NCBI GenBank assembly: GCA_017404505.1
Contig: JAFRCE010000004.1
Span: forward strand, 62,001 to 126,000
Direction: 5' to 3'
DNA length: 64,000 nucleotides
Source: Solobacterium sp.
GTDB lineage: Bacteria; Bacillota_I; Bacilli_A; Erysipelotrichales; Erysipelotrichaceae
Of the stretch, positions 1 to 64,000 are shown in pieces. Position 1 is the first letter of the stretch; each line of letters begins with the position of its first letter. The notes below the pieces were generated by a model, which saw only the letters and a list, made by a program, of their open reading frames with translations, did not search any database and had not been told where the DNA came from. The translations under genes and the position numbers were made by a program.

Positions 1-2
1 TT

Positions 3-746
3 CCCGGCCTGCCGAGACGTTATTATCCGACGCTCGAGAAACTCGCGACCCATACGTCCGGTTATACGACGGAACCATATACATTACTGACCACACTGCC
101 GTTCTTTCTGAAAATGAATCAGGAAGGCGGCCTGTTCCATACCAATCCGTTCCGCGGCTATCCGGATGAAGAGGATATGATGAAGATCCTGAGGGAAACG
201 GTGCTGGAAGATAAACCGTATCCGTTTGTCTATTCCAATATCGGTATGAGCGTGCTCGGCTATATTGTCGGTAAGGTCAGCGGCGAAGGCTTCTGGGACA
301 GCATGAACCGTTATATCAAAGAAGACCTTGGCCTGAAGAACACCTTCCTCGGCAATGTGGATCTGATTGGTTATGACCGCAAGGATCAGCCTTGCCGCTG
401 CTGGCAATGGGAAAAAGAAGATATCATTGCACCGGCCGGCGCTCTGAATTCCACGGCGGAAGATCTGCTGCAGTTCGCCCGTCTGAATCTGGACGGTTCT
501 TTGCCATATCTGGCGTTCTGCCATACGATACACGGACCGTGCGAAAAGAATGCGGACAGCGGCCTGGCATGGCGTCTGGAAAAAGACGCGCCGATCAGCT
601 GGCATACCGGTGCCGCCGGCGCCTTCAATGCCTTCCTGGGCATCAACCGGGAAACAAAGACAGCCGTGGCAGTCGCTGCCAACTACGGTCTGGTCAATGC
701 TGAAGAGATCGGTTTCGCGATTCTCCGAAACGATCTGGCTGGATAA
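3..746 (+). CDS. Serine hydrolase, beta-lactamase / class C PBP family (5' end outside window)
   Basis: The frame is already open at the left edge, so about 247 C-terminal residues are visible and the SxxK nucleophile motif lies outside. Visible family signs are LATHTSGY (the stretch that follows SxxK in these enzymes), YSNIGMSVLGY giving the Y-x-N motif, and WHTGAAGAF giving the H/K-T-G box near the end. Members hydrolyse beta-lactams, D-amino-acid peptides or esters, and substrate cannot be told from this fragment. An ATG at 114 exists, but using it would discard the LATHTSGY motif, so the true start is upstream. The next gene follows after 17 bases with its own ribosome site. Confidence 0.82.
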   Translation, partial: PGLPRRYYPTLEKLATHTSGYTTEPYTLLTTLPFFLKMNQEGGLFHTNPFRGYPDEEDMMKILRETVLEDKPYPFVYSNIGMSVLGYIVGKVSGEGFWDSMNRYIKEDLGLKNTFLGNVDLIGYDRKDQPCRCWQWEKEDIIAPAGALNSTAEDLLQFARLNLDGSLPYLAFCHTIHGPCEKNADSGLAWRLEKDAPISWHTGAAGAFNAFLGINRETKTAVAVAANYGLVNAEEIGFAILRNDLAG

Positions 747-763
747 AGAATAAGGAGACCAAT

Positions 764-1537
764 ATGACGGAATCACGGCAGTACCTGGCATCAGCACAGG
801 AAGAATGCTGTTGCTGTGGGGAGACGGATGACAAAAAGCAGAACTGTATGATCTGCGGTCGGCCGCTGCACTATTTTCAGCGGGAAAGAATGTTTGAATG
901 CAGTATCTGCCACAAACTGAAACCCGGCAATGCGATCTGTGAAAACAGCCATTTTGTCTGTGACGAGTGTCATAGCGGCAAAAGCCAGGACGTTCTGCAG
1001 CTGCTCAGAAACAGCAGGGAAAAAGATCCGATCGTTCTGCTGCAGCAGATGTTCCGTCTGCCGTCCGTTCATCTGCATGGTCCGGAACACCACAGCATCG
1101 TGCCGGCTGTGCTGATCACCGCCTATCACAACTGCGGCGGGGAAATCGACTATGAAAGCAGTCTTAGGGAAGCCTGGAAACGCGGTCAGAAGATGGCCGG
1201 CGGCGCCTGTGGCTATCTGGGTGTCTGCGGTGCGGCAGCCGGTGCCGGCATCTTTGCCAGCATCGTCAGCGGCGCGACGCCTCTGAGGGAAAAAGAATGG
1301 GTGATTCCTCAGCAGCTGACAGCGGAATGCCTGCAGGCCATGATCGCGGTCGGCGGACCGCGCTGCTGCAAGCGTACCAGCCGCATTGCCATTGCCTGCG
1401 CGGCGGAATTCTGGGCAAAGCATTTCCAGGTGACAATGCCCATCAGCCAGACACCCTGCGGGTATTTCCAGATGAACCGGGAATGCATCAGGGAACGCTG
1501 TCCGTTCTTTCCGCAGAAGAAAACTCCGGAAGTCTGA
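764..1537 (+). CDS. Cysteine-rich DUF5714 domain protein
   Basis: A 257-residue protein with an unusually dense set of cysteines: CCCCG and CMICG near the N terminus, CSICHK, CDECH, a Gly-rich GACGYLGVCGAAAGAG stretch at about residues 147-162, and a C-terminal CGYFQMNRECIRERCPFF. This pattern matches what I recall of the DUF5714 family, whose biochemical role is not established. The N-terminal Cys pairs look like a zinc ribbon or Fe-S site (inference). The start is set by TAAGGAGACC just before the ATG. It lies on the edge of the molybdenum island and converges on the MocA-ModE fusion gene, from which it is separated only by a shared hairpin. Confidence 0.7.
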   Translation: MTESRQYLASAQEECCCCGETDDKKQNCMICGRPLHYFQRERMFECSICHKLKPGNAICENSHFVCDECHSGKSQDVLQLLRNSREKDPIVLLQQMFRLPSVHLHGPEHHSIVPAVLITAYHNCGGEIDYESSLREAWKRGQKMAGGACGYLGVCGAAAGAGIFASIVSGATPLREKEWVIPQQLTAECLQAMIAVGGPRCCKRTSRIAIACAAEFWAKHFQVTMPISQTPCGYFQMNRECIRERCPFFPQKKTPEV

Positions 1538-1560
1538 TGTGTGATTTCCGGAGTTCTTTT
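1522..1560. terminator. Bidirectional intrinsic terminator
   Basis: Perfect 9-bp inverted repeat AACTCCGGA / TCCGGAGTT whose loop contains the DUF5714 stop codon. It is followed by CTTTT on the plus strand and by a T-rich run on the minus strand, so it can serve both converging genes. Confidence 0.75.
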
Positions 1561-2498
1561 CATTCTTTACTGTCGCTTTGACACCAGTCGGGTATGATCC
1601 TGCGGAATTCTTCTTCCGCATGCTCCTGCATGATGCTTTCAAACTGACGGAAGGATTCGAGCAGCTGTTTGCCTCGTTCCGTCAGTTCGCTGCTGCTGCC
1701 GCTGAGACCGCCAACATTGCGCTTGATCAGTTCACACTGGGTCTGCAGTTCAATGTCACGGATCAGATTCCAGCCTTTTGTATACGATATCTGCATGGTC
1801 TTGCAGGCTTTCGATACGGAGCCGAGGTCACCGACCAGACTGAGCAGAAGAGCGATGCGGGAATCAAAGAACACCTTTTCCTTGGCAAAGGAAACATTGA
1901 GCAGGGGACGGATCATGGAACGGCTGTGCTGCTGTAGCAATTCCGTGTTTTTATAGACGTCGGCGTATTCAAGCAGGATGCCGCTGTCATCCACGTCGAC
2001 CGTCACCGGCTGGATGCCGTATTCGGCAAACGCTCCGGCCAGACCGCCTTCGCTCCGATAATCAATGATCCGGGATGCGAGACGGCTGGAAAGGATGATC
2101 GGATGTCCGGGCTTGCCGCCATAGGCAGGACGGATATAGTCACCTTCTTCATCCAGCAGGGTGCGGATCGTTTTCGCCGTGAAGAAGGGAATGTCACAGG
2201 GACTCAGAAGGATCCTGTCACATTTGCTGAGAAGATAGCTGATGCCGATGCGGTAACTGTCGATCATCTCGCTGCGGGCATAATTAAGATTGCGGAAAAA
2301 CATCACATCATAACGGGCGAGCTGATGTTCCAGCTCATCCGCTTTGTAGCCGGTGACGACAGCGATCTGAACAATGCCGGCATGGCGCAGCGTTGCGATG
2401 GTGCGTTCGGCAAGGGTGATCGTTCCCAGTGTCTGCAGCGGCTCAAATTCCGTGTTCTGACCGGCCGCGGCGATGACTGCTCCGATTCTCTGCTTCAT
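1560..2498 (-). CDS. MocA-like nucleotidyltransferase domain fused to a ModE-type DNA-binding domain
   Basis: 312 residues. Residues 1 to about 195 have the MobA/MocA fold pattern: IGAVIAAAG, VVTGYKADE, SPCDIPFF (the metal-binding D-x-P) and GKPGHPIILSS. The loop after AAAG, which in active enzymes reads G-x-S-x-R-M-G-x-x-K, is GQNTEFEPLQ here, so the Arg and Lys that hold the NTP are missing. Residues from about 205 onward match the ModE/LysR-like winged helix (GDLGSVSKACKTMQISYTKG, then GGLSGSSSELTERGKQLLE). I infer a molybdenum- or cofactor-sensing transcription regulator in which a dead transferase domain is the sensor. The start is supported by AGAGG upstream. A nested inverted repeat sits in its leader. 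Confidence 0.78.
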   Translation of the reverse strand: MKQRIGAVIAAAGQNTEFEPLQTLGTITLAERTIATLRHAGIVQIAVVTGYKADELEHQLARYDVMFFRNLNYARSEMIDSYRIGISYLLSKCDRILLSPCDIPFFTAKTIRTLLDEEGDYIRPAYGGKPGHPIILSSRLASRIIDYRSEGGLAGAFAEYGIQPVTVDVDDSGILLEYADVYKNTELLQQHSRSMIRPLLNVSFAKEKVFFDSRIALLLSLVGDLGSVSKACKTMQISYTKGWNLIRDIELQTQCELIKRNVGGLSGSSSELTERGKQLLESFRQFESIMQEHAEEEFRRIIPDWCQSDSKE

Positions 2499-2525
2499 AT
2501 GAAAACCTCTGTTAATTCTTTAACA

Positions 2526-2559
2526 AGCGACTGTTACAAAAGTGTAATTTGACAGCGCT
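2526..2559. promoter_or_regulatory. Nested inverted repeat upstream of the MocA-ModE gene (candidate operator)
   Basis: The arms AGCGACTGT and ACAGCGCT, with an inner TTACA-AAAG-TGTAA, form an imperfect palindrome 28 to 61 bases upstream of the MocA-ModE start. On the plus strand it is followed by six Ts and so also resembles a terminator, but no plus-strand gene ends there. Autoregulation by the ModE-type domain is an inference. Confidence 0.4.
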
Positions 2560-2593
2560 TTTTTATTCATCCTTAATATAAGTAGAAGGGCTT

Positions 2594-2860
2594 TTACTCT
2601 GTGTGAGTGCCACATGGATCATAATCAATTCCTTTTCCTGTCAGGTCAGCCAGTTTCTGTTTTCCGAAGGAAGTATAGAAGACAATTTCACTTGGATTTC
2701 CCTGCAGATCTTCGCCCCGCAGACGTACGATGGCGGAGGTCTCTAGATAGTCAATTGGAAAAGTCCGGCGAAAAACACGGCCGGTGGAAGTGTCCGTCAC
2801 TTCGACCGTGACCTGATCGGCAGTGATCTGGAAAAGCTCTTGTTCATGATTTTCAGACAT
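2594..2860 (-). CDS. Small protein of unknown function beside the aldehyde oxidoreductase
   Basis: An 88-residue acidic protein with no membrane segment or signal peptide. It looks beta-rich (VTVEVTDTSTGRVFRRTF, then AIVRLRGEDLQGNPSEIVFY) and ends with a single Cys in GIDYDPCGTHTE. I do not recognise a family. It has a good ribosome site (GGAG eight bases before the ATG) and its own extended -10 promoter, and it is transcribed divergently from the molybdenum hydroxylase, toward the MocA-ModE gene. That position suggests a role in the molybdenum island, but nothing in the sequence names it. Confidence 0.7.
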   Translation of the reverse strand: MSENHEQELFQITADQVTVEVTDTSTGRVFRRTFPIDYLETSAIVRLRGEDLQGNPSEIVFYTSFGKQKLADLTGKGIDYDPCGTHTE

Positions 2861-2882
2861 AATGAATTCTCCGTTTTATACT

Positions 2883-2891
2883 ATTCTATCA
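2883..2891 (-). promoter_or_regulatory. Extended -10 promoter for the 88-residue gene
   Basis: TGATAGAAT on the minus strand, about 22 bases before the start codon. No convincing -35. Confidence 0.5.
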
Positions 2892-2971
2892 TATCCGAAG
2901 CACGGGTATTTACGCATGTATTCTGATCAGGTTTGAAAAACATAATTAATACTCTGAGAAAGGAGGAGAAC

Positions 2972-5719
2972 ATGATTAAGAAGACATTTATCATCAACGG
3001 TGTCGAACGCAAGATCTTCCTGGAAGGCGACGAAACTCTCTCGACCGTCCTGCGTGAAAGACTTCTGCTGACCGGCACCAAGATCGGCTGCGGCGCCGGA
3101 CACTGCGGCGCATGTAACGTCATCATGAACGGCCGTATCGTCAAATCATGTCTGCAGAAGGCAGTCAAGGTTCCTGATTTCACCGAGATCACGACAATTG
3201 AAGGCATCGGTACCGTCAGCAACCTGCATCCGCTGCAGCTCGCCTGGATGGCATTCGGCTGTGCTCAGTGCGGCTTCTGCAGCCCGGGCTTTATCGTAAG
3301 CGCCAAGGTGCTGCTGGATCAGAATCCGAATCCGACCCGCGAAGAAGTACGCGACTGGTTCAACAAGAGCCGCAACCTGTGCCGCTGCACCGGCTACAAA
3401 CCGCTGGTTGACGCGACCATGGCAGCAGCTGCTGTTCTGCGCGGCGAGATGAAGAAAGAAGATCTCGTTTATCAGGCTAACGGCAAGTCCATCGTAGGTA
3501 CGGAATATGTCCGTCCGTCCGCAGCCATGAAGGTTACCGGTACATGGGACTTCGGTGCTGACGATGCTCTGCGCATGCCGGAAGACACACTGCGTCTGGC
3601 CCTCGTACAGGCAGAAGTATCCCATGCGAATCTGAAGGGTGTCGACACATCCGAAGCAGAGAAGATGCCGGGTGTCTACAAGGTCATCACAGCCAAGGAC
3701 GTTCCGGGCTCCAACCGCATCAACGGTCTGGTCATGCTGCCGCTGAATAATAAGTGCGACGGCTTCGACCGCCCGATCCTCTGCGACGAAAAGATTTTCC
3801 AGTATGGTGATGCGATCGCTATCGTAGCTGCCGATACAGAAGAACACGCCAAGGCTGCCGCAAAGGCTGTCAAGGTCGATCTGGAAGAACTGCCGGCCTA
3901 CATGAGCGCGCCGGAAGCTCTGGCAGCGGATGCCATCGAGATCCATCCGGGCACACCGAACGAATACTATGAAACCAACGCCATCAAGGGCGATGACTTT
4001 GACTGGGATGCATGGCCGGCAGAGCAGCAGGTCGAAATCGAAAGCTACTGCTCACGTCAGCCGCACCTGTTCATCGAACCTGACAACGGCTATGCATACA
4101 TCGATGAAGACGGCATGCTGACGATTCACTCCAAGTCGATCGGTATCCATCTGCATATGCCGATGATCGCCGATGGTATCGGTATCCCGATGGAGAAGCT
4201 CCGTATGGTTCAGAACCACACCGGCGGAACCTTCGGCTACAAGTTCTCTCCGACCAACGAAGCACTGCTGGGCGTCGCCGCTCTGGTATGCCAGCGTCCG
4301 GTTTCCCTGAACTTCAACATGTATCAGTCCATTACCTACACAGGCAAGAGATCACCGGGCTTCATGCACATCAAACTCGCCGCTGACAAAGACGGCAAAC
4401 TCAAGGCTCTGTGGGGACGCAACTATATCGACCACGGTCCGTACTCCGAATTCGGTGACCTGCTGACACATCGTCTGTCTCAGTTCGTCGGTGCCGGTCT
4501 TGATATTCCGAGCATCCGCAACAAGTCGACGACAGTCTTCACGAACCATGCCTGGGGTTCCGCATTCCGTGCTTACGGTTCACCGCAGTCCTTCATGGGC
4601 TCTGACATCGCGATCGACGTACTGGCTGACAAGATGGGCATCGATCCGTTCGAGATGAGAGCGATGAACTGCTATAAGGAAGGTGCCGGATCCACGACAC
4701 CGACCGGCTGCAAACCGGATGTATACTGTGAAGAAGACCTCTTCGACAAGGCAAGACCGTACTATGAAGCAGCCAAGAAGCGTGTTGCGGAAAAGAACGC
4801 CGCAAGCGACGGCAGAATCAAGTATGGTGTCGGCGTATCACTCGGTGTATACGGCTGCGGTCTGGATAACTCCGACGCTTCCGAATGCTATGCTGACCTG
4901 AACCCGGATGGAACAGTCACACTGAGAAACTCCTGGGAAGACCATGGCCAGGGTGCTGATATCGCCACACTGACAGCAGGTCACGAGACACTGCGTCAGG
5001 CCGGCTTCACTCCGGATATGATCAAACTCGAACTCTGCGACTCCAAGGTTACTCCTAACTCCGGCCCGGCCGGCGGCTCCCGTTCGACTGTCATGACCGG
5101 TTCGGCTACCAGAATCGCCTGCGAAAACCTGCTGAAGGCAATGCGCAAGGAAGACGGCACATACCGTACCTATCAGGAAATGGTTGACGAAGGAATCGAC
5201 ACACATGTCACCGGCGTCTACACCTATACAGCAAGCGTTGCTCTTGATCAGGCAACCAGCCAGGGCGATCCGTTCCCGGCATACATGTACACGATCTTCC
5301 TTCCGGAAGTCGCTGTCGATACCGAGACCGGTAAAGTCAAGGTTGAGAAATTCACGGCTGTCGCTGACTGCGGTACCATCCTGAACAAACTGGCTGTAGA
5401 CGGCAACTTCTATGGCGGTCTGGTACAGGGTATCGGTCTGGCTCTGAGCGAAGACTTCGAAGACCTCAGCAAGCACACCAGCCTGCTGAAGTGCGGAATC
5501 CCGTATCCGAACGACGCACCGGATGACATCGAACTGGTATTCCAGGAGAACCATCCGCGTCCGAACGGCCCGTACGGCGCTTCCGGCTGTGGTGAAGCAC
5601 CGCTCGATGCTCCGCATCCGGCGATCCTCAATGCGATCTTCAATGCGACCGGTGCGAGAATCACACGTATCCCGGCCCGTCCGGAGAACGTGCTCGAAGC
5701 ACTGCGTGAAGTAAAATAA
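2972..5719 (+). CDS. Molybdenum-dependent aldehyde oxidoreductase (Mop-like, xanthine oxidase family)
   Basis: 915 residues from the ATG placed 9 bases after AAAGGAGGAG. An in-frame ATG at 2933 has no such site. Ferredoxin-like [2Fe-2S] ligands C40, C45, C48, C60 come first, and the helical [2Fe-2S] domain has C100, C103, C137, C139. The large molybdenum domains follow, with GGTFGYKFSPTNEAL, YTGKRSPGF, AWGSAFRAYGSPQS, GPAGGSRSTVMTG and the catalytic Glu at about 875 in GASGCGEAPL. The single-chain layout without an FAD domain and the length match Desulfovibrio gigas Mop (907 residues), which oxidises aldehydes to acids using molybdopterin cytosine dinucleotide. The true substrate is unknown and other hydroxylations (purines, aromatics) remain possible. 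Electrons probably pass to the protein encoded next. Confidence 0.9.
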   Translation: MIKKTFIINGVERKIFLEGDETLSTVLRERLLLTGTKIGCGAGHCGACNVIMNGRIVKSCLQKAVKVPDFTEITTIEGIGTVSNLHPLQLAWMAFGCAQCGFCSPGFIVSAKVLLDQNPNPTREEVRDWFNKSRNLCRCTGYKPLVDATMAAAAVLRGEMKKEDLVYQANGKSIVGTEYVRPSAAMKVTGTWDFGADDALRMPEDTLRLALVQAEVSHANLKGVDTSEAEKMPGVYKVITAKDVPGSNRINGLVMLPLNNKCDGFDRPILCDEKIFQYGDAIAIVAADTEEHAKAAAKAVKVDLEELPAYMSAPEALAADAIEIHPGTPNEYYETNAIKGDDFDWDAWPAEQQVEIESYCSRQPHLFIEPDNGYAYIDEDGMLTIHSKSIGIHLHMPMIADGIGIPMEKLRMVQNHTGGTFGYKFSPTNEALLGVAALVCQRPVSLNFNMYQSITYTGKRSPGFMHIKLAADKDGKLKALWGRNYIDHGPYSEFGDLLTHRLSQFVGAGLDIPSIRNKSTTVFTNHAWGSAFRAYGSPQSFMGSDIAIDVLADKMGIDPFEMRAMNCYKEGAGSTTPTGCKPDVYCEEDLFDKARPYYEAAKKRVAEKNAASDGRIKYGVGVSLGVYGCGLDNSDASECYADLNPDGTVTLRNSWEDHGQGADIATLTAGHETLRQAGFTPDMIKLELCDSKVTPNSGPAGGSRSTVMTGSATRIACENLLKAMRKEDGTYRTYQEMVDEGIDTHVTGVYTYTASVALDQATSQGDPFPAYMYTIFLPEVAVDTETGKVKVEKFTAVADCGTILNKLAVDGNFYGGLVQGIGLALSEDFEDLSKHTSLLKCGIPYPNDAPDDIELVFQENHPRPNGPYGASGCGEAPLDAPHPAILNAIFNATGARITRIPARPENVLEALREVK

Positions 5720-5743
5720 ACTGCAATAACAGCAGAAACGGAA

Positions 5744-5780
5744 AGAATGGGCGCAGTGTGCGCCCATTCTTCTTCATTTT
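5744..5780 (+). terminator. Intrinsic terminator after the oxidoreductase gene
   Basis: 12-bp perfect stem AGAATGGGCGCA / TGCGCCCATTCT with a 3-base loop, then TCTTCATTTT. It lies between the oxidoreductase and its likely redox partner, so it may make the first transcript more abundant than the rest. Confidence 0.75.
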
Positions 5781-5801
5781 CAGCTAGAATGGAGACAGGA
5801 T

Positions 5802-8078
5802 ATGACGGACCATTTTAAAGAACGTTCCACCCGGGACTATCATCAGAAACAGCTGTTTTCAAAAGAGGATCTGGAAAGAAGGGAAAGCCTGTGCACCCAT
5901 GAGGATCCTCCTTTCTGCAATGCCGCGTGCCCGCTGAAACTGGATGTCAAAGCGATGCTGGCGGCTGTCTCGGACGGTGATTTTGCCAAAGGCCGCAGTC
6001 TGATGGAATTCATTTCACCGTTTCCTGAGATCCTGGCCTGGGGGTGCGACGCGCCATGCCGCAAAGTATGCCGGCGCAGTGAAATCGAGGAGAGCGTGAA
6101 TATCCCGGCCATCGAACGAGCGATCATGCAGCACAGCATGGTGCCGAAAGCGAAGGGACTTTTGAAACTGCGCAAGAAGCAGCGTCTTGCGGTCTTTGGC
6201 AGCAGTCTGTTCACGCTGGCACTCGCAGCTGACATGGCCGCGAAAAAATATCCGGTCACCCTGTATACCGAAGCGGAAGATGAAATGGATCTGATGCGCC
6301 GCTGTGCCGATCTGCCGGATGAGATCCTCCAGCGGCAGCTGCCGCTTCTCAGAAAGGCGGACCTGAAGATCTGTTACAGTACCATAGTTGACAGAGCTTT
6401 TCTGGAAAACGAAGAAAAGAATTACGATCTGGTCTGCGGCGCGGAATATCTGAAAACCGATGAAGTCGATCCTGTCACGCTGTGTGATGACGGAAACCGA
6501 GTTTTTCCGCATGCCGAAAAGAAGTATTCTCCCATTCTGCAGTCGTTCTTTGACGCCCGCCGGGCAGCCGTCTCGCTGGAAAGGATCATTCAGCGTATCG
6601 ATCCGCACAAGAGCCGTCCGCAGGAAGGGGAAACAGAATCCCATCTGTTTACGAATCTGACCTATATTCCAAGTGAGGAAGCTGTCATTGAAAACGGTGT
6701 TTACAGCCGCGAAGAAGCCATCCGGGAAGCCACCCGCTGCATCCAGTGCGAATGCGTGGAGTGTTTCCGGGGCTGTGCCTATCTGCGGGCATTCAAACGT
6801 TATCCGCGGCTGCTGACCAGAGAGATTTATAACAATACCGGCATTATCATGGGCGACCACATGATGAACAAGGCATTGAATTCCTGTTCGCTGTGCGGCC
6901 AGTGTACCGTGACATGTCCGAACGGCTACGACATGGCGGATATCTGCCGGGCGGCCAGGGAGAACATGGTCGATACCAGAAAGATGAGTCTCGCCGTGCA
7001 TGAATTCGCATTGCTGGACATGCTGTTTTCAAATAACGAAGGCTATCTGGCAAGAAAACAGCCGGGTCATGAAACCTGCCGCTATGTGTACTTTCCGGGC
7101 TGTCAGGCCAACGGCATCGCTCCGGATACGGTATATGAAACCTACCGTGATCTGATGAACAGAAAAGAAGGCGGCGTCGCCCTGATGCTTGGCTGCTGCA
7201 GTGTGATCGCCAAATGGGCAGGCAGACGGGAACTGTATGAAGAGCAGATATCGTTCCTGAAGGAAGAAATGCATAAACTGGGCGACCCGATCATCATCGC
7301 CGGCTGTCCGACCTGCCGCAGCACCCTCCGTGAGCATTTCCCGGAAGTCATCGGACTCTGGGACGTGCTGGAAGAAATCGGTCTGCCGGCCGGACACGAA
7401 ACTCTGACGAATGAAGTCATGATCCACGATGCCTGCAGCGCCCGTAATGATGCCGCGACCCAGGATGCGATCCGGCGTATCGTTTCATCGCTCGGCGGCA
7501 CAGTGAAGGAAGGAACCTGGTCGAAGGAACGTACAGCCTGCTGCGGCTATGGCGGTCTGGTATCCTACGTCAACCGGGAAATCGCCAGTCAGATGAGTGA
7601 AGAATGCGTCAAAGAAGATCCGGATGCGACCTATGTCACATACTGCATGGCCTGCCGGGACAGACTGAAGCGGCAGGGCACCGATGCCGTGCATTTCAGC
7701 GAACTGGTCTACGGCATCAGCGCGGACGATTCACCGGGTCTTTCGCAAAAACGGAAGAACCGCAAGCAGCTGAAAGAAAAACTTCTGAAGGAAGACTGGA
7801 AGGAAGAAACCATGGAAGAAAAACCGGCGTTCACATATGAACTCAGTGAAGAAGTGCGGCAGAAGATGGAAGACAGAATGATCCTGGAAAGCGATCTTCT
7901 GGAAACCATCCAGGCTTATCGGGATACGCAGATGGCGGTTTACAACGAAGCGGATGAAACCCTGACAACGCAGCACCGTATCGGCAATGTTTCTTTCTGG
8001 GTCAGATTTCAGGAAGAGGAAAATCATTATAAGATCCTGAGTGTTTACAGCCACCGTATGACGGTCAGAACCAGATAG
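5802..8078 (+). CDS. Multi-cluster iron-sulfur protein with CCG (heterodisulfide-reductase-like) domains
   Basis: 758 residues. The N terminus (about 25-110) resembles the Fe-S domain of glutamate synthase beta/DPYD-type proteins (CNAACPLKLD, CDAPCRKVCRR). The next stretch (LAVFGSSLFTLALAADM, about 128-145) sits where the FAD GxGPAG loop belongs but lacks it. A pair of 4Fe-4S motifs follows at C313 (CIQCECVECFRGC) and C362 (CSLCGQCTVTCP), then two CCG domains (YFPGCQANG near 430, CPTC near 503, CCGYGG near 580, CMACRDRL near 615) and a 90-residue tail of unknown fold. I recall the annotation 'pyridine nucleotide-disulfide oxidoreductase/dicluster-binding protein' for homologues next to Mop. 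I infer that it takes electrons from the oxidoreductase. Without the FAD loop, direct NAD(P) reduction by this chain is doubtful. Confidence 0.8.
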   Translation: MTDHFKERSTRDYHQKQLFSKEDLERRESLCTHEDPPFCNAACPLKLDVKAMLAAVSDGDFAKGRSLMEFISPFPEILAWGCDAPCRKVCRRSEIEESVNIPAIERAIMQHSMVPKAKGLLKLRKKQRLAVFGSSLFTLALAADMAAKKYPVTLYTEAEDEMDLMRRCADLPDEILQRQLPLLRKADLKICYSTIVDRAFLENEEKNYDLVCGAEYLKTDEVDPVTLCDDGNRVFPHAEKKYSPILQSFFDARRAAVSLERIIQRIDPHKSRPQEGETESHLFTNLTYIPSEEAVIENGVYSREEAIREATRCIQCECVECFRGCAYLRAFKRYPRLLTREIYNNTGIIMGDHMMNKALNSCSLCGQCTVTCPNGYDMADICRAARENMVDTRKMSLAVHEFALLDMLFSNNEGYLARKQPGHETCRYVYFPGCQANGIAPDTVYETYRDLMNRKEGGVALMLGCCSVIAKWAGRRELYEEQISFLKEEMHKLGDPIIIAGCPTCRSTLREHFPEVIGLWDVLEEIGLPAGHETLTNEVMIHDACSARNDAATQDAIRRIVSSLGGTVKEGTWSKERTACCGYGGLVSYVNREIASQMSEECVKEDPDATYVTYCMACRDRLKRQGTDAVHFSELVYGISADDSPGLSQKRKNRKQLKEKLLKEDWKEETMEEKPAFTYELSEEVRQKMEDRMILESDLLETIQAYRDTQMAVYNEADETLTTQHRIGNVSFWVRFQEEENHYKILSVYSHRMTVRTR

Positions 8079-8087
8079 GAGGGTATC

Positions 8088-8309
8088 ATGCCAAACGAAA
8101 AGACATATTATTCCCTGGAAGCCGGACAGAATCTTGTCTGCCATAAGTGCGGCGTGCATCTGATCAAGGGCAATGCCGTATTTGAATATCTGGACAACGC
8201 TTTTCCGGTGGAACTGCCGGTCTGTCCGCAGTGCGGTTTTGTCTATGTGCCGGAAGAACTGGCCATGGGCCGGGTCCTTTCCGTGGAAAAGGTACTGGAG
8301 GACAAATGA
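8088..8309 (+). CDS. Small zinc-ribbon/redox protein (DVU_1557-like)
   Basis: 73 residues with two CxxC pairs: VCHKCGVHL at about 18-21 and VCPQCGFVYVPEEL at about 47-50. This is a rubredoxin or zinc-ribbon arrangement. I recall the family as the DVU_1557 redox protein found beside aldehyde oxidoreductases. The start follows AGGAGGGTATC, 9 bases after the previous stop, and its stop overlaps the next start as ATGA. It could carry electrons or act as a metal/sulfur handling partner. The sequence does not decide. Confidence 0.75.
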   Translation: MPNEKTYYSLEAGQNLVCHKCGVHLIKGNAVFEYLDNAFPVELPVCPQCGFVYVPEELAMGRVLSVEKVLEDK

Positions 8310-8851
8310 GCGGGGCAGTCCGCCATCCCGGCGGCATTGAAATGACAGAATATCTGCTCGATCTTGCCGGCATTCATAAACCATGTCAGGGCAGAGCGGC
8401 GGATCTTGGCGCCGGGGAAGGCAATACCGTCCGGCTGCTCTGTGAATACGGCTTCGACGCAGTCGGCATCGACCTGGAACCGGCGGATAACGTCATGTCC
8501 GGTGACATGCTGAAACTGCCGTTTGCGGACGGGAATTTTGATCTCGTCATCAGCGAATGCGCGATGTTTCAGACCGGAAAACAGATGGAAGCCGTTCAGG
8601 AAGCGCTGCGCATCCTGAAGAAAGACGGAATCCTGCTGATTGCCGATCTGTTTCCCTGCCGCCGCGAAGAACTGCGGGATATCCTGCAGGAATACGGAGC
8701 GGAACTGCTGTTTCTGAAAGATCATACTTCCTTCTGGAAAGACTATATTATCGAACGTCTCTGGAATGACGAATACATCAGTGAAATCTGCCGGCTGGCG
8801 GATCAGAAATGCCGTTATTATCTGGCCGGCATGAAAGGAAAAGCATCATGA
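8306..8851 (+). CDS. trsM: Class I SAM-dependent methyltransferase (DVU_1556 / TrsM-like)
   Basis: 181 residues starting at the ATG inside the ATGA overlap with the preceding gene. An upstream in-frame start at 8231 would lie within that gene and is rejected. SAM-binding motif I is AADLGAGEGNTVRLL, motif II is GIDLEP, and the acidic loop GDMLKLPFADGNFDLVIS is typical of type-11 methyltransferases. The N-terminal RHPGG motif is a hallmark I associate with this subfamily. The substrate is unknown. Translational coupling to the redox protein before it and the C_GCAxxG_C_C protein after it argues for a common pathway. The symbol follows a database family name as I remember it. Confidence 0.8.
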   Translation: MSGAVRHPGGIEMTEYLLDLAGIHKPCQGRAADLGAGEGNTVRLLCEYGFDAVGIDLEPADNVMSGDMLKLPFADGNFDLVISECAMFQTGKQMEAVQEALRILKKDGILLIADLFPCRREELRDILQEYGAELLFLKDHTSFWKDYIIERLWNDEYISEICRLADQKCRYYLAGMKGKAS

Positions 8852-9294
8852 GTGAAAAGAAAGTTGAATTCGACGAACTGGAAAAGATCTTCGACTACTA
8901 CCATGACGGCTACCAGTGTGCCCAGGTGCTTCTTCTGTATGCCCTGGAAGCGCAGGAAATCGAAAATCCCGACCTGATCCGGGCCATGGGCGGCCTGAAC
9001 CGCGGCATGAGCAATTACCGTTCCATCTGCGGCTGCCTGAGCGGCGGCCTGTGCCTGCTGTCCTACTTTGCCAATAAAGGATCGGCGGACGAAACCGCCC
9101 ATCCTGACTATGACGAGATGGCTGCCGAACTGTATGACTGGTTCCTGCAGGACAACGAAGACACCGGCGGCAGTCCGATGTGCATGGACCTGTTGGAAAA
9201 CGATCTTTCCCAGCGGGCAAGAGTCTGTCCGCTTCTGATCAGCCGAACCTTTCAGAAATGTCTTGAAATACTGGAAAGAAAAGGTCTGGTGTAA
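8848..9294 (+). CDS. C_GCAxxG_C_C family protein (DVU_1555-like)
   Basis: 148 residues beginning at the ATG of another ATGA overlap. The conserved pattern is visible: a Cys in GYQCAQVLL (about 25), MGGLNRGM, ICGCLSGGLCLLS (about 66-77), and later Cys in SPMCMDLL and RVCPLL. Proteins of this family are thought to be redox-active or to bind metal clusters through these Cys, and many have signal-like Cys spacing suited to Fe-S binding. The exact role is not known. Its stop overlaps the start of the radical SAM gene by one base. Confidence 0.8.
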   Translation: MSEKKVEFDELEKIFDYYHDGYQCAQVLLLYALEAQEIENPDLIRAMGGLNRGMSNYRSICGCLSGGLCLLSYFANKGSADETAHPDYDEMAAELYDWFLQDNEDTGGSPMCMDLLENDLSQRARVCPLLISRTFQKCLEILERKGLV

Positions 9295-10649
9295 TGTCAG
9301 TACGGCTGTATCCCGCCGAGAGCGTCTGCCCGGTGTGTCTGAGAAAAATAAAAGCAGCGATAACCGTCGGAAACGACGGCTTTATCCATATGGAGAAGTC
9401 GTGTCCGGAACATGGCTTTTTTGACACGCTGATCTGGGAAGGGAATGTGATTTCCTATCTCTCCTGGAGCGATGACGATGTCGAAGGGAACGCGCCGAAA
9501 ACAGCCATTCCTGCCGAAAAAGGATGCCCGCATGACTGCGGTCTCTGCACCGGCCATCAGAGTGAAGGCTGCTGCGTCCTGCTGGAACTGACCAGCCGGT
9601 GCAATCTGCGCTGTCCGGTCTGCTTTGCCTCAGCCGGGGAAGGAACGGATCTGCCGCTGGCCGAAATCGTCCGGCATTATGACTGGCTGATGGCGCATGG
9701 CGGACCATATAACATTCAGCTGTCCGGTGGGGAGCCGACGATGCGGGAAGACCTTGACGAAATCATCCGGCTTGGCATAGAACGCGGTTTTACCTATTTC
9801 CAGCTCAATACCAACGGTCTGCGGATCGCCGAAGAAGAAAACTACGCCCGCCGTCTGAAGGAAATGGGTGTTTCCTGTGTCTTCCTGCAGTTCGACGGCT
9901 GCCGGGACGGGATATACACCGCGCTGCGCGGAAGAGAACTCTTTGAAATCAAATGCCGGGCAATTGACGCCTGCGCAAAAACCGATCTGCCGGTCGTTCT
10001 CGTGCCGGTCATCGCACCAGGCATCAACGAAGATGACATCGGTGAAATCATTCAGTTCGCTCTGCGGCGCCATCCGCACGTCCGCGGTGTCCATTTTCAG
10101 CCGCTCAGCTATTTCGGCCGCTGTGAAGTGCCGGCCAGAGAACTGACAGAGAAATGCTGTGCGGATGATCAGACCCAATGGCGCATTACGATTCCGCGTA
10201 TGCTGAAGAAAATCGAAGAACAGACGGACGGTCTTTTCAAGGCTTCTGACTTCCATGGCGGCGGTGCCGAAAGTCCCTACTGCTCGTTTCATGCCGCGGC
10301 CCGCGTACAGCCGGACGGCCGTCTGAAAATACTGAAAAAGCGCACCCGGTCCTGCTGCTGCCCACAGCCGAGCAGCGAAGCGATGAACTTCGTCTCGCAG
10401 CAATGGGGCAACGAAGATCCGTCCTTCCCGGACGCGGAAGGCGACGTTTCTTCACTTGATCTGTTCCTGAAACAGGCCATCAACGATACCTTCACGGTTT
10501 CCGGCATGCTGTTCCAGGATGCCTGGAATCTTGATCTGAGCCGGCTGCGCCGCTGCTATATCTGCGAAGCGGACAGCGAGAGGGGAATGGTGCCGTTCTG
10601 CGCCTACAATCTAACGGATACAAACGGAAAGGCTTTATACAGGAAATGA
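9294..10649 (+). CDS. trsS: Radical SAM enzyme (TrsS-like, cysteine form)
   Basis: 451 residues. The radical SAM cluster motif is CNLRCPVC (C103, C107, C110), followed by LSGGEPTMRED. The N-terminal region carries its own Cys set (C12, C15, C37, CPHDCGLC at 78-85), similar to the radical SAM branch that includes archaeal MJ0619 and lipid-modifying enzymes. The C-terminal part has SPYCSFHAAARVQPDG and RSCCCPQPS, likely auxiliary cluster or substrate-side cysteines. Homologues near aldehyde oxidoreductases are named TrsS and in some species are selenoproteins. No in-frame TGA occurs here, so this is a Cys version. The start overlaps the previous stop (TAATG). Confidence 0.82.
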   Translation: MSVRLYPAESVCPVCLRKIKAAITVGNDGFIHMEKSCPEHGFFDTLIWEGNVISYLSWSDDDVEGNAPKTAIPAEKGCPHDCGLCTGHQSEGCCVLLELTSRCNLRCPVCFASAGEGTDLPLAEIVRHYDWLMAHGGPYNIQLSGGEPTMREDLDEIIRLGIERGFTYFQLNTNGLRIAEEENYARRLKEMGVSCVFLQFDGCRDGIYTALRGRELFEIKCRAIDACAKTDLPVVLVPVIAPGINEDDIGEIIQFALRRHPHVRGVHFQPLSYFGRCEVPARELTEKCCADDQTQWRITIPRMLKKIEEQTDGLFKASDFHGGGAESPYCSFHAAARVQPDGRLKILKKRTRSCCCPQPSSEAMNFVSQQWGNEDPSFPDAEGDVSSLDLFLKQAINDTFTVSGMLFQDAWNLDLSRLRRCYICEADSERGMVPFCAYNLTDTNGKALYRK

Positions 10650-11863
10650 AAAAATCACGTCTGGATGATCTGATCCGGAAGCAGGAAAACCTTTCGGAAC
10701 TGAACCGGAACATCCTCGAAGAAATCCAACTGAAAAAACTGAATGCCCTGCTGCAAAAAGAAAAGGAGCGGCAGGGTTTTTACGCATCCCTTCCGGCTTT
10801 TCTGACATCGCTGAAGGAACTGTCCTCTCTGCCTTTTACGACGGCCGATGATCTGCGGCGGTATTATCCGCAGCTCTTCCTTGGCTCTTCCTCCGGGGTG
10901 GAAAAAGTCCTGACGGAAAAAACCAGCGGCACGACCGGCGCGGCCAAACGCATTTTTTACAGCAAAGATGACCTTGCCCACACCATATCGTTTTTCGCGG
11001 CCGGCATCGGCGAAATGACACAGCCGGGTGATAAAGTGATGATCGGCATGCCGTATACCGGTCCCGGCAGTCTGGGTGACCTGATTGCATGCGGCGTACG
11101 GGAATGCGGAGGGCAGCCGGTGCAGCTTTGCGGGGAAAGCCTTTATGATCAGTGCCGGCACTATCACCAGGTACAGCCATCCTGTGCGATCGATCTGCCG
11201 GTGGCACTGCTCGCCAAAGCCCGTTATTATGAATATCTTTACGGCCGCGGCAGTTTTCCGCTCAGGGCGGCGCTGCCTTCGGCGGATGCCTGCTGCAAAG
11301 CGGTGGAGAAAGCCTTGCGGGAAGAATTCGGTCTGTCGCTGTTTCCCCACTACGGCAGCCGGGAAATGTGCATGGGCGGCGCCATCACCTGTCCGGCTCA
11401 CACGGGAATGCATCTTCGGGAACATCAGGTGATTGGTGAAATCGTCGATGAAAACGGTCATGTTCTTCCCGATGGTGAATGGGGCGAACTGGTGATCACG
11501 ACAGTTGACATGCAGGTTCTGCCGCTGATCCGCTTCCGGACCGGCGATCATACCCGTTTCATGAAGGAACCATGTCCCTGCGGCAGTGTGACAAGAAGAC
11601 TGGATCAGATCAGACGGATCGGAAAAGACGCGGAAACACTGGCATGCATCGAAAACGCGTTTTTCTCTCTGCACAGCGTTCTTGATCTTTCCCTTACGGA
11701 AAGAAACGGGCAATATCAGCTGGAGCTGCTGCTCACCGACGAGGCGGAAGCAGACGCGATCCAAAAGACGGCAGACGCGCAGAATCTCATATATGACATC
11801 CGGATCATAAAAACCGATGACAAACTGCTGTATTCAGGCAAAAGGTTCATTCATCATCTGTGA
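10646..11863 (+). CDS. PaaK-like adenylate-forming enzyme (DVU_1553-like CoA ligase family)
   Basis: 405 residues, coupled by ATGA to the radical SAM gene. The P-loop of adenylate-forming enzymes is TEKTSGTTGAAKRIFYS. Other family signs are HYGSREMCMGG, GEWGELVITT and LIRFRTGDHTRF (the core with the Asp that binds the ribose), and a Cys-rich PCPCGSVTRRLDQIRRIGKD as in phenylacetate-CoA ligases. It would activate a carboxylic acid as acyl-AMP and perhaps join it to CoA. The acid made by the aldehyde oxidoreductase is a tempting but unproven substrate. It is the last gene of the coupled cassette, and a promoter for the molybdate transporter starts at its end. Confidence 0.78.
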   Translation: MKKSRLDDLIRKQENLSELNRNILEEIQLKKLNALLQKEKERQGFYASLPAFLTSLKELSSLPFTTADDLRRYYPQLFLGSSSGVEKVLTEKTSGTTGAAKRIFYSKDDLAHTISFFAAGIGEMTQPGDKVMIGMPYTGPGSLGDLIACGVRECGGQPVQLCGESLYDQCRHYHQVQPSCAIDLPVALLAKARYYEYLYGRGSFPLRAALPSADACCKAVEKALREEFGLSLFPHYGSREMCMGGAITCPAHTGMHLREHQVIGEIVDENGHVLPDGEWGELVITTVDMQVLPLIRFRTGDHTRFMKEPCPCGSVTRRLDQIRRIGKDAETLACIENAFFSLHSVLDLSLTERNGQYQLELLLTDEAEADAIQKTADAQNLIYDIRIIKTDDKLLYSGKRFIHHL

Positions 11864-11867
11864 GCCA

Positions 11868-11876
11868 TGGTATAAT
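11868..11876 (+). promoter_or_regulatory. Extended -10 promoter before modA
   Basis: TGGTATAAT immediately after the stop codon of the CoA-ligase-like gene, about 50 bases before modA. It allows molybdate uptake to be transcribed separately from the cassette. Confidence 0.6.
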
Positions 11877-11925
11877 TATTTAAAATTTAATAGCCCGGAG
11901 CACCCGGACGAGGAAAGGATAAGAC

Positions 11926-12780
11926 ATGAAGAAGATTTTTGCATTCCTGTCTGCTTTTGCAATGGTCATTGCACTGGCAGGATGCGGATCGTCTGCCGCC
12001 TCTGAGGGATCCGGCAGCGCGTCCGCATCACCGACTGACGAGCAGGTCGAACTGATCGTTTTTGCGGCTGCTTCCATGACGGAAACACTGGAAGAGATCC
12101 AGAAGACGTACGAAGCTGAAAATCCTAATGTCAGACTTATTTTCACCTTCGATTCTTCCGGTACTCTGAAAACCCAGATCGCTGAAGCAGCACCGTGTGA
12201 TGTTTTCATTTCGGCCGCACCCAAACAGATGAACCAGCTGGACATTACCCAGGACGAAGAAAAGAATCCTGACAGACTGGACTTCATCGATCCGGACACA
12301 CGTATCAATCTGCTGGAAAACAAAGTCGCTCTGGTCGTGCCCAGCAATAATCCGCTGGATATCAAAAACTTTGACGATCTTGCTGAAAAACTGAAGAACG
12401 AACAGATTCTGATGGCGATGGGCAACAGTGACGTTCCGGTCGGACAGTATACCCAGAAGATCCTGGCCTATTACGAACTCAATGAGGAAGAACTTGCCAA
12501 TGCCGGCAAGATCACCTATGGAACGAACGTCAAGGACGTTGTCGAACAGGTTAAAAACGAATCCGTGCAGGCCGGTGTCGTATACGCGACGGATGCCGCT
12601 TCCGGCGGACTGACAGTCATCGATACCGCCAAAAAGGAAATGTGCGGCCAGGTCATCTATCCGGCAGCGGTTCTCAAAGAGAGCGCTCACCCGGAAGAAG
12701 CCAAAGCATTCTTGGCATATCTGCAGAGTGACGCGGCGATGAAAGTATTTGAAGGTGTAGGCTTCTCGAAAGCTGAATAA
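11926..12780 (+). CDS. modA: Molybdate ABC transporter, substrate-binding lipoprotein
   Basis: 284 residues. A signal peptide ends in the lipobox LAGC (Cys at about 20), followed by a Ser/Ala-rich linker, so the protein is a lipid-anchored surface receptor. ModA signatures are LIVFAAASMTETLEEI, FDSSGTLKTQI and APCDVFISA in the N-terminal lobe, then ALVVPSNNP and GNSDVPVGQYTQKIL. It captures molybdate (or tungstate) for the metal cofactor of the nearby oxidoreductase. The ribosome site is GAGGAAAGG 8 to 15 bases before the ATG. It is followed at 12 bases by modB. Confidence 0.92.
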   Translation: MKKIFAFLSAFAMVIALAGCGSSAASEGSGSASASPTDEQVELIVFAAASMTETLEEIQKTYEAENPNVRLIFTFDSSGTLKTQIAEAAPCDVFISAAPKQMNQLDITQDEEKNPDRLDFIDPDTRINLLENKVALVVPSNNPLDIKNFDDLAEKLKNEQILMAMGNSDVPVGQYTQKILAYYELNEEELANAGKITYGTNVKDVVEQVKNESVQAGVVYATDAASGGLTVIDTAKKEMCGQVIYPAAVLKESAHPEEAKAFLAYLQSDAAMKVFEGVGFSKAE

Positions 12781-12792
12781 GGAGTAAACAGC

Positions 12793-13446
12793 ATGGACTG
12801 GTACCCATTGTGGAACTCATTGCGTATCGCTGCGATCAGCTGTGTGATCGTGTTCTTTTTGGGTATCTTCCTTGCCCAGAAAGTCGCCCGTCTGCCGGGT
12901 GTGATCAAAGGTATCTGTGACGTGATCCTGACGCTGCCGATGGTATTGCCGCCGACGGTATGCGGATATTTCCTGCTGCTGATCTTCGGTGTAAGAAGAC
13001 CGCTCGGCAGCCTGCTGGCCAGATACGGAATCACTTTCGTCATGACCTGGCAGGGCGGCATCCTGGCATCGGTTCTGGTCGCTTTCCCGCTGATGTACCG
13101 GACCGCACGCGGTGCCTTTGAAAGTTACAACAAGGATCTGACATCCGCCGGCCGGACACTTGGCCTGTCGGATCTGTACATATTCTGGCGCATCCAGATG
13201 CCGGCCTGCAAACAGGGAATCATCGCCGGCATCGTTCTCGCCTTTGCCAGAGCGCTCGGTGAATACGGTGCCACCAGCATGCTGATCGGATATACACCGG
13301 GAAGAACCGCGACGATTTCAACCACGGTCTATCAGATGTGGCGGACCGGCAACGACGTCCTGGCTTTCAAATGGGTCATGGTCAATGTGGCTATTTCAGC
13401 AGTCGTTCTGCTGACGGTCAACATGCTGGAGAAGAAGAACAGGTAG
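12793..13446 (+). CDS. modB: Molybdate ABC transporter permease
   Basis: 217 residues with about five membrane helices. The permease loop that contacts the ATPase reads EYGATSMLIGYTPGRT, close to the EAA-type motif of ModB, preceded by LAFARALG. ILTLPMVLPPTVCGYFLL is the characteristic second helix of molybdate permeases. It works with modA before and modC after it. It ends in TAG, which shows that amber is used as a real stop codon in this genome. Confidence 0.92.
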   Translation: MDWYPLWNSLRIAAISCVIVFFLGIFLAQKVARLPGVIKGICDVILTLPMVLPPTVCGYFLLLIFGVRRPLGSLLARYGITFVMTWQGGILASVLVAFPLMYRTARGAFESYNKDLTSAGRTLGLSDLYIFWRIQMPACKQGIIAGIVLAFARALGEYGATSMLIGYTPGRTATISTTVYQMWRTGNDVLAFKWVMVNVAISAVVLLTVNMLEKKNR

Positions 13447-13453
13447 GGAAACG

Positions 13454-14512
13454 ATGAGTCTGACGGTAAGGATACGTAAAAAACTGTCGCATTTCACACT
13501 GGCTGCCGACTTTTCGGCTGCCGATCATTTCACCTGTCTGCTCGGCGCTTCCGGCAGCGGTAAAAGCATGCTGCTGAAGTGCATCGCCGGTCTGGAAACA
13601 CCGGACGAGGGATACATCGAACTGAATGGCAGAGTGCTGTACGACTCGGAAAAAAAGACTGATATCCGGCCGCAGAACCGCAGTGTCGGCTATCTGTTTC
13701 AGAATTATGCCCTGTTTCCCAATATGACCGTAAAGGAGAACATCCTCATCAGCCGGTACAAAGACAGAAACCTTCCGGAAGTGCAAGACCGCCTCAAGGA
13801 ACTGATTTCTCTGCTGCAGCTGGAAGGGTATGAAGACAAGTATCCGAACCGGATCTCCGGCGGCCAGCAGCAGCGTACGGCCCTGGCCAGGATCATGATG
13901 AGCGATCCGGAAATACTTCTTCTGGACGAACCGTTTGCGGCCCTGGATGCCAATCTGCGGGAAAAACTGCAGATGGAAATGAAGGATCTGCTAAAGGAAT
14001 ACGGACAGCAGGTGATCATGGTAACCCATGACCGCGACGAAGCCTACCGGATGTCCGATGCGGCAGGGGTGCTGGAAGATGGAAGGCTGATCATATGCAA
14101 GCCGACCAGGGAACTGTTCGCCGATCCGGAAACAGTCAGTGCCGCCCGCATGATCGGCTGCAAGAACATTGTCCCCATACAGATGCTTTCTCAACATGAA
14201 CTCGCCATTCCAAAATGGGGTATACAGATACGGCTGAAGCAGCTGGTTCCTGAGAAAACGACACACATCGGTATCAAAGCCCACCATTTCGGAAACAAGA
14301 AAGATTACACATTTCCTGTCTGTTACTGCGGCGGCATGGAGGATACGTTCGAACATATCATCCGCTTCCGCTTTCACAAACAGGAAGCCGGCAGTGCGGA
14401 TATCTGGTGGAAGCTTCCATACGCACTGACCCCCGATACACTGCCGGACAGAATCGGTTTTAATGAAAAAGATATATTGCTGCTGCATCAGGAGGTAGGA
14501 GAAACATGTTAA
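13454..14512 (+). CDS. modC: Molybdate ABC transporter ATP-binding protein
   Basis: 352 residues. Walker A is GASGSGKSMLLKCIAGL, the ABC signature is RISGGQQQRTALAR, and Walker B is EILLLDEPFAALD with the H-loop in VTHDRDEAYRMS. The C-terminal ~115 residues are where ModC proteins carry a TOBE-type regulatory domain that binds oxyanion. The gene overlaps the following tandem-TOBE protein by seven bases. Confidence 0.9.
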   Translation: MSLTVRIRKKLSHFTLAADFSAADHFTCLLGASGSGKSMLLKCIAGLETPDEGYIELNGRVLYDSEKKTDIRPQNRSVGYLFQNYALFPNMTVKENILISRYKDRNLPEVQDRLKELISLLQLEGYEDKYPNRISGGQQQRTALARIMMSDPEILLLDEPFAALDANLREKLQMEMKDLLKEYGQQVIMVTHDRDEAYRMSDAAGVLEDGRLIICKPTRELFADPETVSAARMIGCKNIVPIQMLSQHELAIPKWGIQIRLKQLVPEKTTHIGIKAHHFGNKKDYTFPVCYCGGMEDTFEHIIRFRFHKQEAGSADIWWKLPYALTPDTLPDRIGFNEKDILLLHQEVGETC

Positions 14513-14919
14513 GCGCAAGAAATAAAATCCGTGGTATCGTCAGCGAAGTCAGATGTGAAGGCGTCATGGGTATCGTCAAAGTCGAAGCCGGTGACGAAAA
14601 GATCACTGCCACGATTTCTGCCGAATCCGTCCGTGATCTGAAACTCAGGGCCGGATCCAAAGTCGTTGCTGTCATTAAGGCTACCGAGGTGATGATGGCA
14701 AATGACAAACTCGTCATGAGTGCCCGCAATCAGTTCCGGGGAACCGTCAGATCCCTTGAGAAAGATGCGCTTATGGCAATCGTGAAACTGGATGTAACAG
14801 GGGATATCGGTCTCACAGCTCTGATTTCATCTGAAGCAGCCGACCAGCTCGGCCTGGCCGTCGGAAAAGAAGCAGTTGCTGTCGTCAAGGCAACGTCTGT
14901 CATGATCGCGGCCGACTGA
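14506..14919 (+). CDS. Tandem TOBE molybdate/molybdopterin-binding protein
   Basis: 137 residues made of two TOBE repeats of about 68 residues: SARNKIRGIVSEV ... VVAVIKATEVMMA and SARNQFRGTVRSL ... AVAVVKATSVMIA. Paired TOBE domains form the small molybdate-storage proteins (molbindins, Clostridium Mop). It probably buffers cytoplasmic molybdate between uptake and insertion. The start lies inside the modC end, with GGAGGTAGG just upstream. Confidence 0.88.
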   Translation: MLSARNKIRGIVSEVRCEGVMGIVKVEAGDEKITATISAESVRDLKLRAGSKVVAVIKATEVMMANDKLVMSARNQFRGTVRSLEKDALMAIVKLDVTGDIGLTALISSEAADQLGLAVGKEAVAVVKATSVMIAAD

Positions 14920-14954
14920 ATCCTGAATATAACCGTTTGACCATCAATTAAAAA

Positions 14955-15006
14955 AAACCGGCAGCGGAAATAAATGCATGTATGTTTCCCAAAAATGCCG
15001 GTTTCA
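14955..15006 (+). terminator. Terminator after the molybdate-uptake operon
   Basis: Outer stem AAACCGGCA / TGCCGGTTT with an inner GGAAA / TTTCC pair, followed by CATTTAG. A-rich upstream sequence makes it plausible in both directions, although the T tract on the plus strand is short. Confidence 0.55.
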
Positions 15007-15008
15007 TT

Positions 15009-15014
15009 TAGAAT
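15009..15014 (+). promoter_or_regulatory. Candidate -10 element for the moaC operon
   Basis: TAGAAT about 27 bases before moaC, just past the terminator. The -35 region is poor (TTTCCC). Confidence 0.35.
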
Positions 15015-15040
15015 AGAAGTAATGGTATGAGGTTTTGATA

Positions 15041-15511
15041 ATGGAATTCACACATTTTGATGCGGAAGGAAACGCCCGGATGGTCGATGTCAGTGAAAAG
15101 GAAACCAGCGGACGCACTGCCGTTGCGCAGGGTACGATCCGTGTTTCCGAAGAAGTGATGGAGGCTGTGCTGGGACAGAAAGTCAAAAAGGGAGATGTTT
15201 TTACGGTGGCTCAGATTGCCGGTATCAGCGGTGCCAAGCGGACATCCGATCTGATTCCGCTCTGCCATAATATCGCTCTGACCAATGCCGAAGTGACGTT
15301 TGAGACAGATCCCGGCCTGGGCATCATTACCGTATACTGTACTGCCAAAACACGTTCCCGGACGGGCGTTGAAATGGAAGCTCTGACCGGTGTCTGCACA
15401 GCTTTGCTGACGGTCTATGACATGTGCAAGGCAATCGACAAGCGCATGGTCATCGAGGATATCCATCTGCTGAAAAAAACCGGCGGGAAAAGCGGCGAGT
15501 TTACTTTCTGA
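15041..15511 (+). CDS. moaC: Cyclic pyranopterin monophosphate synthase
   Basis: 156 residues. It converts the MoaA product (3',8-cyclo-GTP) to cyclic pyranopterin monophosphate, the second step of molybdopterin synthesis. Signature blocks are MVDVSEKETSGRTAVA, AGISGAKRTSDLIPLCHNI (catalytic KRT and LCH) and TGVEMEALTGVCTALLTVYDMCKA. The ATG at 15041 has GAGG eight bases upstream, and a TTG six bases earlier is the only in-frame alternative. Confidence 0.95.
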   Translation: MEFTHFDAEGNARMVDVSEKETSGRTAVAQGTIRVSEEVMEAVLGQKVKKGDVFTVAQIAGISGAKRTSDLIPLCHNIALTNAEVTFETDPGLGIITVYCTAKTRSRTGVEMEALTGVCTALLTVYDMCKAIDKRMVIEDIHLLKKTGGKSGEFTF

Positions 15512-15522
15512 ACGGAGTGACA

Positions 15523-16977
15523 ATGAAAAAAGAGAAGATCGGGGTGCTGATTGCAGCAGCCGGTATGTCAAAAAGAATGGGGGAACCGAAACAGCTGAAA
15601 AAGATCGGAGCCTATACTTTTCTGCAGCACATTGTCCGCCGTTTTCAGGCTGCTGAACCGGACGAGATCGTTGTGGTGACCGGCTATAAGGCGGAAGAAA
15701 CAAGAGAATCTCTTAACGGTTATCCTGTGACGTTTCTGCATAATCCCGATTATGAAAACACCCAGATGTTTGACTCTGTGGCGATCGGCCTGAAGTATCT
15801 GCTGGACCGCTGTGACCGGATCTTTTTCACACCGGTCGACGTGCCGTTTTTTGAAACCGATACGCTTTTTCTGGAAATGGCATATTCAGAAGATGCCGTT
15901 CTTCCCATATGCAGCGGCCGGATCGGCCATCCGATCTTACTGCGATCCGCCATCATTCCTTTCCTTCTCGCATGTGACAGCAGGCGCGGTCTGAAGGGAG
16001 CCCTGGACGAACTACGCAAAGATCAGATCCGCTATCTGCCCATCAATGACAAAGGCAGTGCCTATGACGCCGACACGCCGGACGACGCCGCAAAACTGCA
16101 GAAAATGATCGAGGAAAAAGATCACCGGCGGGCGGCTGTATTCGGAGCCGGTCAGGCTGGTGAAATGGTGGCGGACTGGCTGCCGGCGGAAACGGAAGTC
16201 GTCTGCTATCTGGACAATGATCAGAACAAAGCCGGAACATATCTGAATGGTATTCCGGTATGCCGACCGGACGAAATACCGGAAGAAATCACACTCGTGT
16301 ATCTTGCGGCTGTTTCAAAAGAAAGACAGAAACAGCAGAATCTGCAGCTGCGCCGTCTCGGCTATCGGGGCAGAGTCATACCGCTGTCTTCCCTGAAAGA
16401 ACACTTTGACCTGCGGCTGGCTGCTTTGCGGCAGTGCGCGAAGATGATCAGCGAAAGAAACATTGCCGGTGACTGTGCCGAACTGGGTGTGTTCCGCGGT
16501 GCTTTCGCGGCCCAGATCAGCCGCTGTTTTGAGAACCGCCATCTGTATCTGTTTGATACCTTTGCCGGTTTTGACGAGAACGATTTACAGCAGGAGACGG
16601 AAGTCCTGCAGAAATATCCTGATTTTACGAAAACCAGCATGGAACTGGTGCTTGCCGGCCTGCATCAGCCGGAAAGGGCCAGACTCATCAAAGGCCATTT
16701 TCCCGACAGTCTGAAAGACGTTCCGGATGACAGCCGCTACTGTTTTGTTTCCCTGGACTGCGACCTGGAAGTGCCGACGTATGAAGGACTTGTCTGGTTC
16801 TGGCCGCGGCTTGTCAAAGGCGGCATGATTCTGATCAACGACTATCACAGCCGTCAGTTCCCGGGTGTGAAGAAGGCGTGCGACCGTTACTGCGCGGAAC
16901 ATGACCTGTATCTGCTGCCGCTTTCCGATATCCACGGCAGTGTGATCCTGCTGAAACAGGGTGATGGAAATGACTGA
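15523..16977 (+). CDS. Three-domain protein: MocA-like transferase, Rossmann-like middle, TylF-type methyltransferase
   Basis: 484 residues from the ATG after AACGGAGTGACA. Residues 1-195 are an intact MocA-type nucleotidyltransferase (AAAGMSKRMGEPKQL, VVTGYKAEE, TPVDVPFF, GRIGHPILL) that would attach CMP to molybdopterin. Residues about 200-300 form a Rossmann-like segment (RAAVFGAGQAGEMVADW, YLDNDQNKAG, IPVCRPDEIP). Residues about 310-480 match TylF/MycF macrocin O-methyltransferases (GDCAELGVFRGAFAAQI, YLFDTFAGFDEND, VSLDCDLEVPTYEGLVWFW, ILINDYHSRQFPGVKKA). The arrangement is unusual for cofactor synthesis. I relate it to the 'DVU_1551 family NTP transferase', whose phosphatase and HD parts are here encoded by the next gene. 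Confidence 0.78.
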   Translation: MKKEKIGVLIAAAGMSKRMGEPKQLKKIGAYTFLQHIVRRFQAAEPDEIVVVTGYKAEETRESLNGYPVTFLHNPDYENTQMFDSVAIGLKYLLDRCDRIFFTPVDVPFFETDTLFLEMAYSEDAVLPICSGRIGHPILLRSAIIPFLLACDSRRGLKGALDELRKDQIRYLPINDKGSAYDADTPDDAAKLQKMIEEKDHRRAAVFGAGQAGEMVADWLPAETEVVCYLDNDQNKAGTYLNGIPVCRPDEIPEEITLVYLAAVSKERQKQQNLQLRRLGYRGRVIPLSSLKEHFDLRLAALRQCAKMISERNIAGDCAELGVFRGAFAAQISRCFENRHLYLFDTFAGFDENDLQQETEVLQKYPDFTKTSMELVLAGLHQPERARLIKGHFPDSLKDVPDDSRYCFVSLDCDLEVPTYEGLVWFWPRLVKGGMILINDYHSRQFPGVKKACDRYCAEHDLYLLPLSDIHGSVILLKQGDGND

Positions 16978-18043
16978 CATCTATCTGCTCAGACATGCGG
17001 AAACCGATGCGGGGAAAGGTCTCTGCATCGGCCGCAGGGAAACCCGGCTGAGTGAAAAAGGAAAAAAGAGAACGGCTGCTCTGGCCGGCTGGCTGAAGGA
17101 GAACCTGTCGGATGTTACGGCAGTATACACTTCGCCGCTGCAGAGGGCTGAAACGACGGCCGGTATCATTGCCCAGGCGTATGGACTTACGCCGGTATAC
17201 GACGAAGGTCTGATGGAGATCGATACCGGTGTATGGGACGGTCTCTCCTTCGCGGAAATCAAAGAACAGTATCCGGAAGAATATGAAAAGCGCGGCGCAG
17301 ATCCCTGGCATTACCGCATCGAAAACGGCGAGACGTTTGAGGAAGTGGCGCGGCGTGTGAACGATGACGTACTGCGCATCGCCGCGGGTGAAAAAACAGC
17401 CTTGATCGTGACCCACAAAGGGGCCATCAACGCACTGCGGATCCATCTGCATCAGGCAGAAGAAAACGAAATTCTGAATCTTGCCTGCGCCAATCTGTCA
17501 ATTCTGCCGCTGCGTATCAGAGACGGAATCCTTTCTGCCGTTTCGGAACCATACCGGCCGGAGGTCCTGCTGGACGATGAAATGATCCGGGAGCTTTGGC
17601 GGAAACATCAGACACCCGAACATGTTATACGGCATATGGCCGCGGTTGCCGCGTATGCGCTGCAGAGCATTGCCGGAACAAAAGGTATTTTCCATGCCGA
17701 AAGGATACGCAAGGCGGCTCTGCTGCATGATCTTGACCGTCTGCAGCCGCATCACGCCGCTGTCTGTGCCGAGTCTTTGCGCAGGGAGGGATTTTGGGAA
17801 ATCGCCGCCATGATCGCTGTGCATCACCGGGAGGAATACGATCCTGACGCCGATCTGACCGACGCCGATATTCTCTGGTATGCCGATAAATGCGTGCTGG
17901 AAGACAGGATCGTCGGCATTGAAGAGCGCTTTGCTGCCAGCCGGAAGAAATGCAAAAGTGAAGAAGCATTGATCCACCATCAGCGCCGTTATGAGAAGGC
18001 CGTGTGGATCCGTCATAAACTGGAAGAGGAGAAACAAAGATGA
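16970..18043 (+). CDS. Histidine phosphatase fused to an HD domain
   Basis: 357 residues. The N-terminal half is a phosphoglycerate-mutase-like phosphatase: LLRHAETDAG with the catalytic His, TSPLQRAETTAGI, and a second His in LIVTHKGAINALR. The C-terminal half is an HD hydrolase: HMAAVAAYALQ, AALLHDLDRL (the HD pair), AVHHREEYDPDADL and WYADKCVLEDRI. The start at 16970 is preferred because AGGG lies eight bases before it. In-frame GTG and ATG codons 6-9 bases earlier are possible. It overlaps the preceding gene by eight bases and the next by ATGA. Phosphatase and HD domains together suggest removal of phosphate or nucleotide from a cofactor intermediate (inference). Confidence 0.8.
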   Translation: MTDIYLLRHAETDAGKGLCIGRRETRLSEKGKKRTAALAGWLKENLSDVTAVYTSPLQRAETTAGIIAQAYGLTPVYDEGLMEIDTGVWDGLSFAEIKEQYPEEYEKRGADPWHYRIENGETFEEVARRVNDDVLRIAAGEKTALIVTHKGAINALRIHLHQAEENEILNLACANLSILPLRIRDGILSAVSEPYRPEVLLDDEMIRELWRKHQTPEHVIRHMAAVAAYALQSIAGTKGIFHAERIRKAALLHDLDRLQPHHAAVCAESLRREGFWEIAAMIAVHHREEYDPDADLTDADILWYADKCVLEDRIVGIEERFAASRKKCKSEEALIHHQRRYEKAVWIRHKLEEEKQR

Positions 18044-19068
18044 AACTGATGAAAACCGTAGACGCCGTAGGACAGATGCTGTGTCATGACATGACGCAGA
18101 TCATTCCCGGCGAATTCAAAGGCCCGCTGTTCCGCAAGGGGCATATTGTAACGGAAGAAGACATTCCTCTTCTTTTGAGTATCGGCAAGGATCATATTTA
18201 TGTATGGGAAGTCAACGAATCCATGCTGCATGAAGATGAAGCGGCTGAGATCCTGTATCAGATCTGCACCAACGGATCGTCTTCCTTTGAAAAGACAGCA
18301 CCCAAGGAAGGCAAGATCGAAGTGATCGCGGCCATGGACGGCCTGCTGAAAATCGACCGCAAACGGCTGTATGCGGTCAACTCCATTGGGGAAATGATGA
18401 TCGCCTCAAGACACGGCGACACGGCTGTCAAAGCCGGTGACCGCCTGGCCGGCACCCGCGTCATTCCGCTGATCATTGAAAAAGAAAAAATGGCAGCTGC
18501 TGAAAAAGCGACGGAAGGGGCGCCGATTTTCACCCTGAAGCCGTTTGTCAAAAAGAAGATCGGTCTGATCACGACCGGCAACGAAGTATACTACGGCCGC
18601 ATCGAAGACAAGTTCACACCGGTCATCAAGGCGAAACTGAAGGCATTCGGGGCGGAAGTCGTGTTCCACAAGCTCAGCAGCGACGACGTCGAACTGGAAA
18701 CTTCACTGATACAGGAAGCACTGGCAGCCGACGTTGACATGGTCATCTGCACCGGAGGCATGAGTGTCGACCCGGATGACCGCACACCGGCGGCGATCCG
18801 CGCGGCTGCCGACGAAGTGATCACCTACGGCGCGCCTGTTCTGCCCGGCGCGATGTTCATGCTTGCCTATAAAGGCGAAAAGCGGATTCCGATCTGCGGC
18901 CTGCCGGGCTGTGTCATGTACGCGAAGCGGACGATCTTTGATCTGATGCTGCCAAGACTGCTGGCGGACGATCCGATCACCAAAGAAGAAATTGACCGTC
19001 TCGGTGAAGGCGGCTACTGCCTGAACTGTCAGGTCTGCACGTATCCGAACTGCGGTTTCGGAAAATGA
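18040..19068 (+). CDS. MoeA-like molybdopterin-binding protein with a C-terminal Cys4 motif
   Basis: 342 residues. The core matches the molybdopterin-binding domain of MoeA/MogA (KKKIGLITTGNEVYYGRI, VVFHKLSSDDVE, DMVICTGGMSVDPDDRTPAA, PVLPGAMFMLAY, PICGLPGCVMY). It would bind adenylylated molybdopterin and help insert molybdate. It ends with four cysteines, C327, C330, C333 and C338 (CLNCQVC, then YPNCGFGK), which ordinary MoeA lacks and which could hold a 4Fe-4S cluster or zinc. It starts within the ATGA overlap and is followed at 11 bases by the XdhC-type gene. Confidence 0.82.
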   Translation: MKLMKTVDAVGQMLCHDMTQIIPGEFKGPLFRKGHIVTEEDIPLLLSIGKDHIYVWEVNESMLHEDEAAEILYQICTNGSSSFEKTAPKEGKIEVIAAMDGLLKIDRKRLYAVNSIGEMMIASRHGDTAVKAGDRLAGTRVIPLIIEKEKMAAAEKATEGAPIFTLKPFVKKKIGLITTGNEVYYGRIEDKFTPVIKAKLKAFGAEVVFHKLSSDDVELETSLIQEALAADVDMVICTGGMSVDPDDRTPAAIRAAADEVITYGAPVLPGAMFMLAYKGEKRIPICGLPGCVMYAKRTIFDLMLPRLLADDPITKEEIDRLGEGGYCLNCQVCTYPNCGFGK

Positions 19069-19079
19069 GAGGTTGAATT

Positions 19080-20105
19080 ATGACAAAGTATTTTGAACTG
19101 ATCGAACGTTCCGACAGCAACCGCCAGTACCGTTCCGCAACGGTTGTCGGCGGTGATAATACCGGTGAAAAGATCCTTCTGGAAAACGGCACGGTCATTT
19201 TCAGCAGCGGCAGTTTCCTGCCGGAACATACAGAAGAGATCATGAACGCTGGCAATTCATCCCTTGCCGTGATTGACGGCCGGCCTGTTTATATTGAAAT
19301 CGCCGGTTCTGAGAACCGGATGGTGATCTGCGGCGCCGGTCATGTGGCGATGCCGATCATCAAAATCGCAAAGCTGGTCGGTTTTCACGTAACCGTGATT
19401 GACGATCGGAAAGAGTTTACCGACAAGGCACTGGCCGCCGGAGCCGATGTTGTCATCACCGGTGAATTCGAAGCGGCACTTGATACCATCGAAGGAAACG
19501 AACACACCTTCTTTGTCGTCGTGACCCGCGGCCACAGCTATGACACCAACTGTCTGCGCTCGATCCTGAAAAAGAACTACGCATATCTTGGCGCCATGGG
19601 ATCATCCCGCCGCATCGCGATCGTCAAGCAGGATCTGATCAACGAAGGTTTTCCAGAAGAACAGGTCAATGCCATGTATTCACCGATCGGCCTGAAAATC
19701 AAATCCGATACACCGGAAGAAATCGCCGTTTCCATACTGGCGGAAATCATCATGGTCAAAAACAGTCATAAGGACATCATCTTCCCGCGGCCCATCCTCG
19801 ACAGGATCCTCGGCAGCCATCATCAGGAAAAGATGGCCGGCCACCGCATGCTGTGCACGATCGTGGAAAAGCAGGGAGCGGCGCCGCGGGAAGTCGGCAG
19901 CCGCATGCTGTACAGCGATCAGGGAGAACAGACCGGCACGATCGGCGGCGGTCTGATGGAACACCTCGTCAAGAAAAAAGCGGACGAAATGTTCGCCCAG
20001 GGAATTCATTACAGCCTGTCGCATTTCAGTCTGAGTGCTGATGCGGCTTCAAAGGAAGGAGAAGTATGCGGCGGTGATATCGATGTTTTCCTGGAGGAAG
20101 TATAA
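19080..20105 (+). CDS. XdhC-family aldehyde oxidoreductase maturation factor
   Basis: 341 residues. XdhC proteins bind the molybdenum cofactor, promote its sulfuration and deliver it to xanthine-dehydrogenase-type enzymes. The Rossmann part comes first (MVICGAGHVAMPIIKIAKL, VTVIDDRKEF, VVVTRGHSYD, YLGAMGSSRRIAIVKQDL, SPIGLKIKSDTPEEIAVSI). The CoxI/XdhC part follows (CTIVEKQGAAPREVGSRML, GTIGGGLMEHLV, EGEVCGGDIDVFLEEV). That reversed domain order fits the variant I recall from Mop gene clusters. Its target here is most likely the oxidoreductase at 2972-5719. Confidence 0.88.
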   Translation: MTKYFELIERSDSNRQYRSATVVGGDNTGEKILLENGTVIFSSGSFLPEHTEEIMNAGNSSLAVIDGRPVYIEIAGSENRMVICGAGHVAMPIIKIAKLVGFHVTVIDDRKEFTDKALAAGADVVITGEFEAALDTIEGNEHTFFVVVTRGHSYDTNCLRSILKKNYAYLGAMGSSRRIAIVKQDLINEGFPEEQVNAMYSPIGLKIKSDTPEEIAVSILAEIIMVKNSHKDIIFPRPILDRILGSHHQEKMAGHRMLCTIVEKQGAAPREVGSRMLYSDQGEQTGTIGGGLMEHLVKKKADEMFAQGIHYSLSHFSLSADAASKEGEVCGGDIDVFLEEV

Positions 20106-20108
20106 GCC

Positions 20109-21086
20109 ATGCAAGATCAGTATCAGCGAAATATAGACTATATGCGGGTGTCCATTACTGACCGCTGCAATCTGCGCTGTCAGTACTGTATGCCAAATGA
20201 TATCACGCTGCTGCCGATGGACATGATTCTTACCTATGAGGAGATCCTCGACGTGATCCGCCAGGCAGCAACGCTCGGCATCCGCAAGATCAAGGTAACC
20301 GGCGGAGAACCGCTGGTCAGGAAAAACTGCCCGGATCTGATCCGGGAGATCAAAAACATCGACGGCATCGAAAAAGTCACCCTGACGACCAACGGCATTC
20401 TTCTGCCGCGGTTTGTTGACGAACTGAAGGACATCGGCATCGACGGCATCAATATATCCCTGGACACGCTGCGCACGGACCGCTTCGCGGCAATCACCGG
20501 CTTTGACGCTCTCGCGCAGGTTTTGAAAGGCATTGACGCGTCTCTTGCAGCCGGTATCAGCACCAAAATCAACACGGTCCTGCAGAAGGGCGTCAATGAC
20601 GATGAGTGGATCGATCTCATGAAACTGGCGGAAGACAGAAAACTGGATGTCCGTTTCATTGAACTGATGCCGATCGGCTACGGTGACAAGGAGCGCGGCA
20701 TCAACGATCACGAACTGCGGGGAAAAATCCGGGATATGTATCCCGGAACAGAAGAGGATACAAGCGTCCATGGCAACGGTCCGGCCACCTATATCCGGAT
20801 TCCCGGTTTTAAAGGCGGGGTTGGTTTTATCGCGGCAATCAACGAAAAGTTCTGTCAGGACTGCAACCGCATCCGGCTGACCTGTACCGGCCGCATCAAG
20901 CCATGTCTCTGCTATGGTGAATCGTTTGACCTGCGGGAAATTCTCCGCACCAGGGAAGGCGAAGAAAGAGATACAGAGCTCAGAGAAACACTGCGAAAGG
21001 CAATTCTCTATAAACCGAAGGAGCACTGCTTTGAACAGAGCAGTCAGATCACGGAAAAGAAAAAGATGTCTCAGATCGGAGGATGA
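20109..21086 (+). CDS. moaA: GTP 3',8-cyclase
   Basis: 325 residues, radical SAM enzyme for the first step of molybdopterin synthesis. The N-terminal cluster motif is CNLRCQYCMP, with KVTGGEPLVRKN. The C-terminal GTP-binding cluster has CQDCNRIRLTCTGRIKPCL, and the chain ends in the GG that MoaA needs for activity (MSQIGG). It sits three bases after the XdhC gene and three bases before the MOSC-MogA fusion. Confidence 0.95.
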   Translation: MQDQYQRNIDYMRVSITDRCNLRCQYCMPNDITLLPMDMILTYEEILDVIRQAATLGIRKIKVTGGEPLVRKNCPDLIREIKNIDGIEKVTLTTNGILLPRFVDELKDIGIDGINISLDTLRTDRFAAITGFDALAQVLKGIDASLAAGISTKINTVLQKGVNDDEWIDLMKLAEDRKLDVRFIELMPIGYGDKERGINDHELRGKIRDMYPGTEEDTSVHGNGPATYIRIPGFKGGVGFIAAINEKFCQDCNRIRLTCTGRIKPCLCYGESFDLREILRTREGEERDTELRETLRKAILYKPKEHCFEQSSQITEKKKMSQIGG

Positions 21087-21089
21087 TGT

Positions 21090-22013
21090 ATGGGAAAAGT
21101 AGTTGCTGTCTGCATCAGTGACCGGCGCGGCATTCAGAAACATACCGTCGCAGAAGCAAAGCTGAAGGAAAACTGGGGCATTGAAGGCGACGCGCATGCC
21201 GGAAACTGGCACCGTCAGGTTTCATTGCTGGCGTTTGAGAAGATCGATGAATTCTGTCAGAAAGGCGCGGATGTTGATTTCGGCGCTTTCGGTGAGAATA
21301 TCATCACAAGGGGATTTGATCTCAGGGCGATTCCGGTCGACAGTGAGATCCGCATCGGTGACTGTCTTCTGCGCCTGACCCAGATCGGCAAGGAATGCCA
21401 CGACCACTGCGCGATCTTCAATCAGGTCGGTGACTGCATCATGCCGCGGGAAGGTGTCTTCGCGGAAGTCCTGAAGGGCGGCACGATCCGTTCCGGTGAT
21501 GAAATCGAGATCACACCGCCGGCGGATGACAGACCGTTCAGCGCCGCGGTGATCACCCTCAGCGACCGGGCGTATAAAAAAGAATACGAAGACCGCAGCG
21601 GTCCGGTGATCAGGGAAATCCTGAGTGAAAACGGCTACCGGGTGATCGAGCAGATCCTGCTGCCGGATGAGAAAGGCATGCTGAAGCAGCAGCTGATCCG
21701 GCTGGCTGATCAGCGGCAGGTCAACGTCATCTTCACGACCGGCGGCACCGGTTTCTCACGCCGTGATATTACCCCGGAAGCGACCATCGAAGTCTGTGAC
21801 CGGATGGCACCCGGCATTGCCGAAGCGATGCGGGCGGGCTCCATGCAGATCACGCCGAAAGCCATGCTTTCAAGACAGGTTTCCGGGATCCGCAAGGGAA
21901 CGCTGATCGTCAATCTTCCCGGCAGTCCGAAAGCCTGCCGTGAGGATCTGGATATCATCCTGCCGGCGCTCGGCCATGGACTGGGCATCCTGCGCGGCAG
22001 TGACACGGACTGA
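21090..22013 (+). CDS. MOSC domain fused to MogA-type molybdopterin adenylyltransferase
   Basis: 307 residues. Residues 1-140 form a MOSC domain (GIEGDAHAGNWHRQVSLL, FGAFGENIITRG, GKECHDHCAIF with likely persulfide Cys), a fold that carries sulfur or binds cofactor. Residues about 150-300 form the MogA/MoaB domain (AAVITLSDRAYKKEYEDRSG, VIFTTGGTGFSRRDITPEAT, LIVNLPGSPKACRED), which adenylylates molybdopterin. The fusion joins cofactor activation and sulfur handling in one chain. It is the last gene of the island. Confidence 0.88.
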   Translation: MGKVVAVCISDRRGIQKHTVAEAKLKENWGIEGDAHAGNWHRQVSLLAFEKIDEFCQKGADVDFGAFGENIITRGFDLRAIPVDSEIRIGDCLLRLTQIGKECHDHCAIFNQVGDCIMPREGVFAEVLKGGTIRSGDEIEITPPADDRPFSAAVITLSDRAYKKEYEDRSGPVIREILSENGYRVIEQILLPDEKGMLKQQLIRLADQRQVNVIFTTGGTGFSRRDITPEATIEVCDRMAPGIAEAMRAGSMQITPKAMLSRQVSGIRKGTLIVNLPGSPKACREDLDIILPALGHGLGILRGSDTD

Positions 22014-22035
22014 AGAACAGAAAACGAGGCAAGTC

Positions 22036-22968
22036 ATGAAACATACATTTTTATGCGGCACCTATACGGAAAAAGGCAGTGAAGGGATCTACCGCTTCAC
22101 ATTTGAAGACGGCAACGTGGCAAAGGCGGATCTTTTCTGTAAGATCGCCGATCCCAAATATATCAGTGTGCAGAACGGCCTGGTGGCAAGCGCCGCGTCT
22201 TTCGAAGATGGCTGCGGCATTGCCGTCATCGACAAAAACGGAACCGTTGTTGACAAGGCTGTCTTTGAACAGCAGCCATCCTGTTTTGTCAGCTGGCATG
22301 AAGACAGGATCTACTGCACCAATTACCATGCCGGACATTTTACCGTACTGGCCTGGCAGGATGGAAAACTGGCGGTCATCAAAACCGTGACCATCCGGGA
22401 AAAAGCGGGCTGCCATCAGGTGATCTTCGGCAAAGACCGCTTCCTCGTGCCATGTCTGCTGATCGATGAAGTGCGTATGTTCTCCTATGATCTTGAACCA
22501 CTGGGAACGATTTCCTTTGCGGAAGGCACCGGCCCGCGCCACGGCATCTTCAATAAAGATTACACCGCGCTGTATCTGACCAGTGAACTGAGCAACGAGC
22601 TGTTTGAAATCGATCCGGCTTCATGGACTGTGAAGCGGCAGATCAGCGTACTGCCGGAAGGCCGGACGCATGAAAAGGACGGTGCGGCGATCCGTCTTTC
22701 GGAAGACGAAAAGACGGTCTATGTATCCACCCGCACCATCGACATTGTCACGTCTGTGGATACGGAAACGTTTGCGGTAAAGCAGATCGTTTCCTGCGGC
22801 GGCCAGCATCCCCGTGATATCTACCGTTTTGAAAACTGGCTGCTCAGTGCCAACCGTTTCAGCAACGATATCTGTGTGTTCCCGATCCGGGTGGACGGAA
22901 CGCTGGGGGAAATGTGCAGTAAAACAGAAGTAATCCAGGGCGTCTCGCTGGCGGTACTGGATCAGTGA
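22036..22968 (+). CDS. Lactonase-family seven-bladed propeller protein (6-phosphogluconolactonase-like)
   Basis: 310 residues from the ATG after CGAGGCAAGTC. An in-frame start at 21940 lies inside the preceding gene. HTFLCGTYTEKGSEGIYRF at the start, GTGPRHGIFNKDYTALYLTSELSNE in the middle and GQHPRDIYRFENWLLSANRFSNDICVF near the end are the recurring propeller motifs of the YbhE/Pgl lactonase family. The chain is somewhat shorter than usual. Other members hydrolyse 6-phosphogluconolactone or muconolactone, so the substrate is open. It lies 22 bases after the molybdenum operon and may be co-transcribed. Confidence 0.8.
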   Translation: MKHTFLCGTYTEKGSEGIYRFTFEDGNVAKADLFCKIADPKYISVQNGLVASAASFEDGCGIAVIDKNGTVVDKAVFEQQPSCFVSWHEDRIYCTNYHAGHFTVLAWQDGKLAVIKTVTIREKAGCHQVIFGKDRFLVPCLLIDEVRMFSYDLEPLGTISFAEGTGPRHGIFNKDYTALYLTSELSNELFEIDPASWTVKRQISVLPEGRTHEKDGAAIRLSEDEKTVYVSTRTIDIVTSVDTETFAVKQIVSCGGQHPRDIYRFENWLLSANRFSNDICVFPIRVDGTLGEMCSKTEVIQGVSLAVLDQ

Positions 22969-22990
22969 AAGGAACTCCGGTTCCTTTTTT
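22968..22990 (+). terminator. Intrinsic terminator ending the molybdenum/lactonase region
   Basis: Stem AAAGGAAC / GTTCCTTT with a TCCG loop, followed by TTTCTTT. Confidence 0.8.
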
Positions 22991-23013
22991 CTTTCTCAGG
23001 GAAAGGCATAGTT

Positions 23014-23022
23014 TGTTATAAT
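23014..23022 (+). promoter_or_regulatory. Extended -10 promoter giving a leaderless start
   Basis: TGTTATAAT ends only 6 bases before the kinase ATG at 23029. Initiation at the normal distance would place the first transcribed base at or next to the A of the start codon. Confidence 0.65.
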
Positions 23023-23028
23023 CGAGTC

Positions 23029-23907
23029 ATGGAAAAAATGATGATCATCGGTCCGGTTGTGACGGACATTATCAGCTATGTGGCGAAGCTGCCACGCGGC
23101 AACGAAGAAATGGTAATTGACGGCTATGAGCAGCGGGTGGACGGAATGGGATATCATACCGCTCTGCTGATGAGCCTGTTTCATTTTCCCTATGAAATGT
23201 TTGCCGACTGCGGCAGCGGTGTCTACGGCACGGCTGCTTATGATACCTGTGTTGAGGAAGGTCTGGAAGTCAAACAGAACAATCCCGGGATCGCCGGCTG
23301 CACATACCATGTCGTTGATCCGGAAGGCAATTATCAGTATTTCTGCGTGCCCGGTGTGGAGTATGACTTTGATCCGGACATGATGCAGGAAATCGATCTG
23401 AAACAGTTTGGCTCCATTGCTTTAAGCGGAGACATGTTCTGCGGCGAAGGGGCCGACGAACTGATGGAAATGCTCAGGGAAGCGGAACTGCCGATTTATT
23501 TTCAGTGCGGCCTGCGCATTGACGAAGCGGGGGAAAACGTGCTGTCTTCCCTGTATGCCCTCAATCCTGTTTTACTGCTGAATGAAGCGGATGCCTGCTA
23601 TCTGAACGGCAAAGAGGAAGCGGCGGATATCATTGCCGCAAAACTGTATCAGAAGACCCAGGCACCGGTCGTCATTCTCCGGGAGGAAGGAGCGTACTGC
23701 CACGACGGGAAAGAAAACTTCATGGCACCGCTGGACGGAAGTGTGAACAGCGACGCTTTCTTTGCGTCTTTCCTGAGCGCGCGGTGTGCCGGTGTCGATT
23801 TCAAAAACGCCCTCGTTTTCGCCGGTGAATGCATGGACATGGATGAAACGGAAGAAACTCTGCAGAGATACCGTGAACGGCTGGCGGCGATGATCATGCA
23901 AAAATAA
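23029..23907 (+). CDS. PfkB-family carbohydrate kinase-like protein
   Basis: 292 residues with the ribokinase/PfkB outline: an N-terminal MMIIGPVVTDIISYV and RVDGMGYHTALLMSLF (in place of GGxxxN), LNEADACYLNG, and a C-terminal VILREEGAYCHDG followed by GSVNSDAFFASFLSARCAG. In active kinases the last motif is DTTGAGDAF. Here the anion-hole Gly-Ala-Gly is replaced, although the catalytic Asp remains, so activity is uncertain. No ribosome site precedes the ATG, and the promoter suggests a leaderless message. The P-type ATPase follows after six bases. Confidence 0.78.
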   Translation: MEKMMIIGPVVTDIISYVAKLPRGNEEMVIDGYEQRVDGMGYHTALLMSLFHFPYEMFADCGSGVYGTAAYDTCVEEGLEVKQNNPGIAGCTYHVVDPEGNYQYFCVPGVEYDFDPDMMQEIDLKQFGSIALSGDMFCGEGADELMEMLREAELPIYFQCGLRIDEAGENVLSSLYALNPVLLLNEADACYLNGKEEAADIIAAKLYQKTQAPVVILREEGAYCHDGKENFMAPLDGSVNSDAFFASFLSARCAGVDFKNALVFAGECMDMDETEETLQRYRERLAAMIMQK

Positions 23908-23913
23908 ATCACT

Positions 23914-26280
23914 ATGTACAAGGGACTGACAAAAACAGAAGTCGAAGAGAAGATTTCTCAGGGACTTGTAAACAAAAGCGACCAGCATATGACAAAGTCA
24001 TATGAGGATATCATCCGCAGCAATACGCTGACGTACTTTAATATTGTCAATGCCGTTCTGTTCGCGATCGTTCTGACGACCGGACATATCAAGAACGGCA
24101 TGTTTTTCATTACCATCATCTGCAATGCCCTGATCGGTATCTACCAGGAGATCAAGGCCAAGAAACTGCTGGAGAAGATGGAGATCATGATCACCACGAA
24201 GGTTCCGGTCTGCCGGGACGGGGAATGGCATGACATTCCCATCGAGGAAATCGTGGAAGGGGATCTGGTGCGTCTGGAAAGCGGTCTGCAGATCCCGGCT
24301 GACTGCCTCCTTCTGAACGGTTATCTGGAAGTCGACGAAAGCATGCTGACAGGGGAATCGGAACATGTTTCCCACCGCACGGATGACGAAGTGTCCGCCG
24401 GCACGATCTGCACGGCCGGCAGCGCCGAGGCGAAAGTACTGCGGGTCGGCAGGGCCTGCGCCTCTTCGCAGATCATGGAGGAAGCCCGCAAGTACAGCAA
24501 GGTCAGATCGGAACTGAATGAAAACCTGAACCGTCTGATCCGTATCGTTTCCGTGGCCATCATTCCGGTCGGCCTGATCCTGTTCGCTACGCAGTACTGG
24601 CTGATCGGCCTGATCTGGCAGGATGCCGTTCTGAAAACCGTGGCGGCGGTTGTCGGCATGATCCCGGAAGGGCTTGTCGTTCTGACCAGCATCGCTCTGG
24701 CCGTGTCCACGATGCGGCTTTCCCGCCAGAACGTTCTTGTTCAGGATCTTTTCTCGATCGAATCACTGGCCAGAGTGGACGTGCTCTGTCTTGATAAAAC
24801 CGGCACCCTGACGCAGGGCAGTATGCAGGTCGACGAACTGCGGCCGCTGCTGGATTACCGGAAAAACTACGCGGAGGAAATCCTCTGCAGCTTCATGGCG
24901 GCGGAGGAAAAGCCAAACGCGACGGCCCAGGCCATGACGGAATACTTTGGCAAAGCGGAAGTCTTTCATGTCGATGCCTATCTGCCGTTTTCCAGTGACC
25001 GCAAATACACGGCCGCCCATATCATGGGAGAAGGTACGTTTTATCTCGGGGCTGTCAGTTTTCTGTTTCCGAAAGGCTGTCCGGCCGCCAACCGGTATCT
25101 GAGAGAGTACACCTCACGCGGCTGCCGGGTGCTGGTTCTGGCCAGATCCAGAGCGGACAGCTTCGCAGAGAAAGGTGTGCCGGACGATCTGGATCCGGTG
25201 GCGATGATCGCCATCACCGACGTCCTGCGTGACAACGTCCGGGAAATCATGGCCTATTTCCAGAAACAGGATGTCACGTTGAAAGTCATTTCCGGTGACG
25301 ATCCGGCAACCGTATCCTCACTGGCTCTGCAGGCCGGTATTCCGGACGGCGAACGTTACGTCGATATGTCAGCGGCTTCCGATGATTTCGCCAGCCTGGC
25401 GGAGAATTATACCGTCTTTGGAAGAGTGCGTCCGGATCAGAAGAAATGCCTGGTGGAAGCCATGCGGGCTGCCGGCCATACGGTGGCGATGACCGGTGAC
25501 GGAGTGAATGACGTGCCGGCTTTGAAGACGGCGGATGTCAGCGTGGCCATGGCGGCCGGTTCGCCGGCTGCCAAAGACAGCGCGAATCTCGTTCTGATGG
25601 ACAATGATTTCGCCCATATGCCGCAGATCGTCGATGAAGGAAGAAGGGTGATCAACAACATCTCAAGAGCCGCCTCCATGTATCTGGTGAAGACGGTTTT
25701 CTCCATCCTGCTTTCCGTTTATGTCATCCTGCTCAGACAGGAGTATCCGTTCCTGCCGGTGCATCTGACGCTGATCAGCGCCATCGGCGTCGGCATACCG
25801 ACCTTCCTGCTGCAGCTGGAGCCGAGCTTTGAAAGGGTGAAGGGTGCTTTCTTCCGGCCGGCCTTTCGCAATGCCGTTCCGGCTGCCTTCACGGTATTTG
25901 TGACGGCGATTTTCTGTCTGATCGTCCGGTTTCTCTTCCATATAACCGTGGAACGCTATTACGGCATCTTCGTGGCCCTGACCGGCTTTATCTATCTGTA
26001 TACTCTGTATCGTGTCTACGCGCCGCCGACGAAAATGCGGCTGATCATCATTCCGGCCATGGGCGTTCTTCTCGCATTGCTGCTGATCTTCCTGCCGGAC
26101 CTGTTCAGTGTCCGTTTCGAACTTACCGACCTGATCTTTATCGCTGCCGGCATAGCAGTCATTCCGTTTCTGAACGCCGGCCTTGCCAGGATCTATGACT
26201 GGCTGATCAAGAAACTCTCAGAAAGGAAAGGAGCACCTGATGGAAAGAAAAACCGAGGCGCAGTGGCTTCTGGATCATAA
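23914..26280 (+). CDS. P-type cation-transporting ATPase (CtpE/calcium-type)
   Basis: 788 residues. Phosphorylation motif DKTGTLT with D294, actuator motif LTGESE, hinge MTGDGVNDVPALK, and an ion-binding helix with VVGMIPEGLVVLTSIALA (PEGL, as in calcium and CtpE-type pumps). There are about ten membrane segments in the usual 2+2+6 layout. This subgroup resembles mycobacterial CtpE, reported to move calcium. Specificity here is inferred. There is no obvious ribosome site, so it may depend on translation of the kinase gene just before it. The 3' end overlaps the next gene by 41 bases. Confidence 0.88.
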   Translation: MYKGLTKTEVEEKISQGLVNKSDQHMTKSYEDIIRSNTLTYFNIVNAVLFAIVLTTGHIKNGMFFITIICNALIGIYQEIKAKKLLEKMEIMITTKVPVCRDGEWHDIPIEEIVEGDLVRLESGLQIPADCLLLNGYLEVDESMLTGESEHVSHRTDDEVSAGTICTAGSAEAKVLRVGRACASSQIMEEARKYSKVRSELNENLNRLIRIVSVAIIPVGLILFATQYWLIGLIWQDAVLKTVAAVVGMIPEGLVVLTSIALAVSTMRLSRQNVLVQDLFSIESLARVDVLCLDKTGTLTQGSMQVDELRPLLDYRKNYAEEILCSFMAAEEKPNATAQAMTEYFGKAEVFHVDAYLPFSSDRKYTAAHIMGEGTFYLGAVSFLFPKGCPAANRYLREYTSRGCRVLVLARSRADSFAEKGVPDDLDPVAMIAITDVLRDNVREIMAYFQKQDVTLKVISGDDPATVSSLALQAGIPDGERYVDMSAASDDFASLAENYTVFGRVRPDQKKCLVEAMRAAGHTVAMTGDGVNDVPALKTADVSVAMAAGSPAAKDSANLVLMDNDFAHMPQIVDEGRRVINNISRAASMYLVKTVFSILLSVYVILLRQEYPFLPVHLTLISAIGVGIPTFLLQLEPSFERVKGAFFRPAFRNAVPAAFTVFVTAIFCLIVRFLFHITVERYYGIFVALTGFIYLYTLYRVYAPPTKMRLIIIPAMGVLLALLLIFLPDLFSVRFELTDLIFIAAGIAVIPFLNAGLARIYDWLIKKLSERKGAPDGKKNRGAVASGS

Positions 26281-26785
26281 GCACATCAATTCGATCATGA
26301 TCCACAACCGCAGTGCCGGTCTGCAGAAAATCTACATGTTTCTCGATTTTGACGGTGTTGTCAATGTTTTTGTCACGCCGGATGAGGAAGAATACCAACG
26401 CATTCAGAACGAAGGAAAGTTTGAATTCTTCAGCCGTCCCTGCATCGCGCGTCTCAACCGCTTCGCAAAAGACTTTCCGGTTTCGATCGTGATTTCCTCT
26501 TCCTGGCGCTTCGGCGGCCTGGATTACTGCATGGAATATCTGCGCGAGGGCGGTTTGGCGGAGCATGTCGTCTTTTCCGATACGACCTCACTGGAACTGG
26601 ACGGACCGCGGGAGGAGCTGATCATGGACTATCTTCTCGAACATCCGGACTTCACCGGCTTTATCATTTTCGACGACATTCTGATGACGCATCTGCGGGA
26701 TTATCTGGTGCATACCGATCCCATGATCGGGTGGGACGAAGAACGTGATCAGTGCGCCCGAAAAATAATTCAAAAATTTATGTAG
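26240..26785 (+). CDS. HAD-fold protein of the HAD_SAK type
   Basis: 181 residues. The HAD nucleophile motif is MFLDFDGVVNVF near residue 33, motif II is VISSSWR, and GFIIFDDI with a C-terminal acidic residue gives the metal site. The pattern SSSWR plus a short C1-less core matches the HAD domain described in Swiss-army-knife RNA repair proteins, which act on nucleic-acid phosphates. The real function is not known. A strong AAAGGAG ribosome site within the end of the ATPase gene sets the start and explains the 41-base overlap. Confidence 0.78.
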   Translation: MERKTEAQWLLDHKHINSIMIHNRSAGLQKIYMFLDFDGVVNVFVTPDEEEYQRIQNEGKFEFFSRPCIARLNRFAKDFPVSIVISSSWRFGGLDYCMEYLREGGLAEHVVFSDTTSLELDGPREELIMDYLLEHPDFTGFIIFDDILMTHLRDYLVHTDPMIGWDEERDQCARKIIQKFM

Positions 26786-26811
26786 ATTTTTTTAAAAGAA
26801 TGGTGTATATT
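26783..26811 (+). promoter_or_regulatory. Promoter for tRNA-Leu
   Basis: TAGATT and TATATT separated by 17 bases, 12 bases ahead of the mature tRNA. The -35 is weak. Confidence 0.45.
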
Positions 26812-26823
26812 GATTCATGCAAC

Positions 26824-26908
26824 GCGGATATGGCGGAATTGGCAGACGCGCATGATTCAGGTTCATGTGGGGAGACCCGTGCAGGTTCAACTCCTGTTAT
26901 CCGCACCA
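26824..26908 (+). tRNA. tRNA-Leu, anticodon CAG
   Basis: An 85-base class II tRNA with encoded CCA. The acceptor arms GCGGATA / TATCCGC pair fully, and the D stem GCG / CGC encloses GAATTGGCAGA. The anticodon stem CATGA / TCATG encloses TTCAGGT with CAG as anticodon, reading CTG. The extra arm is GGG-AGA-CCC, and the T arm contains GTTCAACTC. Confidence 0.93.
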
Positions 26909-26913
26909 TTCAG

Positions 26914-26945
26914 ACAGTCTGAGAGATCAGGCTGTTTTCTTTTTT
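26914..26945 (+). terminator. Terminator after tRNA-Leu
   Basis: Stem ACAGTCTGA / TCAGGCTGT (one G-T pair) with a GAGA loop, followed by a long T-rich run. Confidence 0.75.
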
Positions 26946-27031
26946 CTCCTTTCCGGATTGAAACGGGTATAATAGTATCCATCAGGCAGAAAGTGCCGAT
27001 GATTCTGATCCGGCACGGAAGGGAGAAAAGA

Positions 27032-27166
27032 ATGAAGACTTATATTTTCGCGGCTCTGGCGATATTCCTGGTTCTGGGTATTATCAAGAAACTCTGGGGA
27101 CTGGTCAAATTCCTGATCGTGGCTGCTCTCGCTGTGGCTGTTCTGATGTATTTCAATATTATCTGA
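27032..27166 (+). CDS. 44-residue membrane protein
   Basis: Nearly the whole chain is hydrophobic: an N-terminal helix (YIFAALAIFLVLGII), a short basic turn (KKLWGLVK) and a second helix (FLIVAALAVAVLMYF). The ATG at 27032 follows AAGGGAGAAAAG. A longer reading frame starting at 26810 runs through the tRNA and terminator and is rejected. A TATAAT at 26968-26973 is a likely -10. It is followed after 13 bases by another membrane protein and may form a unit with it. I do not recognise a family. Confidence 0.65.
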   Translation: MKTYIFAALAIFLVLGIIKKLWGLVKFLIVAALAVAVLMYFNII

Positions 27167-27179
27167 GGAGAAAAAAGAA

Positions 27180-27662
27180 ATGAGAAAAGTTCGTTCTGCT
27201 CCGTCCGCATTCCTGCTCGCCGGTGCGATCCTGACCGGTATCGGCTGTATTTTCCTGCCGATCGGCATTGGACTCCGGGCGGTTGACGCGTTATTCTTTT
27301 ATGCTTTCGGTGCCGTCGGTGCGGTTCTTCTCGGCGTTGGCCTGGCTCTGCTGTATGTCTGGTACAGCCGCCGCAAGACAGCTGCCTCAGTCGTGGCCGC
27401 CGGCCGTTACGTGATGGCCCGCATTGTCAATATCAGCCGCAATTACAGCGTGACGATCAACGGTGTCAATCCGTATGTGGTCGAGTGCGTCTTCCAGGAT
27501 CCCGATACCGGTATCAGTCATAATTTCCGCAGCGGAGATCTGATGGAAGATCCTTCCGCCAGTCTGAACAGCGACGAGATCCGTGTTTATATCAATCCCG
27601 ACAACCTGGATGAATATTACGTCGATATAGATTCCGTTACGTCCCGGACGGTTTATCACTGA
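27180..27662 (+). CDS. Membrane protein with C-terminal DUF3592-like domain
   Basis: 160 residues with two transmembrane segments (about 9-31 and 38-62), the basic stop-transfer YSRRK, and then a soluble beta-rich domain of about 90 residues (MARIVNISRNYSVTINGVNPYVVECVF ... IRVYINPDNLDEYYVDID), which resembles the DUF3592 type found in bacterial and phage membrane proteins. AGGAGAAAAAAGAA precedes the start. The function is unknown. Confidence 0.68.
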   Translation: MRKVRSAPSAFLLAGAILTGIGCIFLPIGIGLRAVDALFFYAFGAVGAVLLGVGLALLYVWYSRRKTAASVVAAGRYVMARIVNISRNYSVTINGVNPYVVECVFQDPDTGISHNFRSGDLMEDPSASLNSDEIRVYINPDNLDEYYVDIDSVTSRTVYH

Positions 27663-27690
27663 AAAGAAACAGAAATGTTTCTTTTTCTTT
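27662..27690 (+). terminator. Intrinsic terminator
   Basis: Stem AAAAGAAAC / GTTTCTTTT with an AGAAAT loop and a T-rich tail. Confidence 0.65.
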
Positions 27691-27700
27691 CTTGATATTC

Positions 27701-27709
27701 TGCTATACT
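27701..27709 (+). promoter_or_regulatory. Extended -10 promoter for purC
   Basis: TGCTATACT, with a possible but too close TTGATA upstream. About 28 bases before the start codon. Confidence 0.5.
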
Positions 27710-27736
27710 GTCTGTGGCTGAATGGAGGTCATGAAA

Positions 27737-28606
27737 ATGATGGAATACACACCTGTTAAAGAAGGCAAAGTACGTGAGATCTATGACACCGGCGATGCGC
27801 TGATTATGGTCGCAACCGACCGTATCTCGGCATTCGACGTCATTCTGAAAAACACTGTTACGGATAAAGGAAAAGTCCTGACCCAGATGTCCCGTTTCTG
27901 GTTTGAACTGACCAAAGACATCATTAAGAATCATATGATCAGCACCGATGTCAATGACATGCCGGAATTCTTCCGCAACGACAGATTTGCCGGCCGTTCG
28001 ATGCTGTGCACAAAGCTGGAAATGCTGCCGATCGAATGCATCGTCCGCGGTTATATTACCGGCAGCGGCTGGGCAAGCTATGAAAAAGACGGCACCGTCT
28101 GCGGTATCAGACTGCCGGAAGGTCTGAGAAACTGCGACAAACTGCCGGAAGCTATCTACACACCGAGCACCAAGGCGGAGATCGGTGACCACGACGAAAA
28201 TATTTCTTTCGAACGATCCATCGAAGTACTGGAAAAACAGTTCCCGGGCCGCGGCAAAGAACTGGCAGAAAAACTGCGCGATGCGACACTGGCGCTTTAC
28301 CGCAAGTGTGCTGACTATGCCTTAAGCAGAGGTATCATCATTGCCGATACAAAATTCGAATTCGGCCTGGACGAGAACGGTGAACTGGTTCTCGGTGATG
28401 AAGTCCTGACACCGGATTCCAGCCGCTTCTGGCCGCTGGAAGGCTACGAGCCGGGTCATTCCCAGCCGTCGTTTGACAAACAGTTCGTCCGTGACTGGCT
28501 GAAAGCCAATCCGGAAAGCGACTACAATCTGCCGCAGGATGTCATCGACAAGACGATCGCCAAATACAAGGAAGCTTACTTCCTGCTCACAGGCAAAGAA
28601 CTCTGA
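27737..28606 (+). CDS. purC: Phosphoribosylaminoimidazole-succinocarboxamide synthase
   Basis: 289 residues. SAICAR synthase of purine synthesis: [26 protein letters not shown] at the start, [28 protein letters not shown] and [29 protein letters not shown] are standard motifs. GGAGG at 27724-27728 lies eight bases from the ATG at 27737, so that codon is preferred over the in-frame ATGs at 27722 and 27731. No other purine-synthesis gene is adjacent, so it is a single-gene unit here with its own promoter and terminator. Confidence 0.95.
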
Positions 28607-28632
28607 AACCGGAACTGATCCGGTTTTTTTCA
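28606..28632 (+). terminator. Terminator after purC
   Basis: Stem AAACCGGA / TCCGGTTT with an ACTGA loop and seven Ts, overlapping the stop codon. Confidence 0.85.
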
Positions 28633-28677
28633 TGGAAATATCCTTCGGCGGCGCAATAAAACAGGTGGAGGGACACG

Positions 28678-28983
28678 ATGGAAAAAGAACGAATGGAATT
28701 CAAGAATCTCTGCCGCGGCTATCATGCGCAGAAAAAATGGCTGCGGGAGAAAGGGAACCGGGCCGGCTGTGAAGGCACCGAAGCGATGATCGCGGAGAAT
28801 GTGAAAACCGTGGAAACCACCCTGCAGAAAATCGAAGAGCGGTTCGGACGGTCCGCCCGCCGTATTGTCAGTGGCATGTATGTGGATCATATTTCCCAGA
28901 AGGAGATGGCGGAGCTCTGCGGCATTCCGCTGCGGACCCTGCAGCGCCGCCTGCATACATGGACGGATTTCAGCGGTGAATAG
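28678..28983 (+). CDS. Small helix-turn-helix protein (sigma region 4-like)
   Basis: 101 residues, basic and helical. The C-terminal part has an HTH of the sigma-70 region 4 / phage DUF1492 type: ARRIVSGMYVDHISQKEMAELCGI followed by PLRTLQRRLHTW. The first 60 residues look like a helical hairpin. GGAGGG stands eight bases before the ATG. It overlaps the next gene, which has a related layout, by eight bases. I infer a DNA-binding or RNA-polymerase-associated role. The exact family is not certain. Confidence 0.6.
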   Translation: MEKERMEFKNLCRGYHAQKKWLREKGNRAGCEGTEAMIAENVKTVETTLQKIEERFGRSARRIVSGMYVDHISQKEMAELCGIPLRTLQRRLHTWTDFSGE

Positions 28984-29413
28984 CAGGGAAATCCGGACGG
29001 TCAGACACCGCTGGCGCCGTTATCAGGCGGCTTTGAAGCGCGCGCAGGAGATCCGTGATGAACTGCGGCGCCTGCAGAATTCATACCTGCCCGGTTCCGG
29101 GATCGTTCACGTCAGCCGAAACAGACACTGGGACGGACAGGATGATGTGATCGCGAAAATGACGCGCCAGGAAAACCTGCACAGGGAACTGAAGCAGTGT
29201 GAGACTTTGATTCAGAGTGTCCGCTGCGATATGGAAAAACTGCCGCACGACAGTCAGCGGATCCTGCTTCTTCTGGCCTGGAGCGAGCGTATTCCGCTTG
29301 CCAGTCTGGCGGAAATCTACGGCCTGAGCAGAAGACGCATGCAGGAGATGATCCATGCGGCAGCCATGGAAATCGTGGCGCAGCCGGCGGGTCTTCGCGC
29401 CGGGAAGAGATAG
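28976..29413 (+). CDS. Small helical HTH protein, paired with the preceding gene
   Basis: 145 residues from a GTG in the GTGAATAG overlap. An upstream ATG at 28865 lies well inside the preceding gene. The region VRHRWRRYQAALKRAQEIRDEL is a basic helix, LHRELKQCETLIQSVRCDMEKL is coiled-coil-like, and ILLLLAWSERIPLASLAEIYGLSRRRMQEMIH is a sigma region 4-type HTH. The layout parallels both the gene before it and the one at 35209. It may be of phage origin or belong to the MG284/MPN403 group. Function unknown. Confidence 0.55.
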   Translation: MNSREIRTVRHRWRRYQAALKRAQEIRDELRRLQNSYLPGSGIVHVSRNRHWDGQDDVIAKMTRQENLHRELKQCETLIQSVRCDMEKLPHDSQRILLLLAWSERIPLASLAEIYGLSRRRMQEMIHAAAMEIVAQPAGLRAGKR

Positions 29414-29473
29414 TTCAAATTGTTTTGAAGGGGAAGTTGTTGTAGAGTATTTTTTAAGAAAAGAGGTATCTCT

Positions 29474-30811
29474 ATGACAAAAATGGAACCGATCACGACG
29501 GCTGAGATCGAAGCACTGCGCGAAGCGTATGTGAAAGATGAGAAAGCCAGAGTTGTCAGAAACGCGCTGACCAAAAACGATCTGAATATGATCAGCCGTG
29601 TTTTTGAAGCAGAGGCTGCCAATCCTTTTATTTTCAGCATTGACATCAAAACCATGTCCGCCACCAATCAGATGGCATCCGGCCGCTGCTGGATCTTCTC
29701 GGCGCTCAACGTCATGCGCGAGACGATCGGCAAGAAGTACGGCATCAAGGAATTTGAACTGTCCCAGAACTTCGTCGCTTTCTATGACAAACTCGAAAAG
29801 GCAAACTGGTTCATGGAATGCGTTCTTCAGGAAATCGACAATCCGGTCGGCTCACCGGAAAACAGATTCCTGCTCGACTGGGCAGTCGGCGACGGCGGTC
29901 AGTGGAACATGCTGGCAAGTCTGATCAAAAAATACGGCATCTGCCCGAAGACAGCCATGCCGGAAACATATCAGTCTTCCCATACCAGAACCATGAACGG
30001 CATCCTCAACCAGCGCCTGCGCAGATTCGCCTCAGACGCGAGAAAAGCCGCTGCCGAAGGCAGAAAAGGAGACATCGCCGGTCTGAAGAAAGAAGCACTG
30101 AAAGAGATCTACGGACTGATCGCTTCCTGTTTCGGCCTGCCGCCGAAGTCCTTCACGTTCGAATACTATGACAAGGACGAAAAGCACCATGCCGAATATA
30201 ACGTCACACCGCTGGAATTCTATGAGAAGTATCTCGGCACCGACGTCGACGACTATGTCAGCGTCATCAACGGTCCGACAGCTGACAAGCCATATCACAA
30301 GCTGTATACCGTCAAGTATCTTGGCAACGTCGTCGCCGGCAACCGGGTGGAACTGCTGAACCTGCCGATCGAGGAATTCAAGGAAGCCACCCTGAAACAG
30401 CTGAAGGACGGCGAAGTCGTCTGGTTCGGCTGCGACTGTGGCAAGGACGGCGACCGGGAATCCGGTCTTTGGGATGACGGTCTGTTCGATTACGAAGGCA
30501 CCCTGGATATGCATCTGAATCTGACCAAGGCCGAACAGCTGGACATGCGCCACAGCGCCATGAACCACGCCATGGTCATTACCGGCGTCAATCTTGTCGA
30601 TGACAAACCGACCAGATGGAAGATCGAGAACTCCTGGAGTGACAAGAACGGCCAGAAGGGCTACTACTCCGCAAGTGATTCCTGGTTTGACAAATACATG
30701 TATGTCGTCGCCATCAACAAGAAATATCTTTCCGAAAAAGCCCTCGCTGCTTTGCAGGAAGAACCGACTGTTCTGGAACCGTGGGATCCGTTCGGAACCC
30801 TGGCTGACTGA
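29474..30811 (+). CDS. pepC: Aminopeptidase C (bleomycin hydrolase family, C1B)
   Basis: 445 residues. Papain-like catalytic residues are visible: Cys in NQMASGRCWIFSALN, His in MNHAMVITGVNL and Asn in KIENSWSDKNG. It is a cytoplasmic hexameric aminopeptidase that trims peptides to amino acids. AAGAGG nine bases before the ATG gives the start. It is flanked by a terminator downstream and stands as a single gene. Confidence 0.95.
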   Translation: MTKMEPITTAEIEALREAYVKDEKARVVRNALTKNDLNMISRVFEAEAANPFIFSIDIKTMSATNQMASGRCWIFSALNVMRETIGKKYGIKEFELSQNFVAFYDKLEKANWFMECVLQEIDNPVGSPENRFLLDWAVGDGGQWNMLASLIKKYGICPKTAMPETYQSSHTRTMNGILNQRLRRFASDARKAAAEGRKGDIAGLKKEALKEIYGLIASCFGLPPKSFTFEYYDKDEKHHAEYNVTPLEFYEKYLGTDVDDYVSVINGPTADKPYHKLYTVKYLGNVVAGNRVELLNLPIEEFKEATLKQLKDGEVVWFGCDCGKDGDRESGLWDDGLFDYEGTLDMHLNLTKAEQLDMRHSAMNHAMVITGVNLVDDKPTRWKIENSWSDKNGQKGYYSASDSWFDKYMYVVAINKKYLSEKALAALQEEPTVLEPWDPFGTLAD

Positions 30812-30821
30812 AACATGCCGT

Positions 30822-30851
30822 AAGAGCTGGCAATATGCCCAGCTCTTTTTT
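30822..30851 (+). terminator. Terminator after pepC
   Basis: Stem AAGAGCTGG / CCAGCTCTT with an 8-base loop and a T run. Confidence 0.85.
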
Positions 30852-30874
30852 CATGAAATGAGACACGCTTAGTG

Positions 30875-30880
30875 TATAAT
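30875..30880 (+). promoter_or_regulatory. -10 element for rimO
   Basis: TATAAT preceded directly by TG, 34 bases before the start codon. No clear -35. Confidence 0.5.
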
Positions 30881-30914
30881 TCAGATGAAGTCTGAAGCAG
30901 GCGGGAGTTGGTGT

Positions 30915-32216
30915 ATGAGAATCGGAGTCATTTCACTTGGCTGTGCCAAGAATCTGGTGGATACGGAGAATCTTCTGGGGCTGCTGATCGCGAGCGGCCA
31001 GGAAATCGTCAGGAATTATGATGAGGCGGAAGCCATTATCATCAATACCTGCGGTTTTATTGAGAGCGCCAAGACAGAGGCCATTGAAACCATTCTCGAC
31101 ACCGCGGATCTGAAAGAACAGAATCTGAAGAAACTGATCGTCATGGGCTGCCTGAGTCAGCGCTACAAACCGCAGCTGGAAGAAGAAATGCCGGAAGTGG
31201 ACCGTTTCATCGCCATTGACGAATACCGGGATCTCGGTGCCATTCTTTCCGAAGTACTCGGTGAAAAGATTGCCAACACCTACGGCAAGACACCGCGCGT
31301 TCTCTCCGGCAAGCCATGGATGGCGTATCTCCGGATCGCCGACGGCTGTGACAATAAATGCAGCTACTGCGCCATTCCGCTCATCCGCGGACCGATGCGT
31401 TCCGCCGACGCCGACGAACTGGTCAGCGAAGCGGAGCGACTGGTTGGCATGGGTGTGAAGGAAATCAATCTGATCGCCCAGGACAGTTCCCGCTACGGCT
31501 ATGATCTCGACGGAAAGCTGCATCTCTCTGAACTGCTGAAGAGACTGAACGCCATTAACGGCATTCACTGGATCCGGATCCTGTATCTGTACCCGGATGA
31601 AATACCCGATGATCTGATCATGACCATGAAGGAATGCGAACACGTTCTGCCATATTTTGATATTCCCGTCCAGCACGGCAGTGACCGGATCCTGAAAGCG
31701 ATGAACCGCCGCGGCAGCCGCCAGCTGATCCTTGAAAGATGCCGCCGTATCCGGGAAGAACTGCCGGATGCCGTTCTGCGGACGACGCTGATCTGCGGCT
31801 TCCCCGGGGAAAGCGAAGAAGACCACCAGCTGAATCTTTCGATGATCGAAGAAGCCGGCTGGGATCATCTTGGCGCCTTCACTTATTCAAAGGAAGAAGG
31901 CACGCCGGCATATGACAAAGAAGACGACGTGCCGCCGGAAGTCAAGCAGAGGCGTCTCGAAGAAGTGATGACGCTGCAGGAAAAAATCAGTGCCGCGCGT
32001 CTGAAAGAAAAAATCGGTTCCGTCCAGGAGGTCATGGTTGAAAAATATGACCGGCTGACGGAAATGTATATCGGCCGCAGTGCGTTATATGCACCGGACG
32101 AAGTGGACGGCTGTGTCCGTTTCCACAGCAATGGGGACTATGAACCGGGTGATTTCGTCATGGTCCGCATTACCCGCAGTGCCAGCCACAATCTGATTGG
32201 TGAGGAAATCAGATAA
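30915..32216 (+). CDS. rimO: Ribosomal protein uS12 methylthiotransferase
   Basis: 433 residues. RimO adds a methylthio group to Asp of ribosomal protein uS12. The N-terminal UPF0004 domain has ISLGCAKNLVDTE, INTCGFIESAK and VMGCLSQRY with its three cluster cysteines. The radical SAM motif is CDNKCSYCAIPLIRG, and the C-terminal part is a TRAM-like domain (VMVEKYD ... VRITRSASHNLIGEEI). GGGAG seven bases upstream selects the ATG at 30915 over one ten codons earlier. The next gene follows after 16 bases. Confidence 0.95.
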   Translation: MRIGVISLGCAKNLVDTENLLGLLIASGQEIVRNYDEAEAIIINTCGFIESAKTEAIETILDTADLKEQNLKKLIVMGCLSQRYKPQLEEEMPEVDRFIAIDEYRDLGAILSEVLGEKIANTYGKTPRVLSGKPWMAYLRIADGCDNKCSYCAIPLIRGPMRSADADELVSEAERLVGMGVKEINLIAQDSSRYGYDLDGKLHLSELLKRLNAINGIHWIRILYLYPDEIPDDLIMTMKECEHVLPYFDIPVQHGSDRILKAMNRRGSRQLILERCRRIREELPDAVLRTTLICGFPGESEEDHQLNLSMIEEAGWDHLGAFTYSKEEGTPAYDKEDDVPPEVKQRRLEEVMTLQEKISAARLKEKIGSVQEVMVEKYDRLTEMYIGRSALYAPDEVDGCVRFHSNGDYEPGDFVMVRITRSASHNLIGEEIR

Positions 32217-32232
32217 ACCGAAAGGAAAACCT

Positions 32233-33696
32233 ATGTTTCATATCTCTGATGTCAAAAAATATATGCGCTGCCGGCGTCTTTACTGCCTCGACCAGTTTGC
32301 GGAAAGAAAGCCGTTCCATCCGTTTGTCAGACTGGACGAGCAGGTTTCCGACCTGGTTGCGAAGAAGCTCGGCGTCACCGATCCGTTTATCGGTTCCATC
32401 GGTGACGATGCGGGTAAGGCCATGGCCGCGATGGAAGATCATGACTGGCTGATCAAGGCCCGTTTTGAATATGACAGACTGCGCGTCAAGGTGCCTTTTC
32501 TGCACCGCAATGAAGACGGCTGGGATCTGTATTTCATGTTCATCGGTCTGTTTCCGCACCATAATGACATGCTGTTTTACTGCAGTATGGTATGGGTCCT
32601 GGATCATCTTGACATAAAGCTGAAGAACATGTACGTGGTCCATCTCAACAGTGAGTATGTCCGTCAGGATGAACTGGACGTCGATCAGCTGTTCATCGTC
32701 AGCGACTGTTTTTACAACGGCAAGAACAATCCGACAATGCCGGTCGTCAAAGCGGTCCGTTCCAAGATGCAGAACATCCAGCCGCTGCTGGCCGAGATGG
32801 AAGCGGGTTTTGACGAGATACCGGCACCGGTGCGCACCCAGCACTGCACCGGCCGGCAGAAGTGCAGCTACTATGAGGAATGCTTCCCGCAGGAAATTGC
32901 CCAGGACGATAACTCCATCCTGACGCTGATCGGTGCCCAGCATCGCTATGAAATGCAGAATGATGGCATCAACTATCTGAAGGACGCCGACGAAAAGCGT
33001 ATCGAAGGCTCCAGGCAGCAGTACGCACAGATCATGGCGGACCGGCAGGGCGGCCTTTACTGCGACAAACTGGCGCTGCAGAGCTGGCTGAAACGGCTGA
33101 AGTATCCGATCACCTGTATCGATTTCGAATGGGAGCGCTATGCGATTCCCCCGTATCCGGGCATGCATCCATACGATGTGCTGCTGTTCGAATATTCGAT
33201 CCATATCATCCATGAAGATCATTCCGTGGATCAGAAAGTCTATCTTTCCATTCATGATCAGCGGGAGGATTTTGCCCGCAGTCTGCTCAATGACATTCCC
33301 AAAGAGGGAACCGTGCTGGCTTACAACGCCGAAGGAGCGGAGAAGATCCGCATCAGCGAACTGGCGGAAACCTTCCCGCAGTACCGGGACGGACTTCTCG
33401 CAATCAATGAGCGCATGGAAGACCTGCAGCTGCCGTTTGAGAGCGGCATGGTCTATGACGTGCGGATGCGTGGCCAGTGGTCACTGAAAAAGATCATGGC
33501 CATGATGGACGATCCCGGTTATCAGGACCTCGATATCCAGCAGGGTATGGATGCCGTGTTTGAATGGCGCCGCCTGGATGAGGCAGGGGAACTGGACGAC
33601 AGTGATCCACGGGTGCAGGAACTGAAAGACTACTGCGGCATGGATTCCTACGCGATGACCGTCGTGCTGGAATGGCTGTATGAGATTTCCCGATGA
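32233..33696 (+). CDS. DUF2779 protein: Cas4/RecB-like front and DEDD exonuclease-like back
   Basis: 487 residues from the ATG after AAAGGAAAAC. The N terminus, MFHISDVKKYMRCRRLYCLDQF, with the later CTGRQKCSYYEECFP, resembles the cysteine-bearing PD-(D/E)xK nucleases of the Cas4/RecB type. The C-terminal third carries DEDD exonuclease marks: CIDFEWERYAIPPYPG, LAYNAEGAEKIRI and YCGMDSYAMTVVLEWL. DUF2779 proteins combine these two parts, and their role is not established, though nucleic-acid processing is likely. It is not associated with a CRISPR array here. Confidence 0.78.
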   Translation: MFHISDVKKYMRCRRLYCLDQFAERKPFHPFVRLDEQVSDLVAKKLGVTDPFIGSIGDDAGKAMAAMEDHDWLIKARFEYDRLRVKVPFLHRNEDGWDLYFMFIGLFPHHNDMLFYCSMVWVLDHLDIKLKNMYVVHLNSEYVRQDELDVDQLFIVSDCFYNGKNNPTMPVVKAVRSKMQNIQPLLAEMEAGFDEIPAPVRTQHCTGRQKCSYYEECFPQEIAQDDNSILTLIGAQHRYEMQNDGINYLKDADEKRIEGSRQQYAQIMADRQGGLYCDKLALQSWLKRLKYPITCIDFEWERYAIPPYPGMHPYDVLLFEYSIHIIHEDHSVDQKVYLSIHDQREDFARSLLNDIPKEGTVLAYNAEGAEKIRISELAETFPQYRDGLLAINERMEDLQLPFESGMVYDVRMRGQWSLKKIMAMMDDPGYQDLDIQQGMDAVFEWRRLDEAGELDDSDPRVQELKDYCGMDSYAMTVVLEWLYEISR

Positions 33697-33721
33697 AGGC
33701 ATTGAAATCAGTGCCTTTTTT
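33696..33721 (+). terminator. Terminator after the DUF2779 gene
   Basis: Stem AAGGCATT / AGTGCCTT followed by five further Ts. Confidence 0.75.
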
Positions 33722-33840
33722 TGCGGATTGAGATACAATATAAGTAATTAAAGGAGTGTATCAAAGACACATAATCATAAGAATTCGTAACGGATGTTTT
33801 TCCCGTATACCCATAGATCGATATAGAATAGGAGGTCATT

Positions 33841-34371
33841 ATGAGGTTTGAGATTGTTGGAAAAAACGTTGAAATTTCAGATTCGATGAGGGAGCAGATC
33901 GAAAAGAAACTGTCCAACATGGACAAGTATCTGCTGATCGACCCGGACACCATCGCCAGAGTCGTGGCCAGGGTGTATCCGAATTCACAGAAAATCGAGG
34001 TGACAATTCCGACGAAAATCGGCCTCCTGCGTACGGAAGTCGTCAACGATGACTTCTACGCAGCCGTGGATCTGGCCATTGACAAACTGGAAGACCAGAT
34101 CAGAAGACAGAAGACAAGACTGTCACGCCGTCACAGAGAGCATCTGGCACAGGCCTTCATTGAAGAAGCAGTGAAGGAAGAAGGCAGAGACATTCCGGTC
34201 CGCACCAAGACAGTCGCGGCTGAGGAAATGGCTCTTGACGATGCCATCATGCACATGGAACTGCTGAGCCACAACTTCTTCATTTACAGAGATGAGGAAA
34301 ACGGACAGATCTGCGTGGTTTACCGCAGAGCCAACGGCGGCTACGGTCTGATCGAGGTTGACGAAGACTGA
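33841..34371 (+). CDS. hpf: Long-form ribosome hibernation promoting factor
   Basis: 176 residues. The N-terminal S30AE domain (MRFEIVGKNVEISDSMREQIEKKLSNMDKY ... VVNDDFYAAVDLAIDKLEDQI) binds the ribosome. The linker is followed by the C-terminal dimerisation domain (ALDDAIMHMELLSHNFFIYRDEENGQICVVYRRANGGYGLIE), so it can form 100S dimers. ATAGGAGGTCATT precedes the ATG. The 119 bases upstream form a non-coding leader with a TACAAT candidate -10 near 33733 and no recognised riboswitch. Confidence 0.93.
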   Translation: MRFEIVGKNVEISDSMREQIEKKLSNMDKYLLIDPDTIARVVARVYPNSQKIEVTIPTKIGLLRTEVVNDDFYAAVDLAIDKLEDQIRRQKTRLSRRHREHLAQAFIEEAVKEEGRDIPVRTKTVAAEEMALDDAIMHMELLSHNFFIYRDEENGQICVVYRRANGGYGLIEVDED

Positions 34372-34381
34372 AGAAAAAAAG

Positions 34382-34407
34382 AATCCACCCGGCGGGTGGA
34401 TTTTTTA
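34382..34407. terminator. Bidirectional terminator between hpf and a converging gene
   Basis: Stem AATCCACCC / GGGTGGATT, GGC loop, T run on the plus strand and a run of A before it that becomes T on the minus strand. Confidence 0.85.
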
Positions 34408-35067
34408 GTTCATTATGGAAAGGATCATCAGAATCAGATTGACGATTCCCAGAGCAAGTATGCCGGGTACGATCGTGTGTGTCTGATTGTAAAGATATGA
34501 CAGCAGGGCGAACAGTCCCATGAAATAGACATAGCTTCTTAACAGCAGGGAAATATCATTCAGCGGCACAAAGGCGATGGTGATGACCAGACCGACGGCC
34601 AGAGCGGAAAGCAGGATCGACTGCAGTTCCTTGTGAATGACATCGAGATGGTCGGTCATGATCTTGAAGGTCAGATTCAGCATGGCGGATTCCATGAAGC
34701 TGAAGGCGACCAGGAAGCCCGGACGCGCGTAGCCGTAGCCGATCAGGGCATAGGAGGGCGGCAGGATCAGATGCGCCTGGAAGAAACTCAGGCCCAGCAG
34801 TGACCACAAAAAGATTAGGGCGCCGCCGATCAGGGTATACAGAATCGTATCCGGGATGTTCTCCTTGGCGCGGTTGTAGTGGATCGCCACCAGATTCCAG
34901 TTATACATGATCAGCACCGAAGTGAAGATATTCATGGAAAACATCAATGAGATCTGTTCCTGATCCAGGAAGATATTCAGGAGCCTGGCGGTGATCGGAA
35001 TCATGGCCGTCAGGATCAGGGAAATCACGATGCGTTTCCTTGACAGGGTGGAAATTGTCTGGGTCAT
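34405..35067 (-). CDS. Multi-pass membrane protein, family not recognised
   Basis: 220 residues with about six hydrophobic segments. The last part, YNQTHTIVPGILALGIVNLILMIL, is reminiscent of the final helices of CPBP (Abi) membrane proteases, but the Glu-Glu and His motifs of active members are not evident, so this is only a loose likeness. AGAGGTTTCAT precedes the start, and TATACT lies about 27 bases upstream on the minus strand as a -10. It converges on hpf and diverges from the gene at 35209. Confidence 0.65.
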   Translation of the reverse strand: MTQTISTLSRKRIVISLILTAMIPITARLLNIFLDQEQISLMFSMNIFTSVLIMYNWNLVAIHYNRAKENIPDTILYTLIGGALIFLWSLLGLSFFQAHLILPPSYALIGYGYARPGFLVAFSFMESAMLNLTFKIMTDHLDVIHKELQSILLSALAVGLVITIAFVPLNDISLLLRSYVYFMGLFALLSYLYNQTHTIVPGILALGIVNLILMILSIMN

Positions 35068-35208
35068 ATGAAACCTCTTCTTTTACCAGTTTAGTATATC
35101 GGATAATGAAAAGAATGTCATTTGTGCATGGAAAACTGCCTTTCGTGCACGGATGCTTTTCTTTGTCCGTCCGTGTGTTCAGACAATGGAAACGGGAGGA
35201 GTGAAACC

Positions 35209-35550
35209 ATGATTTATGAGAAAAAGGGCAGAAAGAAAATCGAAGACATGAGCGCCAGGGAACTCAGCCAGATCATGAAATACCTGGGCGGCATATACCG
35301 GCGGGCGAAAAAACGGGTGGATCTTTGTGACCGCCAAAGCGGCGGCCGGATGGATCAGTACGACCGGCAGCTGATCTATCTGATCGACCGCACCCTGCAG
35401 GACTGTTCACGTCAGAACAGCATGATCCTGCGCCGCACGTACTTTGAAAACAGCGACGAAGGCTGGTATGCGGAGTTTCTGTCCGCCAGCGCGTTTTATC
35501 GCCTGAAAAAGGAGGCGGCAGTGGAATTCCTCAATTGCTTAGACTATTAA
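35209..35550 (+). CDS. Small helical protein resembling the MG284/MPN403 family
   Basis: 113 residues from the ATG after GGGAGGAGTGAAACC. An upstream frame start at 35122 has no ribosome site. The chain is basic and helical, and its end, ILRRTYFENSDEGWYAEF followed by SASAFYRLKKEAAVEFL, strongly resembles what I recall of the mycoplasma MG284/MPN403 family (W-Y ... S-x-x-x-Y-R-x-K-K-x-A-x-x-E-F). The C-terminal part reads as a sigma region 4-like HTH. It has the same outline as the two proteins at 28678-29413. Function unknown. Confidence 0.6.
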   Translation: MIYEKKGRKKIEDMSARELSQIMKYLGGIYRRAKKRVDLCDRQSGGRMDQYDRQLIYLIDRTLQDCSRQNSMILRRTYFENSDEGWYAEFLSASAFYRLKKEAAVEFLNCLDY

Positions 35551-35563
35551 AGGATGTTAAAAT
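35535..35563 (+). promoter_or_regulatory. Promoter for ptsI with -35 and extended -10
   Basis: TTGCTT and TAAAAT with a 17-base spacer and TG before the -10. The -35 overlaps the end of the preceding gene. Initiation would give a leader of about 150 bases before ptsI. Confidence 0.6.
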
Positions 35564-35669
35564 GAATTCAGAAATGGACGGCTTCGCAGCGTTTTCATCT
35601 GCGCCTGCAGTATCACAATTATCATCGGCAACAGCGGGAGGGTTTCTTCTGCTTTGGCAGGTCAGGTAA
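35562..35669 (+). other. Possible 35-codon leader ORF upstream of ptsI
   Basis: ATG preceded by AAAGGA at eight bases, ending in TAA. It encodes a Ser/Ala-rich peptide with a hydrophobic end (GGFLLLWQVR). It overlaps the -10 just described, so it could be translated only from an upstream transcript. Kept as a weak candidate. Confidence 0.2.
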
Positions 35670-35718
35670 ACGCTTACATAGCCGAACATGCACAGAAAGC
35701 ATTCAGGAGGAATAAATA

Positions 35719-37419
35719 ATGCTGAAAGGTATTGCTGCTTCACAGGGAATTGCTGTCGCAAAGGTCTACAAGCTTGAACAGCCGGTTCTGGAAATCGTCA
35801 AGAAGGATTCCGTAGTCGAGGGAGAACTTGCCAAGCTCGCTAATGCGTTCACAAAGACCGTTGAAGACATTAAGAAAATTAAGGAAGTTGCTTCCAAGAG
35901 CCTCGCTGCTGAGGAACTGGCAGTATTCGATGCTCATCTGATGATGGCCGGCGACCCGGAACTCCGCGGCCAGATCGAAGACATGATCAAGAATGAAGGC
36001 GTCAATGCTGACTATGCTACTCAGCAGGTTGCCAACATGATGGTCTCCATTTTCGAATCCATGGACGATGCGTACATGAGAGAAAGAGCTGCTGACGTCA
36101 AGGACGTTACGTTCCGTCTGATGTGCAACATCTGCGGCAAGGTCATTCCGAATCTGTCCACCATCGACAAGCCGGTCGTCATCGTTGCCAAAGACCTGAC
36201 ACCGTCTGACACAGGTTCTCTGAACAAAGAATTCGCAAAGGGCTTCGCAACTGAAATCGGCGGCCGTACAAGCCACAGTGCCATCATGGCCCGTTCGCTG
36301 GAAATCCCGGCAGTTGTCGGCGTTACCGGCATTCTTGAAGCTGCCAAAGACGGCGACGAAGTCATCCTCGACGCCATCAACGGTGAAGTCATCCTGAACC
36401 CGACACCGGAACAGGTTGCTGAGTATCAGAAGAAGGCTGAAGCATTCAAGGCTGAAAAAGAAGCCCTGAAGGCTCTGAAAGACAAGGAATCCGTTTCCAC
36501 CGACGGACACAAAGTCCTGCTGGTCGGCAACATCGGTTCTCCGAAAGATGCTGAAGGCGTCGTTGAAAACGGTGGCGAAGGCGTTGGTCTGTTCCGTACC
36601 GAGTTCCTCTACATGAAGAGCGAAGACTGGCCGGATGAAGAAACACAGTTCCAGGCTTACAAGGCTGTCATGGAAAAGATGGACGGCAAACCGGTCGTTA
36701 TCCGTACCCTGGATATCGGCGGTGACAAGAAACTGAACTACTACACATTCGAAGAAGAAATGAACCCGTTCCTGGGTGTTCGTGCCGTTCGTTTCTGCCT
36801 GATGCGCAAGGATATCTTCCGTACCCAGCTGAGAGCCCTGCTGAGAGCTTCCGCTTACGGCCACCTCTGCATCATGTTCCCGATGATCGCAACCGTCGGC
36901 GAATTCAAGGATGCCAAGCAGTGCTATGAAGATGCCCGTGCAGAACTGATCGCGGAAGGCGTCAAAGTCGGTGACAAGGTTGAAGTCGGCTGCATGATCG
37001 AAATTCCGGCAGCTGCTGTTCTGGCAGATAAGATTGCCAAGTATGCAGACTTCTTCTCCATCGGTACAAACGACCTGATCCAGTACTCCATGGCTGCTGA
37101 CCGTATGAGCCAGCCGGTATCCTATCTGTACCAGCCGCTGAACCCGTCCATCCTGCGTCTCATCAAGATGACGATCGACGGTGCTCACAAGAACGGCAAA
37201 TGGTGCGGTATGTGCGGCGAAATGGCAGGCGACGAGCTCGCTGCTCCGGTTCTGTTAGGCCTTGGTCTGGACGAATTCTCCATGAGCGCCACCAGTATTC
37301 TGAACGCCCGTAAGATCATTACCGGCCTGAGCTATGCTGAAATGAAAGAAATGGCTGAAAAGGCACTCGAATGCGACACTGCTGAGGAAGTAACAGAACT
37401 CGTCAAGAAAGTTCTCTGA
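35719..37419 (+). CDS. ptsI: Phosphoenolpyruvate-protein phosphotransferase (PTS enzyme I)
   Basis: 566 residues. The phosphorylated His is in GGRTSHSAIMARSLEIPAVVG. The PEP-binding domain has GVGLFRTEFLYM, RTLDIGGDKKLNYY, NPFLGVRAVRFCL, EIPAAAV and the catalytic Cys in GKWCGMCGEMAGD. It passes phosphate from PEP to HPr at the head of all PTS sugar uptake. AGGAGGAATAAATA gives the start. HPr is not beside it, which differs from the usual ptsHI pair. Confidence 0.96.
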   Translation: MLKGIAASQGIAVAKVYKLEQPVLEIVKKDSVVEGELAKLANAFTKTVEDIKKIKEVASKSLAAEELAVFDAHLMMAGDPELRGQIEDMIKNEGVNADYATQQVANMMVSIFESMDDAYMRERAADVKDVTFRLMCNICGKVIPNLSTIDKPVVIVAKDLTPSDTGSLNKEFAKGFATEIGGRTSHSAIMARSLEIPAVVGVTGILEAAKDGDEVILDAINGEVILNPTPEQVAEYQKKAEAFKAEKEALKALKDKESVSTDGHKVLLVGNIGSPKDAEGVVENGGEGVGLFRTEFLYMKSEDWPDEETQFQAYKAVMEKMDGKPVVIRTLDIGGDKKLNYYTFEEEMNPFLGVRAVRFCLMRKDIFRTQLRALLRASAYGHLCIMFPMIATVGEFKDAKQCYEDARAELIAEGVKVGDKVEVGCMIEIPAAAVLADKIAKYADFFSIGTNDLIQYSMAADRMSQPVSYLYQPLNPSILRLIKMTIDGAHKNGKWCGMCGEMAGDELAAPVLLGLGLDEFSMSATSILNARKIITGLSYAEMKEMAEKALECDTAEEVTELVKKVL

Positions 37420-37437
37420 TCTTCTGCATCAAATCTG

Positions 37438-37475
37438 ACCGGTCATATCCTGATGGATGTGACCGGTTTTTTTCT
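37438..37475 (+). terminator. Terminator after ptsI
   Basis: 13-bp hairpin, ACCGGTCATATCC paired with GGATGTGACCGGT, followed by seven Ts. Confidence 0.88.
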
Positions 37476-37480
37476 GTCTG

Positions 37481-37489
37481 TGGTAAGAT
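37481..37489 (+). promoter_or_regulatory. Extended -10 promoter
   Basis: TGGTAAGAT about 17 bases before the next start codon. Confidence 0.5.
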
Positions 37490-37506
37490 GATAGAAGAAA
37501 GAGTCT

Positions 37507-37908
37507 ATGAAAAAAACAATTTCCGAAACATTTTATCAGTCGCTTGTGATCAGCGGATATATCATGACGTTTATCCTGCTGGTTTTCGGCTGCCTGTACG
37601 TCCGGGATCAGCACTGGTTCGAAAAGCCGGAACCTGTCAAACAGATCCGCACCGTACAGGTCGATACGGAAAGACAGGTGCTGATCCGTGCGGAAGAAAT
37701 TCAGGAGGCACAGGATCCGCTCGATATGTTCACCACGCTTTTCAGTAATTCCCTGCAGGAAGGGCAGGTGCCGATCGGCGAAATGATCGATACCTTCCTG
37801 TCAAGTGAATTTGCCCATGATGTATTTACGGATGAAGAGCTGAAGGACCTGCAGGATCTGTCGACTCTGACGGAAGAGATGCTCAAAGATATTCTGGGAG
37901 GAAAATAA
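37507..37908 (+). CDS. Membrane-anchored protein of unknown function
   Basis: 133 residues: a short basic N terminus, one transmembrane helix (about 14-31, VISGYIMTFILLVFGCLY), then an acidic soluble part with helical character (EEIQEAQDPLDMFTTLFS, TLTEEMLKDILGGK). The soluble part should lie outside the cell by the positive-inside rule. Only a weak AGAAAGAG ribosome site is present. The alpha-glucosidase starts two bases after its stop, so the two are one unit. No family recognised. Confidence 0.62.
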   Translation: MKKTISETFYQSLVISGYIMTFILLVFGCLYVRDQHWFEKPEPVKQIRTVQVDTERQVLIRAEEIQEAQDPLDMFTTLFSNSLQEGQVPIGEMIDTFLSSEFAHDVFTDEELKDLQDLSTLTEEMLKDILGGK

Positions 37909-37910
37909 TC

Positions 37911-39563
37911 ATGAAATGGTGGCAGACAAAAGTGGCGTATGAACTGTATCCCAAGAGTTTCCTCGATACGCGGGGACAGGGAACAGGCACGATCCGCGGC
38001 ATTATCGAGCGGCTGGATTATCTGGCTTCGCTTGGTATCGGGGCGGTGTGGATCACACCGGTATGCCGTTCGCCGATGGTCGATAACGGTTATGACATTG
38101 CCGACTATACCGACATCGATCCGAGTTACGGAACGATGGCCGACATGGACGAACTGTTCACTCTCGCCGCTGAACGCGGTATCCGTATCGTCATCGATCT
38201 GGTCTTCAATCACACCTCCGATCAGAATCCATGGTTTCTGGAATCGAAGAAAAGTCAGGACAATCCATATGCCGACTGGTATATCTGGCGTGATGCGAAA
38301 GAAGACGGCAGCGCCCCGACCAACTGGCGCGGTATCTTCGGCGGTTCCGCCTGGACCTGGTGTGAAGAGAGAAAGCAGTACTACCTGCATACCTTCGCAG
38401 TTCAGCAGCCAGACCTCAACTGGGCCAATCCGGAAGTCAGAAAAGCGTTGTACAAAGCCGCGAATTTCTGGATCGAGAGGGGAGCCGGCGGTTTCCGTGT
38501 CGATGCCATCACCTATATCCGCAAACCGGATGTCTTCAAGGATGGAACACCGGACGGGGAAGACGGCATGGTGTCGGTGCATGACATGACCGCCAACACG
38601 CCTGGCATCCTGGATTATCTGCATGAATTCAAGCGGGAAGTCAGTGACGGCCACGACATCTTCACGGTCGCCGAGGCCAACGGCGTCAGTGCCGACGAAC
38701 TGAAATACTGGGTCGGCGAGGACGGCGCCTTTGACATGCTGTTTGAATTCAGCCATGTCAATCTCGAATTCAAGGGCATCGAAACCTGGTGCCGGCCGGA
38801 CCCATGGACGCTGAGTGATCTGCGGACGGCGCTGTTCAATTCCCAGGAAGCGACGAAGGACAACGGCTGGTATCCCGCTTTCTTTGAGAACCATGACAAG
38901 CCGCGCTGCGTCGACCATTTCTTCCCGCAGGGAACGGATCCTGTACGGGCTGCAAAGCTGATGGGACTGCTGCTGTATACCCTGCGGGGAACACCGTTCC
39001 TCTATCAGGGCCAGGAACTCGGTTACAGCAACGTCCGATGGGATGATATCAGCTGCTACAACGACATCTCGTCCCATGGCCAGTATGAATTCGCCCTGAG
39101 CGAAGGCTTCAGCAAAGAGGAGGCGCTGGCCTGTGTCCATGCCTTCTCACGTGACAGCGCCCGCACCCCGATGCAGTGGGACAGCAGCGCAAACGCCGGC
39201 TTCACCACCGGTACGCCATGGCTGCCGGTCCATGAGAACTACAGGGAACAGAATGTCGAGGCGGAAAGCGCCGATCCCGATTCGGTTCTCAGCTGGTACC
39301 GGAAACTGGCGGTCATCCGCCGCAATCTGCCGGCCCTGAAGGAAGGGGATTTTACGCCGCTTCTGGAAGACAGTGAAACGATCCTGGCCTGGCAGCGCAC
39401 CTGCGGTGATCACAAAGCCGTCATCCTCGCCAGCTTCGCGAAGGAACCGCAGTCATATGACGAGAAACTGACGGAAGGCCTGCATGTATTCCTCACCAAT
39501 GTCAAACAGCATGAAGAGGGGAAACTGCAGCCCTTTGAAGCTGTCCTTTATGTGAACGACTGA
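37911..39563 (+). CDS. GH13 alpha-glucosidase (oligo-1,6-glucosidase / trehalose-6-phosphate hydrolase type)
   Basis: 550 residues, the usual length for GH13 subfamily 31. Conserved regions: VDNGYDIADYTDIDP, DLVFNHTSD, the nucleophile Asp in GGFRVDAITYI, the acid Glu in FTVAEANG and the third Asp in FFENHDKPR. It cleaves terminal alpha-glucosidic links of short sugars in the cytoplasm. The Ala after the nucleophile Asp and EANG after the acid do not let me choose between alpha-1,6, alpha-1,4 or sugar-phosphate substrates. GGGAGGAAAATAATC precedes the ATG. Confidence 0.88.
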   Translation: MKWWQTKVAYELYPKSFLDTRGQGTGTIRGIIERLDYLASLGIGAVWITPVCRSPMVDNGYDIADYTDIDPSYGTMADMDELFTLAAERGIRIVIDLVFNHTSDQNPWFLESKKSQDNPYADWYIWRDAKEDGSAPTNWRGIFGGSAWTWCEERKQYYLHTFAVQQPDLNWANPEVRKALYKAANFWIERGAGGFRVDAITYIRKPDVFKDGTPDGEDGMVSVHDMTANTPGILDYLHEFKREVSDGHDIFTVAEANGVSADELKYWVGEDGAFDMLFEFSHVNLEFKGIETWCRPDPWTLSDLRTALFNSQEATKDNGWYPAFFENHDKPRCVDHFFPQGTDPVRAAKLMGLLLYTLRGTPFLYQGQELGYSNVRWDDISCYNDISSHGQYEFALSEGFSKEEALACVHAFSRDSARTPMQWDSSANAGFTTGTPWLPVHENYREQNVEAESADPDSVLSWYRKLAVIRRNLPALKEGDFTPLLEDSETILAWQRTCGDHKAVILASFAKEPQSYDEKLTEGLHVFLTNVKQHEEGKLQPFEAVLYVND

Positions 39564-39587
39564 CCTGCTTCGGCAGGTCTTTTTTTA
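39562..39587 (+). terminator. Terminator after the alpha-glucosidase
   Basis: Stem GACCTGC / GCAGGTC with a TTCG tetraloop and eight Ts, overlapping the stop codon. Confidence 0.9.
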
Positions 39588-39620
39588 AGCCTTATCGAAA
39601 ACAAAAAAGAGTTTCTGTAA

Positions 39621-39626
39621 TACAAT
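39621..39626 (+). promoter_or_regulatory. -10 element giving a leaderless MATE message
   Basis: TACAAT ends six bases before the ATG at 39633. No ribosome-binding sequence is present between them. Confidence 0.55.
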
Positions 39627-39632
39627 GTATGC

Positions 39633-41006
39633 ATGAAAACTTCAGGCAGACAGAATGACTTCGGCTCCGGCAAAGTATGGAAGGTGATCATGGTCCAGGC
39701 GATTCCGCTGATGATGGCCCAGCTGGTTCATCTTCTTTATAATGTCGTCGACCGTATTTATATCGGCCATCTGGAAGGCATCGGCGCCATGGCGCTGACC
39801 GGCATCGGTCTGGCCTTTCCGCTGACGACGCTGACCGCCGCTTTCACGAATCTGTTCGCGACCGGCGGCGCGCCGCTGTTCGCCATTGCCCGCGGCGAAG
39901 GAAACGAAGAACGGGCGGAGCGGGTCCTCTCCCAGGTGGTCATGTTACTGAGCAGCGCGTCCCTGATTCTGTTTCTCGTCGGTTTCTTTTTCCGCAAACC
40001 GATCCTGTATCTCTTCGGGGCCAGTGACGCGTCTTATCTTTATGCCGACCAGTATCTGCGAATCTATCTGTTCGGGACGCTTTTTGCCATGCTGTCCACC
40101 GGCCTCAACGGTTTCATCAACGCTTCCGGCTTTCCCCGGGCAGGCATGATGACGATCGTTCTTGGTGCCGTACTGAACCTGATCCTGGATCCGGTTTTCA
40201 TCTATTTCTTTCATATGGGAGTGGCCGGAGCGGCCCTGGCAACGGTGCTATCGCAGTTTGCTTCCTGTTTCTGGGCACTTTCGTTCTTCCATGGCGACAC
40301 GGCACCGTATCATATCCGCCGGGAATACATGGCGTTTGATTTTGTGATCGTCCGGGAACTGATCCCGCTTGGCATCGCCGGCTTCATCATGCAGGGAACC
40401 AACGCTCTGGTGCAGATTCTCTGCAACGTCATGCTGAGACAGTACGGCGGTGACCTGTATGTCGGTATCATGACTGTCATCAATTCGGTGCGTGAGATCC
40501 TCTCGCTGCCGACATCCAGTATTTCGCAGGGTGCCCAGCCGGTCATCAGCTTCAATTTCGGAGCCCGGAAACATTCCCGGATCAAAGAAGCGATTCGCTT
40601 CATGACATGGACCATCCTGGTATATACGTGTGTGGCATGGCTGCTGGTACTGCTGATGCCGGATAAACTGATGGGCATCTTCACCAGTGACACACAGATG
40701 GTCGAACTCGGCACCCATTCGCTGAAGCTTTATTTCTTCGGCTTTGTGTTCATGGCGTTCCAGATGGCCGGACAGTCCACTTTCACGGCTCTGAAATGTT
40801 CAAAAAGAGCGATTTTCTTCTCGCTCTTCCGGAAAGTTATTATTGTCGTGCCGCTGACGCTGCTTCTGCCTTCCTTCTTCGGAACCGACGGTGTCTTCCT
40901 GGCCGAACCTGTTTCCAACGTGATCGGCGGTCTGGCATCCTATACAGCGATGTACCTGACGGCATATAAAAAGCTGCCGCCGGATGGTGAGGCAGCAGCG
41001 ATTTAA
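39633..41006 (+). CDS. MATE-family efflux transporter
   Basis: 457 residues, about twelve membrane segments in two related halves. The family start FGSGKVWKVIMVQAIPLMMAQL and LLYNVVDRIYIGHLEG are visible, as are LPTSSISQGAQPVISFNFGA and FLAEPVSNVIGG in the second half. MATE proteins export drugs or metabolites against sodium or protons. The substrate is unknown. The start is fixed by the conserved N terminus, and no Shine-Dalgarno precedes it, which fits leaderless translation. Its stop codon overlaps the stop of the converging phosphatase gene. Confidence 0.9.
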   Translation: MKTSGRQNDFGSGKVWKVIMVQAIPLMMAQLVHLLYNVVDRIYIGHLEGIGAMALTGIGLAFPLTTLTAAFTNLFATGGAPLFAIARGEGNEERAERVLSQVVMLLSSASLILFLVGFFFRKPILYLFGASDASYLYADQYLRIYLFGTLFAMLSTGLNGFINASGFPRAGMMTIVLGAVLNLILDPVFIYFFHMGVAGAALATVLSQFASCFWALSFFHGDTAPYHIRREYMAFDFVIVRELIPLGIAGFIMQGTNALVQILCNVMLRQYGGDLYVGIMTVINSVREILSLPTSSISQGAQPVISFNFGARKHSRIKEAIRFMTWTILVYTCVAWLLVLLMPDKLMGIFTSDTQMVELGTHSLKLYFFGFVFMAFQMAGQSTFTALKCSKRAIFFSLFRKVIIVVPLTLLLPSFFGTDGVFLAEPVSNVIGGLASYTAMYLTAYKKLPPDGEAAAI

Positions 41007-41737
41007 TACGGTTTCGGATACGTACTCGGCACGTAGAATTCCTGCATGTCTTCCAGACGGATGCAGCCAAGCGAATAGCCGTACACACAGCCGCAGTCGA
41101 TATGCAGAATGGTGTCATTCTTGCCATGGGCAATGATGCCGGAGAATTCTTCGCCATAGGTGAAGGTCGGCATATGTCCGACGATCAGTGTCGTGCCGTC
41201 TTCCAGCGGGTTGTCGTCCAGACCGATATGGGCCCAGATAAGGATCTTCTCGGGAACCTTCTTCATATCGATATGACCGGAAGCGTCCGGTTCGTCGGCG
41301 ATCATTCCGGCATGGACAAGCAGGAACTTGCGGCCGTTGACCTTCAGCCATTTGTACAGAAGCTTGTCCTCGAGATACAGCTTGATGTCATAGCACTGCG
41401 GGAAAGAGAGATCCATGAACTGATCCATGGTGGAGTAGCCGCCGTTGTAGTGGAGCCAGTTCATCATGTCATCTGTCATGTCGACCGAGTTGTTGTCCTT
41501 CTTGGCGTCGATCAGTTCCTGGCAGTAGCGGGCAAGCCACACGTCATGGTTGCCGAAAATCAGATGCATATTATCGTACTGCATGATTTCCAGCAGTAAA
41601 GGAATGGATTCCCGGCCGCGGTCGCAGATATCGCCGTTGATCCACATTTCGTCGTAGTCATTAAAACCGATCAAATCAAGCATGGCGTCAAATTCTTCTT
41701 TGCAGCCGTGCAGATCACTGATTACATATGTTGACAT
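41003..41737 (-). CDS. PPP-family metallophosphoesterase (serine/threonine phosphatase / ApaH-like)
   Basis: 244 residues. The metal-binding motifs are all present: YVISDLHGCKEEF, INGDICDRGRESI, LIFGNHDVW, LLVHAG and LIVGHMPT. Members act as protein phosphatases or dinucleoside tetraphosphatases, and substrate choice cannot be read from sequence. GAGGTACCC before the ATG gives the start. It converges on the MATE gene with no terminator between them: the two stop codons overlap. Confidence 0.87.
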   Translation of the reverse strand: MSTYVISDLHGCKEEFDAMLDLIGFNDYDEMWINGDICDRGRESIPLLLEIMQYDNMHLIFGNHDVWLARYCQELIDAKKDNNSVDMTDDMMNWLHYNGGYSTMDQFMDLSFPQCYDIKLYLEDKLLYKWLKVNGRKFLLVHAGMIADEPDASGHIDMKKVPEKILIWAHIGLDDNPLEDGTTLIVGHMPTFTYGEEFSGIIAHGKNDTILHIDCGCVYGYSLGCIRLEDMQEFYVPSTYPKPY

Positions 41738-41806
41738 GGGTACCTCAAACTAAACTCATTGTAGCACAAAAACAAATAACGATTGCGTAAAAGAGATATA
41801 TTCACA

Positions 41807-41827
41807 AGCAAAATGTTTTGCTATAAT
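41807..41827 (+). promoter_or_regulatory. yebC promoter overlapped by a perfect palindrome
   Basis: An extended -10 TGCTATAAT (41819-41827) is overlapped by the inverted repeat AGCAAAA-TG-TTTTGCT (41807-41822). A repressor bound there would block the -10. TTCACA at 41801 is a -35 candidate with a short spacer. Confidence 0.5.
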
Positions 41828-41868
41828 ACTTACGTTCATTTGCATAAATTGGAAGGGAGAAAACACTT

Positions 41869-42603
41869 ATGGGAAGAGCACATGAAGTCCGCGCGGCATC
41901 CATGGCCAAAACAGCGGCAATCAAATCTAAGCTGTATTCCAGATTCGGAAAAGAATTATATATCGCAGCGAAGAGTGGTGTTCCTGATCCGGATATGAAC
42001 CTCACCTTAAAGAGAAAAATCGCTGAAGCCAAGTCCAATCAGGTTCCTGCTGATGTTATCAAGAGAGCCATCGACAAGGCCAAGGGCGGTTCTGATGAGA
42101 GTTACGATGAAGCCCGTTATGAAGGCTTTGGTCCGAACGGCAGCACAATTATTGTTGACTGTCTGACCGACAATACAAACAGATCCTACACAAACGTGAA
42201 AACAGCCTTCAACAAGAGCTACGGTGCGAAGCTGGCCGGTGCCGGCGCCGTATCCTTCGGCTATGAGAATGTCGGTCTGTTCGAATTCCCGTATACGGAT
42301 GAGGAAGCTATGCTGGATGCGATGATGGAAGGTGACGTCGACGTTCTCGATATCACCGTCGATGACGACGAAATGACCGTCAAGACATCCTTCACCGATT
42401 TCGGCAAGGCCCAGGAAGTCATCGAAAAGCTGATTCCGAATATCGAATTCGATACCTGTGAAGCGACGATGCTGCCGAACGAATATGTCGAACTGACAGA
42501 TCCGGAAGACATTGAAGGTTTCCACAAGCTGATGGATATGCTGAACGAGGTAGACGACGTCAACAAGATCTACCACAACGTCAGAATTCCAAGCGAAGCA
42601 TAA
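41869..42603 (+). CDS. YebC/PmpR-family protein (YeeN type)
   Basis: 244 residues. MGRAHEVRAASMAKTAAIKS at the N terminus, VPADVIKRAIDKAKGG, YEGFGPNGSTIIVDCLTDN and the acidic C-terminal domain are family hallmarks. YebC proteins were long called transcription regulators and more recently have been linked to translation of difficult peptide stretches. Both views come from the literature on homologues. GGAAGGGAG precedes the ATG. Confidence 0.92.
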   Translation: MGRAHEVRAASMAKTAAIKSKLYSRFGKELYIAAKSGVPDPDMNLTLKRKIAEAKSNQVPADVIKRAIDKAKGGSDESYDEARYEGFGPNGSTIIVDCLTDNTNRSYTNVKTAFNKSYGAKLAGAGAVSFGYENVGLFEFPYTDEEAMLDAMMEGDVDVLDITVDDDEMTVKTSFTDFGKAQEVIEKLIPNIEFDTCEATMLPNEYVELTDPEDIEGFHKLMDMLNEVDDVNKIYHNVRIPSEA

Positions 42604-42610
42604 GCACACG

Positions 42611-42636
42611 AACCGGCGTGATGCCGGTTTTTGTTT
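42611..42636 (+). terminator. Terminator after yebC
   Basis: Stem AACCGGC / GCCGGTT with a GTGAT loop and a TTTGTTTT tail. Confidence 0.8.
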
Positions 42637-42639
42637 TGG

Positions 42640-42667
42640 TTGAAAAAAGGGGACAGCAGCGTATAAT
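42640..42667 (+). promoter_or_regulatory. Promoter for queT
   Basis: TTGAAA and TATAAT with a 16-base spacer, the clearest two-box promoter in the window. Transcription should start near 42674. Confidence 0.75.
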
Positions 42668-42668
42668 A

Positions 42669-42731
42669 GGGAATCGTGGTGTTGATGCCACCGTCGGTAG
42701 CGGCTACCCGACGTATACCCAAAATAAGGAG
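42669..42731 (+). promoter_or_regulatory. Structured queT leader, candidate preQ1 riboswitch (class not assigned)
   Basis: Two hairpins follow the promoter: GTGGT / GCCAC (42676-42691) and a stronger one, CGTCGGTAG paired with CTACCCGACG (42692-42713), apparently enclosed by GGG (42669-42671) and CCC (42718-42720) just before AAGGAG. QueT genes are commonly preceded by preQ1 riboswitches that hide the ribosome site. I could not match the sequence to preQ1-I or preQ1-II, so the ligand is inferred from the gene. Confidence 0.45.
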
Positions 42732-42741
42732 AATTACATTA

Positions 42742-43254
42742 ATGGACACTAAGAAACTTACCCGGATCGCCATGATCGCGGCGGTCTATACGGCGCTCTG
42801 TTTCGCGCCGGGTCTGAATATGATTGCTTTCGGTCAGATTCAGGTCAGACTCGCGGAAGCACTGACGATGCTGCCGCTGATCTACCAGCCGGCCATTGCC
42901 GGTGTTACCCTCGGCTGCTTTCTCAGCAACCTGATCGGTGCCATGACCGGTCTGAACCCGACCGGCATGCTCGACTCCGTCATCGGCACAGCAGCGACAC
43001 TGCTGGCTGCCTACTTCACCTGGAAATTCAGAGACCGCAAAGTGAACGGTATCCCGGTCCTTTCGATTCTGATGCCGGTGGTCTTCAATTTCTTCTTTGT
43101 CGGCGCTGAACTGGCTTATCTGTTCATGCCGGACAGCTTCATCACCGGACTGTTCATCAACGGCTTCTTCGTTGCGGTCGGTGAAATCATCGCGTGCACG
43201 CTTGGCTATATTCTCGTCAGGCAGCTTGCGAAAAAAGACATCTTTAAAGAATAA
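42742..43254 (+). CDS. queT: Queuosine precursor transporter QueT
   Basis: 170 residues, five to six membrane helices. LTRIAMIAAVYTALCFAPGLN, GQIQVRLAEALTMLPLIYQPAIAGVTLGCFLSNL and LDSVIGTAATLLAAY are typical of QueT, the membrane component that brings a queuosine precursor into the cell with an ECF module. AAGGAGAATTACATTA sets the start. An in-frame ATG at 42676 would read through the structured leader and is rejected. No ECF ATPase genes are adjacent, which is normal for this group. Confidence 0.88.
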   Translation: MDTKKLTRIAMIAAVYTALCFAPGLNMIAFGQIQVRLAEALTMLPLIYQPAIAGVTLGCFLSNLIGAMTGLNPTGMLDSVIGTAATLLAAYFTWKFRDRKVNGIPVLSILMPVVFNFFFVGAELAYLFMPDSFITGLFINGFFVAVGEIIACTLGYILVRQLAKKDIFKE

Positions 43255-43259
43255 ACAGG

Positions 43260-43289
43260 AAAATGATCCAGCCGCGGATCATTTTTTTA
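43260..43289 (+). terminator. Terminator after queT
   Basis: Stem AAATGATCC / GGATCATTT with an AGCCGC loop and a T run. Confidence 0.85.
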
Positions 43290-43290
43290 T

Positions 43291-43338
43291 GTGCACAAAG
43301 ACTTCAGGATTGTTCACATAAACTTCAGAATGCATTCA
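43291..43338 (+). promoter_or_regulatory. TTCA repeats at 10-11 bp spacing (PHO-box-like)
   Basis: TTCA occurs at 43303, 43313, 43324 and 43335, preceded by the related TGCA at 43292, giving steps of 11, 10, 11 and 11. The longer blocks GTGCACAAAGACTTCAGGAT and GTTCACATAAACTTCAGAAT are 16/20 identical. Direct repeats on one face of the helix are bound by PhoB/PhoP-type response regulators. The downstream gene is for polyphosphate. Possible -10 boxes are CATACT (43349-43354) and TAACAT (43361-43366). Confidence 0.55.
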
Positions 43339-43394
43339 TTTTCCGACCATACTGACCCGGTAACATTACAGCTGTAAAGACAAGGAGGCCGAAA

Positions 43395-44168
43395 ATGAGC
43401 GAAGAAAGAAATGAAGTCATTGACGTATTCCAGCGGGTGGAAGACAAATATGAACTGACACCGGCCCAGGCGGAAATGTTCATCCAGCTGTGCGGCCGGC
43501 ATATCAAAGAAGATGTTTATTATAAATACACGGTACAGAGTGTCTACTACGACACAGCCGGTTCGGATCTGATCATTCACAGCCTCACGAAACCTGACTA
43601 CAAGATGAAATTGAGACTGCGCAGCTATGGCCAGCCGGACGGCAGAAAACCGGTCTTTCTGGAAACCAAGAAGAAATTTGACGATATCGTATACAAACGC
43701 CGCATTGTCCTGAACGAAGAGGAAGCGGAACAGTATCTCGAATACGGCATTCCGCATCACGTGCATAACAACACAGCCGACGAGATCGAATACATCATGA
43801 ACTTCTACAATCCGGAAGCCCGGGTGCTGATCATCTACGACCGAGAATGTTACGCGGCCGTCGATGAACAGGATGTCCGCATCACCTTCGACACCAATAT
43901 CCGCTACCGTACCGATCACGTGAGTCTTTACGAGGACGGCACGGAAAAGAAACTGGCGGAAGGGAAGGTCATGCTGGAGGTCAAAGCCATGAACCGCTAT
44001 CCGCTCTGGCTGGTCAGGATCCTCTCCAGAATGAACCTGCGGCAGACTTCGTTTTCCAAATACGGAACGATCTATACCATCAATTTTGAAAAAACCGGAA
44101 GAACGAGAAAAATCCCGGAACATGTATATACAGAAAAGGAGAATCGAGTATGTTCACTTCAGTATTAA
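43395..44168 (+). CDS. VTC-domain protein, polyphosphate polymerase-like
   Basis: 257 residues matching the VTC catalytic tunnel domain: RVEDKYELTPAQ, SVYYDTAGSDL, KMKLRLRSYG (basic substrate residues), PVFLETKKKFDD, IYDRECYA and VMLEVKAM. Yeast Vtc4 makes polyphosphate from ATP with this fold, and bacterial homologues are usually annotated polyphosphate polymerase domain proteins. CAAGGAGGCCGAAA precedes the ATG. It overlaps the DUF4956 membrane protein by 19 bases, the usual partner. Confidence 0.85.
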   Translation: MSEERNEVIDVFQRVEDKYELTPAQAEMFIQLCGRHIKEDVYYKYTVQSVYYDTAGSDLIIHSLTKPDYKMKLRLRSYGQPDGRKPVFLETKKKFDDIVYKRRIVLNEEEAEQYLEYGIPHHVHNNTADEIEYIMNFYNPEARVLIIYDRECYAAVDEQDVRITFDTNIRYRTDHVSLYEDGTEKKLAEGKVMLEVKAMNRYPLWLVRILSRMNLRQTSFSKYGTIYTINFEKTGRTRKIPEHVYTEKENRVCSLQY

Positions 44169-44824
44169 ACGGTGCTGTTTCAAGCTTAAGCATTACCGCC
44201 GTCCTGCTTTGTCTGGCGGCGTCTGTCATATGCGGTCTTTTGATCGCCCTGGTCTATCGGGCCTGCGAGCATCCCAACAAAGGCTTCTCACTGACCCTGG
44301 CAATTCTGCCGGCGATCGTGCAGGTCATTATCCTGATGGTCAACGGCAATCTCGGCGTCGGTGTGGCGGTTGCCGGAAGTTTCTCACTGGTCCGTTTCCG
44401 TTCCCTGCCGGGCAAGGCGAGTGATATTCTGATCATCTTCCTGGCCATGGGCATCGGCTTATGCACCGGCATGGGCTATATCTGGTTCGCTCTGGCGGCG
44501 ACGGTAGCGGTCTGCGCGCTGTATCTGATCTATGCCAAAACAGGCATTCTGGAAGCGGACGGCACCTACCGCAACATCCGTATCAACATGCCGGAAGACC
44601 TCGATTACACAAATGTGTTTGACGAAGTATTCAAAAAGTACACGACATCGTATCAGATCGAATCCGTGCGCACTCTGAACCTTGGCACGATGTTCCAGGC
44701 GGAATACAGCATCCGTCTGAGAAACGTCGCGGAAGAAAAGACGATGATCGATCAGATCAGAGTCCGCAACGGCAACCTGCCGGTCATCTGTGGCCGTGCT
44801 TCCACGATCGCCGGCGAACTGTGA
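44150..44824 (+). CDS. DUF4956 membrane protein, partner of the VTC protein
   Basis: 224 residues. Four hydrophobic segments in the first 130 residues, with the family motif SFSLVRFRSLPGKASD between them, then a soluble domain of about 95 residues. AAAAGGAGAATCGAGT within the end of the preceding gene provides its ribosome site. DUF4956 genes regularly follow VTC-domain genes. A role in moving polyphosphate across or anchoring synthesis at the membrane is inferred. Confidence 0.83.
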   Translation: MFTSVLNGAVSSLSITAVLLCLAASVICGLLIALVYRACEHPNKGFSLTLAILPAIVQVIILMVNGNLGVGVAVAGSFSLVRFRSLPGKASDILIIFLAMGIGLCTGMGYIWFALAATVAVCALYLIYAKTGILEADGTYRNIRINMPEDLDYTNVFDEVFKKYTTSYQIESVRTLNLGTMFQAEYSIRLRNVAEEKTMIDQIRVRNGNLPVICGRASTIAGEL

Positions 44825-44840
44825 AAAAACATAAAGCAAT

Positions 44841-44864
44841 TGACAGGCCCAGCCTGTCTTTTTT
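44841..44864 (+). terminator. Terminator after DUF4956 gene
   Basis: Stem GACAGGC / GCCTGTC, CCA loop, six Ts. The next promoter begins immediately. Confidence 0.85.
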
Positions 44865-44872
44865 GGTACAAT
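44864..44872 (+). promoter_or_regulatory. Extended -10 promoter for the ABC exporter
   Basis: TGGTACAAT directly behind the terminator T run. The leader would be only 10-16 bases. Confidence 0.55.
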
Positions 44873-44894
44873 TACAGACAGGAGAGTAATGTCT

Positions 44895-46715
44895 ATGTCC
44901 ATGCGAGGAGGCCGCGGCGGCAAGTTTCTCAGTGAAGAAGAAAAGCAGAATGCCCCGAAGATCACGAAAGAACTTCTGATCCGGGTATTTTCCTATCTGA
45001 AGCCTTACTGGAAACAGATGCTGCTGGTGTTTGCGGCAATTATTGTATCGTCCATCCTTTCAATCTATCCGAGTATTCTCACCGGCCGGATCATCGACGA
45101 AGGTCTGATCGGCCGCAATCTCGATCTGCTGATCAAGCTGATCATCATTTCTTTGTGTGTCACTCTGGGCTCCAATCTGATCGGTGTTCTGGAAAGCTAT
45201 CTGAATACCTGGATCGCCCAGCATATTACCTATGACATGCGCAACGAGATGTACCAGCATCTGCAGCAGATGTCACACCGTTTCTTCACGACCAACAGCC
45301 AGGGCGATATCATTACCCGCATGACCAGTGATATCGACGGCGTCAAGCAGATCATCACCAACACGTTCCGCTCGATCCTGTCCAATTCCATTACCCTGGT
45401 GGTCGCGGTTGTCGCCATGTTCCAGAAGAACGTCGTTCTGGCCCTTGTCGGCATCGTCATCGTGCCGCTGTTCACGATCCCGACGCGGACAGCCGGCAAG
45501 ACCAGATGGTCTTTGACCAATGAAGCCCAGGCCTGCAACGACGAGATCAACGGCATTCTGAACGAGACGCTTTCAGTCTCCGGCCAGCTGCTGGTCAAAC
45601 TGTTCGGCATGGAGAAACAGGAATTCGAAAAATACCGCGCCGTCAACGAAAAGATGGTGAACCTGAATGTCAAGGAAGCCATGGCCGGCCGCTGGTTCAT
45701 GGTCATCATCAGCACGATCTCTTCGATCGGACCGATGCTGATGTATCTGATCGGCGGCATCCTGATGATGAAATATGACCACGACCTTTCGGTCGGTGAC
45801 ATTTCCGTTCTGGTCACGCTGCTTGGCAGAATGTACGGCCCGGTCAATCAGCTGCTGAATATCCAGGTCGACTGGATCCGTTCGATGGCGATGTTCACCC
45901 GCATCTTCGATTACTTCGATCTGCCGATCGAAATCAAAAACAAGGAAAACGCCCTGATTCCGGAAACGGCAGAGGGAAATATCTCATTCGAACATGTATG
46001 GTTCCAGTATGACGAAGACAAGATGATCCTCAAGAACATCTGCTTCGACCTCAAGAGCGGCAACAGTATCGCCATCGTCGGACCTTCCGGCTCCGGCAAG
46101 TCGACGACGGTCAACCTGATTCCGCGTCTTTATGACGTGACCAGGGGAGCGGTGAAGTTCGACGGCCATGATGTCCGTGATCTTGATCTTGCCTGGCTGC
46201 GCGACAATATCGGTGTCGTCACCCAGGAAACATATCTATTCAACGGCACGATCCGTGAGAACCTGCTGTACGCCAAACCGGACGCCACCCAGGAAGAACT
46301 CGAGGAAGCCTGCCGCAAGGCCAATATCCATGACTTTATCGTCAGTCAGGAAAAGGGCTATGACACACCGGTCGGCAACCGCGGTCTGAAACTGTCCGGC
46401 GGTGAGAAGCAGCGTATTTCCATCGCCCGTATCCTGCTCAAGGATCCGTATGTCATGATCTTCGACGAAGCGACCGCTTCCCTGGATTCGATCAGTGAAA
46501 AGGCGATCCAGGATGCCATCGATCCGCTGATCGACGACCGTACTTCGATCCTGATCGCCCATCGTCTTTCCACCATCCTGCACGCTGACGAAATTCTTGT
46601 CGTTAAGGACGGTGAAATCGTGGAACGCGGCACCCATAAGGAACTGGTCAATGCCGGCGGCGTATATACCGAACTTTACAATACCCAGTTCAAGGTACCG
46701 GAACTGACACAATAG
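44895..46715 (+). CDS. ABC-type exporter half-transporter (membrane plus ATPase)
   Basis: About 606 residues. Six membrane helices in the first 320 residues, then the ATPase: Walker A GPSGSGKSTTV, Q-loop TQETYLFNGTIRENLL, signature LSGGEKQRISIAR, Walker B VMIFDEATASLDS, H-loop IAHRLST. It resembles MsbA/BmrA multidrug or lipid exporters and works as a dimer, probably a homodimer since no second half lies beside it. It has no C39 peptidase domain. The start among ATGs at 44889, 44895 and 44901 is chosen by spacing from GGAG. Confidence 0.9.
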   Translation: MSMRGGRGGKFLSEEEKQNAPKITKELLIRVFSYLKPYWKQMLLVFAAIIVSSILSIYPSILTGRIIDEGLIGRNLDLLIKLIIISLCVTLGSNLIGVLESYLNTWIAQHITYDMRNEMYQHLQQMSHRFFTTNSQGDIITRMTSDIDGVKQIITNTFRSILSNSITLVVAVVAMFQKNVVLALVGIVIVPLFTIPTRTAGKTRWSLTNEAQACNDEINGILNETLSVSGQLLVKLFGMEKQEFEKYRAVNEKMVNLNVKEAMAGRWFMVIISTISSIGPMLMYLIGGILMMKYDHDLSVGDISVLVTLLGRMYGPVNQLLNIQVDWIRSMAMFTRIFDYFDLPIEIKNKENALIPETAEGNISFEHVWFQYDEDKMILKNICFDLKSGNSIAIVGPSGSGKSTTVNLIPRLYDVTRGAVKFDGHDVRDLDLAWLRDNIGVVTQETYLFNGTIRENLLYAKPDATQEELEEACRKANIHDFIVSQEKGYDTPVGNRGLKLSGGEKQRISIARILLKDPYVMIFDEATASLDSISEKAIQDAIDPLIDDRTSILIAHRLSTILHADEILVVKDGEIVERGTHKELVNAGGVYTELYNTQFKVPELTQ

Positions 46716-46723
46716 GAGGTCTT

Positions 46724-48268
46724 ATGGCAACAGCATATCTCAACTGCCGGATCAAGGATTCTGACGACACTGCCTTTCTGGTCGAAGGCCATCTGATCAG
46801 CAGAACCGGAAGCGACGAAGAGATCCGTTCCCTGCTGCGGGAAGGCGACGAGACGGTGGAACTGTCCGGTATGTATGTCGTGCCGGGTTTTGCCGACACC
46901 CATATGCATCTGCTGGGCTTAGGTGAATACCTCAGCACTCTGATGCTCAATCACTGTACCGGTTCCGAAGAAGTTCTGGAACTGACCCGCAAGGCGCTTC
47001 CTTCTCTCAAAGAAGGACAGTGGCTCAGAGGCAGAGGCTACCATGACAACCTGCAGATCGACAAAGCAAGCTTGGACGCGATCAGCACCGACGTGCCGAT
47101 CGTCCTGACCAGAGCCTGCGGTCATGTCGCCTGTGTCAACTCGAAGGCACTGGAACTTGCCGGCATCACGGAAGATACGGAAGCAGAGGAAGGCGACATC
47201 GATTATGCCAACGGCATCATCAAGGAAAACGCTCTGCGGCTTCTGAAGAAAGCCTGGAAGGAACCGGACGAGGAAACGCTGAAGGAATATATCCGCAAAG
47301 GCGCAGAGTACTGCAATGCCCATGGCATCACCGCTGTCGGCAGCGACGACTTTGTCAGTTTCACATCATCCTACAAGCCGGCTCTGAAAGCATTCGAGCA
47401 TCTGGCAATGGAAAACGGGATGAACCTGCGCGTGTCCGAGCAGTGCGAATTCCATGATCCGGAAGAATTCAGCAGATTCCTGGATGAAGGATACACGGCC
47501 GGTGTCGGCAGCGACGCCTTCGTGATCGGTCCTTTGAAACTGATCCTGGACGGATCGCTCGGCGCCCGTACAGCAGCCATGACCATGCCTTACAGCGACG
47601 ATCCGGACAGCTGCGGCATCCTGATCTATGACGATGAGGAAGTGGAAACATTCTTTCGCCTGGCCCAGAGCTACAACATGCCGGTCATTTCCCATGCCAT
47701 CGGCGACGCTGCCCTGGATCAGATTCTGGATGTCTATGAACAGAACATGTACGAAGGCAATCCGCTTCATAACGGACTTGTCCACTGTCAGATCATGCGC
47801 AAAGACCAGCTGAAGAAGATCCTGAAACTGAGTCTTTCCTGCTATATCCAGACACTGTTCATCGATTATGACGCCGGCATCCTGGAAGAAAGAGTCGGCG
47901 AAAGAGCGAAGTACAGTTATCCGTTTGCGACATTGTACAGAAACGTTCCGACGGCCAACGGCAGCGACGCACCGGTCGAACTGCCCGATCCGCTGAAAGG
48001 AATCGAACTTGCCGTTACCAGAAAGTCACTGACCAGCGGCAGGACCATGAATGCCTCGGAAGCCATGACCGTAAAGGAAGCCCTGGATTCCTTTACCGAC
48101 AGGGCATATGAACTGCTTGGCATGGAAAACTGCGGAAAGATCAGGAAAGGGTATTTCGCGGATTTTGCCGTACTGTCAGCGGATCCTGAGGAAACAGAAC
48201 CGGAAAAGATCCATGAAATCCCGGTCATGATGACAGTCATGGACGGAAGGACGGTATACGAACGATGA
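46724..48268 (+). CDS. Amidohydrolase family protein (YtcJ-like)
   Basis: 514 residues. The metal motif VVPGFADTHMHLLGLGEYLS near residue 53 and SHAIGDAALDQILDVYEQN match the YtcJ-type amidohydrolases, with GSDAPVELPDPLKGIELAVTRK supplying the catalytic Asp. ATAGGAGGTCTT precedes the ATG, eight bases after the exporter. The substrate is unknown. The next gene is coupled through ATGA. Confidence 0.88.
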   Translation: MATAYLNCRIKDSDDTAFLVEGHLISRTGSDEEIRSLLREGDETVELSGMYVVPGFADTHMHLLGLGEYLSTLMLNHCTGSEEVLELTRKALPSLKEGQWLRGRGYHDNLQIDKASLDAISTDVPIVLTRACGHVACVNSKALELAGITEDTEAEEGDIDYANGIIKENALRLLKKAWKEPDEETLKEYIRKGAEYCNAHGITAVGSDDFVSFTSSYKPALKAFEHLAMENGMNLRVSEQCEFHDPEEFSRFLDEGYTAGVGSDAFVIGPLKLILDGSLGARTAAMTMPYSDDPDSCGILIYDDEEVETFFRLAQSYNMPVISHAIGDAALDQILDVYEQNMYEGNPLHNGLVHCQIMRKDQLKKILKLSLSCYIQTLFIDYDAGILEERVGERAKYSYPFATLYRNVPTANGSDAPVELPDPLKGIELAVTRKSLTSGRTMNASEAMTVKEALDSFTDRAYELLGMENCGKIRKGYFADFAVLSADPEETEPEKIHEIPVMMTVMDGRTVYER

Positions 48269-48792
48269 TCCGCATGGCAGCTCTTTCCGATGCGCAGCGG
48301 TTCGCAGAGATCTACAACCCTTATATCGAAACAACGATGGTGACCTTCGAAGAGAAACCGCTGAGCAGGGAACAGTTCGAAAAACGCATGGAAGGGATCA
48401 TGAAAAAGTATCCCTGGATCGTTTACGAAGAAGAGGGAAAGGTTCTCGGCTATGCCTATCTTTCCGCCTTCAATCCCCGCAGCGCCTATGACTGGACGGC
48501 GGATCTTGCCATCTATGTCGACAGGAAAGAAAAGGGAAAGGGCATCGGTTCGAAACTGATGCGGGCGATCATCGAACTGGCGGAAAAGGATGGTTACCTC
48601 TGGCTGGTTTCAATCGTGACGCAGGGCAACGAAGGTTCGGAAGCGATCCATGAAAAGTTCGGCTTCGATAAAAAGGCTTCGTTCGAAGACTTTGGATACA
48701 AGATGAACAGATGGACCGGCGTCGATTACTATGTAAAGAAACTCGGAACACTTCCGGATCGTCCGGAACGGCCGAGGAACCTATCTCTCTAA
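48265..48792 (+). CDS. GNAT N-acetyltransferase (phosphinothricin acetyltransferase-like)
   Basis: 175 residues. IRMAALSDAQRFAEIYNPYI, TFEEKPLSREQFEKRM, and the acetyl-CoA loop YVDRKEKGKGIGSKLMRAII mark the PAT/YwnH branch of the GNAT fold, with HEKFGFDKKASFEDFGYKMNRW near the end. The usual substrates are amino-acid analogues such as phosphinothricin or methionine sulfone. This one is undetermined. Start inside the ATGA overlap. Confidence 0.88.
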   Translation: MIRMAALSDAQRFAEIYNPYIETTMVTFEEKPLSREQFEKRMEGIMKKYPWIVYEEEGKVLGYAYLSAFNPRSAYDWTADLAIYVDRKEKGKGIGSKLMRAIIELAEKDGYLWLVSIVTQGNEGSEAIHEKFGFDKKASFEDFGYKMNRWTGVDYYVKKLGTLPDRPERPRNLSL

Positions 48793-48807
48793 AGAAATAT
48801 GAAAAAT

Positions 48808-48836
48808 AGCAGCCCGGTTGGGCTGCTTTACTGTTT
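48808..48836. terminator. Bidirectional terminator
   Basis: Stem AGCAGCCC / GGGCTGCT, GGTT loop. T-rich tail on the plus strand and, from the A-rich left flank, on the minus strand. It separates converging genes. Confidence 0.75.
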
Positions 48837-48843
48837 AGGAAGA

Positions 48844-49761
48844 TCAGTCATGAAGATCGGGAATGAATTCGATGTACAGCTGATCAAAATCGGGTCTGAG
48901 ATCCTGACGCACAAGATCATGGAGCTTTGACCATTCCCTTGTATCGATCAGTGAAGTATTGCTGGTTTCCTTCAGATAGACTTCGATCCATGTCTTGCGG
49001 CCGGTCTGGATGACGTCGATGAAGGTTGCCTCATACGGCATATCCTTCAGATGCCTGTCCACTGCCTCGTGCACCTTGTCCATCACTTCTTTCGGCGGTG
49101 AGAACAGCAGCATCTGCTTGAAGCCGCGGTTCAGTTCTTTGAGCGGTTCGCCAAGCATGATCAGGGAAAGGATGATCGCCACGGCGGAATCCATGTAGGG
49201 AGCGACAGGCGCGAGAATCGTGTCACCGAGAAGATGATCAGCCAGGAAGGCAATGGCGATGCCGCAGCTGCCGACGATGTCCGTCTTCCACAGAAACAGT
49301 TCGGCGTGGATGGTCGGCGATTCGTATTTTCTGCTCATGTGCTGCAGGAACAGATACATCAGGACACTGCCGATGCCGAGACAGATTTCAAAGATGGCGA
49401 TGCCGATTGGACTGACGTCGTGGCCGCCGCTGAGAATGACGTGCACGTTGGTGTTGATCATCAGCAGGATCAGGACCAGAAGGATCGAGTATTTCACGAT
49501 CAGAAACAGCGATTCGACCTGGGCATAGCCATAGGGATGCCACTCGCTGACCGGTTTGTAAAGAAGCGGAATCAGCAGCAGAAAAGGCCACATCATGACC
49601 AGTTCGGCCGAGTCGAAGACAGCGTCCATGAGCACGGTATAGGACTGCAGATAGAAGGCCATCAGGACTTCCGCGGCGGAAAGCGCGCAGCTGCCGAAAA
49701 ATGACAGCCGCAGAATGCGTTTCTCCAATGCTTCTTTTGTTTTTTTATTCATCTGTGTCAT
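48844..49761 (-). CDS. Cation diffusion facilitator family transporter
   Basis: 305 residues from the ATG preceded by GGGGAACAGC. A TTG fourteen codons upstream lacks support. Typical CDF pieces are the first metal-site helix (VLMDAVFDSAELVMMW), HPYGYAQVESLFL, HAELFLWKTDIVGSCGIAI, APYMDSAVAIILSLIMLGEPLKEL, and a C-terminal cytoplasmic domain of about 85 residues. It exports zinc, iron, manganese or similar ions. The motif is D-x3-D at the first site but H-A-E ... K-T-D at the second, so the metal is uncertain. Confidence 0.87.
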   Translation of the reverse strand: MTQMNKKTKEALEKRILRLSFFGSCALSAAEVLMAFYLQSYTVLMDAVFDSAELVMMWPFLLLIPLLYKPVSEWHPYGYAQVESLFLIVKYSILLVLILLMINTNVHVILSGGHDVSPIGIAIFEICLGIGSVLMYLFLQHMSRKYESPTIHAELFLWKTDIVGSCGIAIAFLADHLLGDTILAPVAPYMDSAVAIILSLIMLGEPLKELNRGFKQMLLFSPPKEVMDKVHEAVDRHLKDMPYEATFIDVIQTGRKTWIEVYLKETSNTSLIDTREWSKLHDLVRQDLRPDFDQLYIEFIPDLHD

Positions 49762-49835
49762 GCTGTTCCCCGCAACTGTTATTCTAGCACGCCGTACGGA
49801 CAAAGAGCCGCCGGCTTTTTCAAAACGTCCGCCTG

Positions 49836-49844
49836 TGGTAAAAT
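49836..49844 (+). promoter_or_regulatory. Extended -10 promoter giving a leaderless hflX message
   Basis: TGGTAAAAT ends seven bases before the hflX ATG at 49852. No ribosome site lies between. Confidence 0.65.
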
Positions 49845-49851
49845 GCCGGTA

Positions 49852-51102
49852 ATGAAAAAAGCAGTTCTGGCAGGTATTTCCCTGAAAAACGCACCGAAGC
49901 AGTTCGCCTCGGTTTTTGCTGAAACAAAAGAATTATGTCTGGCCTGCGACCTTGAAGTGGTCGGTGAGATCAGCCAGCAGTCCCGTACCATGGATCCGCG
50001 GACCGGCTTCCGGCAGGGCAAGATCCAGGAACTGGCTGCTCTGGTTCAGGCGACGGAAGCCGAGATCATCGTCTTTCATAATCCGCTGCCGATCCAGACC
50101 GCGGAAAGGATCGCTTCCATCTGCGGCGTCAATGTCATTGACCGGACTTCTCTGATCCTCGACATTTTCGCAAAGCGGGCCCGTTCGAAAGCGGCGACCA
50201 TGCAGGTGGAAATGGCCCGTTTGCAGTACGATCTGCCGCGCATCCTGAATGAAAGCGCCGATCAGGCTGGTCACGAACGAGGCGGTTCCGCCTATAACCG
50301 CGGTGCCGGTGAAATGCGTTCCGATCTGATCGCCCGGCAGTATGCCGGCCGTATCGCGGCTTTGAAACAGGAACTGAAGAAAATCGAAAAGCAGCGCTGG
50401 CAGGACGAAAGAAGACGTACCCGCACCCTGATGCGCCGCGTCGCTCTGGTCGGCTATACGAATGCCGGCAAGAGTTCTCTGATGAATGCCATGATCGAAC
50501 GGTCGTCACAGCAGGGCGGCAGAGTCATGGAAGAGGACATGCTGTTTGCGACCCTCGACACCAGCGTGCGCATGATCACCTGCGGCGCGCGGAAATTCCT
50601 GCTGTATGATACCGTCGGCTTCGTGTCCGATCTGCCGCATACCCTGATCGACGCCTTTAAAAGTACCCTGGACGCAGCCCGTGACGCCGATCTTCTGATC
50701 CATGTCGCCGACGCCTCCGATCCGGCCTGTGCTGACAAGATCCAGATCACCGAAGAAACCCTGAAGGAAATCGGCGCCGACGGCATTGAAGTTCTCAGAG
50801 TCTACAACAAATGCGATCTGCTCAGCGACAGCAGTCACATCGACGGTCTGAAGATCAGCTGTAAAACCGGAGCGGGCATGGATGAATTCATGCAGGTGCT
50901 GATCGATAAACTGTATCCGAAGGAAGACAGCGCGATGATCCTGCTTCCGTATGATAGAATAGCAATGATTGATATGTATAAAACAGCGGTGGATATCAGG
51001 ATCCTGGAAAACCGGGAAGACGGCATGGTCATTTCCCTGCAGGGACCTTCCCGCTATCTGGCCGCGTTTCGGAATTATCGTCTGAAGGAGAAAGAAGAAT
51101 GA
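49852..51102 (+). CDS. hflX: GTPase HflX
   Basis: 416 residues. The N-terminal HflX domain has SRTMDPRTGFRQGKIQEL and NVIDRTSLILDIFAKRARSKAATMQVEMA, then the GTPase motifs VALVGYTNAGKSSLMNAM (G1), DTVGFVSDLPHTLIDAFKSTL (G3) and YNKCDLL (G4). HflX splits stalled ribosomes after heat stress. An ATG nine bases upstream overlaps the -10 box, so the second ATG is used here. Coupled by ATGA to the peptidase gene. Confidence 0.93.
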   Translation: MKKAVLAGISLKNAPKQFASVFAETKELCLACDLEVVGEISQQSRTMDPRTGFRQGKIQELAALVQATEAEIIVFHNPLPIQTAERIASICGVNVIDRTSLILDIFAKRARSKAATMQVEMARLQYDLPRILNESADQAGHERGGSAYNRGAGEMRSDLIARQYAGRIAALKQELKKIEKQRWQDERRRTRTLMRRVALVGYTNAGKSSLMNAMIERSSQQGGRVMEEDMLFATLDTSVRMITCGARKFLLYDTVGFVSDLPHTLIDAFKSTLDAARDADLLIHVADASDPACADKIQITEETLKEIGADGIEVLRVYNKCDLLSDSSHIDGLKISCKTGAGMDEFMQVLIDKLYPKEDSAMILLPYDRIAMIDMYKTAVDIRILENREDGMVISLQGPSRYLAAFRNYRLKEKEE

Positions 51103-52463
51103 AAACTGTTTGGGAGAAACTAACAGCTGCCCAGCTGAAAGAACTGAATGTCTTCTGTGAAGAATACCGCCAGTTCCTTTCAGCATCCAAAACGGAAAGA
51201 TTATTTGTGAAGAACGGCATTGAAGCGGCTGAGAAGGCCGGCTTTAAAGACTACCGCACCGTCAAAAGCGTGAAGCCGGGTGACCGTCTCTATGCCAACA
51301 ACCGCGGCAAGAATCTGTGCCTGTTCGTCATCGGCAAAAAGCCTCTGAATGAAGGCATGAATGTCGTCGGCGCTCACATTGACTCACCGCGTATCGACCT
51401 GAAGCCGGTGCCGCTTTATGAAAAGGACGGCCTCGCACTTCTCGACACGCATTACTACGGCGGCATTAAGAAATATCAGTGGGTCGCCAGACCCTTGGCG
51501 CTCGTCGGTGTCGTATGCAAGAAAGACGGCACGACCGTCGACGTCAATATCGGTGACAAGCCGGGTGATCCGGTGCTTGGCATTTCCGATCTTTTGCCGC
51601 ACCTCGCCCAGGATCAGATGAAGAAGCCGGGCGCGACAGTTGTCGAAGGTGAACAGCTGGACGTTCTCGTCGGCTCGATCCCGGCCAAGGCTGAAAAGGA
51701 TGACAGAGTCAAGAAGGCGGTTCTCAAGATCCTCAAGGAACAGTATGACATCGAAGAAGACGATTTCCTTTCCGCCGAGCTCGAAATGGTTCCGGCCGGT
51801 GAAGCGAGAGACTATGGTCTTGACCGTTCGATGCTGCTGGGCTACGGCCACGATGACAGAGTATGCGCCTATACTTCGATGCGGGCGATCATGGAAATGA
51901 AAAAGCCGGAAAGAACTTCCTGCTGCATTCTCGTCGACAAGGAAGAAATCGGTTCCGTCGGCAACACCGGCATGCACAGCCGCTTCTTCTTCAATGTCGT
52001 CACCAGACTGCTCGCTCTGCAGGGCAAAACATCTCTGATCGACGTCAATGACGTCTTCGAGAATTCCCGCATGCTGTCAAGCGACGTTTCGGTTGCCTTT
52101 GATCCGAATTATCCGGAAGTTTCCGATCCGAAAAACACCGGTTTCTTCGGCAAGGGTATCTGCTTCGTTAAGTATACCGGCTCGCGTGGCAAATCCGGCG
52201 CCAACGATGCCAATGCCGAATTCCTCGCCAAGGTGCGCAGAGTCATGGACGACAACAAGGTTTCCTTCCAGCTCTGTGAACTGGCCAAGGTCGACATCGG
52301 CGGCGGCGGAACGATCGCCTACATCCTGGCCAATCTGAACATGGATGTTCTCGATGCCGGCATTGCCGTTCAGTCGATGCACGCGCCGTTTGAGACGGTT
52401 TCCAAAGCGGACGTCTATGAAGGATACCGCTGCTATACCGCATTCCTGAAGGATATGGACTGA
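51099..52463 (+). CDS. M18-family aminopeptidase
   Basis: 454 residues. Zinc-site and catalytic motifs: VVGAHIDSPRIDLKP, LDTHYYGGIKKYQW, YGHDDRVCAYTS, VDKEEIGSVGNTGMHS and the final His in QSMHAPFETVSKADV. M18 enzymes form large dodecamers that remove acidic or other N-terminal residues. Start in the ATGA overlap with hflX, after AAGGAGAAAGAA. Confidence 0.93.
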   Translation: MKTVWEKLTAAQLKELNVFCEEYRQFLSASKTERLFVKNGIEAAEKAGFKDYRTVKSVKPGDRLYANNRGKNLCLFVIGKKPLNEGMNVVGAHIDSPRIDLKPVPLYEKDGLALLDTHYYGGIKKYQWVARPLALVGVVCKKDGTTVDVNIGDKPGDPVLGISDLLPHLAQDQMKKPGATVVEGEQLDVLVGSIPAKAEKDDRVKKAVLKILKEQYDIEEDDFLSAELEMVPAGEARDYGLDRSMLLGYGHDDRVCAYTSMRAIMEMKKPERTSCCILVDKEEIGSVGNTGMHSRFFFNVVTRLLALQGKTSLIDVNDVFENSRMLSSDVSVAFDPNYPEVSDPKNTGFFGKGICFVKYTGSRGKSGANDANAEFLAKVRRVMDDNKVSFQLCELAKVDIGGGGTIAYILANLNMDVLDAGIAVQSMHAPFETVSKADVYEGYRCYTAFLKDMD

Positions 52464-52477
52464 ATCCCGTAAATATC

Positions 52478-52510
52478 TGTTAAAATGAAGGCGTAGGAAT
52501 ACGCCTTTTT
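52478..52510 (+). promoter_or_regulatory. Promoter overlapping the terminator of the preceding gene
   Basis: Extended -10 TGTTAAAAT (52478-52486) is followed at once by the terminator hairpin AAGGCGTA / TACGCCTT (52488-52507) with five Ts. Transcripts begun at this promoter would start inside the hairpin and so escape it. Confidence 0.55.
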
Positions 52511-52530
52511 ATAACGGCAGGGAGACAATT

Positions 52531-53787
52531 ATGAAAATCACGTTCTATTTTGTACGCCACGGCGAAACCCGTTTTAATGAGAAAGGCCGTGTCCAGGGAG
52601 TCTGTGACAGTCCTTTGACAGCCCTTGGCAAAGCCCAGGCCGACCGGGCCGGTGACGCCCTGCGCGAGGTTTATTTTGATCAGGCCTTCACCTCACCGGC
52701 GGAAAGAGCCATGCAGACAGCCCGGCATATTCTCAGCGGCCGCAACATGGAAGCCGTGATCGTCGAAGACCTGCATGAATTTGACTTCGGAAGGTATGAA
52801 GGCACCCGCTTCACATCCCATCCTGATGAACTGAAACAGCATTTCGCCACCCGTGACTTCAGCAGTGCGGAAGGGGAATCCCCGGCCCGCATGGAAGTGA
52901 GAGTCCGGGAAGTCATGAAAGATATCGTCAGCCGCTGTGAAGATCAGGACAGAGTCCTGATCGTTTCCCACGGTATGTTTGAATTATTCCTGATGACGAC
53001 CCTGCTCAATGTGGACGGTGATTCGTTCTATCAGCAGCGGGTGGCGGAAGGAAGAAGAAGCACCCCGAACGGCGGCATCATGGTCTTCACCTACGAAGAC
53101 GGCGAATACAGAATGACCGTTGAACCGACGGAAGCCGAACGCTTTGTTCTGCCGGAAGAGGAGAAACATGTCGTCTTCTACTATGTCAGACACGGTGAGA
53201 CACGCTTCAATATGTGGAACCGCATGCAGGGCGCGGACGATTCACCGCTGACGGCGGCCGGCATCCATCAGGCGGAAGAAGCCCGGGACGCACTGCGGGG
53301 AGTTGAATTCAACGCTGTCTACACGTCACCATACGGCCGGGCCCGTAAGACCGCCCAGATCATAGCCGCTCCGCACAGGATCGAGCCGGTTCTCGAAAAG
53401 GGCCTCAAGGAAGTTGACTTCGGTGATTTCGAAGGTGTCGTCACGGATTCCTGGCGTGATGAAATCATGCGCCGTCATCTTAACGAACAGTGGGACGATG
53501 TCGGCGGTGAAAACCTGAAACAGGTGCAGGAAAGAATCCGGAAAACCCTGCATAAGATCATCCGCAAGGCCAAGGACAACGATACGATTCTTCTGGTATC
53601 GCATGGTACATACTATCTGAATATTCTGAAGTACCTGTTCGATATCGACCGTACGGATTACTTTGAAAAGCGTATGAAGGCAGGCCGGCAGGCCATGCCG
53701 AACGGCGGCATCTTCACGTTTGAATATACCGACGGCGTTTTCCGCATCCGCGAACTCATGGTATCACCGGACGAATACAGCAAATAA
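52531..53787 (+). CDS. Tandem histidine phosphatase (two phosphoglycerate-mutase-like domains)
   Basis: 418 residues built from two copies of about 205 residues. Copy one has FYFVRHGETRFNEKGRVQG and VLIVSHGMFELFL, and copy two has FYYVRHGETRFNMWNRMQG and ILLVSHGTYYLNIL. Both keep the two catalytic His, the RHG Arg and the SP-RA block, so both may be active. The repeat points to an in-frame duplication. Substrates of such broad phosphatases are hard to predict. GGCAGGGAG precedes the ATG. Confidence 0.88.
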   Translation: MKITFYFVRHGETRFNEKGRVQGVCDSPLTALGKAQADRAGDALREVYFDQAFTSPAERAMQTARHILSGRNMEAVIVEDLHEFDFGRYEGTRFTSHPDELKQHFATRDFSSAEGESPARMEVRVREVMKDIVSRCEDQDRVLIVSHGMFELFLMTTLLNVDGDSFYQQRVAEGRRSTPNGGIMVFTYEDGEYRMTVEPTEAERFVLPEEEKHVVFYYVRHGETRFNMWNRMQGADDSPLTAAGIHQAEEARDALRGVEFNAVYTSPYGRARKTAQIIAAPHRIEPVLEKGLKEVDFGDFEGVVTDSWRDEIMRRHLNEQWDDVGGENLKQVQERIRKTLHKIIRKAKDNDTILLVSHGTYYLNILKYLFDIDRTDYFEKRMKAGRQAMPNGGIFTFEYTDGVFRIRELMVSPDEYSK

Positions 53788-53891
53788 AACAGCAAGGTCC
53801 GTAACAAAACAGCATACTGCCGCGAATCACATCGGTCCGCTGACATGTTCGATCAACGATCTTCCGGTCAATACAATGACACAAAAAGAGA

Positions 53892-53900
53892 TGGTAAACT
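53892..53900 (+). promoter_or_regulatory. Extended -10 candidate in the 53788-53951 gap
   Basis: TGGTAAACT, 51 bases before the zinc-ribbon ORF. The rest of this 164-base gap shows no gene I can support. Confidence 0.35.
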
Positions 53901-53951
53901 GTCTGATGGAATAATGAAGAGTTCAGAAAGACGCAAGACGGAAGTTAGAAA

Positions 53952-54287
53952 ATGACAGTCAAAAGAGTAAAACTTAGTGAACTGAATGAGGAAGAACTGA
54001 AACAGATCGCCGGCGGCCGCTTTAATTTCGATACCGATTATGATATGGCAAGACGGGCAGCCAACATCAAATGTCCGGTCTGCGGTACGGAAGGAACACT
54101 GAAGTCACAAATTCAGGGCTATGACGGCTACAGCGACGGCCGGTAGGTGGCTGTGGACACCTGTGTCTGCACCAGCTGCAACAGCCAGATCAACCTGTAT
54201 CCGGAACTGAACCAGATGGGTGCCGTAGATTTCAATGAGGAAACCGGCGACTATAACGAGACGATGTTCCCGTATACCTGGCATTGA
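53952..54287 (+). pseudogene. Double-glycine-leader zinc-ribbon peptide interrupted by an in-frame TAG
   Basis: An open frame of 64 codons ends at TAG (54144-54146), and the same frame continues for 46 more codons to TGA. The N terminus VKLSELNEEELKQIAGG is a class II bacteriocin-type leader with a GG processing site. CPVC (about residues 41-44) lies before the TAG, and the matching CTSC lies after it, so only the joined product would form a four-Cys zinc ribbon. This indicates either a recent nonsense mutation or readthrough. TAG is used as a normal stop elsewhere in the window (modB). The weak ribosome site is GGAAG. No maturation peptidase or C39 exporter is nearby. Confidence 0.6.
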
Positions 54288-54300
54288 TCGATGAAAACAA

Positions 54301-54366
54301 AAAAGGACTGTAACGGACCGGCGGCGGATGTGATCACATCTGTCACCGGCAGGTTACAGTCCTTTT
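54301..54366 (+). terminator. Long hairpin terminator after the zinc-ribbon ORF
   Basis: Outer arms AAAAGGACTGTAAC / GTTACAGTCCTTTT pair over 14 bp, with an inner palindrome GATGTGATCACATC. The U-rich end is the stem itself. It also lies at the end of the opposing remnant. Confidence 0.75.
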
Positions 54367-54367
54367 G

Positions 54368-54628
54368 TTATGCTTTTTCTTTTGTGCGGCGGCTGACCAG
54401 CTCGCCGTTTTTATTATAGGTATCGATGATGTCGAAACCTTCGGAAAAATCCGGCGCGGTCATGTGCTATGCGACGTGGCGAATCGTCTCTTCACCGGCG
54501 TGCCGGGCGCCCATTCTGTCTCTTGCAATGCAGGTTTCAATATCGGTGTTGATTACCAGGGCATGGAGTACCGCGATCCCGGAAGCGGGCAGGCCGATCG
54601 GCATATAAAGAATGGGCTTTTCCGTCAT
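54368..54628 (-). pseudogene. Remnant of a P-loop (polynucleotide-kinase-like) protein
   Basis: Translation in one frame gives 53 residues, a TAG (54467-54469), then 32 more residues to TAA. It opens as a P-loop start (PILYMPIGLPASG) but jumps straight to VINTDIETCIARDRMGARHAGEETIR and, after the TAG, MTAPDFSEGFDIIDTY. In kinases of the zeta-toxin / T4 PNK type these later motifs lie roughly a hundred residues after the P-loop, so an internal deletion has removed the middle, including the Lys-Ser of the P-loop. It starts four bases after the stop of citrate synthase, on the same strand. Confidence 0.65.
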
Positions 54629-54631
54629 CAC

Positions 54632-56008
54632 TCAGTCCTCACGATGGTTCATCGGAACATAATTCGCGCTGCCGCCGACATATTTATAGGCCGGACGGAT
54701 AATGCGGTTGGAGAATTCGACTTCTTCCATGCGGTGCGCGCACCAGCCGGCGATACGGGACACGGCGAAAATCGGTGTGAACAGTTCTTCCGAGATACCG
54801 AGGATGCGGTAGACAAGACCGGAATACAGGTCCATGTTGGCACACATGTTTTTCGTCAGGCCTTTTTCCTCGCGGAAGATTTCCGGTGACAGTTCGTCGA
54901 TCATGCAGAGCAGTTCATAATCCGTCCCAAGACCCTTTTCGTAGGCCAGATCATGGGAGTATTTTTTCAGGATCCTGGCTCGCGGATCGGATACCGTATA
55001 TACAGCATGGCCGACGCCATAGATCAGGCCGCTGCCGTCACCCGCTTCTTTGCGGATGATTTTGCGCAGGTATTCGCGGACTTCATTCCGGTCCGTCGGA
55101 TCTTTGAGAGCCTTCTTCATGGTGTCCAGCTGCTGCATGACTTTCAGGTTGGCGCCGCCGTGTTTTGGACCTTTCAGGGAACAGATCGCCGCGGCGATCG
55201 CCGAATAGGTATCGGTTCCGGTCGAGGAAAGAACACGGTCGGTGAAGGTCGAGTTGTTACCACCGCCGTGATCGGCATGCACCAGCATGCACAGATCAAG
55301 CAGCTTGGCTTCTTCATGGGTGAACTTCTGATCGGGACGGTAGGTGGACAGGATATGTTCCGCCGTGGAAAGTCCCTTGATCGGATAATGCAGATACAGT
55401 GAGCCGCGGGCATAGGCGTGCATCTTGATCTGATAAGCGTAGACCATCATGGTCGGCAGCTGGGCGATCAGGTTGACTGACTGGCTCATGATGTTTTCCA
55501 GCTGACCGTTTTCCGCATTTTCGTCATAGCTGTACATCGCCAGAACGGAACGTGCCATCTTGTTCATGATGTTCGGTGACGGAGCGCTCATGATCATCGT
55601 TTCGGCAAAGCCGTCCGGCAGTTCACGGTGGTTTTCCAAAAGCGCGCAGAAGCGGCTGAGCTGATCTTCCGTCGGCAATGAGCCGAACAGCAGCAGCCAT
55701 ACGACTTCCTCGAACATGAAGCGGTCATTGTCCATTGCCTCATGGACGAATTCCATCAGGTCGATGCCACGGTAGATCAGTTTGCCGTCGCAGGGAATGA
55801 CATTGCCGTTTTCGTCGCGTTCATAACCGACGACGTCGCAGATATTTGTCAATCCGGTCAGGACGCCGGTGCCGTCCGGGTTTCTCAGACCCCGTTTGAC
55901 ACCGAGCTTTTCACTTGTCTTCGGATCGATATAGTTGTTTTCACGGTATTCTTCACAAAGCAGTGATAGTTCTTCGGGTGTAAATGAAGGAACGTCAGGA
56001 TAAATCAT
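54632..56008 (-). CDS. Citrate synthase
   Basis: 458 residues from the ATG after AAAGGGGGAAATATAT. A frame extension to 56614 would run through the opposing dehydrogenase gene. Active-site blocks are SLKGPKHGGANLKV, LVHADHGGGNNSTF and GVGHAVYTVSDPRARIL. The N terminus is longer than in the E. coli enzyme, as in several anaerobes. It condenses oxaloacetate with acetyl-CoA. A 2-methylcitrate synthase activity cannot be excluded. It is divergent from isocitrate dehydrogenase, with a 102-base shared control region holding a TATAAT for the other side. Confidence 0.93.
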   Translation of the reverse strand: MIYPDVPSFTPEELSLLCEEYRENNYIDPKTSEKLGVKRGLRNPDGTGVLTGLTNICDVVGYERDENGNVIPCDGKLIYRGIDLMEFVHEAMDNDRFMFEEVVWLLLFGSLPTEDQLSRFCALLENHRELPDGFAETMIMSAPSPNIMNKMARSVLAMYSYDENAENGQLENIMSQSVNLIAQLPTMMVYAYQIKMHAYARGSLYLHYPIKGLSTAEHILSTYRPDQKFTHEEAKLLDLCMLVHADHGGGNNSTFTDRVLSSTGTDTYSAIAAAICSLKGPKHGGANLKVMQQLDTMKKALKDPTDRNEVREYLRKIIRKEAGDGSGLIYGVGHAVYTVSDPRARILKKYSHDLAYEKGLGTDYELLCMIDELSPEIFREEKGLTKNMCANMDLYSGLVYRILGISEELFTPIFAVSRIAGWCAHRMEEVEFSNRIIRPAYKYVGGSANYVPMNHRED

Positions 56009-56078
56009 ATATATTTCCCCCTTTAAGCAATAATGATACTCAAAAATGGCCGAGAAAACAATTTTTCTGAATGTTGTG

Positions 56079-56084
56079 TATAAT
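56079..56084 (+). promoter_or_regulatory. -10 element for the isocitrate dehydrogenase-aconitase pair
   Basis: TATAAT preceded by TTGTG, 26 bases before the start codon. It lies in the divergent region shared with citrate synthase. Confidence 0.5.
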
Positions 56085-56110
56085 AATGAACAATGGAAAG
56101 GCGGGTGCTT

Positions 56111-57103
56111 ATGCAGATCGTACTGATTCCCGGCGACGGCATCGGGAAAGAAATTGCCGCAAGTGTAAAGGATGTTTCTGCCGCATTGGACTGCGGTATT
56201 GACTGGCTCCCATATGAAGCCGGTGCTGAATATTATGAAAAAAGCGGAAAACTGCTGCAGGACGGCCTGATGGATGCCATCAGGGAATGCGGCCTGGCTT
56301 TGAAAGGACCGACAGCGACACCGATCGGAACGGGTTTCCGTTCGATCAATGTCCAGCTCCGTCAGACCTTTCAGACCTATGCCAACCTGCGGCCGCTCCA
56401 TTCCATGGCCGGTGTGAAGAGCCGCTATGAGAATGTCGACCTGGTGATTTTCCGTGAGAATACCGAAGACCTCTATCGGGGTATTGAATACATGTGTGAC
56501 AGTGACACGGCGCACGGCATCAAGATGATTACCCGCAAGGCCAGTGCCCGCATCATCCGGGCGGCCTTTGAATACGCGGTGGCCAACGGCCGCAAACGGG
56601 TCACAGCGGTTCATAAAGCGAATATCATGAAACTGACGGACGGCCTGTTCCTGGAAACCTTCAATCAGATTGCGAAGGAGTATCCGCAGATCGCTTCCGA
56701 CAGTGTCATCATCGACGCGTTATGCATGAAACTGGTCACCGATCCGACCCCGTTCGACGTGCTGGTCACCGAGAATCTGTATGGCGATATCATCTCTGAT
56801 CTCTGTGCCGGTCTGGTCGGCGGACTCGGCTTCGCACCGAGTGCCAACATCGGTGACACCGTCACGATCTATGAAGCAGTGCACGGTTCGGCACCGGATA
56901 TTGCCGGTATGAACAAAGCCAATCCTACAGCTCTGCTGATGGCTTTTGCGATGCTGCTGAACGATCAGGGCATGAAAGACAAAGCGGAAAGACTGAACAA
57001 TGCCATTGCGGCGGTCATCGCGGAAGGCAAAACAGTCACGGCCGATATCGGCGGCAGTGCCTCAACCCAGGAATTCACCGCCGAAGTGATCAGGAGGCTT
57101 TAA
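56111..57103 (+). CDS. Isocitrate dehydrogenase (NAD-type)
   Basis: 330 residues. IPGDGIGKEIAASV, TPIGTGFRSINVQLRQTFQTYANLRP (the S-x-N-x-x-LR isocitrate signature), IFRENTEDLYRGIE, VTAVHKANIMKLTDGLF and NLYGDIISDLCAGLVGGLG are all present. The short length resembles NAD-linked enzymes such as those of Thermus-like and mitochondrial type. The ATG at 56111 has AAAGGCGGG upstream. An ATG six codons earlier is unlikely. Three bases separate it from aconitase. Confidence 0.9.
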   Translation: MQIVLIPGDGIGKEIAASVKDVSAALDCGIDWLPYEAGAEYYEKSGKLLQDGLMDAIRECGLALKGPTATPIGTGFRSINVQLRQTFQTYANLRPLHSMAGVKSRYENVDLVIFRENTEDLYRGIEYMCDSDTAHGIKMITRKASARIIRAAFEYAVANGRKRVTAVHKANIMKLTDGLFLETFNQIAKEYPQIASDSVIIDALCMKLVTDPTPFDVLVTENLYGDIISDLCAGLVGGLGFAPSANIGDTVTIYEAVHGSAPDIAGMNKANPTALLMAFAMLLNDQGMKDKAERLNNAIAAVIAEGKTVTADIGGSASTQEFTAEVIRRL

Positions 57104-57106
57104 GCA

Positions 57107-59338
57107 ATGAAACTGATAAACACACCGGTCATGATCCACAATGGCCAGCCGGTCAACTGTCAGACTGACATGCAGGCAAACAGGGAGAAGACGATCAGCT
57201 ATCAGATCCTGAATGATCATTGCCTCAGCCGTGACGAAATCATGCATATCCGGTTTGATTCCCTGACTTCCCACGATATTACTTATGTCGGCATCATCCA
57301 GACCGCCCGTGCTTCCGGCATGAAGAAGTTTCCGATGCCGTATGTTCTGACCAACTGCCACAATACCTTATGCGCGGTGGGCGGAACGATCAACGAGGAC
57401 GACCATCAGTTCGCTCTCTCGGCGGCCCGCAAATACGGCGGCATCTATGTACCGCCGTGCTACGCGGTCATTCATTCCTACAACCGCGAGATGATGAGCG
57501 GCTGCGGCCGGATGATCCTCGGCTCGGATTCGCATACCAGATACGGCGCTCTCGGCACGATGGGTGTCGGTGAAGGCGGCGGTGAACTGGCCAAGCAGCT
57601 GGTCAATAGGACCTATGATCTGGCCGATCCGGAAGTTGTTCTGATCTGGCTGAAAGGCAAACCGAAGCCGGGTGTCGGTCCGCATGATGTCGCACTGGCA
57701 CTGGTAGCGGCCACCTATGCCAACGGCTTTGTCAAAAACAAAGTTATGGAATTCGCCGGCCCGGGTCTGAAAAATCTCTCCCAGGATTTCCGCAACGGCA
57801 TCGATGTCATGACGACGGAGACGACCTGCTGGAGCAGCATCTGGGAAACCGACGAAACGACCGAAAAGTATTATGAGAACCACGGCCGCAAAGAAGATTA
57901 CAGAAAGCTTTCCGTCAGGGAAGGGGCATATTACGACGCCTGCATCGAACTCGATCTGTCAGAAGTTGAATGCATGATCGCTCTGCCGATGCATCCAAGC
58001 TACGCGCTGCCAATCAACGAACTGAAGAAAGATCCCCGTCATTATCTGCAGGAAGCACAGGAGCGGGCCAACAATCAGCTGGGCGGCAAGGTCACGATGG
58101 ATCTGCTTTCCCATCTCGACAAAGATGACAATGTCATCGTCGATCAGGGCATTATTGCCGGCTGTTCCGGCGGTGTCTTTGAAAACATCATCGCCGCTGC
58201 TTCGATCCTCAAGGACGGTGACATCGGCAACGGTGAATTCAAGCTTTCCGTTTATCCGGATTCCATGCCGGCTTACAAAGCGCTTGTTGAAACCGGCACA
58301 GTCAGTGAACTGATCGCCGCCGGCGCGGTTTTCCGTGAAGCGTTCTGCGGTCCGTGCTTCGGCGCCGGCGACACACCGGCCAACAACGAATTCTCAATCC
58401 GTCATACGACCCGCAACTTCCCGAACAGGGAAGGCTCCAAACCGAACGAAGGTCAGATTGCCGGTGTCGCACTGATGGACGCAAGATCGATCGCCGCGAC
58501 AGCCCGAAACCAGGGTGTTCTGACAGCCGCCACCGATCTTGTCAGTGAAGACATTCCGATGAAGGAAGAGCACTTTGACGCTTCGATCTATGCCAAGCGT
58601 GTCTATAACGGCTGGGGCAAAGCAGATGCGGAAACCGAACTGCGTTTCGGTCCGAATATCAAGGACTGGCCCGAACAGCCATCCCTCAGTGAAGATCTTC
58701 TTCTCAGGATCGTTTCCCATATCGATGATCCGGTGACGACGACGGATGAACTGATTCCTTCCGGTGAGACTTCTTCGTTCCGTTCCAATCCGCTGCGTCT
58801 GGCCGAATTCACACTGTCACGCCGCGATCCGGAATATGTCGCCAATGCCAAAGCTGTTAAGGCTTTGGATGACGAACGGCAGGCCGGAAAACTGAACGCC
58901 GAGATCAGTCATGTCTATGAGATCCTCTGGAAGAGCGGCATTGAAGCCAATGGTCTGAACAACAATATCGCTTCGGCCATCTATGCCAACAAACCGGGTG
59001 ACGGCTCGGCCCGTGAACAGGCAGCTTCCTGTCAGCGGGTGCTGGGCGGCGGTGCCAATTTCGCGAAGGAATACGCGACCAAGCGCTACCGTTCCAACTG
59101 CATCAACTGGGGCATCCTGCCGTTTGTCAGCGAAGAAGGAGCCAGACTGCCGAAGGGCAGCTATGTCTTCCTGAAGAACATCCGCACGGCTCTGCTGAAC
59201 GGAACCGATGTGGAAGCCTATGTCATCCACGATGAAACAGCTGAACCGATCAAAGTTGCCCTGGGCAGTCTGACGGACGAGGAAAAACAGATCCTGGCCG
59301 ACGGCTGTCTGATCAACTACTACCGCAATGAACAATGA
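57107..59338 (+). CDS. Aconitase-family hydratase
   Basis: 743 residues. The Fe-S ligands are visible: Cys in IIAGCSGGVFENI and two in REAFCGPCFGAGD. GSDSHTRYGALGTMGVGEGG and YRSNCINWGILPF (swivel domain) are further marks. The family order (large domains first, swivel at the end) is kept. Placed after isocitrate dehydrogenase and opposite citrate synthase, it should convert citrate to isocitrate. Confidence 0.9.
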   Translation: MKLINTPVMIHNGQPVNCQTDMQANREKTISYQILNDHCLSRDEIMHIRFDSLTSHDITYVGIIQTARASGMKKFPMPYVLTNCHNTLCAVGGTINEDDHQFALSAARKYGGIYVPPCYAVIHSYNREMMSGCGRMILGSDSHTRYGALGTMGVGEGGGELAKQLVNRTYDLADPEVVLIWLKGKPKPGVGPHDVALALVAATYANGFVKNKVMEFAGPGLKNLSQDFRNGIDVMTTETTCWSSIWETDETTEKYYENHGRKEDYRKLSVREGAYYDACIELDLSEVECMIALPMHPSYALPINELKKDPRHYLQEAQERANNQLGGKVTMDLLSHLDKDDNVIVDQGIIAGCSGGVFENIIAAASILKDGDIGNGEFKLSVYPDSMPAYKALVETGTVSELIAAGAVFREAFCGPCFGAGDTPANNEFSIRHTTRNFPNREGSKPNEGQIAGVALMDARSIAATARNQGVLTAATDLVSEDIPMKEEHFDASIYAKRVYNGWGKADAETELRFGPNIKDWPEQPSLSEDLLLRIVSHIDDPVTTTDELIPSGETSSFRSNPLRLAEFTLSRRDPEYVANAKAVKALDDERQAGKLNAEISHVYEILWKSGIEANGLNNNIASAIYANKPGDGSAREQAASCQRVLGGGANFAKEYATKRYRSNCINWGILPFVSEEGARLPKGSYVFLKNIRTALLNGTDVEAYVIHDETAEPIKVALGSLTDEEKQILADGCLINYYRNEQ

Positions 59339-59361
59339 GCAGTCGTCATGACTGCTTTTTT
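59338..59361 (+). terminator. Terminator after aconitase
   Basis: Stem AGCAGTC / GACTGCT with a GTCAT loop and six Ts, overlapping the stop codon. Confidence 0.85.
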
Positions 59362-59382
59362 ACGGAAGGATCATAACAACAG

Positions 59383-59391
59383 TGCTATGAT
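59383..59391 (+). promoter_or_regulatory. Extended -10 promoter for the M20 peptidase
   Basis: TGCTATGAT, 25 bases before the start codon. Confidence 0.55.
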
Positions 59392-59416
59392 GTTTCCGAA
59401 CAGAAGGAGGAAAACC

Positions 59417-60559
59417 ATGCTGGGAAATGAAATCAAGAATTATATCGAAGAACACGCGGCGGAAACATACGAACTTCTGAAAACGATCGCCGTGATTCCC
59501 GCCCCGTCAAACCACGAAGAAAAAAGAGCGCAGTTCCTGTACAATCTGCTGAAGGAATGGGGTGCGGAAAACGTATATATCGACGCTGCCCTGAATGTGA
59601 TCTTTCCCTATGTCGATGACGGCAGTGAGGATCTGACAGTATTCATGGCCCATACCGACGTGGTCTTTCCGGATACCGAAGAACTGCCGCTGTATGAAGA
59701 CGGCGACCGTTTATGCTGTCCGGGTATCGGTGATGACACCGCCAATGTGGCAGCCATGTTGATGGTCGTCAGATACCTGCTTTTGCATCCTCTGAAGCCG
59801 AAGCACGGCGGTATTCTGTTTGTCTGCAACTCCGGTGAAGAGGGACTGGGCAATCTGAAGGGTGTCCGTTCCATCTGCACCAGATACGGTGAGAGAATGA
59901 AGCGGTTCTACAGCTTTGACGGCCAGCTGGACGGCATTGTCAATCAGGCGGTCGGCTCCAGCCGTTTCCGCGTCTCGGCGGATACGATCGGCGGTCATTC
60001 CTACGGATGCTTCGGCAATCCCAATGCCATTGCCGGTCTGAGCAGAGTCATTTCCGAAATCTATGACATCACGGTTCCCGAGTTCGGCAAGACGACCTAC
60101 AACGTCGGTACGATCTCCGGCGGCACATCTGTCAATACGATTGCCCAGCATGCCGAAATGCTGTGTGAATACCGCTCTGACGACGTCCGCGGTCTGGATA
60201 TCATGAGCCGGCGTTTCGCGACGATCTTCAACAACCGCAATACCGACCGGGTGCGGCTGAGTGTGGAAGTGGTCGGCGAGCGGCCGTGCGGCAGCCTGCA
60301 GGCGGACACCCAGGAAGTACAGGATGAAATGCTGGCGCGGGCAGTATCTCTGCTGCATGAATACACCGGCAAAAAAATCGAAGTGTCAGCCGGTTCCACC
60401 GACTGCAACATTCCGCTGTCGATGAACATTCCTTCACTCTGCTACGGTTTCTACTATGGTGACGGTGCCCATACGAGAGAGGAGTATATTGAGATCTCAT
60501 CCCTGAAAACAGGTTATTACGCGGCATTTGAAAGCATTCTTGATTATTTTGTCTGCTGA
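59417..60559 (+). CDS. M20-family metallopeptidase
   Basis: 380 residues from the ATG after GAAGGAGGAAAACC. An in-frame start at 59348 lies in the upstream terminator region. Zinc ligands are carried by FMAHTDVVFPDT, GIGDDTANVAAMLMVV and CNSGEEGLGNLKG, and the dimerisation domain starts near IGGHSYGCFGN. M20 members include di- and tripeptidases and amidohydrolases. The exact substrate is open. Confidence 0.9.
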   Translation: MLGNEIKNYIEEHAAETYELLKTIAVIPAPSNHEEKRAQFLYNLLKEWGAENVYIDAALNVIFPYVDDGSEDLTVFMAHTDVVFPDTEELPLYEDGDRLCCPGIGDDTANVAAMLMVVRYLLLHPLKPKHGGILFVCNSGEEGLGNLKGVRSICTRYGERMKRFYSFDGQLDGIVNQAVGSSRFRVSADTIGGHSYGCFGNPNAIAGLSRVISEIYDITVPEFGKTTYNVGTISGGTSVNTIAQHAEMLCEYRSDDVRGLDIMSRRFATIFNNRNTDRVRLSVEVVGERPCGSLQADTQEVQDEMLARAVSLLHEYTGKKIEVSAGSTDCNIPLSMNIPSLCYGFYYGDGAHTREEYIEISSLKTGYYAAFESILDYFVC

Positions 60560-60575
60560 AGAAATGCGAATGCAT

Positions 60576-60584
60576 GATAGAATG
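60576..60584 (+). promoter_or_regulatory. Extended -10 promoter for the Cof phosphatase
   Basis: TGATAGAAT, 33 bases before the start codon. Confidence 0.55.
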
Positions 60585-60617
60585 ACCACGTAACAGATTA
60601 GAAAAACGAGGAAATAT

Positions 60618-61442
60618 ATGATCGATAAAGTAACCACGATCGTTGCCGATATTGACGGCACGCTGGTCAACAAAGGTGAAAGCATCATGCCCATCACAAA
60701 AGCAGCACTGGAAAAACTGCATCAGGAAGGTGTGCTGCTCGGTCTTTCCACCGGTCGCAAGATCAACAGCAGTATGTTCAACCGGGCGAAAGACTGGGGA
60801 CTTTCCTTCAATTTTGACGTCATCATCGGTATGAACGGCGGCCAGTTATGGGACAAAGACCATGAAGAGATCGAAAGCTATTATCTGCTTTCCACCGCTG
60901 ACATGAAGGAAATCATTGAGCGCATGGCACCGCTGAACCTGAACGTGATGATCTATGAGGATGATCATATGGTCACTCTGCATTTTGACGACATGATCCA
61001 TGCCTCGATGCAGAGAAACCACATCGAAGTCATCGTTACCGACGGTGACACGGACCGTCTCTGCGTGCGTCCCAACTACAACGTTCTTTTCCGCTTTGAC
61101 CCGGAACGCAGCGAAGAAGTCGCCGCCTTTGCGAAAACAGTGGACTGTGAAAGATACCATGGCATCATGACTTCGCCGGGCATCATTGAATTCATGGATC
61201 CGCGGGTCAACAAGGGCATGGCTCTGCATAAATACAGTGAAAGAAACAACATCCCGATCGAAGAAATCATGGCCTTCGGTGATATGGACAACGACAAGGA
61301 AATGCTGAAGGAAGCCGGCTGGGGTGTCTGTCTGCTGAATGGAAGTGACATCTCCAAATCAATGTCCGACGCTGTCACCGAATACCCGTGCACGGAAGAC
61401 GGCATGGGCAGATATCTTGAGCAGTATGTACTGAAAGGATAA
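60618..61442 (+). CDS. Cof-type HAD-IIB phosphatase
   Basis: 274 residues. HAD motifs: VADIDGTLVNKGE (nucleophile Asp), LGLSTGRKI, a C2-type cap in the middle, Lys in DPRVNKGMALHKY and FGDMDNDKEML. Members remove phosphate from sugars and cofactors such as pyridoxal or flavin phosphates. CGAGGAAATAT precedes the ATG. A small membrane protein follows after nine bases. Confidence 0.92.
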   Translation: MIDKVTTIVADIDGTLVNKGESIMPITKAALEKLHQEGVLLGLSTGRKINSSMFNRAKDWGLSFNFDVIIGMNGGQLWDKDHEEIESYYLLSTADMKEIIERMAPLNLNVMIYEDDHMVTLHFDDMIHASMQRNHIEVIVTDGDTDRLCVRPNYNVLFRFDPERSEEVAAFAKTVDCERYHGIMTSPGIIEFMDPRVNKGMALHKYSERNNIPIEEIMAFGDMDNDKEMLKEAGWGVCLLNGSDISKSMSDAVTEYPCTEDGMGRYLEQYVLKG

Positions 61443-61451
61443 AGGCGGATA

Positions 61452-61697
61452 ATGATCTATATATGGGTTGCCGGCGTGATTCTGGCTGTGATGTTTATTC
61501 CCGGACTGGCATTCTTTTCCGGTATCTTCTATGCCATCGCTGCTGTCGTTACAAGTGTGCTGAATCTTCTGAAAGAAACGCTTCTGCTCATCTTTGCGAA
61601 AGGCAAAGATCTCTGGCAGGGCGGTACCGGCGGAAAAATCATCGTGCTAATCGTCAGCGCGGCGGTGATCAGCTGGTTCTGGAACTGGCTGTTCTGA
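61452..61697 (+). CDS. Small membrane protein of unknown function
   Basis: 81 residues with an N-terminal membrane helix (about 3-25, extended hydrophobic stretch to about 48) and a second helix near the end (KIIVLIVSAAVISWFWNWLF). AAAGGCGGATA precedes the ATG and couples it to the phosphatase gene. No family recognised. Confidence 0.65.
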   Translation: MIYIWVAGVILAVMFIPGLAFFSGIFYAIAAVVTSVLNLLKETLLLIFAKGKDLWQGGTGGKIIVLIVSAAVISWFWNWLF

Positions 61698-61698
61698 C

Positions 61699-61720
61699 AG
61701 GTGTCTTCGGACACCTTTTC
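61699..61720 (+). terminator. Terminator after the small membrane protein
   Basis: Stem AGGTGTC / GACACCT with a TTCG tetraloop and TTTTC. Confidence 0.82.
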
Positions 61721-61725
61721 GTTTG

Positions 61726-61753
61726 GAAAAAAAAAAGAATCCCGCGGGATTCT
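61726..61753 (-). terminator. Terminator of the esterase/plsY operon
   Basis: Stem AGAATCCC / GGGATTCT, and on the minus strand it is followed by a run of ten Ts. Confidence 0.85.
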
Positions 61754-62532
61754 CATTTGTAAAGATTCGGATAGAGGAATTCGAGGAAGAGGGGAATGAC
61801 TGTTTCCCAGCTTGCCTCGGCATGCCAGCCGTCAATGACGAGATGCGGCCAGGTATGACAGCCTCTTTTTTCATATTCGTGGCAGAATTCCTGAATCAGA
61901 TCGATCGATGCGATCAGAGTTTTTTCGCCGCTTCTTTCTTTGGTGCCAAGGTCCATGTAGATCCGTGTGTCCGGATCGTAATCAGTCTGCTGGATCACTT
62001 CCCTGAGACCATTCAGACAGAAGTAATGAGCCGGTGAGACGCAGGCTGCCTTGGAATAGACGTCGTTGTATCTGGCAATCATGTATTCCGCCATCAGGCC
62101 GCCCATGCTGGAGCCTCCGATGCCGACGTGTTTTCTGTCTTTATAGACGCGGTATCTTTTTTCGCATTCCTTTTTCAGCACGTTGACGAACCATGCGGCA
62201 GTCACGTCGCCTTCCGCGTTGATCGGCTTTTCACCCCAGAGCTGTTCGGCCGGCATCGGACAGTATTCGTCCATGCGCAGACTGCCGGTATGATTGCAGT
62301 CCTGGCCGATCACGACAAGATCAAGACCGGTTTTATCGAGGTATTCCTTGAAACCCCATGATTTTCCATACGTCGCGGTCTCGTCCGAGAACAGGTTGTG
62401 GCCGTCGAACATATACAGTACGTCGTATTTCTTTTTGGTCCTGTCATAACTCTCAGGCAGATACACGTAGATCTTGCGCGGTGATTCTGACTGCGGTTCG
62501 ACAGACAGTTCAAAGATTTCAATTCTTCCCAT
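61753..62532 (-). CDS. Putative esterase (alpha/beta hydrolase, PF00756-type)
   Basis: 259 residues. SPRKIYVYLPESYD near the start, the nucleophile elbow GIGGSSMGGLMAEYM and the His in DGWHAEASW complete an alpha/beta hydrolase of the esterase D / YbbA type. DVLYMFDGHNLFSDE is a common family block. No signal peptide, so it is cytoplasmic. Possible substrates are siderophore or acyl esters. It starts three bases after the plsY stop and shares its transcript. Confidence 0.82.
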   Translation of the reverse strand: MGRIEIFELSVEPQSESPRKIYVYLPESYDRTKKKYDVLYMFDGHNLFSDETATYGKSWGFKEYLDKTGLDLVVIGQDCNHTGSLRMDEYCPMPAEQLWGEKPINAEGDVTAAWFVNVLKKECEKRYRVYKDRKHVGIGGSSMGGLMAEYMIARYNDVYSKAACVSPAHYFCLNGLREVIQQTDYDPDTRIYMDLGTKERSGEKTLIASIDLIQEFCHEYEKRGCHTWPHLVIDGWHAEASWETVIPLFLEFLYPNLYK

Positions 62533-62535
62533 GTG

Positions 62536-63153
62536 TTATCCCATCCATTTGATTTTGCTTTCGGTGCCGTTCTTGACCCGCTCAAGATTGGACTTGTGAC
62601 GGTAGGTGACAAAACCCCAGAGCACCAGCAGGGCGAGAGGAATACTGATATCGATACCTTTCGTGAAGTGCAGGACAAAGGAAGCGATGACCGCGATCAG
62701 CAGCGAACCGATCGAAGAAACGGACACCATCTTGGTCAGATAGAGAATCGCAAAGAAGGAAACGACCGGCAGGACGAACTGCACCAGGTATTCGCCAGTC
62801 AGCAGCGCGGCGATGCCGAGCAGGAAGCCGTAGCTTGTGGCGACTGCCTTGCCGCCTTTGAACTGGGCGAAAATGGGGAAGCAGTGGCCGATGCAGCAGG
62901 CGAGACCCGCATAGATTTCCGTGCCGGGTGCGAGATAATGAGCCAGCAGCATGCTGAAGAAAGCCTTCAGGGCATCGAGAACCGTGACGATCACAGCCAC
63001 CGGTTTGCCGAGAACACGGCCGGCGTTGGAAGCACCGAGATTGCCCGATCCTTCCAGACGTATATCTTTATGAAAGAACAGTTTTCCGATGATCAATGCC
63101 CAGGGCACAGAGCCAAACAGGTAACTGATCACAATAACCAGGATTGTCTGCAT
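62536..63153 (-). CDS. plsY: Glycerol-3-phosphate acyltransferase PlsY
   Basis: 205 residues with about five membrane helices. PlsY motifs: YLFGSVPWALIIGK, GSGNLGASNAGRVLGK, HCFPIFAQFKGGKAVAT. It transfers the acyl group from acyl-phosphate to glycerol-3-phosphate in phospholipid synthesis. GGACGGAGGTTTTATTCT precedes the ATG. plsY often lies beside parE in Firmicutes, and parE is the next intact gene here. Confidence 0.94.
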   Translation of the reverse strand: MQTILVIVISYLFGSVPWALIIGKLFFHKDIRLEGSGNLGASNAGRVLGKPVAVIVTVLDALKAFFSMLLAHYLAPGTEIYAGLACCIGHCFPIFAQFKGGKAVATSYGFLLGIAALLTGEYLVQFVLPVVSFFAILYLTKMVSVSSIGSLLIAVIASFVLHFTKGIDISIPLALLVLWGFVTYRHKSNLERVKNGTESKIKWMG

Positions 63154-63202
63154 AGAATAAAACCTCCGTCCTTTATTCTACCACACTGTTCCGCAGGGTA
63201 TG

Positions 63203-63239
63203 AAAAAAGTGCCGTCCTGACAGTCGTCAGAGCGGCACC
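63203..63239 (-). terminator. Terminator of the minus-strand remnant
   Basis: GTGCCG / CGGCAC and CTGAC / GTCAG form a stepped hairpin. On the minus strand it ends in six Ts. It lies directly after the remnant's stop. Confidence 0.7.
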
Positions 63240-63241
63240 GA

Positions 63242-63600
63242 TCAGCCGTTTCTGCCGTGATTTCTGATTTCCTGAAGCATTTCCTGATGGTCTTCGACCA
63301 TTCCGTAGTAATTCGGGTTGTCGTTGCTGAGCTTGTCGCCGTAGTCAAAGTTAAAGTAGAAAATGAAATGGATAATGGTGGCATCGTCATCCGGCCGGCT
63401 TTTGCCGCGCATCACGCACAGCTTTCTCATTCGTACGCCAGTTTCGGATTGGCGAGAATCACTCTTTTCAGTTCGGCGATTTCCTGGGGCAGTTCCGCAA
63501 TTCATCATCGAGTCCGATCTTTCCAGCGGTTTGCAATCTGTATCTGACGGTTCTTTTGGGAACGGTTTTCAAAGTCTGCGAAAAAAGGCGTAAAACTGTG
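63242..63600 (-). pseudogene. Frameshifted remnant of an unknown protein
   Basis: Protein-like sequence is spread over three minus-strand frames: FADFENRSQKNRQIQIANRW, then AELPQEIAELKRVILANPK, then IHFIFYFNFDYGDK, SNDNPNYYG and MVEDHQEMLQEIRNHG up to TGA at 63242. Each frame is closed by a stop where the next begins, so at least two small indels have occurred. The terminator after it and the coherent amino-acid composition argue for a former gene. I do not recognise the family. The shortest frame here (88 codons from 63508) is not the original start. Confidence 0.5.
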
Positions 63601-63663
63601 TGAGCCAACTGTTTTCCGGTAATAATATATTGCCGGGCGCGGCTTTTATCGAAGGTCTTTTTT

Positions 63664-63672
63664 TGCTATAAT
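63664..63672 (+). promoter_or_regulatory. Extended -10 promoter for parE
   Basis: TGCTATAAT, 23 bases before the start codon, after a run of Ts. Confidence 0.6.
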
Positions 63673-63695
63673 TTATCAGTTAGTTGGAGATGCAA

Positions 63696-64000
63696 ATGAG
63701 TGAAAGATATGATGACAGCAGTATTCAGATTTTAGAGGGTCTTGAGGCGGTACGCAAAAGACCCGGTATGTATATCGGCTCCACCGACAGTCATGGTCTG
63801 CATCACCTGATCTGGGAGATCGTGGACAACGCTGTCGACGAAGCTTTAAACGGTTTCGGCAAGAAGATCACCATCACATTGGAAAACGACGGCAGTGTGA
63901 CCGTCAGTGATGAGGGACGCGGCATGCCGACCGGCAAACACGCCAGCGGGGTTCCGACTCTGCAGGTTATTTTTACGGTTCTTCACGCCGGCGGCAAATT
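63696..64000 (+). CDS. parE: DNA topoisomerase IV subunit B (3' end outside window)
   Basis: The first 101 residues are visible. [39 protein letters not shown] (ATP-binding Asn and Glu), [13 protein letters not shown] and [14 protein letters not shown] are the GHKL ATPase motifs. [12 protein letters not shown] fits ParE better than GyrB, which usually has IPVDIH in that place. TTGGAGATGCAA precedes the ATG. Confidence 0.88.

Follow-up and report, generated by a model that had tools for sequence, protein, structure and literature searches.

In this gut-type bacterium, the five coupled genes at positions 8088-11863 of the window (the whole stretch of 64,000 nucleotides that was analysed) belong to a larger unit. 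A Mo-MCD aldehyde oxidoreductase (AOR) and a CCG iron-sulfur protein of Hdr type are also part of it, and the whole unit lies within a molybdenum-cofactor island (Table 1). AOR, the CCG protein, DVU_1557, TrsS and the ligase constitute the core of the gene set found here. We favour, with a probability of roughly 0.38, the reading that the five genes supply one half, biosynthesis and carrier, of an electron-transfer system specific to the upstream Mo-AOR. This reading draws on genomic linkage, the classes of the enzymes, the conservation of mapped ligands and motifs, the conservation of the DVU_1557 tail, and the way in which DVU_1557 and the CCG protein are paired.

Table 1. Features of the cassette and of the surrounding molybdenum island (positions in the window)
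Feature	Positions	Strand	Length and support
DVU_1551-like nucleotidyltransferase with ModE domain; edge of the molybdenum island	1560..2498	-	
Mo-MCD aldehyde oxidoreductase (AOR)	2972..5719	+	915 aa; NF045668, 1499 bits vs cut-off 1100
13-bp hairpin between the AOR and CCG genes, possible attenuator	5743..5771	+	sequence pattern only
Hdr-like CCG protein: Fer4_20 and partial flavin module, 4Fe-4S dicluster, two CCG motifs	5802..8078	+	NF045663, 781 bits vs cut-off 530; Pfam Fer4_20, Fer4_17, CCG
DVU_1557 family, small CxxC...CxxC protein with C-terminus LEDK, proposed carrier	8088..8309	+	73 aa; NF045645, 90 bits vs cut-off 60
SAM-dependent methyltransferase, DVU_1556-like	8306..8851	+	181 aa; NF045667, 105.8 bits (E 2e-30), below cut-off 155; Pfam Methyltransf_11
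C_GCAxxG_C_C protein, DVU_1555 family	8848..9294	+	148 aa; NF045669, 138 bits vs cut-off 103
Radical SAM enzyme TrsS, Tes-like	9294..10649	+	451 aa; NF045646, 556 bits vs cut-off 490
Adenylate-forming enzyme, DVU_1553 family, PaaK-like	10646..11863	+	405 aa; NF045666, 305 bits vs cut-off 300
modA, modB, modC, Mop: molybdate uptake and binding	11926..14919	+	
moaC, then MocA-like nucleotidyltransferase fused to TylF-like domain	15035..16977	+	
Histidine phosphatase with HD domain (DVU_1551 C-terminal part), MoeA-like, XdhC-family AOR maturation factor, moaA, MogA-like	16961..22013	+	

Gene organization

The five ORFs are all open over the positions at which a sequence-only reading had placed them, and consecutive genes overlap at every junction (ATGA at 8306-8309, ATGA at 8848-8851, TAATG at 9292-9296 and ATGA at 10646-10649). 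That reading took the overlaps as a sign of equal and coordinated production. They do favour coupling among the cassette genes, but equal amounts relative to AOR do not follow; the hairpin behind the AOR gene would permit a lower output of the cassette than of AOR. The proposed five-gene boundary has to be moved, since the CCG gene ends only 9 nt before the first of the five genes and the AOR gene lies ahead of that. The CCG protein exhibits two complete HdrB-type CCG cysteine motifs (residues 434-505 and 545-618). The nearest solved structures to the AOR are the AORs of D. gigas and D. desulfuricans (1sij and 1dgj, about 1140 bits).

Family-level support was obtained for all five ORFs, with the TrsS, DVU_1557, DVU_1555 and DVU_1553 models scoring above their curated NCBIfam cut-offs. 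The methyltransferase misses the cut-off of the DVU_1556 model. This protein is shorter and its position is syntenic, so that the low score weakens the set membership of this one gene only; some clusters (for instance L087) are without a methyltransferase. The most divergent member is the C_GCAxxG_C_C protein, found at the level of its model in 9 of 13 genomes. Other Bacillota have the same gene order in over 25 loci, and the arrangement is therefore not due to chance.

The set had been put forward as a candidate for an undescribed system. However, an NCBIfam model exists for each of its members (DVU_1557, DVU_1556, DVU_1555, TrsS and DVU_1553), the models taking their names from the D. vulgaris locus DVU_1551-1557. 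The locus studied here belongs to this DVU_1551-1557/TrsS/AOR set (NF045645, NF045646, NF045663-NF045669) and has the same families; it differs in that modABC, Mop, moaC and MocA-like genes follow downstream and that its methyltransferase scores below the model cut-off. In NCBIfam the families are named only, and we found no mechanism there. Neither a published function for the gene set nor a known pathway covering all five families was found, in agreement with the earlier statement that no function is established. The 2017 C. ljungdahlii paper highlighted two of the five families plus AOR and the CCG protein (PMC5640608). C. ljungdahlii, which has members of the set, is without known quinone and heme synthesis (PMC5640608). 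Chlorate fitness data from D. vulgaris were discarded as evidence on Mo-AOR, because the aor gene there (DVU1179) encodes a tungsten enzyme.

Distribution of the gene set among genomes

Co-occurrence was analysed in a sample of 199 genomes and in a second, independent sample of 196 genomes from the order of the window. DVU_1557 and TrsS are present in the identical 13 of the 199 genomes (1.2e-20 assuming independent genomes, which genomes are not). Each of these 13 genomes also has AOR, and 12 have the ligase. Within the order of the window, AOR and DVU_1557 occur in the identical 4 of 196 genomes, one genome having two copies of each. The families belong together, as the sequence-only reading had supposed; it had named their independent occurrence as the observation that would speak against it, and no such independence was observed.

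The link between AOR and the cassette persists where the genes are scattered. In the genomes G005 and G006, AOR, TrsS and a CCG-DVU_1557-ligase block lie on separate contigs, and all are present. Isolated TrsS copies (L022-L024) do not point to an enzyme working alone, the remaining genes being located elsewhere in those genomes.

TrsS and the ligase

TrsS forms its own clade, separate from Tes (support 100/99), and falls below the cut-off of the Tes model (NF045702; 308.5 against 450 bits). A TrsS model compared with 7tom (Z 38.2, 35% identity) exhibits a similar fold along the whole protein. The enzyme is predicted to bind three 4Fe-4S clusters and to have one rubredoxin-like site. All Tes metal ligands for which a TrsS counterpart could be assigned, Met439 (TrsS M405) among them, are unchanged across 28 close TrsS sequences; V or I occupies position 405 in a few distant TrsS. 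The likeness to Tes (GDGT-MAS; MJ0619, 7TOL/7TOM) thus extends over the fold, the mapped ligands of four metal sites and the labile Met. In contrast to Tes, TrsS possesses an invariant Cys93 (usually also Cys94) and a different residue in place of Tyr459 of Tes; its genomic link is to AOR, not to lipid genes. The change of Tyr459 to Glu425 is not a hallmark of TrsS, as Val or Phe is found in other TrsS lineages. The idea of TrsS as a pterin methylase, based on the HMPTM zinc ribbon, is weakened by the withdrawal of the pterin assignment for MJ0619 (PMC9433317). TrsS is a selenoprotein in some species; no in-frame UGA was found in the TrsS matches of the loci at hand.

The DVU_1553 ligase carries the AMP-binding domain PF00501, and its SGTTG, RTGD and C-terminal KR are invariant over 40 homologues. 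It does not reach the PaaK cut-offs (108 against 700 bits for NF041878, 94.5 against 646 for TIGR02155), and a score gap separates the family from PaaK paralogues (275 versus at most 231 bits). The enzyme belongs to the same PaaK-like adenylate-forming group as coenzyme F390 synthetase and PaaK, from which it differs by a family-specific invariant KR after SGTTG and by a score class of its own.

DVU_1557 and its C-terminal tail

DVU_1557 corresponds to DUF7479 and has four invariant cysteines in a CxxC-CxxC pattern. No significant match was obtained in a search for solved relatives (best E 0.29). Of 40 loci, 39 have its gene directly 3' of the CCG gene; in one genome (G150, locus L091), a CCG-only half copy is accompanied downstream by a separate copy of DVU_1557.

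Wherever DVU_1557 has a gene of its own, (L/M)EDK is the exact C-terminal end of the protein. The terminal EDK exhibits 97% identity. Among the C-terminal positions of the six remaining proteins of the set, none exceeds 47%, and no conserved C-terminus is found in any of them. This conservation is not a by-product of gene overlap, since the codons vary synonymously and no downstream gene overlaps in 19 of the 40 copies. The tail is predicted to be disordered; the model of DVU_1557 as a whole has low confidence (pLDDT 61). One natural fusion of DVU_1557 to the ligase was identified, in G006. With the sequence LEDAKRK, its tail no longer has a free C-terminus, and this copy can therefore do without a free terminal carboxylate.

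Possible function of the cassette

It had been suggested that the set builds or modifies a small molecule or a cofactor, and this is reasonable for a radical SAM enzyme with extra clusters next to an adenylate-forming enzyme. The cassette probably builds a special electron-carrying group for AOR. Electrons would pass from the iron-sulfur clusters of AOR to the Hdr-like CCG protein. The ligase would activate an acid as an adenylate, and TrsS would perform radical chemistry on an unreactive carbon of the activated group, plausibly forming a carbon-sulfur bond by means of its C-terminal auxiliary cluster, by analogy with the carbon-sulfur intermediate formed by Tes (PMC9433317). The methyltransferase and the C_GCAxxG_C_C protein may finish or service the group. 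Its most likely site is the disordered and almost invariant LEDK tail, and DVU_1557 would then act as a mobile redox partner of the CCG domains, as lipoate on LbpA does in sHdr sulfur oxidation. The route of the electrons, the acylation of DVU_1557, the insertion of sulfur and the nature of the group are inferred.

TrsS relatives without DVU_1557 adjoin DMSO-reductase-type molybdoenzymes, so a role in molybdenum-cofactor metabolism fits as well. TrsS, the ligase and their partners might act on AOR itself, modifying either its polypeptide or its pyranopterin cofactor (MCD), with help from the MocA-like and XdhC-like proteins and a cysteine desulfurase. We consider this possible, if rather improbable. 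The operon sits in a molybdenum-cofactor island, the clusters repeatedly contain XdhC_rel_AOR, a MocA-like protein and an EF2568-type desulfurase, and co-presence with AOR holds even without linkage. On the other hand, maturation of AOR leaves no clear role for an acid-activating ligase or for the CCG-DVU_1557 pairing, and the withdrawn pterin assignment also counts against it. The AOR studied here resembles those in 1sij and 1dgj, whose crystal structures show ordinary MCD and are not known to contain an unusual residue, an argument whose weight depends on those strains carrying the cassette. A metabolic pathway appears unlikely. AOR turns aldehydes into acids, and the PaaK-like ligase might convert its acid product into an acyl-AMP or acyl-CoA (or the reverse), TrsS and the methyltransferase making or reworking the substrate; such a gene set is expressed at a higher level on syngas and/or H2/CO2 in C. 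ljungdahlii (PMC5640608). This would leave the invariant DVU_1557 tail and the strict co-occurrence of DVU_1557 and TrsS unexplained, and the score gap parts the ligase family from the PaaK paralogues.

The carrier role has its own counterpoints, as the usual acceptors of ANL-family ligases are thiols or CoA, not lysine, and the LEDK tail could be a docking peptide. DVU_1557 would then be a mere rubredoxin-like electron carrier docking on the CCG protein by LEDK, and TrsS and the ligase would make a small redox molecule that is not protein-bound, or an unrelated product. The four invariant cysteines and the tight pairing with the CCG gene are consistent with this, but the naturally fused DVU_1557-ligase protein is not accounted for by this reading alone, which we regard as very doubtful. 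The most specific form of our preferred electron-transfer reading is a new cofactor carrier, in which the PaaK-like ligase acylates the C-terminal lysine of DVU_1557 and the Tes-like TrsS builds a sulfur-containing redox group on DVU_1557, through which a molybdenum hydroxylase and a CCG protein of Hdr type would be connected. In this form the proposal is quite unlikely. If true, the DVU_1557 system would be lipoate-like, having arisen independently of lipoate.

The gene set bears on electron transfer from Mo-AOR in anaerobes, and it makes a concrete prediction, namely that the last residues of DVU_1557 are the place to look. Bacterial relatives of Tes exist in organisms not known for biphytanyl chains, and their reactions await study (PMC9433317). 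One such relative now gains a strict list of genomic partners: AOR, the CCG protein, DVU_1557 and the ligase.

Comparison with known systems

The sHdr system with LbpA, lipoate-protein ligase and LipS1/S2 offers an analogy in the way it works, combining CCG proteins, a small dedicated protein, a dedicated ligase and radical SAM sulfur chemistry. The cassette differs from it in having neither a lipoyl domain nor a homologue of LplA or LipS, DVU_1557 being a CxxC-CxxC protein. The amino-group carrier LysW resembles DVU_1557 by layout, a small four-cysteine domain with a conserved acidic tail behind it at the C-terminus, which in LysW serves as the attachment point. Unlike LysW, DVU_1557 ends in LEDK, not EDWGE, and the cassette is without an ATP-grasp LysX partner. 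Plasmid-borne relatives of TrsS were also observed, with identities of only 29-34%.

Gene set and its conservation

The window carries a real and strongly conserved gene set. The sequence-only reading had described five coupled genes, and both their ORFs and their four overlapping junctions match that description exactly; its hunch of a coordinated biosynthesis is also upheld. The interval it proposed truncates the unit: the gene of the CCG protein, an Hdr-like iron-sulfur protein, ends 9 nt upstream of DVU_1557, and further upstream lies a molybdenum aldehyde oxidoreductase (AOR) gene, separated from the CCG gene by a 13-bp hairpin. The order AOR, CCG protein, DVU_1557, methyltransferase, C_GCAxxG_C_C protein, TrsS, ligase is found in most of 31 TrsS loci. 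Neighbour pairs in 50-odd loci include CCG-DVU_1557 (39), TrsS-ligase (35) and AOR-CCG (33).

Coordinates of the features discussed (window, or locus where named)
Feature	Position	Strand
DUF5714 protein, left edge of the molybdenum island	764-1534	+
AOR (NF045668)	2972-5719	
CCG protein (NF045663)	5802-8078	
Cassette, DVU_1557 to ligase	8088-11863	
TrsS residues 350-360, variable insert	about 10341-10373	
MocA-like nucleotidyltransferase fused with TylF-like methyltransferase domain	15517-16977	
DVU_1551 C-terminal part, behind histidine phosphatase domain	16961-18043	
MoeA-like molybdopterin-binding protein	18040-19068	
DUF5714 protein directly adjoining TrsS in genome G106	L089:13220-13954	-

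NCBIfam models cover the proteins: DVU_1557 redox protein, a DVU_1556-like methyltransferase (score under the cut-off), DVU_1555 C-GCAxxG-C-C protein, radical SAM (seleno)protein TrsS and DVU_1553 AMP-dependent ligase, preceded by molybdopterin aldehyde oxidoreductase and "pyridine nucleotide-disulfide oxidoreductase/dicluster-binding protein". The set is thus already catalogued, yet functionally unexplained; a literature search for a function of DVU1553-1558 found none. TrsS is listed solely as a selenoprotein family (PMC13188914), and the D. vulgaris AOR (DVU_1559) was seen by proteomics (PMC10920352). A 2017 paper described two gene sets in tandem in C. ljungdahlii (AOR, CCG protein, four-Cys protein, C_GCAxxG_C_C protein); expression of the first is up on syngas and/or H2/CO2, and the authors urged further study (PMC5640608). 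What this analysis adds is the test of co-occurrence, a corrected core, a kinship of TrsS with the tetraether lipid synthase Tes for which ligands were mapped, and a DVU_1557 tail whose invariance opens the question to direct testing.

Co-occurrence

In an even sample of 199 genomes from the Blautia luti phylum, TrsS (at 469 bits or above) and DVU_1557 occupy the identical 13. All 13 contain AOR (one as a fragment), found elsewhere as partial genes at contig ends in two additional genomes. The ligase, separated by a score gap from PaaK paralogues, is present in 12; in the thirteenth, G086, neither a ligase of the cassette type nor a full CCG match was found. The CCG family occurs in the other 12 and a few further genomes, and the C_GCAxxG_C_C protein reaches the model's level in 9/13, while some of the remaining have divergent relatives nearby. 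Among 196 genomes from the order to which the window belongs, the same four are shared by AOR and DVU_1557, one having two copies of each. The co-occurrence probabilities ignore genome relatedness and are indicative only.

In genomes G005 and G006, TrsS, AOR and a CCG-DVU_1557-ligase block are all present on separate contigs; G004 is arranged likewise, but its AOR is visible only as contig-end fragments. DVU_1557 and ligase form a single ORF (428 aa) in G006, truly in-frame by comparison with G004 and G005, and G150 carries a second copy of DVU_1557 after a CCG-only copy. These scattered genes, the fusion and the G150 copy make operon hitch-hiking an unlikely cause of the co-occurrence, and they tie DVU_1557 to both CCG domains and ligase.

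TrsS, ligase and the DVU_1557 tail

TrsS matches the tetraether lipid synthase Tes (7TOL) at 251 bits, and its model superposes on 7TOM over 396 residues (Z 38.2, rmsd 2.7; next fold Z 19). With ligand positions mapped from PMC9433317 (C-cluster ligands within reach of the alignment only), the rubredoxin-site CCCH, N-cluster CCCH and radical SAM CCC of Tes, as well as C421, C436 and the labile Met, show no variation across 28 close TrsS sequences. TrsS forms its own clade (100/99) with, unlike Tes, a constant Cys93 and a nearly constant Cys94. In Tes the substrate radical is kept as a carbon-sulfur bond with a sulfur atom of a cluster, and a sulfurated lipid has been captured (PMC9433317); by analogy, TrsS would naturally be expected to carry out carbon-sulfur or carbon-carbon chemistry on an unreactive carbon.

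The variable insert in the C-terminal third of TrsS contains many vicinal Cys pairs (CCC, SCCS), as also noted for loci L038 and L039. In Bacillota loci L113 (G115) and L114 (G196), Tes-like radical SAM enzymes adjoin LGT (prolipoprotein diacylglyceryl transferase)-like genes, which suggests lipid-acting relatives.

Across 40 ligase homologues SGTTG..KR, HYG..E, RTGD, a CxC pair and a C-terminal KR are conserved, the C-terminal domain apart from KR not; the protein looks like a competent adenylate-forming enzyme.

DVU_1557 has four invariant Cys, and every copy encoded as a separate gene terminates in (L/M)EDK. Its last residues show 91-97% identity per position, against at most 47% at C-terminal positions of the other six proteins. 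The codons vary synonymously, and 19 of 40 distinct copies have an end free of any overlapping gene. A low-confidence AlphaFold model gives a small beta-ribbon and a disordered tail. Predicted disordered yet invariant, this C-terminus suggests an attachment site or docking peptide.

Proposed role

The best single account, which we put at somewhat under two in five, is that AOR would reduce the CCG protein, which would work with a dedicated redox group that ligase and TrsS would make and DVU_1557 would most likely carry. Its specific version, a lysine-linked sulfur group, is distinctly unlikely as it stands. The proposed system would be analogous to sHdr, not a member of it; there, CCG proteins are served by LbpA-bound lipoate together with a dedicated ligase and radical SAM enzymes (PMC6067878, PMC10332631).

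That the set instead matures AOR is a rather doubtful alternative. A sister group of TrsS is encoded between the membrane and the catalytic subunits of DMSO-reductase-type molybdoenzymes, a setting that leaves room for a molybdenum-cofactor role. In L111 (G134) a TrsS-like enzyme sits inside an operon with DMSO-reductase-type molybdopterin enzymes, NrfD, MoeA, moaC and moaA, and in L112 (G093) and L116 (G052) next to a downstream ORF sized as the L111 catalytic subunit. A substrate pathway is unlikely, and DVU_1557 as a plain docking rubredoxin is improbable.

Molybdenum neighbourhood

Downstream follow modABC, Mop, moaC, a MocA-like protein, a histidine phosphatase with HD domain, a MoeA-like protein, an "XdhC family aldehyde oxidoreductase maturation factor", moaA and a MogA-like protein. 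The two DUF5714 proteins are related to the metal-binding double selenoprotein MbdU and are possibly a further part of the system. The MocA-TylF fusion lacks the DVU_1551 C-terminal part; as this is encoded separately, the usual protein seems split and reshuffled. MoeA-like proteins recur beside AOR operons (also L009 and L014), the L009 and L014 copies having a cysteine cluster at the end.
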